Source: a virus. From it: 28,969 nt of DNA. The stretch is from IMG/VR virus record IMGVR_UViG_3300042466_001495, positions 1 through 28,969 of that record; one strand, written 5' to 3'. The notes below the pieces were generated by a model. The model saw nothing but the letters and a program-made list of their open reading frames with translations, searched no databases and had not been told where the DNA came from. Position numbers and translations under genes: made by a program. Position 1 is the stretch's first letter. Every line of letters begins with the position of its first letter. Positions 1 to 28,969 of the stretch are shown here, one piece after another.

Positions 1-185
1 CTTATTTAATTGCAGGTTGGAAGGTTAATTTAATGGAACCAATGACAGCTGGTACTTTCACTATTTTAATAAGTCCAAACCCAACAGGAGCTTTTGCTAA
101 TTTACCAACAATAGGTACAAACGCATCAGGTTTAACGGCTTCTTTTGCGTGGGTGGGTACCGCACTTAAAATGACTTTATCTTAA
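1..185 (+). CDS. C-terminal end of a phage appendage (tail fibre-like) protein, 5' truncated
   Basis: An open frame enters from the left edge (first full codon at position 3) and stops at TAA 183-185, leaving about 60 residues. The visible tail is rich in G, T, N and A, as in beta-structured appendage proteins. It is clearly related to the last ~58 residues of the next gene: both have AGWKVN, then a P, GT, a (L/M)PT(I/L)G motif, an N, and a VG...M..S ending. The two genes therefore share a C-terminal module, which could be a trimerisation, chaperone or receptor-binding tip; which of these cannot be told from sequence. The start and N-terminal domains lie outside the window. Confidence 0.75.
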   Translation, partial: YLIAGWKVNLMEPMTAGTFTILISPNPTGAFANLPTIGTNASGLTASFAWVGTALKMTLS

Positions 186-189
186 TATT

Positions 190-228
190 ATGAGCGATTT
201 AATTATAAATAAAAAATACATAAGATGA
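190..228 (+). other. 12-codon mini-ORF with an N-terminus like the following gene
   Basis: ATG at 190 opens a 12-codon frame (MSDLIINKKYIR) whose TGA overlaps the ATG of the next gene in an ATGA arrangement. Its first eight residues resemble the next protein's start (MSSLIIDK): M, S, L, I, I and K match in register. It may be the remnant of a third paralogous appendage gene, a translated leader peptide, or chance. No function is claimed. Confidence 0.3.
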
Positions 229-2015
229 GTTCACTAATAATTGACAAGCTCGTTACAAAATGTGGTGGAATAACCAACCCAACTTTAGGTGGTTATGTTG
301 ATGCTGCGGGTAACATAGTGGGTTCAGCACAATTTCTTGCTAATTTCATAGTGGATTATGCAGGTAACTTAGGTTCAATTACAACAATAGTAACAGATTG
401 TGAAGTAATAGCAACTATCATAGGCTCGGCTTTACCTCCAGGGGAGTGGGAGATGTCCGTAGGAACAACTGAAACCGTAGGGCAAAATAATGGCACAATA
501 AGCAACAACTACACGGCAAATACGGCAGCTCCATTGCTTCACACCTTTGTATCTAAGAATGCAACAGGTTATTTAACTGGAAACGTGGCGGGAACGGGAA
601 CTTGGACTATAAAAGCGGGTCCCGAAAGTATTGCAGGAACAGGCTATGTAGGTGCAGGATTATTGGTAGCTACTGGAGCAAATACACATAGTGGACCAGT
701 TGTTATGGAGGTAGGTACTAAATTACAACTTGGAGCAGATTGTTCAAATGTAACTACAAGAGTTTTAGGTAATTTAACTCTAAATGAAGGAGCGATTGCA
801 ACACAATACACATCGTTCGCAGCAAACACGTATCTTTGCCAAGCCTTAAACAACAACGGAATTTACAACGTCATCGGCTGTGGTGTGTGCGGGTCAGGTT
901 TTGGACTTGCAGCAGCAGTGACGAACAACGGCACCATCAATATTGATAACGCTGTATGGTCCAACCGTAACGTATGGACTGGAACTGGCACAGTGAACGT
1001 CAAGGACGGTGGCACATTCCAACTCACGTCATTTGTCATCCCCAGCACTACACGGGTAAATATAAACGGCTGCGGATGGTGCGACAGCACAGGCACGAAA
1101 ATCGGGGCAATTCAGGTGGCGGGCAACGGTGTTACGCACAGTATGCGAATAAATGTACAAACTGCTGCTTGCATCAAGTCGAATACCAACAACAACAACA
1201 CATTTGCTGGATTGCTGACAGGCTCGGCTCCGCTGACTATCGGGTCATTGGCCGCAACAAAACCGAACGGCATCGTTCACTTCAGCAACACATCCAACAC
1301 TTACAACGGCACCATGACGGTGGACGGCACGACAATTAACGCCAGCTACAACAATTCTTTGCAATACGCAAAAATAGTATTAGTTAATGGTGGAAGAATT
1401 GGCACAAATGCAAATACAAGTCAAGTAATTGGTTCACTTGCAAGTAACGACCCTACTACATATTGGCAAAGTGGAGACCCAGTAAATAACACAATTAAGA
1501 ACAACGGAATTACAACTTATGCTGGTCGTTTGTTGTGGACTGGTGGCCTATATGCTGCAAATTACTTTTTAGACGGTGGCTCTCAAAATCAATTAACGAT
1601 GACTGGCACTGGAAACACTGGAAATATATACCCTCGTAATGGTGCAAAACTTATTTTACAAGGTGCTACATTTACAGCCCCAGGCGGTCAAGTTAGAGTA
1701 CAAACAGGAGCAACGGTTTCAGCTGGAACTTCAACTACAGCAAGTTGTACATATCTTTATATTGATGCTACAAGTGCCTTAGATGTTAGAAGTATTACAC
1801 CAACTTCAACAGGTAAAATTGCATTTACAACTGGACACGGATTAACTGCTGGTTGGAAAGTAAATGCACTTGACCCATTATTGCCAGGAACATATCCAAT
1901 TGTGCAAAAAAATAACACGACTGTAGTTCCAATGCCAACGTTGGGAATAAACAATACAGGACGTACTGTAACATTTACTCAAGTTGGGAATATGGTAAAT
2001 ATGGTAGTCTCATAA
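225..2015 (+). CDS. Beta-repeat appendage / tail fibre-like protein
   Basis: This 596-residue protein has low complexity in G, T, N, A and V and almost no charged stretches, typical of a beta-helical or beta-solenoid virion appendage. Two segments, about residues 143-170 and 338-373, resemble the autotransporter-associated beta-strand repeat (G.G.L...G.NT.(S/T)G...V..GT.L). Short NNGT(I/Y)N and GTGT(W/V)x(I/V) units recur between them. The last ~58 residues match the C-terminus of the truncated gene upstream, so the two are paralogous at least there. The middle (about 800-1356) uses many more C/G-ending codons (AAC, ACC, ATC, GGC) than the AT-rich ends, which suggests an acquired module. ATG 225 is the first start after the mini-ORF. 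The protein probably contacts the host surface, inferred from composition and from its position before the lysis genes. Confidence 0.65.
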   Translation: MSSLIIDKLVTKCGGITNPTLGGYVDAAGNIVGSAQFLANFIVDYAGNLGSITTIVTDCEVIATIIGSALPPGEWEMSVGTTETVGQNNGTISNNYTANTAAPLLHTFVSKNATGYLTGNVAGTGTWTIKAGPESIAGTGYVGAGLLVATGANTHSGPVVMEVGTKLQLGADCSNVTTRVLGNLTLNEGAIATQYTSFAANTYLCQALNNNGIYNVIGCGVCGSGFGLAAAVTNNGTINIDNAVWSNRNVWTGTGTVNVKDGGTFQLTSFVIPSTTRVNINGCGWCDSTGTKIGAIQVAGNGVTHSMRINVQTAACIKSNTNNNNTFAGLLTGSAPLTIGSLAATKPNGIVHFSNTSNTYNGTMTVDGTTINASYNNSLQYAKIVLVNGGRIGTNANTSQVIGSLASNDPTTYWQSGDPVNNTIKNNGITTYAGRLLWTGGLYAANYFLDGGSQNQLTMTGTGNTGNIYPRNGAKLILQGATFTAPGGQVRVQTGATVSAGTSTTASCTYLYIDATSALDVRSITPTSTGKIAFTTGHGLTAGWKVNALDPLLPGTYPIVQKNNTTVVPMPTLGINNTGRTVTFTQVGNMVNMVVS

Positions 2016-2042
2016 TTTTAATTTAAATAAATAACACACAAC

Positions 2043-2429
2043 ATGGATTGGATTACAACGATAGTAAATGCAATTACCCAACTATCAACAGTGGCTAAGG
2101 AGCGGCTTGTGGTGCTTATTGTGGTTGGATTGTTTGTCTTTGGGCTATATAGCCAGTATCAGACGATACAAGAGAAGGAGGCAAAGATAACACAGCACGA
2201 AAAGAACTGCTCGGAGTTAATAAGCAAGATAAGAGAAGACAACAGGATAAGCTACAACAGTCAGACGATACTATTCCAAAACCAAATCAATGAGTTTGTG
2301 TTAAAGAAGAACCACGAGAACGACAGTGTGTACACTTACTTCTTTGACTTAATCAGGAAGTACAACTTTAAGATAACTAAAATCAATTCGGAACTTGATA
2401 AACTAAAAGCAAATGAAGTCATTAATTAG
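2043..2429 (+). CDS. Small membrane-anchored coiled-coil protein in lysis region
   Basis: This 128-residue protein has a short amphipathic N-terminus, one membrane segment at about residues 21-38 (LVVLIVVGLFVFGLY) and then a long charged helical region with predicted coiled coil. That layout (N-terminal anchor plus periplasmic coil) is the one seen in inner-membrane spanins, and some holin-associated proteins share it. The gene lies 27 bp after the appendage gene, with AAATAACACACAAC directly before the ATG, and overlaps the next gene by 17 bp. The family is not recognised; a lysis role is inferred from architecture and neighbours. Confidence 0.6.
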   Translation: MDWITTIVNAITQLSTVAKERLVVLIVVGLFVFGLYSQYQTIQEKEAKITQHEKNCSELISKIREDNRISYNSQTILFQNQINEFVLKKNHENDSVYTYFFDLIRKYNFKITKINSELDKLKANEVIN

Positions 2430-2775
2430 TTTTTGCATACTTAGCTTATTTCTTTTCGGCGGAATAGCTACTAGAGATACGATAGGACAAAAGAAGCCAA
2501 AAGAGGCTACCTTATACGATAACTCACCCGTAGTGGTGTTATCCTTTGCCAAAGAGATAAAGAGGCCGTCAGACACGCTTGTAAAGCAAATAAGCAAGCT
2601 AGACAAGAGTGTAAGGCACGCAGAAAGCGAGATAGTTGTAATAAAAGAGAGTTTGTTATCTATTGATTCGTCTAAATTTCATACATTTGTAAAAAAAGAT
2701 ACATTAGAAAAGAAAGACAGTGTAGTCTTAAAGAAAAAAAGTTTTTTCAATAGAGTAATTGATAGTATCAAATGA
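2413..2775 (+). CDS. Putative exported small protein of lysis region
   Basis: This 120-residue protein begins with a typical signal sequence or anchor (MKSLISFCILSLFLFGG), followed by a polar, Lys/Ser/Asp-rich helical region. No convincing lipobox is visible: the only early Cys is residue 8, inside the hydrophobic core, so a lipoprotein o-spanin assignment is not supported. It overlaps the preceding membrane protein by 17 bp and shares an ATGA with the endolysin gene, so the three are probably translationally coupled. The product probably faces the periplasm. A spanin partner is possible but unproven. Confidence 0.55.
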   Translation: MKSLISFCILSLFLFGGIATRDTIGQKKPKEATLYDNSPVVVLSFAKEIKRPSDTLVKQISKLDKSVRHAESEIVVIKESLLSIDSSKFHTFVKKDTLEKKDSVVLKKKSFFNRVIDSIK

Positions 2776-3326
2776 AACTAACAGAGCAGGATTTTAAGGA
2801 CTGGGGAGCGACAAATTCATACTTTTACCTAAAGTGGTTAAATAAGTATTGCGAGGAGTTCGAAGTGAACACTCCCGAAAGGCTATTGAATTTTTTACCT
2901 AACGTACTTCATGAGTCAAATGGGTTCAGAAATGTTAGAGAGATACTACCTAGGGATAACCCAGCTTATGTGGCAAGAATGGGTAATTTTTTCGGCCGAG
3001 GAATTGTGCAACTTTCACATCGTGCTAATTATCAGGCATTTACAGATTTCTGCAAGGCTACATATCCTGACTTCAAGGAGGACTTTGTAAGAAACCCCGT
3101 GTTAGTGGAATCACCACAATACGCTGTTCTTTCAGCCTTTTGGTTTTGGAAGGCCAACAACTTAAACAAGTGGTCGGACAGTGGCACATTTAGAGAGGTG
3201 TCTTCAATAATAAACACGGGTAAGCCCAACTCGGCAAAGGTAAACGGGTGGGAAGATAGGCTAAAGAAGTACGAAATAGTAGAGAATTGGATAATTAAAC
3301 TCGTGCTAGATGCAACAAGAAAATGA
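2772..3326 (+). CDS. GH19 chitinase-like endolysin
   Basis: This 184-residue protein matches the glycoside hydrolase family 19 fold used by many phage endolysins. It has L46-HESNGF with candidate catalytic Glu48, then FFGRGIVQLSHRANY (73-87), the family's GRG.(I/L)QLTHRANY motif, and INTGKPNSAKVNGWEDRLKKY-type residues (147-167) near the C-terminus. The likely role is cleavage of the peptidoglycan glycan strand at the end of infection. No signal peptide is visible, so release across the membrane would need a holin; nearby small membrane proteins are candidates. It shares an ATGA with the upstream gene and overlaps the downstream one by 17 bp. Confidence 0.9.
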   Translation: MKLTEQDFKDWGATNSYFYLKWLNKYCEEFEVNTPERLLNFLPNVLHESNGFRNVREILPRDNPAYVARMGNFFGRGIVQLSHRANYQAFTDFCKATYPDFKEDFVRNPVLVESPQYAVLSAFWFWKANNLNKWSDSGTFREVSSIINTGKPNSAKVNGWEDRLKKYEIVENWIIKLVLDATRK

Positions 3327-3597
3327 AATAGTAAAAATATTTTCTAAATATCAGAAGCACATTGTGCGTGTAACATGGTATTTAGCATTAACTTTGCTCA
3401 GCTTTAGAGGAGTGTATGGCTACTGGGGTGACCTAAAGGAGTACATTGTAGCATCTGAGCTAGGCAAAAAGTCTGTGGTAGTGAAAGTAGATGCCAAGGA
3501 AGACAAGTATAAAGCCATAAAGGAAAAGATGTTTAAAGAGAAAGGTATAATATTAACAGACGAAGACATAAAGAAATATGGCTTCGACAAACAATAA
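3310..3597 (+). CDS. Small single-TM protein, holin candidate
   Basis: This 95-residue protein has one hydrophobic segment at about residues 18-40 (VRVTWYLALTLLSFRGVYGYWG) and a highly charged, Lys/Glu/Asp-rich C-terminal half. It overlaps the endolysin gene by 17 bp, a common place for a holin or lysis regulator. One TM with a long cytoplasm-like tail is not diagnostic, and an accessory lysis or superinfection protein is also possible. Confidence 0.55.
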   Translation: MQQENEIVKIFSKYQKHIVRVTWYLALTLLSFRGVYGYWGDLKEYIVASELGKKSVVVKVDAKEDKYKAIKEKMFKEKGIILTDEDIKKYGFDKQ

Positions 3598-3602
3598 AAC
3601 AA

Positions 3603-3983
3603 ATGATTAAACTATTAGGAAGTAGTACGGCAATAATGTTTGTGGCGATTGTGTCTATGCTAGGCATAATAAAGCTCAAAGACAAAAAGATAGAGCGATT
3701 AGAGCAAGATGTGGCCACTTATAGTGCCTTAGCGGATAAACTAAGCGAGAACGTAGATTCTTTAAGCACAAAGGCAAAGGAAGACAACTTTAACCATGCA
3801 GACCAAATAAAGGGCATACAGTCCGTTATGGCTCAGGTAAACAACAAAAACAAGGCATTACAAGCGGAAAACGCTAATTTAAGAAAGGGTGTAAGATTAG
3901 ACTTGCTTAGAGTAAGAGTAAGAAGGAACGGCAGCCCGATAGACAGTACATTTCAAGAAGGATATAAATACAGTTACAAATGA
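3603..3983 (+). CDS. Rz-like inner-membrane spanin candidate
   Basis: This 126-residue protein has an N-terminal membrane anchor (residues ~8-24, TAIMFVAIVSMLGIIKL) followed by a long heptad-like coiled coil through about residue 95 and a basic, then aromatic C-terminus. This is the architecture of i-spanins (Rz type), which link inner and outer membranes in the last step of lysis of Gram-negative hosts. It starts 5 bp after the preceding gene and shares an ATGA with the next. No embedded or separate lipoprotein partner with a clear lipobox was found, so spanin is a structural inference only. Confidence 0.55.
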   Translation: MIKLLGSSTAIMFVAIVSMLGIIKLKDKKIERLEQDVATYSALADKLSENVDSLSTKAKEDNFNHADQIKGIQSVMAQVNNKNKALQAENANLRKGVRLDLLRVRVRRNGSPIDSTFQEGYKYSYK

Positions 3984-4339
3984 GAACATTCAAAGAGATA
4001 TTAAGCGAACTAGGAGAGAAATTAGATGCTTCATTGGCTCAATCAGCAAAGCCTTCGGAGGCTTCACACTTTCCTTTTGGGAAGACAACGATTGGCTCAG
4101 CCAAAATAAATGGCGGGAACTATGATTTGTTTATTTACAAGACAGAGCAAGGCTCGTACCTATACCAAATGGGGGAGAGCCACGAAGCACCAATAGGCAG
4201 AACAAAGGCTTTTTTGAAGCAAGACTTTGTAACACTTAATAACACAACAGGCATAGCACAAGAGCTTGCATACCAAAAGGAGAAAGAAGGTGGGTTTTGG
4301 TTCAACGAAGCAGCACCTAAACTACTGCAAGACAAATAA
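3980..4339 (+). CDS. Hypothetical protein closing the lysis operon
   Basis: This 119-residue protein is soluble-looking, with no membrane segment or signal peptide. The N-terminus is helical and the middle (about 35-85) looks like alternating beta strands (GKTTIGSAKINGGNYDLFIY). It is coupled by ATGA to the putative spanin and is the last gene before a strong terminator. I do not recognise the family. Confidence 0.55.
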   Translation: MRTFKEILSELGEKLDASLAQSAKPSEASHFPFGKTTIGSAKINGGNYDLFIYKTEQGSYLYQMGESHEAPIGRTKAFLKQDFVTLNNTTGIAQELAYQKEKEGGFWFNEAAPKLLQDK

Positions 4340-4391
4340 ATGAGGCTTTTTTTCTGAAACATTTGTTTAAATATTTGTTTTTCATTTAAAG

Positions 4392-4418
4392 ACCTACTGC
4401 ATTGCGGTAGGTTTTTTT
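4392..4418 (+). terminator. Rho-independent terminator after the lysis operon
   Basis: A 9-bp stem (arms 4392-4400 and 4404-4412, one G-T wobble, 3-nt loop ATT) runs straight into seven T. It ends the 1-4339 transcription unit and lies just before the next promoter. Confidence 0.9.
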
Positions 4419-4423
4419 GTTTC

Positions 4424-4456
4424 TTTCAAATATCAATTTTAGATTTTATTATTTTG
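4424..4456 (+). promoter_or_regulatory. Late-type (class II) promoter for the HTH-terminase operon
   Basis: The upstream element TTTCAAATATCAA begins at 4424, exactly 25 nt before a -7-like box TTATTTTG (4449-4456; one mismatch to TAnnTTTG). An A-tract follows, with ATG at 4473, 49 nt from the element's first base. The 4421 and 12721 stretches align from TTCTTTCAAA to ATGGA without gaps. It is the weakest -7 box of the set. Confidence 0.6.
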
Positions 4457-4472
4457 TGAAAAAAACGTGTTC

Positions 4473-4703
4473 ATGGATTTAAAAGAGATGCGAGAGTATG
4501 CTGGATTCACACAAGAAGAACTGGCTAGACTAATTAGTGGCACTAATAACTCTTACAACAAATATAGAATATCATACATGGAAGGAGGGCATAGGTCGCA
4601 AGAAGGCAAAATAGGGCTAAACCTGCTCAAGAAATTAGCCACTGCTTGCGGGTGTGAGGTAGTTGTAACTTTTAAAGTAAAAGAAGATGGTATTCAGTCC
4701 TAA
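4473..4703 (+). CDS. Small XRE-type HTH protein upstream of terminase (possible small terminase or regulator)
   Basis: This 76-residue protein contains an XRE/Cro-like helix-turn-helix in the first ~50 residues: MREYAGFTQEELARLI, a turn, then a recognition-like helix around YRISYMEGGHRS. ATG 4473 is preferred over an in-frame GTG at 4467 because it gives the same promoter-to-ATG distance as other operons. It overlaps the terminase gene by 17 bp. The position just before terL is where small terminase subunits sit, and those are also HTH DNA-binding proteins, but 76 residues is short. A transcriptional regulator is the alternative. Confidence 0.65.
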   Translation: MDLKEMREYAGFTQEELARLISGTNNSYNKYRISYMEGGHRSQEGKIGLNLLKKLATACGCEVVVTFKVKEDGIQS

Positions 4704-6108
4704 AGAATTAAACAAGGCGTATTACGACCTAAGCGATAGTATAACCAAAAACACCTTTACAATCCTCTACGGTGGTCGTGGTAGCTCTAAAACACACTCT
4801 TTGTACCAAGTACTACTAAAGAAACTTTGGAACGAAGAGGGAACAAATGCGGTATTCTTTCGGAACGTGGGCTTAGGCATGAAAGAAAAGGCATTCAACC
4901 CATTCATGGCGATATGCAAGCAAAAAGGTGTAGAGAAAAGCCTAAAAGCAAACTTCTATTCAGACGTAAGGAATGTACACTTCCCGAAAGGCAACAGGCT
5001 TGTATTTGACCACATAGGAGCAGACGGTGGCGAAAGGAGTAAAGGATATGCGGGATTTAACTTAGTGGTAGTAGACGAGATAAACCAATGTAGAGAGGAA
5101 GACATAATGACGCTAATAACGTCTTTCAGGAGTGAAAAATCGACACACTTTGTATTCATGTTCAACCCCGTGAGCGAGATGCACTGGCTCAAGAAAGTAT
5201 TTTTTGACAACGTGCAAGAAGGCTCAATAGGCTCAAGAACAGCGAAGTACCACTACACATACAAAGATAACAAATTTGTAAACCAAGACTACATAGACAC
5301 CTTGGAGGGCTTGAAGTTCACTGACCAACAGAAGTACAAAGTGGAATGCCTTGGGCAGTGGGGTGTAATACAAACCAACAACCCGTTCTTCACGAACTTC
5401 AACTATAACCTCCATGTATGTAACGATGAGATACCTTTCTTCAAAGAGTATAAAGTATGCCTATCGTGGGACTTTGGCTTGGACGAGCATTTGGTGGTAT
5501 CTCAGCACTTCAAAGACTACGAGATAGCGGTGGACGAAAGGCTGCAGAAGTACTTTAAGCCAAACACGAACGGGGTGATATACCGAGACGAACTAAGCGA
5601 AGGCAGCCAAGAGAGCTTTAGCACCGGTATGACCAACATAGGCTTGATAGCTGAAAAGGTAATAAGGAAGTACGGAATAGATGCTGAATACGAGATAATA
5701 GGCGATAGTGCAGGATTAGGTAGGATAGGCAAGTTTACGGTGATTAGAGAGGAGTTCTTGAAGCGTGGAGCGGAGTTTTTGGACTTCCCATCGCTAAACA
5801 AGAAGCCAACGCATCACAACAGTAGGTCACATTGCGATTGGGTGTTTAGCAATTATAGGAGCAACTTCAAAGTGAGTGTAACTTGCCCGAGGCTAATCAA
5901 TGACTTGACAGTGTGTAGGTGTGATATGTATGGAGGCATAGACAAGGTGTGGGCAACGAACAACAACGTGTGCCACTTTAGTGATGCCTTGAGATACGAC
6001 ATAAATCAGTTTGAGTTGGAATCATTCCATAGCAACTACTTGAATATGTACGAAAGTACGATGAATGCTTTGCCTGAGAGGGGCTTTGCTAATTATCAGG
6101 TGTTGTAG
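4687..6108 (+). CDS. terL: Terminase large subunit
   Basis: This 473-residue protein is a DNA-packaging motor. The N-terminal ATPase shows Walker A YGGRGSSKT (28-36), Walker B LVVVDE (126-131, with Asp130 and Glu131) and the coupling-type segment FVFMFNP (155-161). The C-terminal RNase H-like nuclease shows candidate metal-binding acids Asp262 (SWDFG), Asp340 (GDSAG) and Asp433 (HFSDALRY). The length is usual for the family. It cuts concatemeric DNA and pumps it into the prohead with a portal that is not in this window. The gene follows the small HTH gene with a 17-bp overlap and is followed by a terminator, not by a portal gene, which is unusual. Confidence 0.96.
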   Translation: MVFSPKELNKAYYDLSDSITKNTFTILYGGRGSSKTHSLYQVLLKKLWNEEGTNAVFFRNVGLGMKEKAFNPFMAICKQKGVEKSLKANFYSDVRNVHFPKGNRLVFDHIGADGGERSKGYAGFNLVVVDEINQCREEDIMTLITSFRSEKSTHFVFMFNPVSEMHWLKKVFFDNVQEGSIGSRTAKYHYTYKDNKFVNQDYIDTLEGLKFTDQQKYKVECLGQWGVIQTNNPFFTNFNYNLHVCNDEIPFFKEYKVCLSWDFGLDEHLVVSQHFKDYEIAVDERLQKYFKPNTNGVIYRDELSEGSQESFSTGMTNIGLIAEKVIRKYGIDAEYEIIGDSAGLGRIGKFTVIREEFLKRGAEFLDFPSLNKKPTHHNSRSHCDWVFSNYRSNFKVSVTCPRLINDLTVCRCDMYGGIDKVWATNNNVCHFSDALRYDINQFELESFHSNYLNMYESTMNALPERGFANYQVL

Positions 6109-6112
6109 AAAG

Positions 6113-6148
6113 AAAAAAGGGCATAGAAAACTCCTATACCCTTTTTTT
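6113..6148. terminator. Bidirectional terminator between terL and the minus-strand cassette
   Basis: A run of six A (6113-6118), an 8-bp stem with one mismatch (6119-6126 with 6134-6141) and seven T (6142-6148) can end transcription from both the terL side and the convergent minus-strand operon, whose last stop lies 20 bp away. Confidence 0.85.
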
Positions 6149-6168
6149 ATAAACCTGAATAAAGTCAA

Positions 6169-6795
6169 TTACGATTCTGAATTAATCTTATCGTAATGCT
6201 TTATAAGCATATTTAAAGCATTATCTATATCTTTTATTCGTATTTCTGGCAAAGAAGTAACAATTATTATTCTTGCAAGCCTCAAAGGTATTATAAAAGA
6301 AAGTTTTACTTTGCCTTTTTTGCTTAACTCAACGGATGTAGTTATTCTACCTTCGTGAATATCATAGTCGTAATTCTTAACAATTAGACTTAGAAGTTTT
6401 TTGTGAGTCATTTCTAACTGTATATTGTTTTTTTCTGCCAATACAGTTATGGTGTTAGCAAGTGTTTTTGAGGTTACGATACGACCTTCTAAATCTTCTG
6501 TTTTCATTTTATTATTTATTTCAATATAATCTACGGTTCCGTCTTTAATTAATTTATCCAAAGATGCCACTCCGACCTTAACAAGGTTTTGCCCGTACAA
6601 ATCAGTCTCATAAACATTTATTATCTTTGAACCTTCACTAACTAGTAAATAGCAATAGTTTGCTGTTTCTGTCTGACCTAATTCTAATGAATAGTCAAAG
6701 TTAGAAAATTCACTATAATACTCGTCTTCTTTATCGATTTTGGTAAACCCACATTTCAATAAGACATCTAAACTTAATCCTTTTTTTGCTTTCAT
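6169..6795 (-). CDS. Hypothetical protein in minus-strand cassette
   Basis: This 208-residue soluble protein starts 12 bp after the Rha/ORF6-like gene and is probably co-transcribed with it. Its N-terminal half looks mixed alpha/beta. The C-terminal part (about 150-205) has a strand-rich segment followed by a long helix ending DIDNALNMLIKHYDKI. No motif I recognise. The gene is AT-rich, as is its partner. It could be a partner or target of the regulator, but the sequence shows no direct evidence. Confidence 0.6.
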   Translation of the reverse strand: MKAKKGLSLDVLLKCGFTKIDKEDEYYSEFSNFDYSLELGQTETANYCYLLVSEGSKIINVYETDLYGQNLVKVGVASLDKLIKDGTVDYIEINNKMKTEDLEGRIVTSKTLANTITVLAEKNNIQLEMTHKKLLSLIVKNYDYDIHEGRITTSVELSKKGKVKLSFIIPLRLARIIIVTSLPEIRIKDIDNALNMLIKHYDKINSES

Positions 6796-6807
6796 TTTTA
6801 TTTTATT

Positions 6808-7521
6808 TTATTTTAATTCTTTTGAAACTAATGCGTACAAGTTGTCAAGCTGATTTTCTCTTTCAACTATATCCAATAAAGTTTCCTTTGGATGCAACTT
6901 CTTGTAAGCATTTACATTAAATCTGTAAACATATAGCAATTTAGAATACATTTTATTCCAAATTTCTCTATAATCAATCTTTGTTTTTTCAGAGTAAGCT
7001 CTAACTATTTGATTAATCTTTAATCTTGTGCCTATTTCTGGAACTTCTTGATTACTTCTTTCAATATCATTTAACTCAAGCAAAGCAAGTTCTTTACTCT
7101 TTTCTATAATGTCAAGCTTGTTTTCTATATTACTCAATCTTGACTCATGGTTTTGCAATACCATAGCAGACTCAATAATTAATTCAATCTGAGTTTTAGC
7201 TTTAGGTGCGGAAAGTTCTTGCTCTAACTTTTCAATGTAAGCAATAACTGCCTTTCTTACAGTTTTTGATTCCCTTACTAACACTTGCTTTGCTTGTGAA
7301 AGTGTTAAATCAAACTTTGGATAAGTTTGCCCATTTTGATTATGTAGATACGGGGTATGGGAAATTTTTCCCAGTGAAATTTCATCTTCAAACTCATCAC
7401 GGATAACTTTTAATAAGTCGTTGTGACCCAGTTCTTTTTTCCCATCTTCTTTTCTAAAAATGTTAATTTGCTCAACCAATTCAAGCGAGCTAATAGTGTT
7501 TTTGTTTTGCAATAATTGCAT
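6808..7521 (-). CDS. Rha / ORF6N-like phage regulatory protein (antirepressor type)
   Basis: The 237-residue protein has an N-terminal winged-helix-like region (residues ~8-100) in the style of phage regulatory Rha/ORF6N proteins: SSLELVEQIN, HNDLLKVIRDEFE, then YPKFDLTLSQAKQVLVRES and a helix ending YIEKLEQEL. A polar linker helix follows (~105-150). The C-terminus (~170-237), with RLKINQIVRAYSEKTKIDYREIWNKMYSKL-type residues, resembles the C-terminal domain of ORF6-type antirepressors. Such proteins alter repressor control or host DNA binding. Transcription comes from a consensus host-type promoter at 7646-7676, with a ~118-nt structured leader. Orientation against the late genes suggests expression in the prophage or early in infection. 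Confidence 0.7.
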   Translation of the reverse strand: MQLLQNKNTISSLELVEQINIFRKEDGKKELGHNDLLKVIRDEFEDEISLGKISHTPYLHNQNGQTYPKFDLTLSQAKQVLVRESKTVRKAVIAYIEKLEQELSAPKAKTQIELIIESAMVLQNHESRLSNIENKLDIIEKSKELALLELNDIERSNQEVPEIGTRLKINQIVRAYSEKTKIDYREIWNKMYSKLLYVYRFNVNAYKKLHPKETLLDIVERENQLDNLYALVSKELK

Positions 7522-7639
7522 AATTGTATTAAATTAAAAAAAGCCCCAACTGACTCTTACGTTTGACAAGGGCACGAATGAACCCAACGCTTGAGCCAAT
7601 TGAGGCTAAATATCTTTTTTCGTTTTTTGGCTGTCAAAC
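7522..7639 (-). promoter_or_regulatory. Structured 5' leader with terminator-like hairpin and competing pairing
   Basis: Read as minus-strand RNA, 7607-7593 and 7556-7542 form a 15-bp stem whose three non-Watson-Crick positions are all G-U. These would be C-A mismatches in plus-strand RNA, so the structure fits minus-strand transcription. A U-tract follows (7542-7536), giving an intrinsic-terminator form within the leader. The very 5' end of the predicted transcript (GTTTGACA, 7639-7632) is perfectly complementary to TGTCAAAC at 7568-7561 in the hairpin loop, so a pseudoknot or mutually exclusive fold is possible. Attenuation or a ligand/protein-responsive switch is inferred. Confidence 0.5.
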
Positions 7640-7645
7640 CATGCA

Positions 7646-7676
7646 CAAAAGTAAAACCAATTATCATAAAAACAAA
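7646..7676 (-). promoter_or_regulatory. Host-type promoter of the minus-strand cassette
   Basis: Reading the minus strand, TTTG (7676-7673), 19 nt, then TACTTTTG (7653-7646) matches the Bacteroidota primary-sigma consensus TTTG-N19-21-TAnnTTTG. A second TTTG lies at 7680-7677. The start point expected ~7 nt downstream is near 7639. Confidence 0.75.
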
Positions 7677-7699
7677 CAAAATCAAAAAAAATAAATATT

Positions 7700-7732
7700 T
7701 ATCAAAAAGCAATTTGCCAAACTTTAAATTTG
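7700..7732 (+). promoter_or_regulatory. Late-type (class II) promoter for the 7750-12709 operon
   Basis: TATCAAAAAGCAA (from 7700) is followed 25 nt from its first base by TAAATTTG (7725-7732), a seven-A tract, and ATG at 7750 (50 nt from the element). No TTTG occurs at the host -33 position. Confidence 0.7.
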
Positions 7733-7749
7733 CACAAAAAAAGTTCGAG

Positions 7750-8433
7750 ATGAGGGATGTTGGTCAATGTATTACCTACGACTGCAACGAGAGATTACCA
7801 GTGTATAGCGTGTGTCTAAAAGGCTTCATAGTCTTTGTGCCAACCTTGCAAGTGGGTAGCCATGTAGATGCAATGATATACGCCAAAGATAGGATTTGGT
7901 GCTTGAAGGCAAAGGTATTGTGCAACAACTACGTGATAATAGAGTGGTCTCCTGCCAACTTCATAGAAGAAGAGGCATACACGGTATCAATAGAAATATT
8001 GCAGAAAGGAGAGCGTGTTTTACTGCCTTATGGTGCATCATGTGAAGACGAGTGTGGCATAAGTATAGAACTAAGCAATAAAGTGGCTTGTAAGAAAGAT
8101 TATGCTGTACTAAATTGCGGAGAATTCAAATTCAAAGTAGAGTACAAAGTAAACAAGTGCGAGTGGACAATGGAGATTTATAAATGTAAATGGACAATAA
8201 AAATGGCTAATAAAATAGACTACGATGGGGTGGTACATAACATACCCAACCCGACATTACAAGAGAACGGGGCAACAATAATAAATCCCGACTTTATAGA
8301 CTACTTAGAGCTACTTGAAGAAGGGGCATTTGTGGTGACATTGGTAGGTGACAAAGTAGAAATAGAATACACTGGCACTTATGTAGTGGAATTTTGGTCT
8401 AATTGTGGAATATTAGAAAAAACTTGTTTATGA
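7750..8433 (+). CDS. Cysteine-rich hypothetical (probable virion) protein
   Basis: This 227-residue protein starts at ATG 7750, just after the class II promoter. An upstream in-frame non-ATG extension would overlap the promoter and is rejected. It is strand-rich, with many Cys (near residues 7, 12, 22, and clusters such as CEDECG and CNNYVIIEW) and a C-terminal domain ending in EYTGTYVVEFWSNCG. It shares an ATGA with the next gene. I do not recognise a family. As the first gene of a late operon in front of tail genes, a structural role is likely. Confidence 0.6.
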   Translation: MRDVGQCITYDCNERLPVYSVCLKGFIVFVPTLQVGSHVDAMIYAKDRIWCLKAKVLCNNYVIIEWSPANFIEEEAYTVSIEILQKGERVLLPYGASCEDECGISIELSNKVACKKDYAVLNCGEFKFKVEYKVNKCEWTMEIYKCKWTIKMANKIDYDGVVHNIPNPTLQENGATIINPDFIDYLELLEEGAFVVTLVGDKVEIEYTGTYVVEFWSNCGILEKTCL

Positions 8434-8972
8434 TTGAATTTAGAAGAGAAAGCATGACAAGAGTAAATGTTTTCGAAAACGGTGAAAACATAGGCTACAT
8501 AAAGGACAGTTGCTGCTACACGCTAATAAAGAGCAACAACATAAAGAACGCTATAAGGGTGGACTACCAAGTAGGCAAAGGTGGCTTATTGGCTAACAAC
8601 TACAAGACCAACTTGCACTTGGAGTTTAAGAGGTCGGGTAGCCAAGGTAACTATAATGACTTCTTAGGGCAATACGAAGCAAAGGTAATGAGCGGGGAGA
8701 TAGTAGGCGAGTACGACTTAGCATTAAAGGAAATATTCAAAAGAAGCCACGAGAACAAAGCATACCCTTACTTGGCGAACAGTACGACTATAATGATAAG
8801 CGTAAACGACATAGTGAGTGGTAAGTACTTAACTTCGATAGAATCAAAGAAATTCAAGGTGTTTATAGAGGATGTGGCGACAAAGAAGTCAACTATTCAC
8901 TACACGACAATATCTGAGTACCCACAATTTATAGAGAAGTTTTCAGACACAACTAAATATAGAATACGATGA
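8430..8972 (+). CDS. Hypothetical late protein
   Basis: This 180-residue soluble protein starts in an ATGA overlap at 8430; an internal ATG at 8454 (MTRVNVFENG) is an alternative start. It is mixed alpha/beta, with a strand-like N-terminus, a charged middle and a C-terminus rich in T, S and K. No known motif. The tight coupling on both sides places it in the same late operon as the putative tail proteins. Confidence 0.6.
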   Translation: MIEFRRESMTRVNVFENGENIGYIKDSCCYTLIKSNNIKNAIRVDYQVGKGGLLANNYKTNLHLEFKRSGSQGNYNDFLGQYEAKVMSGEIVGEYDLALKEIFKRSHENKAYPYLANSTTIMISVNDIVSGKYLTSIESKKFKVFIEDVATKKSTIHYTTISEYPQFIEKFSDTTKYRIR

Positions 8973-9085
8973 CAAAGGGAAATTTTTATACCAACTTAAA
9001 AAAGACTGCACAAGGAACAAAGACTGCACCCGTGGCGATTGTAAGAAAGCCGAGCGGATGTTCTACTTGTGGTAAAAGAAAGTAA
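8969..9085 (+). CDS. 38-residue basic protein with C-terminal CxxC
   Basis: ATG 8969 overlaps the preceding stop as ATGA, and the frame ends at TAA 9085, 1 bp before the next ATG. The product is basic and ends GCSTCGKRK, a CxxC pair that could bind metal together with another chain. Its tight fit between two genes, without a gap, supports translation. The function is unknown. Confidence 0.55.
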   Translation: MTKGNFYTNLKKTAQGTKTAPVAIVRKPSGCSTCGKRK

Positions 9086-9086
9086 C

Positions 9087-9350
9087 ATGGATTTAATGAC
9101 GCTAAAGGAAATATACTATGGCTACAAGTGGCTTATATTGAGCAAATTTGGCTATTGGGATAAAGACATAAAAGCAGAAAGGGATAGAAAAGCCAAGATA
9201 TGCACAGAAGCCTGCCCTCTAAGGGGTAAGTACTTGGGCATAGTGCCTATGTGTGATATGAACAAGACACACGAAGGAGAGCAAGGCTGTGGGTGTGTAA
9301 TAGAGGCAAAATTGTGGAGCGAAAGTGAGTGTCCATTGGGTAAATTTTAA
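9087..9350 (+). CDS. Small Cys-rich (putative zinc-binding) phage protein
   Basis: This 87-residue protein has a helical N-terminus and a Cys-rich C-terminal half: C-TEACPL, PMC, GCGC and ECPLGKF, giving about seven Cys in 45 residues. The order CPL ... GCGC ... K ... CPLGK(F/W) is a pattern I associate with small conserved phage proteins that probably bind metal; no enzymatic activity is known to me. ATG 9087 is preferred to an upstream in-frame TTG that would overlap the previous gene. Confidence 0.6.
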   Translation: MDLMTLKEIYYGYKWLILSKFGYWDKDIKAERDRKAKICTEACPLRGKYLGIVPMCDMNKTHEGEQGCGCVIEAKLWSESECPLGKF

Positions 9351-9353
9351 GAT

Positions 9354-10349
9354 ATGAATTGCGAGAAAAAAGGTTTTAGAGATTGCTTTGACATTGGTAC
9401 AAGACTATGTAACGATGTAGAACATGATAGTTATATAGAAGAAGTGAGTGGCATATCTGCACACTTGGTGAAAGCTTTACGTGAAGACCAAACACAATCA
9501 TTCTTGGACTTTGTGGAGCAGGTGAAAAGGGATACATGGAGTAGCTTCAAAAAAGAAGTGGAGTGGGGCTTCGGGAAGCAAAAGAAATTTAATCATATTG
9601 TGAGCCAAACTGAGCCTTATTCAATCGACAAGGAGCGAAGAGTATTCAAAGTAAAAGGAATAGAAGGCTATAACCTAACGATGCCTTACGAGGACTTTGT
9701 GGAGCTTAGGATAGCAGAAATAGGGCTATATGCCAAGACTGGTGGCGATGGGGAGTTTTTGGTGATAGACCTAAGCACGGGGGAGACCTTATACCGACAA
9801 GAGATTAAAATAGAAGTAGGCAAGCAAAAGATAGCCATAAACACCGTAATATTAAACGACTTTTCTTTAGACCTATTCATAGGAATAAAATCAGACACAG
9901 CGGTGTTCTTTGATATGGCTTGCAAGGAATTTAAACCATGCTGCCAATGCCTATGTGAGACACAAGAAGAGATAGGAAGGATTCAGAACTGTGAAGGCAA
10001 GAGCATAGATAATATTGAGTGGATAGCCAACAAGGCTTTTTGTTTAAAGGCTGAGATAGGGTGCAACTTTGAAGACATATTGTGCGAGTACGCCAAATAC
10101 TTTATTGAAGCAAGGAATTATAGCATAGCGATAAAGATACTCGAAGAGAAGCTAAATAGCTACCAAAGAGGGTGGTTTAGCGATGCCAACGTGGAAACTG
10201 TAAGGGAGCAACTATTGCCTGACTTAAAGACAAGGTATTATGAGCTTATTGGCTTAGCTATAACCAATATAAAAGACATTATGGATGGTTCTATTTGTTG
10301 GGAGTGTGATAGCTTATCTGCTACACACCCTATGATTGGCTCAATTTAA
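9354..10349 (+). CDS. Cysteine-rich hypothetical (probable structural) protein
   Basis: This 331-residue protein starts 3 bp after the previous gene. A helical N-terminus (~1-65) leads into a strand-rich middle (~80-185), a Cys cluster KPCCQCLCE near residue 195, and a helical C-terminus (~225-315) with NYSIAIKILEEKLNSYQRGW-type residues and a final CWEC. About fifteen Cys is unusual for a virion protein, and structural disulphides or metal binding are possible. The family is not recognised. Its place before the 610-aa tail-like gene suggests an assembly or virion role. Confidence 0.55.
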   Translation: MNCEKKGFRDCFDIGTRLCNDVEHDSYIEEVSGISAHLVKALREDQTQSFLDFVEQVKRDTWSSFKKEVEWGFGKQKKFNHIVSQTEPYSIDKERRVFKVKGIEGYNLTMPYEDFVELRIAEIGLYAKTGGDGEFLVIDLSTGETLYRQEIKIEVGKQKIAINTVILNDFSLDLFIGIKSDTAVFFDMACKEFKPCCQCLCETQEEIGRIQNCEGKSIDNIEWIANKAFCLKAEIGCNFEDILCEYAKYFIEARNYSIAIKILEEKLNSYQRGWFSDANVETVREQLLPDLKTRYYELIGLAITNIKDIMDGSICWECDSLSATHPMIGSI

Positions 10350-10361
10350 ACCAAGTAAGCC

Positions 10362-12194
10362 ATGGCATTTGAAATCTACGTAGACAAATTTAAGCTTGAC
10401 GAAAGTAAAATAGATGGCTTCGAGTCTTTCTCTATCGAAAGAGGCTTAGATGATTTCTACTTCGGCTATTGGAATAATCAAGGCTTAGGCTTAGCCACCT
10501 CCCAAGCCGACCTAAAGATAGAAATAAAAGACCCGAACGTGGCGAACTACATAAAGTCCAAGTTCGAAAAAGACGGATTTAACGCAAACGTAACGGGTAA
10601 ATTCATAGATAAAGCAAGCAACAACAGCTTTGAGATGCTTGTGGATTTTGGCACTTACGAAGAAATAGGATGCTGCAACGTGGCATTTTCTTTCAGACCC
10701 AAAGGCTCAGGCGACCTAATAAGGGCAAGGGAGAAGGTAGAATATGGCTTACAGCTAAACACCCAGATACAAGTACCACTCCGAGACCTCCCAACGCAAG
10801 TGAACTATGAAGGACAAGACGTAAACTACATAGGCGATGGGAGCATGAACCACTTTATCCCCTTGAAAGTAGCCGAAAACACCTTTAGTGGTGGGGTGGC
10901 TTCGGACGTAAACATAGGCTCAACAAATGCCTTCTTTACAAGCTCAATAGAATCTTGCATAACGATAACAGGCTCATTGACCTTTACGGCATTAGCTAAC
11001 GACTCAGGAACGTTTGGGGTGTACTTAAACGGATTCTTGATAGACACTTTCCCGATAAGTGCGACAGTGAGAACGCAAACTGTGACATTGAACACCAATA
11101 TCAACGTATTAGCAAACGAAGGCATAGAATTAGAGATAAGAAGTAGCTTCAACTCAAATTATAGCTTCACATACTCTAAGTCTTTAGTAGCAATAAACAT
11201 AGAGAAATGTACGGACACGGAGATAGAGTGGAAACCCGTAAAGGCAATAAGTGTAAGGGAGGCATTCAGGCAACTACTACAAAACACTGGCAAGGCTACC
11301 TTAGACGAATACATATTTGACGATTGCATATTTGATGGATATTTGACCAACAACAAAGGCTTAATAAACGAATCAAGCGTAATAAATGTGAGCTTGTACG
11401 ACTTGTTTGATGAGCTAAACAACAAATACCCTGCAAGCCTAAGTATAGAAGGCACGAGTGCAAGGCTGATGGCAAGGTGTGAGTTCTTAAAGTGCAACAA
11501 GCCTTACAAGGTAAAGGCAATAGAGGCAAGTAGGGAAATAAACGAGGACATAGTATTCAGCTCGGTGAAAGTAGGCTACAACAATTGGAAAGCTGACAAC
11601 AAATTTGGCTCTGTGGAGCATAACGGCAAAAGAGACTATGAATCAAGCTATGGTTTAAGCAGCAAAACATTGTCTCTATTGAACGATTGGAGTTCAAGTA
11701 GTAGTATCATAAGCGAGCAGATAAGAAAGGAGAAATCAAGCGAAGAAATACATTGGATAGTGGTGGATAAGGCAACGCTAAGAGCCGAGACTGACCAATA
11801 CATAAGCACCGACTTGGCACAAAGCGATAGGCTAATAAACCTAAGGATAACACCTGCAAGGAATGCAAATAGGTGGGCGAAGTTTATCGCTAACGACTTG
11901 GTGTTTACTACGGGCGAGGGTAATTACAATTTTACTTCAACCGACACTTATGACTGCAACTGCAACGAAGTGGAAGGCACAATAGACGAGAACGCTAACA
12001 TAAAGACCCAAAGCATCTTAGACCCATTTGTGTACAAATTTGCTTTGGCTAAATGTAAGACGGACGTGAATAGGCTAAAAGGGTGCGTGCAATTTGAATA
12101 CTGTGGCAAGACTAAAGTAGGCTTCATAAAGTCGTTTAAGTATTCCACTGATAGCAATGAGGATATAGAAATTGAAGCAATAGGACTGAAATGA
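10362..12194 (+). CDS. Putative tail / baseplate structural protein
   Basis: This 610-residue protein has a strand-rich N-terminal domain (~1-130) and a central jelly-roll-like insert (~165-285, ITGSLTFTALANDSGTFGVYLNG) that could bind carbohydrate or pack against a neighbour. Helical segments follow (~300-370), then a long C-terminal part with RLINLRITPARNANRW (~495-510) and a Cys-rich CNCNEVEGTIDEN region. Large proteins of this style occur in tail modules of Bacteroidota phages, but the assignment rests on size, composition and position. It shares an ATGA with the next gene, a neck-like protein. Confidence 0.5.
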   Translation: MAFEIYVDKFKLDESKIDGFESFSIERGLDDFYFGYWNNQGLGLATSQADLKIEIKDPNVANYIKSKFEKDGFNANVTGKFIDKASNNSFEMLVDFGTYEEIGCCNVAFSFRPKGSGDLIRAREKVEYGLQLNTQIQVPLRDLPTQVNYEGQDVNYIGDGSMNHFIPLKVAENTFSGGVASDVNIGSTNAFFTSSIESCITITGSLTFTALANDSGTFGVYLNGFLIDTFPISATVRTQTVTLNTNINVLANEGIELEIRSSFNSNYSFTYSKSLVAINIEKCTDTEIEWKPVKAISVREAFRQLLQNTGKATLDEYIFDDCIFDGYLTNNKGLINESSVINVSLYDLFDELNNKYPASLSIEGTSARLMARCEFLKCNKPYKVKAIEASREINEDIVFSSVKVGYNNWKADNKFGSVEHNGKRDYESSYGLSSKTLSLLNDWSSSSSIISEQIRKEKSSEEIHWIVVDKATLRAETDQYISTDLAQSDRLINLRITPARNANRWAKFIANDLVFTTGEGNYNFTSTDTYDCNCNEVEGTIDENANIKTQSILDPFVYKFALAKCKTDVNRLKGCVQFEYCGKTKVGFIKSFKYSTDSNEDIEIEAIGLK

Positions 12195-12709
12195 TAACCA
12201 TAAACGTTGACAGCAAAGGTATTGACCGCATGATATTCAAGCTTGAAAAGAGAGTTGAAAGCTATGCCGATGCCGTAAACGACACCATGGAATATGGTCG
12301 TGACTTGATTCTTTCAAGAGTGGAAGGAGGAAACATGGCTAATGGGCAATTCCGTATAAGCAAGGCAAAGAAGAAGTTCGGGCGGTATTCATTCGATTAC
12401 GGTAAATACGATAGGGCTAAGAACGGGCTACCAACGGCAAAGGTAACGCTAAAATACACTGGTAACATGTTCAAGAACTTTCTTATCACAAGGGCTACCA
12501 AGGTAAACGTAAGGAATAGATTATACAAACGTTCACTTTATTTTTCAAGCAACTTCGCTGTGAGGTCAAATGGCACAAGGAGTGATATAACTTACAACGA
12601 ATTGGCTCAAATCCACGATGAGAAGTTCGGAAGCTCAAACTACAACATGAGTATGGCACAAGCCAAAAAGACTTTAACTTTCTTCAAACAAAGAATCCAA
12701 AGACTTTAA
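12191..12709 (+). CDS. Putative neck / tail-completion (virion morphogenesis) protein
   Basis: This 172-residue basic protein has a long N-terminal helix, a disordered Gly/Lys-rich middle, then KYTGNMFKNFLI...RLYKRSLYFSSNFAVR and a C-terminal helix. This order resembles HK97 gp10-like and Mu gpG-like virion morphogenesis proteins, which sit at the head-tail interface or complete the tail. The match is by general pattern only. It is the last gene of the 7750 operon, with a new promoter beginning 15 bp later. Confidence 0.5.
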   Translation: MITINVDSKGIDRMIFKLEKRVESYADAVNDTMEYGRDLILSRVEGGNMANGQFRISKAKKKFGRYSFDYGKYDRAKNGLPTAKVTLKYTGNMFKNFLITRATKVNVRNRLYKRSLYFSSNFAVRSNGTRSDITYNELAQIHDEKFGSSNYNMSMAQAKKTLTFFKQRIQRL

Positions 12710-12723
12710 TATTTTTACAATTC

Positions 12724-12756
12724 TTTCAAAAAGCAACTTCCAATACTTTATTTTTG
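12724..12756 (+). promoter_or_regulatory. Late-type (class II) promoter for the tail operon
   Basis: TTTCAAAAAGCAA (from 12724) lies 25 nt before TATTTTTG (12749-12756), followed by an A-tract and ATG at 12773, 49 nt from the element's first base. It is nearly superimposable on the element before 4473. Confidence 0.7.
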
Positions 12757-12772
12757 CTAAAAAAAGAAGTAA

Positions 12773-13207
12773 ATGGACTTTAGCGAGGTTGTAGAGCAAA
12801 TCAAAGACGTGTTCTGTGGTGACATAGAAGACTACGGAATTTTAGACCAAACCAACGGGCGTGGTGGCGAAACATTGCTACGCAGAATCAACTCTTTCAA
12901 CAACTTCACACCAATAACATACAAAGGAGGCAATATGATATTCGCTATTGCTAGCGATACAATAGAGATTGACCGACACTCCAACGCAACTGTGCCTGTA
13001 AAGCTAATACTAATAGTAAACGATTGGTATGTGCTTGGAGAGGTAATAAAGGCGTTAGACATGAAAGAACTCCAAGAGGTAAGCATAGACACCGACTCGC
13101 TTGCGGTGTACGAGAGATACTTTACACCGAGCGATGATAGACCTTTCTCTAACTATGCCTTTGAGCTATCATTTAACACGAACGAAACAATTTTAAACAA
13201 AGAATAA
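12773..13207 (+). CDS. Hypothetical tail-operon protein
   Basis: This 144-residue acidic, alpha/beta protein is the first gene of the tail operon and abuts the chaperone gene without a gap. In siphoviruses this position is often held by a tail terminator, tail tube or connector protein. The length fits a tail terminator better than a tube protein, but no motif decides it. Confidence 0.55.
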   Translation: MDFSEVVEQIKDVFCGDIEDYGILDQTNGRGGETLLRRINSFNNFTPITYKGGNMIFAIASDTIEIDRHSNATVPVKLILIVNDWYVLGEVIKALDMKELQEVSIDTDSLAVYERYFTPSDDRPFSNYAFELSFNTNETILNKE

Positions 13208-14029
13208 ATGAATTGGAAATTTTGGCAAAAGAAGAAAGAGGAAGCACCCGTATTTAACACGAGCAAGGACGAAATGGAAGTGGATAAGGTAGAACCACAC
13301 TTTTACTTCAAGGACGCAATGAGCAAGGGTATAATAGCCAAGGAGAAGCTATTTACTTTGAACGGAAAGGACTACTACAGCTTCGCTGACGGGCTGGGCA
13401 TGATAACGGCTAAGAGGTATTTGCATTATACATCAACAATGCGATTCTACGAGGAGAACGGGGTGAATCAAATGGTGTCTTTGGATTATTTGCAGGACAT
13501 AAAAGAGCAAGTAGAGGAGCTTGCAGACCTTACATACGATGATATGGTATTCAAAAAGAAGCACACGGAGGTAATGGCGACAATAAGCACCTTCGAATAC
13601 CACTATCAAAACTTTAATTTAGAGAATGCAATAGCCGAGGTATGTGCTATTGCTATCATAGGAGAAGATGAAAATCCTTACGATTTAGACCATAACGCTA
13701 CATTGAGAAAGATATTTGACTTTAACACAGCAATGAAAGCTACTGTCGATGGAGGCGATGATAATTTAACAAATTTTTTTTGGAGGTTTTCTGGACTTGG
13801 AAGCCTCGATTGGATCAAACAATTCAAGGAATCAATGCCCTCTACGGGGTTAAGTCAGGAAAGCCAAGAGAAGAAAAACCACTTGAGAAATTTGTTAATT
13901 TTAGATTTGCAGAAGCACAACGAGCATTTGCAAGAGTTAAGGTTGAAAAAGACTTCCTCGAATCTGCCACGGGCATATCGAGTAATTTACAATTGGATAG
14001 GTTTAAGGTCGAACAGTTTTCAATCCTAG
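13208..14029 (+). CDS. Tail assembly chaperone, zero-frame product (G-like)
   Basis: The zero-frame product is 273 residues. The N-terminal ~190 residues (MNWKFWQKKKEE..., then helical segments such as YLQDIKEQVEELADLTYDDMVF) are read in both products. The position directly before the tape measure gene and the slippery site at codons 188-191 fit the lambda gpG/gpGT chaperone scheme, in which short and fused forms occur in a fixed ratio and coat the tape measure protein during tail assembly. Unusually, the zero frame stays open for another 82 codons beyond the slip, rather than stopping nearby. Confidence 0.7.
   Translation: MNWKFWQKKKEEAPVFNTSKDEMEVDKVEPHFYFKDAMSKGIIAKEKLFTLNGKDYYSFADGLGMITAKRYLHYTSTMRFYEENGVNQMVSLDYLQDIKEQVEELADLTYDDMVFKKKHTEVMATISTFEYHYQNFNLENAIAEVCAIAIIGEDENPYDLDHNATLRKIFDFNTAMKATVDGGDDNLTNFFWRFSGLGSLDWIKQFKESMPSTGLSQESQEKKNHLRNLLILDLQKHNEHLQELRLKKTSSNLPRAYRVIYNWIGLRSNSFQS
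13771..13807 (+). promoter_or_regulatory. Predicted -1 programmed ribosomal frameshift signal
   Basis: In the zero frame the site reads A AAT TTT TTT TGG, giving two overlapping slippery heptamers: A_AAU_UUU (13771-13777) and U_UUU_UUU (13774-13780). A 9-bp hairpin (13783-13791 with 13799-13807, 7-nt loop, two G-U) starts 5 nt after the first heptamer. A -1 slip joins the zero frame to the open frame at 13780-14109. Confidence 0.75.
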
Positions 14030-14109
14030 ACTATATAAGCAACGTCTTGTTAGTGAATGAAAGAATTTCAAAGCATAACGAGGAAATAGAGAAGGCACAA
14101 AAGAAATAA
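13780..14109 (+). CDS. Tail assembly chaperone, frameshifted extension (T-like)
   Basis: Read after a -1 slip, this frame adds 109 residues to the shared N-terminus, giving a fused product of about 300 residues. It has no ATG of its own near its start. The extension is helical and charged (FRFAEAQRAFARVKVEKDFLES..., ending KHNEEIEKAQKK), as expected for the part that contacts the tape measure protein. It ends 19 bp before the tape measure ATG, whereas the zero-frame product would leave a 99-bp gap unlike the rest of the operon. A sequencing error in the eight-T run is the alternative explanation. Confidence 0.7.
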   Translation: MEVFWTWKPRLDQTIQGINALYGVKSGKPREEKPLEKFVNFRFAEAQRAFARVKVEKDFLESATGISSNLQLDRFKVEQFSILDYISNVLLVNERISKHNEEIEKAQKK

Positions 14110-14128
14110 CACACAACTTTACAAAGAT

Positions 14129-17100
14129 ATGGCACAGACAGTGGACAGTGCGAAGTTTGATTTTATCACCGACTTATCCGACATCAATCAGCTTATAGCA
14201 AGGCTAAAGACGGTATCTATAACAACAAAGGAGCTTGCCGAGGCGACAAAGTATCTCACGCAACTTTCAAGGGCAAACGCTGCCGAGCAAAGGGCTGCAA
14301 TAGCCGACTTGAACAAATTGACGGCACAGAGTAGGCTCCAAACGCAACAAGAAAGGGAGGCGGCTGCCGCTACGAGGGCATCAATAAATGAAATACAACG
14401 CAAGAGGCAAGAGTTAAAGCTACAAAACGAGCAGATGGGCAAGACAGCCAACGGGATGAACCAATTCCGTGGGTCAATAGACTTGCTTAGAAGCTCAATG
14501 GGTGGTCTTGCTGCGGTGATAGGGGTTAATAGCTTCTTAGACTTCACTACTAACATATTTAACGCACAGTCGCAAATACAAGCGTTTAAGTTATCATTGG
14601 ATGCCTTACTAAAAGACAAGACGGCATCTGCTGGTTTATTTGCTGAGGTAAAGGAATTTGTAAAAGAAAGTCCTTTTCAATTTGAGGAAACGGTGACAAG
14701 TGTACAAAAGCTTATATCGTCTTTCAAGGCGGTAGGATTAAGTGCGGCTGAAATAGAAAAAAAGACAATACCTGTATTAAGGTCATTAGGTAACTCTGCA
14801 AGTGCCTTGGGATTGGGTGACGAAGGGTTGAAAAGGTTGATATACGCATTTACTCAGGTGCAATCGGCTGGAAAGCTAATGGGTACTGAACTAAGGCAGA
14901 TAAACGAGACGGGTATTCCGATGTTGTCTTTATTGGCTGAACAGACGGGCATAAAGATACAAGATATGGCTAAGGCTATATCTGACGGTAAAATAAGCTT
15001 TGAGATATTTGAGAAGGCTATATTGAGTGCAGGAAATGCTGGCGGAGTATTTGCGGGCTTAATGGACATTCAAGCACAAACCGTTGCGGGTAGAATAAGT
15101 AACTTAAAAGATACGGTTTTCTACGCAATGGGGCAAATAGGCGACTATTTCCAAGGCACGGGAAAAAGTTTTCTTTCTTTTGCTACAAGTGTAGTTGAGG
15201 GTCTTGCAGGTACTGAGGCGGCATTTGCACGTACTATGACTGTGGTAAAGAACTTGGCTCAGTTTTTTGCAAGTTACAAGGCACTGCAAATACTTCTTAC
15301 GGCTAAGAATTACCTAATGGCAGAAAGCCAAAAGGCTGTAAATTTGGTAGTGGAAGAAGGTGTATTGGCTAAGCAAGCATCAATAGCTAAGGCGGTGGAA
15401 ATGACCAACGCTGAAACGGCTGAGGCGGCAGCGATAAATCAGACTAGGCTAGCGATAAGTGCAAAGACTGCGGAGGAGTTAAAGTTGATTGAAGTCGAAA
15501 TGAAGGCAATGAACAGAATGACCTTGAAGCAAGAAGGGTACAGGAATGAGATTTTGTTACTTGAAAAACAAATTACAGAGACGTGGAAGTTGATAGAAGC
15601 AAACTTGCAATTAACTGCTTCAAATAAGCAAGATATTATATCAAAGAATGAGCTTATAGCAACTAATCAAAAGGAAATATTAACTCTTCAAGAGAAATTA
15701 GCACAACAAGAAAAGATAATTGTATCTAATAGGCAAGGCAGGGCAGATAAGGCTCTTAGTATAAAAACTATAAAGGATGAGATATTAGCTAAAAGGCAAC
15801 TTGTAATTACTACCGAGCAACAAGTAAAAGCAATGGAGCTGGAGAACTTGGAACTCAAAAAGATAAACTTACAAAAAGAAAAAAACATAGCTACAAATGG
15901 TAAGCATATAAATTCAAATCAAGCGGAAATAGCTTCAATAGAAAAAAAGATACTTGCCAAGGAAAAAGAAATAGGCGTAAGCAGAGCTGCATCTATGCAA
16001 ATAGCGGCTGAAATGGCGGCTACGGATGCAAATACGGCATCAAAAATAAAGGCTACAACGGTACTTGGTAGATTGGCTACTGCAACAAAGGCATGGGCTG
16101 CGAATTTGTACGCTACTATGGGACCAATGGTTGCTTGGACTGCTGGTATATATGCGGTAATAAAGGCATTTGAGATGTTATCAGATGCACAAGAAGAGTC
16201 TAGGATGTCAACTTTGAAAGGAGCTATTGCCAACAACGAGGAGGCTAACTCTATGATTGTTAAGAACAAACTTGCAAATCAAGAAATAAATAACTTATCA
16301 AAACTCAAAGAGGGCAGTGACGAATATAGGATAGCGGCCAAAAGAATTATAGACCAATATCCTGATTACTTCAAGGGTATGGATGCAAGTACGGCAAGCA
16401 TGAAAGACTTTAACTCTTCAATAAGAAGTAGCAATAGCCTTTTAAGTACAAATATTGCATTACTTGCACAACAAGCTAGATTAGACTTTAATAGTGACAA
16501 GATAAAAACATTACAGCAAAGTCTTTCTAAGGCGGCACAGAATGATTTATTTAAGAATGTTGATTTTTCTGACTTAGAAAAGGCTTCTGGACAATTAAAG
16601 AGGATGCTAAGTCAATCGGGTAGAGACACTGGTACAGGCTTGTATATAGCTGAACAACTAAAAAATTTACAAGACCTTAAAAAGTACCAAACCAATGTTA
16701 TAGAAATCAACAAACAATCTGACAAGATAGAAAAAGAAAGAATTAACAAGCAAAGGTCTAATTTGGAAGCAGAAAGGGGCATTGCTTTAAAAAAGAGCAA
16801 AAATAATGAGGAAAGGCTTAAAATAAATGAAGAATATGACCGCAAAATAGAGTTCCTTAATAATTCTCAATTAGAAAAAGAGGGCAAATTTGCTACTGAA
16901 TTGGAAAAGGCTGGCGACAAAAAAGCCCAAGGCATCAAAGCCTCAGGCCAAAAGCAAAAGCAGGCACGCCAAGAAATAATAAGTGACTTAGAGAAATCGC
17001 TAAGGGCGGAGGCTACGGCACTGCAAGAAGCGGAGGACAACTGGCGTAACGGATACGACATAAAGTACAAACTATACTTGGCCGACATGGAGAACGCCAA

Positions 17101-19417
17101 GAAAAACATCAAAGACAAGGAAAAGCTAAAGGCGAAGGAACTTGAAATAGAAACTAAGTTTATAGAGGATATAAACAAGCTAGACAAAGGTGAATCCGAA
17201 AGAATAAAGAAAGAGCAAGAGAAGACAAATGAGGAGGTATTAAAACAAATAAAAGAATTTGGAGACGACCGAGTAGCCTTGCAAAAAAGCATAGACAAGA
17301 GAATTGAAGATGCAGAAAAGGAGGCATTGGATTTGCAAAGAAAGAATATGCTTTTAGACCTTGACCAAAGGAAATTAGAAAAGATAGGCTTAGCTAAGAG
17401 CAACGATGAGATAATAAAGATAGAAAAAGAATACCAAGAGGATTTAAGGAAGCTAAGAATAAAGTTTGAAGCGGAGGATGTGGCGAGGTTACAAGATTCT
17501 TTAAACGCCAAAAAGTCTTATGTAAACAACTTAAAGTCTGAGTATTGGGATAAGTTACTAAAAGACCAAAAGCTAAGCGAGGAGCAACGTTTGGAGTTAA
17601 TGATGGCATTTGCTGACAAGATGGACAAGGAGTTTGAGGAGTTTGCGGTAAATAATGCTTTTCAACAGCAAAAGCACGCTGACAACATGGTGTCTATAAA
17701 CAAGGAAAGCTACAAGCAACAAGCGGAAGATGCGGCTAAAGGCAGGCAGCAACTCATAAAGGAAATAGAAGACACCAACAAGAAGATTGAGGAAACTTTA
17801 GGCAAAAGAGAGGAAAGGAATTTGCGTGCCTTGATAACTTTCACCAATTCTACTGTAAGCACATTAGAGAACTTTGTGGACTTGTATGAGAATAGTGAAA
17901 ACGAGATAGACAAAATAAATGGCCGAATGGTCAAGGGAATCATAAAGCAAGGTAAAGATTTTGCTTCTGCACTAAGGGATATAAATAGAGAAAGAATAAA
18001 GGGGCTAGAAGACTTAATAACAGAAGCCAAAAAGAACCATGAAAAATTAAAAGAAGTTCACAAAGATGGTTCTGATGCAAGCAAAGACATACTTGCTAAG
18101 TCTTTAAAAGACATACAAGAGCTTGAGGGCGAGGCAATGATGCAAAGGATAAAAATTGCTGGTGCTGGGGTTAAGGCTTTGTTGCAAATAACTAATACTT
18201 TCTTAAATGCAAAAAGACAAAAGGAAATAGCTGCGGCTCAAAAAGAAATAGAGCTTTTAGAAAGCACATGGGCAAAGAGAGAAAAGATTTTGAATGACGA
18301 ATTCAAGAATACTCTATCTACTATTGACAACCAAACACAACAATTATCCGAAAAGGAAGATGAGAAATACCTTACAAGCCTTTCAAAGTTAGCAAATAAC
18401 GAAGCTGAGGCAAACAGAATCATGTCTAACTATTTCACCGAAAGGGCAAATATATACGACAAGTATGCTGACTTGGTGGCATCCAAGGATGAGTCTATTG
18501 CGAGCAAAGCTAGGCAAATGAGAGACGCTGATTTGGCTAATTTGTCACAATATACCGAATCTGCCTTAGGTATATTGGTAACTGATAAAGACAAACAAGA
18601 GGCACTTGCTAAGGCAAAAGGTGAAAATGTTTCTCAAATTGAAAAGGATGCGAACTTTAAAAAGCTAGAAGAAGAAAAGGCTCAGAGCGATAGGGTTAGA
18701 AAGGAAAAGTACGATAATGATGTAAAGCTTTGGGAGGCCAAAAAGAAAGCGTTGGACGCACAACACAAATTGGATGTTCAAAACTTTAGATTTCAAAAAG
18801 CAATGGCTATTGCCGAAATAGGGATACAAGCTGCTATTTTAACTGCAAAATTAGCCGCTGTTTCTTTGGGTACAGCAACTGGAGTCGGCATAGCAATTGG
18901 AGTAGGCCTTATTGCTGCGGCTCTACTTATTAAGCCACCAGATGCACCAACTTATCCCGAAGCTCCCGACTTCGCCAACTACGAAAAAGGGATAGACGAC
19001 ACTACTGTGGACTCCAAGCGAAGCAAAAGGGTGGACAACAAAGGTGGCTACAAGGCGACATTGCACCCAGGGGAAGCCGTATTCAACAAGAAAGACATGG
19101 ACTCTATGACAAGGGCTAACAACGGCATAAGGCCTACAAGGGCAGACGTAGTGGACGTATTCAATAGCCACAAGAATGTAATGTATAAATTAGACACAAG
19201 CCCTGCGATAGCTCCTTATGTACTAAATGGCATGATTAAGGATATGGGGCTAAGAGACGAGCTTATAAACGTGAAAAAGGAAATCATGGGTATGCGTAGT
19301 GAGTTTTCTAAGCCAAGCGTAAGTGTGAACTTAGACAAGAAAGGCATGAATGTATATGAGCAAAAAAGAAGCCACACCGTGAAGAAAATGAGCTCACGGT
19401 ATCGGATTAACATCTAA
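14129..19417 (+). CDS. Tail tape measure protein
   Basis: At 1762 residues this is the longest gene in the window. The N-terminus is helical (coiled coil ~35-105). Residues ~135-340 match the conserved tape-measure domain pattern, including SPFQFEETVTSVQKLISSFKA, LRQINETGIPMLSLLAEQTG and a MDIQAQTVAGRISNLKD-like segment. Long coiled-coil stretches follow (~500-640, 830-1460). A Gly/Ala-rich hydrophobic segment near residue 1580 (LGTATGVGIAIGVGLIAAALL) may insert in a membrane during DNA entry. The C-terminus contains GYKATLHPGEAVFNKKDM. The protein sets tail length, acts as scaffold for tail tube assembly, and depends on the chaperones encoded just upstream. Its 3' end overlaps a minus-strand gene by 24 bp. 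Confidence 0.93.
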   Translation: MAQTVDSAKFDFITDLSDINQLIARLKTVSITTKELAEATKYLTQLSRANAAEQRAAIADLNKLTAQSRLQTQQEREAAAATRASINEIQRKRQELKLQNEQMGKTANGMNQFRGSIDLLRSSMGGLAAVIGVNSFLDFTTNIFNAQSQIQAFKLSLDALLKDKTASAGLFAEVKEFVKESPFQFEETVTSVQKLISSFKAVGLSAAEIEKKTIPVLRSLGNSASALGLGDEGLKRLIYAFTQVQSAGKLMGTELRQINETGIPMLSLLAEQTGIKIQDMAKAISDGKISFEIFEKAILSAGNAGGVFAGLMDIQAQTVAGRISNLKDTVFYAMGQIGDYFQGTGKSFLSFATSVVEGLAGTEAAFARTMTVVKNLAQFFASYKALQILLTAKNYLMAESQKAVNLVVEEGVLAKQASIAKAVEMTNAETAEAAAINQTRLAISAKTAEELKLIEVEMKAMNRMTLKQEGYRNEILLLEKQITETWKLIEANLQLTASNKQDIISKNELIATNQKEILTLQEKLAQQEKIIVSNRQGRADKALSIKTIKDEILAKRQLVITTEQQVKAMELENLELKKINLQKEKNIATNGKHINSNQAEIASIEKKILAKEKEIGVSRAASMQIAAEMAATDANTASKIKATTVLGRLATATKAWAANLYATMGPMVAWTAGIYAVIKAFEMLSDAQEESRMSTLKGAIANNEEANSMIVKNKLANQEINNLSKLKEGSDEYRIAAKRIIDQYPDYFKGMDASTASMKDFNSSIRSSNSLLSTNIALLAQQARLDFNSDKIKTLQQSLSKAAQNDLFKNVDFSDLEKASGQLKRMLSQSGRDTGTGLYIAEQLKNLQDLKKYQTNVIEINKQSDKIEKERINKQRSNLEAERGIALKKSKNNEERLKINEEYDRKIEFLNNSQLEKEGKFATELEKAGDKKAQGIKASGQKQKQARQEIISDLEKSLRAEATALQEAEDNWRNGYDIKYKLYLADMENAKKNIKDKEKLKAKELEIETKFIEDINKLDKGESERIKKEQEKTNEEVLKQIKEFGDDRVALQKSIDKRIEDAEKEALDLQRKNMLLDLDQRKLEKIGLAKSNDEIIKIEKEYQEDLRKLRIKFEAEDVARLQDSLNAKKSYVNNLKSEYWDKLLKDQKLSEEQRLELMMAFADKMDKEFEEFAVNNAFQQQKHADNMVSINKESYKQQAEDAAKGRQQLIKEIEDTNKKIEETLGKREERNLRALITFTNSTVSTLENFVDLYENSENEIDKINGRMVKGIIKQGKDFASALRDINRERIKGLEDLITEAKKNHEKLKEVHKDGSDASKDILAKSLKDIQELEGEAMMQRIKIAGAGVKALLQITNTFLNAKRQKEIAAAQKEIELLESTWAKREKILNDEFKNTLSTIDNQTQQLSEKEDEKYLTSLSKLANNEAEANRIMSNYFTERANIYDKYADLVASKDESIASKARQMRDADLANLSQYTESALGILVTDKDKQEALAKAKGENVSQIEKDANFKKLEEEKAQSDRVRKEKYDNDVKLWEAKKKALDAQHKLDVQNFRFQKAMAIAEIGIQAAILTAKLAAVSLGTATGVGIAIGVGLIAAALLIKPPDAPTYPEAPDFANYEKGIDDTTVDSKRSKRVDNKGGYKATLHPGEAVFNKKDMDSMTRANNGIRPTRADVVDVFNSHKNVMYKLDTSPAIAPYVLNGMIKDMGLRDELINVKKEIMGMRSEFSKPSVSVNLDKKGMNVYEQKRSHTVKKMSSRYRINI

Positions 19418-19798
19418 GCGTGCTTTTGAGCGATATAAGTTAATAAGGTTAATAAAGTTCTTGCTTGGTTTTCTCTTTGGGATATACCCCGATTCGTACA
19501 TAAAAATCGTGGTGTGGCTTATATTACTTTTGTATTTGAGTTGATACATAACAACAACGTCCTTCACGGTAACCCTGAGTGATTTCTTGCGGAACTCCCG
19601 AAGGCTTTTGCCCATGATGGTGTATTGGTGCTTGCGGTGGTACTGGTGTGGAATCCTTCCTTCCCTAAGCCAACGGTAGCCCGTGAAGTAAGACAGGTTG
19701 TATTGCTTTAGGACACGCTTAACCTCCTCGAAAAACTCCTCTTCGTATTTGCCTTTTGGCTTGCGTAATTCTATGTAATCTTTGTGAAACAGCTTCAT
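19394..19798 (-). CDS. Putative DNA-binding protein (regulator candidate)
   Basis: This 134-residue, very basic protein has two stretches that could form helix-turn-helix units: residues ~25-50 (VKRVLKQYNLSYFTGYRWLREGRIP, which resembles a MerR/excisionase-like HTH) and ~78-125 (VVVMYQLKYKSNISHTTIFMYESGYIP, which is XRE-like). It is convergent with the tape measure gene and divergent from 19898. Its own promoter belongs to the same class as the late operons, so it is expected to be made together with virion proteins. A regulator of late transcription is possible but not shown. Confidence 0.55.
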   Translation of the reverse strand: MKLFHKDYIELRKPKGKYEEEFFEEVKRVLKQYNLSYFTGYRWLREGRIPHQYHRKHQYTIMGKSLREFRKKSLRVTVKDVVVMYQLKYKSNISHTTIFMYESGYIPKRKPSKNFINLINLYRSKARLDVNPIP

Positions 19799-19814
19799 TT
19801 GTGTTATTTTTTTG

Positions 19815-19847
19815 CAAAATTATTGAATTGTTACTAAAAATTAGATA
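19815..19847 (-). promoter_or_regulatory. Late-type (class II) promoter, minus strand
   Basis: On the minus strand, TATCTAA starts at 19847, TAATTTTG lies 25 nt further (19822-19815), an A-tract follows and ATG is at 19798, 49 nt from the element. Only the TATC.AA core matches the plus-strand elements; geometry is identical. Confidence 0.55.
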
Positions 19848-19849
19848 GT

Positions 19850-19882
19850 TATCAAAAAGTAAATTAGCTTTTTTTAGTTTTG
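19850..19882 (+). promoter_or_regulatory. Late-type (class II) promoter for the 19898 operon
   Basis: TATCAAAAAGTAA (from 19850) is 25 nt before TAGTTTTG (19875-19882), followed by an A-tract and ATG at 19898 (48 nt). It is back to back with the minus-strand promoter: the two TATC cores form GATA-GT-TATC. Confidence 0.7.
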
Positions 19883-19897
19883 TGCAAAAAGTTTATC

Positions 19898-20176
19898 ATG
19901 TTTACCCTAAAAAATAACGACACGGACGAGGTTGTAATGAAATCTTACTACGAAATGAGTGGTAGTGAGATGCAATTAGAAGACAACACGTCTTATAGTT
20001 TTAGTATTTGCAACGACTATTGTGGCGACCTTAGCTTTGAATTGTTCATAAACGAGGTGATGTGCAAGAAAATAGACGTAGATACAACTAAGAAAGGATG
20101 CCTGACTTTTAGGACAAAGGTAGGCGACAAGGTAAATATTAGGCAATACCCAAAATACGAGTTACCGACATGTTGA
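19898..20176 (+). CDS. Small Cys-containing beta-rich late protein
   Basis: This 92-residue protein starts at ATG 19898; an in-frame TTG at 19880 lies inside the promoter and is rejected. It is strand-rich, with Cys in CNDYCG, MCKK, GCLTF and the final TC. It overlaps the next gene by 7 bp. The composition resembles that of the 7750 and 20170 products, so a virion protein is likely. Family not recognised. Confidence 0.6.
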   Translation: MFTLKNNDTDEVVMKSYYEMSGSEMQLEDNTSYSFSICNDYCGDLSFELFINEVMCKKIDVDTTKKGCLTFRTKVGDKVNIRQYPKYELPTC

Positions 20177-21261
20177 AATTTAAGCAATTAGGCTCTGTAG
20201 TGCCTTTTAATGACGTAGCGATAGATAAGACTATTCATGTACCAATAGGCGAATGGTGGAGTGTTTCTGTGCCAAATTATGGGCAATGCGATAGGGTGGC
20301 GATAGTAGAGTGCAAGACAAATGAATTATGCGAGGAAGAGCCTATAATAGGTAATAGAAGTTGCTTGAGGCGAATAGACTACAACAATATGGCTTGGGTG
20401 GGTATATTGATAGAGGACTTTGAAGATGTGCCTCCTTTTACATTGTACGCCACAGACAACGAAGGCAACGAGATAGACGTGTTTACTTTTGAAGGTGGCA
20501 CGATAGAAGACTTGATAGACTCACACGATGAAATAGAAATGACACCTTCGGGTGTGAAAATGTACTTCGATATGGAGTATGCAAACCAAGATGTAAGGGT
20601 AAGCAATAGCGACTTATACTTGAGCAGCCAAAAGTTCTGCTTGAAGAAGGTGAACAAGGTGGGTGTGGACTTTAGCTTTTGCGAGCATGGGTGTTATAGG
20701 TTGGTGATCTACCGAAAGGATGTGGCTATTGCGGTGAGTAATAGAATAGAAGTGGTGGCCAACAACGACAACAATAACTTAGGGGTGCTTATAGAGTACT
20801 ACCAAGACGACTTCTACTACAGGTATAGGCTACCTATCTACTTAGGGGCTACATTGTACGAGACAGAGGAAACCGAGAAGAAATTAAGCGATGGGAATTA
20901 TTCTATCTCCGACTCGATAATACGGCCTTATGTGCCTTTCAAGACAAACTTGCTAACAAGGGATGAGCATTTTGAGATACTACAAATAATCAAGGGAACG
21001 TCTTCGCTGAAAATAGGTGGAAGGATGGTGTACTTTAGGGGTGCTTATGATGCTGGAGTGGAAGGCGTAGATAAGCGTTATAGTGCTACGGGTACATTGT
21101 ACTTGAAGGAATTAACCAAGGTGTACAACTCGAGCGAGTGTGGCAATGATGGGTGCAATGCTGATTCTACTTTCAAGTATGAGATATTTGAGAAAGAAAA
21201 AAGTGGCACTATGTTGTTAGATAGTGCCAACTTGCTTAGTGTAGCGGCTCCTCTTCCTTGA
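20170..21261 (+). CDS. Putative virion / tail-tip structural protein
   Basis: This 363-residue protein looks like a chain of beta domains: ~1-130 (IHVPIGEWWSVSVPNYGQC...), ~140-200 with LYLSSQKFCLKKVNKVGVDFSFCEHGCYRL, and ~210-330 with YYQDDFYYRYRLPIYLGATLYE and an RYSATGTLYLKELTKVY stretch. It is rich in Tyr and Cys. Its position after the tape measure gene suggests a distal tail or adhesin role. I do not recognise a named family. The 3' end overlaps the convergent minus-strand gene by 26 bp. Confidence 0.55.
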   Translation: MLKFKQLGSVVPFNDVAIDKTIHVPIGEWWSVSVPNYGQCDRVAIVECKTNELCEEEPIIGNRSCLRRIDYNNMAWVGILIEDFEDVPPFTLYATDNEGNEIDVFTFEGGTIEDLIDSHDEIEMTPSGVKMYFDMEYANQDVRVSNSDLYLSSQKFCLKKVNKVGVDFSFCEHGCYRLVIYRKDVAIAVSNRIEVVANNDNNNLGVLIEYYQDDFYYRYRLPIYLGATLYETEETEKKLSDGNYSISDSIIRPYVPFKTNLLTRDEHFEILQIIKGTSSLKIGGRMVYFRGAYDAGVEGVDKRYSATGTLYLKELTKVYNSSECGNDGCNADSTFKYEIFEKEKSGTMLLDSANLLSVAAPLP

Positions 21262-21466
21262 TTGGCTCAATTTCGGGTTCGTCTTTGCCCATATATTCTA
21301 TGGCGAGACTTCTGCCTATTTCGAATAGTACTGCTACGGCAAGGATGCCTAAAGCAATTTTAAATACAATAGGGTTGTCCATGATGTAGCTAATGGCTAC
21401 GTGGAATACTAAAGTACCCATTAGGATTGCTGAGAACATGGATGCCCAAGTGAAAATTTTAATCAT
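21236..21466 (-). CDS. Two-TM small membrane protein (holin-like or exclusion candidate)
   Basis: This 76-residue protein has two membrane helices (~7-28 and ~33-55) and an acidic C-terminal tail (KDEPEIEPIKEEEPLH). ATG 21466 is chosen over an in-frame TTG at 21514 because it sits 1 bp after the stop of the small ORF upstream. Two short TMs with a charged tail fit class II holins, but its place at the end of an antirepressor operon, far from the endolysin, also fits a membrane protein acting in superinfection exclusion or lysogeny. Confidence 0.6.
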   Translation of the reverse strand: MIKIFTWASMFSAILMGTLVFHVAISYIMDNPIVFKIALGILAVAVLFEIGRSLAIEYMGKDEPEIEPIKEEEPLH

Positions 21467-21467
21467 T

Positions 21468-21587
21468 TTATTTTTTATTTTTGGTTTCAAAATTAATGTA
21501 GCCCGCTCTTTCAACGGGTGTGGTGCAAGATGGCACTTGCTTTGCGTTTGTAATTGTTTGCGTGGCGGTGTTTTTTAATGTTTTCAT
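21468..21587 (-). CDS. 39-residue small ORF between antirepressor and two-TM gene
   Basis: On the minus strand, ATG 21587 opens 39 codons ending at TAA 21470-21468, 11 bp after the AntA-type gene and 1 bp before the next ATG. The product (MKTLKNTATQTITNAKQVPS...) is basic, with no membrane segment. The exact fit between two genes supports it, but a TAATTTTG box (21495-21488) also falls inside, so part of it could be a promoter region instead. Confidence 0.4.
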   Translation of the reverse strand: MKTLKNTATQTITNAKQVPSCTTPVERAGYINFETKNKK

Positions 21588-21598
21588 GGCTATAATGG

Positions 21599-22426
21599 CT
21601 AAGCGTTTAACTTATAAGTGAACACTTCGCTTACTTCTGTTTCTTTTATCCTATCAAAGAATAGGTTACTTTGGTTTAGTCTTTGCATGAAAGGCTTCAT
21701 TTCTTTTGATAAATCATGTGCCAACTTACAAATATTATTTATCATTTCTTCACTTTTGTTTTTACTTTGTAATAAATCCCAAACTGCATTCTTTATTTGT
21801 TCGTATTCTCCCATTAAAACTAATGCTTGGTCTTGTGTAAATTTAGCGGGTATTGCCTTTTGTTCTATGATACAATACTCTTTTACTCTTTCAGCAAGTA
21901 CCTCTTTACCAGTTAAAAGTACTTCGTTCCTCCAATTGTTAAACCTTGCATAAACATTTTGGTTACCATTTGGTTTTAAAACGTTTAACTCTGCTTGGTT
22001 TTGTACAAAGTTATCTTTATTTTTATTAAGTGCCAATGTTCTGTACTCATAAATTGAAAATACTTTAATCATTTTCATAATTAACATAACGTCACTATGA
22101 GAAACCAATGATGCATTTTCTACCTTCTTTGTAAGTTCTACCAATTCATTTCTGATTTGGTTTCCTTTTGAACTCTTTGAAACCATGCAAATCTTTTTGG
22201 CTGCATCAATATGCACCGCTATTTCTTGCCTAAACTGCCCTCTTTGGCCTAGTTTACTGTTATTAGCCATTCTGGGCGAGTAGTCCTTATGCTCTTCAAA
22301 ATGGAAAGAATCAATTAATTCTTTTTTAACAAATCTAGAATAATGAGACCTTTCAAGACCCAAGTAATCATACAATTCAGTCATTCTTACAGACTGCCCT
22401 AATTCGCTTTGAAATATTTCTATCAT
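21599..22426 (-). CDS. AntA/AntB-type phage antirepressor
   Basis: This 275-residue protein has an AntA-type N-terminal domain (~12-95): RMTELYDYLGLERSHYSRFVKKELIDS, FHFEEHKDYSPR, then VHIDAAKKICMVSKSSKGNQIRNEL, a well-conserved order of motifs in AntA/AntB antirepressors. The C-terminal half is helical and unrelated to anything I know. Such proteins block a phage repressor or act in phage-phage interference. The gene is divergent from the HTH gene at 22554, a typical layout for a regulatory switch, and seems to head an operon with the 39-aa ORF and the two-TM protein. Confidence 0.8.
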   Translation of the reverse strand: MIEIFQSELGQSVRMTELYDYLGLERSHYSRFVKKELIDSFHFEEHKDYSPRMANNSKLGQRGQFRQEIAVHIDAAKKICMVSKSSKGNQIRNELVELTKKVENASLVSHSDVMLIMKMIKVFSIYEYRTLALNKNKDNFVQNQAELNVLKPNGNQNVYARFNNWRNEVLLTGKEVLAERVKEYCIIEQKAIPAKFTQDQALVLMGEYEQIKNAVWDLLQSKNKSEEMINNICKLAHDLSKEMKPFMQRLNQSNLFFDRIKETEVSEVFTYKLNA

Positions 22427-22445
22427 ATTATTTTGTTTTATATTG

Positions 22446-22480
22446 CAAATATATAATATTAATTTTAAATTAAGAACAAA
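22446..22480 (-). promoter_or_regulatory. Host-type promoter of the antirepressor operon
   Basis: On the minus strand, TTTG (22480-22477), 23 nt, then TATATTTG (22453-22446), 20 nt before ATG 22426. The spacer is slightly longer than usual. Confidence 0.5.
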
Positions 22481-22517
22481 TAATTAAAAACTTTTTTAAA
22501 AATAAATACAATTATTT

Positions 22518-22548
22518 TTTGATAAGACAAATAGCCTTATTACTTTTG
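22518..22548 (+). promoter_or_regulatory. Host-type early promoter with operator-like palindrome in the spacer
   Basis: TTTG (22518-22521), 19 nt, TACTTTTG (22541-22548). The spacer is an imperfect palindrome, ATAAGACAAATAGCCTTAT (22522-22540). ATG 22554 lies only 6 nt after the box, so the message should be leaderless or nearly so. Confidence 0.7.
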
Positions 22549-22553
22549 CCTAC

Positions 22554-22817
22554 ATGGAAGAGAAAAAGAAATACGAAATAAGCATAGAAGTGTGGGATAT
22601 ATTAGAGAAATACAATGCTCTAATGGAGCGTGGTGTAACTTGTAAGACCTTGGCAATAGAAACTGGGGTATCTTACCACTACTTCTACAAAATGGTAGTA
22701 GAAAGGAGCGTGCCACCATTTAAGACGGAAAGTATGTTAGAAAAGGCAAAGGACTTCTTGCGGAGGAATGACGTAAGGGAACTATTGGCAATAAGTAAGT
22801 CGAAGTTGATAAAGTGA
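22554..22817 (+). CDS. Small HTH protein, early regulator candidate
   Basis: This 87-residue, Lys-rich protein has a helix-turn-helix-like segment at about residues 20-52 (YNALMERGVTCKTLAIETGVSYHYFYKMV). It is transcribed from the operator-containing early promoter, divergent from the antirepressor, and followed by a terminator, so it is a single-gene unit. This fits a Cro- or repressor-type switch protein. Target and exact family are unknown. Confidence 0.65.
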   Translation: MEEKKKYEISIEVWDILEKYNALMERGVTCKTLAIETGVSYHYFYKMVVERSVPPFKTESMLEKAKDFLRRNDVRELLAISKSKLIK

Positions 22818-22850
22818 TTTTTTATAGGAAAATGGTTGATTAGTTAAACG

Positions 22851-22883
22851 AAAAGTAGGCTTATTTTAGGCCTATTTTTTTTT
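22851..22883 (+). terminator. Terminator after the early HTH gene
   Basis: A 10-bp stem with one G-T (22851-22860 with 22870-22879, 9-nt loop), with the 3' arm continuing into a T run to 22883. It separates the HTH gene from the next operon. Confidence 0.75.
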
Positions 22884-22909
22884 GCCTTGAAATAAAAAAA
22901 ATAATCAAA

Positions 22910-22943
22910 TTTGTTTTTTGTGTCAAAAGTTTTACTACTTTTG
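22910..22943 (+). promoter_or_regulatory. Host-type promoter for the small-ORF / replication operon, with inverted repeat
   Basis: TTTG (22910-22913), 22 nt, TACTTTTG (22936-22943). The -7 box is the right arm of an inverted repeat, CAAAAGT-N6-ACTTTTG (22924-22943), a plausible repressor site. ATG 22970 follows. Confidence 0.6.
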
Positions 22944-22969
22944 TGAAAGTAAACAAATAATTTAAACAA

Positions 22970-23107
22970 ATGGACAAATTAGAATTTAACGTGAATGAGG
23001 ACTTGCTAAAGAGAGTCTTAGAAATCAAATCGAATCAGCAAAAGCCAATCAAGAGGGGTTTCAAGAAATGGCTGAATTACATCTATCAATACAAGAAGAT
23101 TGATTGA
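22970..23107 (+). CDS. 45-residue basic protein
   Basis: ATG 22970 directly follows the promoter and A-rich leader. The product (MDKLEFNVNEDLLKRVLEIK...WLNYIYQYKKID) is helical and basic. It is the first gene of the large plus-strand middle operon and overlaps the next frame by 8 bp. The function is unknown. Confidence 0.5.
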   Translation: MDKLEFNVNEDLLKRVLEIKSNQQKPIKRGFKKWLNYIYQYKKID

Positions 23108-23282
23108 GCGTTTGTACGACCTCTACTGCTTTATTGAGGACTCGATAAGAGTAGAATACTGCCCAAAGGCAAAAAGCGAACTGGAGGCAAAATTAAGGGC
23201 TATTGCCACGCTAGTAAAAGAAATGCCCAACCAACAAGTAAACATTATTAAACAATTTGAATATGAGAAAGAGAGAATTTAG
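23100..23282 (+). CDS. 60-residue helical protein (TTG start)
   Basis: No ATG opens this frame; TTG 23100, inside the end of the previous gene, is the most likely start, with TTG 23112 as alternative. The product is helical and acidic/basic mixed (ERLYDLYCFIEDSIRVEYCPKAKSELEAKLRAIATLVKE...). It overlaps the next gene by 20 bp. The coupling pattern supports it, but the start is uncertain. Confidence 0.45.
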   Translation: MIERLYDLYCFIEDSIRVEYCPKAKSELEAKLRAIATLVKEMPNQQVNIIKQFEYEKERI

Positions 23283-23586
23283 ATTATTATTTTTAGCCAC
23301 GCTTAGTCAGTGTTTAATCGACAATATAGACGAAGGCATAGGTGAGTTCAAAAAAGCCGACAGGAGCTTCGCCAAGACGTTCTTTGATAGGCTCATGGCT
23401 ATAATGAATAAAGACTTTGGAAGCCCAATGGCGGTGGAGCAACTTGTAGAACTAACCGTGTGGCTTGAAGATATGTTTTACGTTATGATGCAAGTAGGCG
23501 AGTTTGGCGATGAGCAAACAAAACAAGTGCAAGACGATTGGAAAGCATTCATGGACAAGCATGATTTAGTTTCACTTAAACGATAA
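23263..23586 (+). CDS. Hypothetical middle protein
   Basis: This 107-residue, all-helical protein starts at ATG 23263 (MRKREFRLL); an in-frame TTG two codons upstream is less likely. It overlaps the previous frame by 20 bp. There are no membrane segments and no motif I recognise. Confidence 0.55.
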   Translation: MRKREFRLLFLATLSQCLIDNIDEGIGEFKKADRSFAKTFFDRLMAIMNKDFGSPMAVEQLVELTVWLEDMFYVMMQVGEFGDEQTKQVQDDWKAFMDKHDLVSLKR

Positions 23587-23590
23587 AAAT

Positions 23591-23767
23591 ATGGATATAG
23601 TAAAATGCGAAAACGAGGCTTGTGAGCTTAGAAAAGATTGTTTTAGGTACATTATACCACCGAACCGCTATCGTCAATCCTACGGCTCATTTGAGCCCTC
23701 AAACGGCAAGTGTGAGTACTTCAAAGTGATACCAGTACGGTTCAATAAGCAAAACTTAAAAAAGTAA
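23591..23767 (+). CDS. 58-residue Cys-rich protein (zinc-binding candidate)
   Basis: ATG 23591 follows the previous stop by 4 bp. The four Cys lie in CENEAC (6, 11), DC (17) and KCEYF (41), and the middle holds IIPPNRYRQSYGSFEP. Four Cys in 58 residues suggest metal binding. The pattern C...C.LR..C.RY...P resembles small phage proteins of unknown role. Confidence 0.55.
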   Translation: MDIVKCENEACELRKDCFRYIIPPNRYRQSYGSFEPSNGKCEYFKVIPVRFNKQNLKK

Positions 23768-23771
23768 AGAC

Positions 23772-24095
23772 ATGATTAAATTATTATTGGTAATTTTAGC
23801 ATTAAACACAAGCCACAAGGTGTCGTTCTACAGCGACCCGTTCCACGGCAGGAAAACAGCCAACGGGGAAGTATTTGATAAGAACAAGCTAACTTGTGCT
23901 GCCTTGAGCAATTATAAGTTCAAAGATAAACTAAGAGTGACTAACTTGAAGAATAACAAGAGCGTGGTGGTGGTAGTAAACGATAGAGGCGGATTTGCGA
24001 AGTACGGCAGAACCTTGGACCTATCGGAGGCAGCATTTAAGAAAATAGGAAATTTAAAAAAAGGAGTATTAACGGTAAAAATTGAAAGATTATGA
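23772..24095 (+). CDS. RlpA-like double-psi beta-barrel protein (lytic transglycosylase-like)
   Basis: This 107-residue protein has a short hydrophobic N-terminus (signal peptide or anchor, 1-15) and then the RlpA-like fold: FYSDPFHGRKTANGEVFD (19-36), LRVTNLKNNKSVVVVVNDRGGF (54-75) and GRTLDLSEAAFKKIG (79-93). RlpA enzymes cut peptidoglycan strands lacking stem peptides. Candidate catalytic acids Glu33 (NGE) and Asp71 (NDRG) are present. The His usually found after the TAA-like segment is missing, because this part reads TCAALSN. It lies in the middle operon, not with the lysis genes, so a role at entry, in cell-wall changes or as a binding protein is possible. Confidence 0.8.
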   Translation: MIKLLLVILALNTSHKVSFYSDPFHGRKTANGEVFDKNKLTCAALSNYKFKDKLRVTNLKNNKSVVVVVNDRGGFAKYGRTLDLSEAAFKKIGNLKKGVLTVKIERL

Positions 24096-24268
24096 GCAAC
24101 GAAAGAATTTATGTGGGCATAAAGGGCTACTTCTGGGATAACGAGGATTCTTATGTTTTCGATGAATTGACCAATATATGCCAAGATGGTAGACCTCCTT
24201 ACTATGCAAGTATAGTAGGCATTTGGTTCTACAATTTCTCTCACGAGAAGCAACCATGGATGAAATAA
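24092..24268 (+). CDS. 58-residue hypothetical protein
   Basis: It shares an ATGA with the RlpA-like gene and overlaps the next by 13 bp. The product is aromatic-rich (GIKGYFWDNEDSYVF, PPYYASIVGIWFYNFSHEKQPW). No membrane helix is convincing. Overlaps on both sides support translation; function unknown. Confidence 0.5.
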   Translation: MSNERIYVGIKGYFWDNEDSYVFDELTNICQDGRPPYYASIVGIWFYNFSHEKQPWMK

Positions 24269-24744
24269 TTAAAAATTTAAACAAAAATAAAAAAATGATC
24301 AGCGAGGAATTAAAAGAAAAGTACGGCATTGAGCCAATTATGAAAGAAATGTGGGTTTGGGATGATGAGCCAAAAAAAGCATTTTTTACTTTGGTTATTC
24401 ATAAGAGAATGAACCAAGTAAATTACCCTTATACAGTTGTTGATGGTAATATTTTCATAAACGCCTCAGAAAAAAACCCGAACGAACCAAAGGTTGGTGA
24501 CTGGGGATACTTTTGGTGGAACCACGATAGTCCTATTTATCAGGGGTATTTAACTGGAATAAGCATTTGTTCGGAAGGAGAGAAAACGTATCGTTGCCAC
24601 AGCATTAAGTTTCACCATTTCTCAAAAGAAGAACTACCTTGGATGGCAGATAAAAAATTCAAAACAACTAGCTTTTATCAGCAAAACTGCGATAGGCTTA
24701 GCGACAGAGAGATAGATGTTATGAATGGAACACGTTGGCCTTGA
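24256..24744 (+). CDS. Hypothetical middle protein, aromatic-rich
   Basis: This 162-residue soluble protein has ATG 24256 inside the previous gene's end; an in-frame non-ATG extension to 24223 is unlikely. A charged N-terminal helix (1-25) precedes a strand-rich region with KVGDWGYFWWNHDSPIYQGYLTGI (~75-100) and CHSIKFHHFSKEELPWM. The GDWGYFWW...GYL pattern recalls small beta-barrel phage proteins of unknown function. Confidence 0.55.
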   Translation: MDEIIKNLNKNKKMISEELKEKYGIEPIMKEMWVWDDEPKKAFFTLVIHKRMNQVNYPYTVVDGNIFINASEKNPNEPKVGDWGYFWWNHDSPIYQGYLTGISICSEGEKTYRCHSIKFHHFSKEELPWMADKKFKTTSFYQQNCDRLSDREIDVMNGTRWP

Positions 24745-24746
24745 TT

Positions 24747-24995
24747 ATGGATATGTGCGGCAAGGCAAATTATACGTCACGGCGTGAGGCAAATATTCAC
24801 ATCAAGGAGTTAAAAAGGCACTCCAGCCGTGACAAATTGCCAAGGCGGTCGTATTATTGCAAAGATTGCCAATGCTACCATGTGACATCACTAAAAAAGG
24901 TGTTCACCGACAAGAGGGAGTTTTTGAAGTACAAACAAAGGATTGAAAGAAAAAAGTTAGGCATTTGGAAAATTGAAAAATTAAAGAAAAAATGA
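24747..24995 (+). CDS. Small basic zinc-ribbon-like phage protein
   Basis: This 82-residue, strongly basic protein carries CGKANYTSRREANIHIKELKR and RRSYYCKDCQCYHVTS. The pattern Y.S..EA...I......R..YYC..C..YHVTS is common in short phage proteins and in shape is a zinc ribbon of the CxxC...H type. ATG 24747 is used; ATG 24753 would also work. It starts 2 bp after the previous gene and shares an ATGA with the next. Confidence 0.6.
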   Translation: MDMCGKANYTSRREANIHIKELKRHSSRDKLPRRSYYCKDCQCYHVTSLKKVFTDKREFLKYKQRIERKKLGIWKIEKLKKK

Positions 24996-25294
24996 GAACA
25001 TTAAAGCGATTGGTGCCCACCTTGTGTGTGGACGACAGGAATAAACCCAACGAGGTTAAGAGTAGCGAATGGATCAAGAAAGGGCAGGAATACACCATTA
25101 TAGCCACCGCAAGGAACAAAATAACGAATGAGCTAATGTTCCAGCTTGCGGAGGTAAGCATTTCTAACCCTGAATTTTGGGGGTACAAAGCCACACGCTT
25201 CGCCATTGCCCAAGACGACTTGGTGGCACTTGGTGAGCATGAAGAAGTGGAACTGGAAGATTTGTATAAAGACCAATTAATTACAATAATATGA
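24992..25294 (+). CDS. Hypothetical middle protein with SH3-like look
   Basis: This 100-residue protein has ATGA overlaps on both sides. A central strand pattern, KKGQEYTIIATARN...MFQLAEVSI, resembles a small SH3-like barrel seen in many phage hypothetical proteins, followed by GYKATRFAIAQDDL and an acidic tail. The function is not known. Confidence 0.5.
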   Translation: MRTLKRLVPTLCVDDRNKPNEVKSSEWIKKGQEYTIIATARNKITNELMFQLAEVSISNPEFWGYKATRFAIAQDDLVALGEHEEVELEDLYKDQLITII

Positions 25295-25446
25295 GTAAGA
25301 AAGAAGTAAAAAAGAACCTGAACATCCTCAGAACGTACAATAGGTGGCGAAGGGGAGCCGACATAGAGCAACCCAACCCAAAGACCATAGGCGAAGCGTT
25401 AGACGAGGTTCTGACGTGGGCGGAAAATATTTTGAAAAAAAAGTAA
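25291..25446 (+). CDS. 51-residue RWRRG-motif phage protein
   Basis: It starts in an ATGA overlap. The product has NLNILRTYNRWRRGADIEQPNPKTIGEALDEVLTW; the YNRWRRGA-(x)-QPNP-(x)-IG-(x)-ALD pattern recurs in small proteins of many unrelated phages, as I recall. The role is unknown. It is the last gene before a new promoter. Confidence 0.6.
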   Translation: MSKKEVKKNLNILRTYNRWRRGADIEQPNPKTIGEALDEVLTWAENILKKK

Positions 25447-25452
25447 GAAAGA

Positions 25453-25484
25453 TTTGACATTAAAGAAAAATTAAACTAATATTG
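25453..25484 (+). promoter_or_regulatory. Host-type promoter for the small HTH gene
   Basis: TTTG (25453-25456), 20 nt, TAATATTG (25477-25484; one mismatch). ATG 25489 is only 5 nt beyond, so the transcript would be leaderless. Confidence 0.5.
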
Positions 25485-25488
25485 CATT

Positions 25489-25653
25489 ATGATAGTACAA
25501 AAATTAAATAAGTACATAAAGGATAACGGACTTAAAAAGTCTTTTGTGGCACAAAAAGTAGGTGTTTCAAGTGTTTTCCTTAGTCAGATTATAAATGGGC
25601 ATGTTAGCCCTAGTAGAGACCTTGAAGATAGGATTAGAGAATTGGTTAAGTGA
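25489..25653 (+). CDS. 54-residue XRE-family HTH protein (Cro-like)
   Basis: The entire protein is a single helix-turn-helix: KLNKYIKDNGLKKSFVAQKVGVSSVFLSQIINGHVSPS, with the XRE order of helix, turn, recognition helix (VSSVFLSQIING). The size matches minimal Cro/C1-type regulators. It has its own promoter and comes just before the HNH and replication genes, so it may control them or itself. Confidence 0.75.
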   Translation: MIVQKLNKYIKDNGLKKSFVAQKVGVSSVFLSQIINGHVSPSRDLEDRIRELVK

Positions 25654-25690
25654 TTTTTTTTCTATAATTAGTTTACAAAAATTTAAAGTT

Positions 25691-26110
25691 ATGACATATT
25701 CAGAACAATTGAAAAGTCCTAAATGGCAAAAGAAAAGATTAGAAATTTTGGAAAGAGACGGAAATAAATGTAGAGAATGCAAGTGTACAGACAGAAAGCT
25801 TCATGTGCATCATGGTTATTATAAGAAAAACACTATGGCATGGGAGTATGATAATAAGTACCTTCATACATTGTGCGATAATTGCCATGAAAATTATCAT
25901 TATTTTCATGATAAACTAATGGAGTTAAGCGGAGAAATGTTGCCTACCGTTATGGAATACATTTATAAGATTTTACTTTCTATAAATTCAAAAGCTAAGG
26001 AAGAGTGGTATGACATTGGTGATGTTAACTGCTATACAGATTGGATTATAGAAACAATTCAACAATTACACCCTATAGAAAAAGATGAAAGAGAATACTG
26101 GTTGGATTAA
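25691..26110 (+). CDS. HNH endonuclease
   Basis: This 139-residue protein contains a treble-clef HNH nuclease domain: CRECKC (27-32), LHVHHGYY with His40/His41, a W-Y-N spacer region, and HTLCDNCHENYH (59-70), i.e. two Cys pairs that bind structural zinc around the HH active site. ATG 25691 is chosen; upstream in-frame codons overlap the HTH gene. It may be a free-standing homing enzyme or a packaging/replication helper. Being outside the terminase region, it is less likely to be the packaging-linked HNH. It overlaps the next gene by 26 bp. Confidence 0.85.
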   Translation: MTYSEQLKSPKWQKKRLEILERDGNKCRECKCTDRKLHVHHGYYKKNTMAWEYDNKYLHTLCDNCHENYHYFHDKLMELSGEMLPTVMEYIYKILLSINSKAKEEWYDIGDVNCYTDWIIETIQQLHPIEKDEREYWLD

Positions 26111-26876
26111 AATAAACAGAGCAATAAATGAGCATTGGGTTTGGAGTGACGATACAAAGTTTAAATGGTGGATAGATATTTTGCTGACGGTTAACTTTAA
26201 GGACAACAAGATACTAATTGGAAATCAACTTATAGAGTGTAAGCGAGGGCAATCTATAATGAGTTTACAACAGTGGGCTACACGTTGGAAAGTAGACAAA
26301 AATAAGGTTAGAAACTTTTTCGTACTACTAGAAAAAGATGGTATGATTTTACATGAAAACTTATTAAAAACTACACGGATAACTATCTGTAACTATGATA
26401 CTTATCAGTCAAAAGAAAACGATACCGAAACGCAATCAAAACGCAAGCCAAATGATAAGCAAACGCAAACCAACCCAATAGAAGAAGGAGAAGAAAGTAT
26501 TAAGAAAGAAAAAGAAATAAAAGAAGAACTTTTTGAATCGCTTTGGAAAGAGTATCCGACTAAGGCTGGAAAGCAGATTGCTAAAGATAAGTTTTTAAAA
26601 ATGGATAACAAAGACATTGAAATGGTTAAAAAACATTTACCAATCTTTTCAAAGACAAAGGAATTTGAAAAATATAATCATCCTCATCTAGCTACTTATC
26701 TTAATCAAAAAAGATATTGTGACGAGGTAGCCAACCCTACCACAAAGATAAAATACGTTCGTGTTAGAATGGGATTGGCTGCTATCGAAATGAAAGAAGA
26801 GGATTTTGAGAAAGCATTAAGAGAAGGTACTTTAAATTGTGATAATCCAATAATAGAAAAAAGATACGAAAAATGA
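26085..26876 (+). CDS. Replication initiation / helicase-loader-like protein (DnaD/phage O-like)
   Basis: This 263-residue protein has an N-terminal winged-helix domain (~1-105) with GWIKINRAINEHWVWSDDTKFKWWIDILL and SIMSLQQWATRWKVDKNKVRNFF, as in phage replication-initiation proteins. A charged linker follows (110-145), then ELFESLWKEYPTKAGKQIAKDKF (~148-170), the common FW..YP.K.GK..A...F motif of replisome-organiser C-termini. It probably recognises the origin and brings the primase-helicase encoded next (ATGA overlap). Confidence 0.7.
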   Translation: MKENTGWIKINRAINEHWVWSDDTKFKWWIDILLTVNFKDNKILIGNQLIECKRGQSIMSLQQWATRWKVDKNKVRNFFVLLEKDGMILHENLLKTTRITICNYDTYQSKENDTETQSKRKPNDKQTQTNPIEEGEESIKKEKEIKEELFESLWKEYPTKAGKQIAKDKFLKMDNKDIEMVKKHLPIFSKTKEFEKYNHPHLATYLNQKRYCDEVANPTTKIKYVRVRMGLAAIEMKEEDFEKALREGTLNCDNPIIEKRYEK

Positions 26877-28708
26877 TTTTAAACGGCTTCGAGGTAGAAA
26901 AATTTAATGTGCATGGAATTAAGCAAGGTGCAACAACATCAACTTGTCCAGAGTGTAGCCACAATAGAAAAAAAAGCTCTGATAAGTGCATGAGTGTTTT
27001 TTGGGATACAGGATTAGGACAGTGTAATCATTGCGGTGCAAGAGTTCAACTTCATACATATAAAGCAAAACAAATTTTGAAAAAATATACAATTCCAGAA
27101 GAGACACCAAAAAAGGACATATCGCCAAAGGCTTTAAAGTACTTTAAGGATTTAAGGGCTATATCAGAAGCTACTTTAAACCATTTAGGCATACAAACAA
27201 GTAGTAGAATGATGCCAAAAGCTAAAGCTGTTATTGAAGTAATAGAGTTTAGATATTATTCTAATGGCAGCCTTGTAAATATAAAGTACCGTGGAGCTAA
27301 TAAAGACTTTATGTTTATACCTAATGCAAAGGTTATACCATACAATATTGATTCCATTATAGGCTCAGATATTATTTACATTGTAGAAGGAGAAGTGGAT
27401 TGTGCTTCACTTATTGAATGCGGTATTTATTCAGTATTTTCAGTTCCAAATGGATTCACCTTGCCAAGGAAAGATGGCACAAGTACAATTAACTTGTCTT
27501 ACTTGGATGATTATGTTGATTTAATTGAGAAATGCGAGAAAGTAATAATTGCCACCGATAAAGATATTGCTGGTCAAGAAGGTAAAGATGAACTAATTAG
27601 ACGAATTGGTGCCGAAAAGTGCTATACAGTTGATTTCGGGATATATAAAGATGCCAACGAGTGCTTGGTTGCATTAGGTAAAGATAAGACAAGAGAGATT
27701 TTGGAGAATCACATTCCTATTCCTTTAGATAAGGTAATGACAATATCTGACACTTGGGATTCATTAAAGGATTTTTGGAAAAATGGCGACAAAAAGGGGT
27801 TTACTGTTGGATTAAGAGAAATGGATGCTGTTTGTTCTTTTGCATTTTCACAATACACATTGCTTGTTTCTGCTGCAAATAGTGGAAAGTCAGAGAAGTT
27901 AGATGATATTGTTATCAGGTTAAATCAAAGGTATGATTTAAAAGCGGCATTTTGTTCACCAGAAAACGACCCAGTTTTGCACCACAATAAATGGGTAATG
28001 AAGCTCTTTGGTAGGATGCCTAATGCATCAGATATTGATTCAGAACAACTTGAAAACGTAAAAGAGTATATTGACCAAAACTTTTTTAGTGTTGTTGATA
28101 CTGGAGACCTAATAACCACATTAGCAAAATTTAAAGAATTATACAAAAGGAAAGGGGTTAAAATATTTGTATTAGACCCGTTTAATAGAGTAAGGCTGAA
28201 AGACTCTAAAAGGAGCGATGTGAACGAATATACTGAATTATATCATGCCGAACTTGACAAGTTTGTAAAAGAAACTAATAGCCATTTGTTTTTAGCTTTG
28301 CACCCTGTAAAAATAAAGCCAAAGGATGATGGAAAAACATTCCCAATCCCAAGTGCTTATGAATCTAAAGGTGGCGGCGAACACTTTGATATGAGTTACA
28401 ATATTTTAGGAATGGCAAGAGACTTTGAAAGAAATTGTGTTAATTTTAGGATATTAAAATGGAAGTATTCTCATTTAGGGTCCGTAGGTGAAGAATGGAC
28501 TGAGGCTTGGAATATCAACAATGGCAGATATACTAATTTTAAGGTCGGATATGAGCCTAATGATAGCAAAAACCATGATGCGGAATGGGATAATCGCTGT
28601 TGGATACAAGTAGAAGGCGAACCAACTCCGACCGCTCCACAAGTAGACACAATAGCTATGTTTGAGCAAGAGCCAAAGAAATTAGATTTGAAAGAAATTA
28701 ATTTTTGA
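26873..28708 (+). CDS. Fused DNA primase-helicase (T7 gp4-like)
   Basis: This 611-residue protein has three visible parts. The first is a zinc ribbon, C25-x2-C28 ... C51-x2-C54 (CPEC...CNHC). The second is a TOPRIM domain with IVEGEVD (170-176, Glu172) and IIATDKDIAGQ (225-235, Asp229/Asp231). The third is a RecA-like helicase core with Walker A-like SAANSGKSE (333-341), Walker B IFVLDP (431-436) and a HLFLALHP segment (471-478) typical of this family. It should unwind and prime at the phage replication fork. The Walker A first Gly is Ser333. The GGGEHFDMSYNI-like segment follows, as in related phage helicases. Last part after ~560 is acidic and Pro-rich. Confidence 0.92.
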   Translation: MILNGFEVEKFNVHGIKQGATTSTCPECSHNRKKSSDKCMSVFWDTGLGQCNHCGARVQLHTYKAKQILKKYTIPEETPKKDISPKALKYFKDLRAISEATLNHLGIQTSSRMMPKAKAVIEVIEFRYYSNGSLVNIKYRGANKDFMFIPNAKVIPYNIDSIIGSDIIYIVEGEVDCASLIECGIYSVFSVPNGFTLPRKDGTSTINLSYLDDYVDLIEKCEKVIIATDKDIAGQEGKDELIRRIGAEKCYTVDFGIYKDANECLVALGKDKTREILENHIPIPLDKVMTISDTWDSLKDFWKNGDKKGFTVGLREMDAVCSFAFSQYTLLVSAANSGKSEKLDDIVIRLNQRYDLKAAFCSPENDPVLHHNKWVMKLFGRMPNASDIDSEQLENVKEYIDQNFFSVVDTGDLITTLAKFKELYKRKGVKIFVLDPFNRVRLKDSKRSDVNEYTELYHAELDKFVKETNSHLFLALHPVKIKPKDDGKTFPIPSAYESKGGGEHFDMSYNILGMARDFERNCVNFRILKWKYSHLGSVGEEWTEAWNINNGRYTNFKVGYEPNDSKNHDAEWDNRCWIQVEGEPTPTAPQVDTIAMFEQEPKKLDLKEINF

Positions 28709-28716
28709 ATAAACAA

Positions 28717-28899
28717 ATGACAAAAAAACAATGCCAATGCGGAAGCACGGACTTCTACCCAAAGCATAAGAGCCAATGCAAAAGGTGTTATTGCCAAGGG
28801 CAGCACGCTTATAGGGATAAGAAAGCAAAGGAGGAAGGATTTGGTAGCTTTTACGCCTTATTAAAGTTCAGAACATTTAAAAAACAATTAGCGATATGA
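28717..28899 (+). CDS. 60-residue zinc-ribbon-like protein
   Basis: ATG 28717 starts a basic protein with CQCGSTDFYP and CKRCYCQGQHAYRDKKAKEEG, i.e. C-x-C ... C-x2-C, shaped like a zinc ribbon of HNH-like or recombination helper type but lacking an HNH active site. It follows the primase-helicase by 8 bp and shares an ATGA with the next gene. Function unknown. Confidence 0.55.
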   Translation: MTKKQCQCGSTDFYPKHKSQCKRCYCQGQHAYRDKKAKEEGFGSFYALLKFRTFKKQLAI

Positions 28900-28969
28900 A
28901 AGTAAGTTTTAAGACAAGGAGCATGAAACACGCAGAACAAGCAAAATTCATGTACGAGTTATTCGACAA
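28896..28969 (+). CDS. N-terminus of a gene running off the right edge
   Basis: ATG 28896 shares an ATGA with the previous gene. The 24 visible residues (MKVSFKTRSMKHAEQAKFMY...) are basic and too few to identify the product. Confidence 0.45.
   Translation, partial: MKVSFKTRSMKHAEQAKFMYELFD

Follow-up and report, generated by a model that had tools for sequence, protein, structure and literature searches.

A 10-bp element at a fixed distance from a host-type -7 box before late-type genes of a tailed phage

The window, by which we mean the whole stretch of DNA analysed, contains five T[AT]TC[AT]AA elements, each lying exactly 25 nt (start to start) 5′ of a T[AT]nnTTTG box. The genes marked by the element are probably turned on late during infection, because it precedes each block of particle-building genes at a fixed distance, lies in the slot of a host promoter box and is almost absent from other genomes; late timing is taken here solely from the kind of genes downstream.

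The window is the complete IMG/VR record IMGVR_UViG_3300042466_001495 (28,969 bases, classed linear). Its gene content is that of a tailed phage, with a large terminase, a tape-measure protein, a virion protein, a DnaD-like helicase loader and a primase/helicase, and it also encodes a chitinase-class (GH19) lytic enzyme and two antirepressor-type genes. The terminase reaches about 27% identity with its best matches in the phage collection. The described phages with the closest primases are Cellulophaga phi10:1 (50% identity) and Tenacibaculum JQ, and Bacteroides and Riemerella phages are among the top matches of the tape-measure protein. On these matches the host is almost certainly a Bacteroidota bacterium; we take the phage to be a siphophage. 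Bacteroidota are major bacteria of the gut and the sea, their main sigma factor is unusual, and the late switch of their phages is hardly known. In the literature searched we found nothing on Bacteroidota phage late promoters; what we found on the late switch concerned timing only, for crAss001.

Geometry and genomic setting of the element

All five elements proposed in an earlier, sequence-only reading of this DNA were recovered, together with the 25-nt spacing and an ATG 48–50 nt from the element (Table 1). The full core TWTCAAAAAG is present in three copies only, which match TWTCAAAAAG-N15-TAnnTTTG exactly. The plus-strand consensus put forward earlier, T[A/T]TCAAAAAGcAA, therefore describes the AAAAAG core at 7700, 12724 and 19850 and not at 4424, where the element is intermediate. 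The minus-strand copy and the 4449 box had been called weaker, and they are: the element at 19847(-) is without the AAAAAG core, and the box is an exact TAnnTTTG at four of the five sites, with one mismatch at 4449.

Table 1. Positions of putative promoters and candidate regulator genes in the window. Element and box are separated by 15 nt; transcription starts are predicted from the F. johnsoniae rule (PMC6847099)
Feature	Span	Strand	Element	-7 box	ATG	Element to ATG (nt)	Predicted start	Remarks
Putative late promoter 1	4424..4456	+	TTTCAAATAT (4424-4433)	TTATTTTG (4449-4456)	4473	49	~4461	
Putative late promoter 2	7700..7732	+	TATCAAAAAG	TAAATTTG (from 7725)	7750	50	~7737	
Putative late promoter 3	12724..12756	+	TTTCAAAAAG	TATTTTTG (from 12749)	12773	49	~12761	
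Putative late promoter 4	19850..19882	+	TATCAAAAAG	TAGTTTTG (from 19875)	19898	48	~19887	
Weak divergent copy	19815..19847	-	TATCTAATTT (from 19847)	TAATTTTG (from 19822)	19798	49		Faces minus-strand gene 19394-19798
Small XRE-type HTH protein	4473..4703	+						PHROG 1373, E=3.5e-6; HTH_31/HTH_3 below cut-off
87-aa protein, possibly HTH-like	22554..22817	+						Weak matches only: transcriptional regulator PHROGs, E 0.14-0.22
134-aa protein	19394..19798	-						Weak HTH_17/HTH_3 matches, E=0.044 and 0.34

The strict composite TWTCAAAAAG-N15-TAnnTTTG occurs three times in the window and was absent from 100 dinucleotide shuffles. A relaxed composite, TWTCWAA-N18-TWnnTTTG, found exactly the five sites against 0.10 expected (largest shuffle value 1), so that the shuffle check proposed earlier came out in favour of the motif. 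When offsets from 15 to 40 were scanned, all five sites fell at 25, with a single other match, at 38. TWTCAAAAAG alone is present four times (0.78 expected), the fourth being at 18791, inside the tape-measure gene. A position matrix built from the four plus-strand sites scored them at 25–29 bits and the next match at 15 bits; as it was trained on the same four sites, it shows separation and not discovery. A scan for E. coli-type promoters was not above shuffles.

In F. johnsoniae numbering the first T of the box is at -12, and transcription starts 4–5 nt after the G (PMC6847099). The element then spans approximately -37 to -28, and the predicted leader is 11–13 nt long at all five sites. A distance of 25 nt from start to start corresponds to a 4-nt box plus a 21-nt spacer, and the element thus occupies the host -33 slot (TTTG-N19-21-TAnnTTTG). 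In this slot (19–21 nt spacer) all five sites have TTTC or TATC and none has TTTG, as had been claimed. The sequence-only reading had treated the element as separate from the missing -33 box; since it lies in the slot itself, the absent TTTG and the new element are one fact and not two. The further claim that the early promoters do carry TTTG at -33 was borne out for the host-type boxes at 22541 and 7653(-), where TTTG lies at 23 nt, but not for the other early-type boxes, with TTTG at 26 nt (22936), at 27 nt (22453(-)) or lacking (21495(-)).

Downstream of the sites are the large terminase gene (4687-6108, reached from promoter 1 through the small HTH gene 4473-4703), a virion-protein operon, an operon leading to the tape-measure gene, and the genes from 19898. 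The sites fill each intergenic gap longer than about 60 nt before late-type genes, in the late half of the plus strand. An intrinsic terminator (4388-4416) lies just 5′ of promoter 1. The weak minus-strand copy stands back to back with promoter 4, and a dyad, GATAgtTATC at 19844-19853, is located exactly between these divergent promoters, 19847(-) and 19850(+).

Conservation and occurrence in other genomes

Relatives were sought by the terminase, the 610-aa virion protein and the 144-aa protein. This yielded a single sister contig and no others: IMGVR_UViG_3300048583_000401, about 92% identical to the window over most shared structural genes. Promoters 1–3 are kept in the sister, with sites 1 (at 4852) and 2 (at 8109) identical and site 3 at 13132. 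Over the three 33-nt sites there was one change in 99 nt, against approximately 8.4 expected at 8.5% divergence (P ~0.002; the divergence was taken from neighbouring aligned DNA, so that the expected count and P are approximate). The change, T to A in site 3, is at the degenerate A/T position, where the sites differ among themselves in any case. Window and sister cease to be similar within about 10–20 nt upstream of the element at sites 2 and 3; at site 1 the identical block also extends into the terminator's 3′ arm. The sister contig stops short of the point corresponding to promoter 4, and no relative covers the weak copy at 19847(-). The four strong sites are those of one phage, three of them common to one relative. 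A degenerate fourth copy, CATCAAAGAT-N15-TAAATTTG with the 25-nt spacing, is found in the sister at 15343, before the tape-measure ATG and just behind an HNH gene inserted on the minus strand. The tape-measure gene of the window has neither an HNH insertion nor a promoter copy before it.

In 296 Bacteroidota genomes (~1.1 Gb) the composite matched 5 times, compared with about 10 for a reversed control. It is no commoner than the control, and is therefore not a host promoter type. A tighter pattern, including the A-run and the ATG, was found in 2.9 million viral contigs twice in the sister and in four contigs where the match lay inside open frames. In 84,980 GTDB genomes it gave 44 loci, most of which lay within ORFs or had the wrong strand relative to genes, with one convincing cellular promoter, before der in a Bacteroidota MAG. 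Judged by the host-genome, viral-contig and GTDB scans, the combination of element and box is particular to the window and sister pair. Being kept in the sole relative and foreign to the host repertoire, it agrees with the earlier description of a promoter class that is specific to the phage, rigid in geometry and placed at late operons. A host-type TTTG-19-box pattern, used as a positive control in 13 genomes, gave 4 against 2 and was too strict to inform. A broad scan of viral contigs for TWTCAAAAAG-N15-TAnnTTTG returned at least 118 stretches, which looked like chance and had no consistent distance to an ATG.

Proposed mechanism and alternatives

We consider it somewhat better than an even chance that the late promoters are used by the host sigma-ABfr polymerase acting at the -7 box together with a phage factor at TWTCAAAAAG, which replaces -33 recognition in the manner of T4 middle promoters. 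The TAnnTTTG box would be read by the host RNA polymerase carrying sigma-ABfr, the main sigma factor, and TWTCAAAAAG would substitute for the host TTTG at -33. Most likely, a DNA-binding protein encoded by the phage and produced at an earlier stage of infection would bind the element. It would hold the polymerase there through contacts with sigma region 4 or its surroundings, like MotA at T4 middle promoters, and transcription would then begin 11–13 nt before each ATG. The elements, their spacing, their conservation and their restriction to the phage pair are seen directly in the sequence; promoter activity and late timing are inferred, as is the binding protein, both that it exists and which protein it is.

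The sites resemble sigma-ABfr promoters (TTTG / TAnnTTTG) in their -7 box and in the register of the 21-nt spacer, and differ from them in that TTTG is replaced by a 10-bp element not favoured by host genomes. In T4 the host -35 gives way to the MotA box, located at approximately -35 to -26 (PMC2988021). As at T4 middle promoters (MotA/AsiA), a host -10-type box is kept, a phage element of about 10 bp lies in the upstream slot, and several operons have the arrangement with fixed spacing. The sequences are unrelated, the MotA box being WWWTGCTTtA, 12±1 bp from the -10 (PMC2988021), whereas TWTCAAAAAG lies 15 bp from the -7 box. The polymerase here is also different, being of sigma-ABfr type, and no relative of MotA or AsiA was found. 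Phages Mu (protein C) and P2 (Ogr) have scattered late operons with one activator-type element and no good upstream host box. An element common to several late operons is found here too, but the C and Ogr sites differ in position and form, lying further upstream and being dyads or larger; no C or Ogr relative was seen in this phage.

The main alternative, given the weak -33 box of at least one host, is that these are ordinary host-type promoters read by sigma-ABfr polymerase alone. TWTC would be a one-off TTTG and the A run the AT-rich stretch near -28, and the likeness between sites would reflect shared ancestry or strong-promoter selection, with no phage factor. In F. johnsoniae RNA-seq the -33 motif is barely evident, and AT-rich stretches near -18 and -28 are stronger (PMC6847099); for an element in the -33 slot (spacer 21) host polymerase might therefore suffice, and the earlier premise that a missing TTTG needs a replacement is weakened. 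The A-tract after the box, proposed as a feature of the class, is present but ordinary for Bacteroidota, in which upstream adenines help translation start (PMC6847099). Because A-rich leaders are normal in the phylum, the A-tract and the short leader need no special explanation. The promoter before der also has the same arrangement in a bacterial genome. We nevertheless regard host polymerase alone as rather unlikely. The composite was not enriched in the 296 Bacteroidota genomes, AT-richness is a much looser property than the 10-bp core, which the sister retains, and the phage has TTTG instead at its early or accessory promoters 22541 and 7653(-).

Two further explanations concern the shared sequence itself. 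The element could be an operator at which a phage repressor silences late genes in the prophage, to be relieved by the two antirepressor-type genes (6808-7521 and 21599-22426). Overlap of the element with polymerase contacts and the dyad at 19844-19853 are in keeping with this. TWTCAAAAAG is not itself a dyad, however, and none is present at the other sites; operators usually tolerate shifts in position, whereas a single orientation and distance to the -7 box is that of an element working with polymerase. An operator is, for these reasons, improbable. Promoter cassettes might instead have been copied by recombination along with accessory-gene insertions, leaving a shared sequence that reflects history and not function. 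Three of the sites adjoin minus-strand accessory genes, sister site 3 aligns with window site 2 over 63 bp at 82.5%, and sites 2 and 3 may be duplicates of each other, because they have spacer bases in common. Copying may thus explain these bases, but not sites 1 and 4, whose spacers show no relation to the other two. The single sister change at a degenerate position and the end of conservation just 5′ of the element at sites 2 and 3 also speak against it, and we give it very little credence as a general account.

Candidate regulators and related phages

Small HTH-like genes are present at 4473, 22554, 19394(-) and 25489, with no confident assignment and none tied to the element. The XRE-type HTH gene, the first after promoter 1 (sister counterpart 4901-5134), encodes a candidate regulator. 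The gene for the 87-aa protein lies in the replication half, where it is the first after the host-type promoter at 22541, and its product is a speculative candidate for an early-made activator. Equally speculative as a regulator is the 134-aa protein, whose gene is divergent from promoter 4. Its structure model was uninformative (pLDDT 43), and it had no relatives in viral contigs and no PDB match. Neither a portal gene nor a major capsid gene was identified in the window; the contig may therefore be incomplete, and the regulator may lie beyond it. An element of fixed geometry with core TCAAAAAG and a short list of candidates allow the late switch to be examined with reporter assays. Together they would also provide phage-driven expression in a phylum for which genetic tools are few.

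In Cellulophaga phi10:1 (NC_021802), boxes at 25974, 32104, 36041 and 40961 have ACTATAAAT or TATAAATAAATTTT 16–18 nt before TAnnTTTG, and a box at 14774 has TTTG at 24 nt. The promoters of its portal, prohead protease and tail genes appear to resemble those described here in having an AT-rich element at a near-fixed distance and no TTTG. The ACTATAAAT-like element differs in sequence, is nearer the box and is less specific, and the likeness was noticed by comparison. In Riemerella phage PJN03, ACTATAAAT is found 17 nt before a box upstream of the capsid operon (13572 -). The phi10:1 promoters suggest that late genes in this group of phages may generally have upstream elements peculiar to each phage. 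We put forward only tentatively, and with more doubt than belief, that the present phage is the first case of phage-encoded sigma-ABfr appropriation, in which one 10-bp element would define the whole late regulon, and that other Bacteroidota phages such as phi10:1 use other elements alike.

Two distant genes of Riemerella phage RAP44, 12817(+) and 32109(-), have an identical box and leader, TATCTTTGcgacataactaatttaaaatttaaaact, and this pair is apparently a copied accessory-gene promoter.

Three minus-strand leaders, one in the window (7529-7660(-)) and two in the sister (15207-15330(-) and 7694-7850(-)), form the same long hairpin (-40 to -45 kcal/mol) with a U-run directly before the start codon. 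They precede unrelated accessory genes (antirepressor-type, HNH endonuclease), and their stem sequences differ while the pairing is kept. Among viral contigs the core pattern was found only in the sister; Rfam gave no match to the leaders and otherwise nothing convincing. The arrangement suggests an attenuator or regulated leader RNA common to all three.

Two overlapping frames lie before the tape-measure gene in both phages (window 13208-14109, sister 13614-14506), with a T run (TTTTTTT, 13774-13782 in the window) at the start of the overlap in each. This is a probable -1 frameshift of tail-assembly chaperones.
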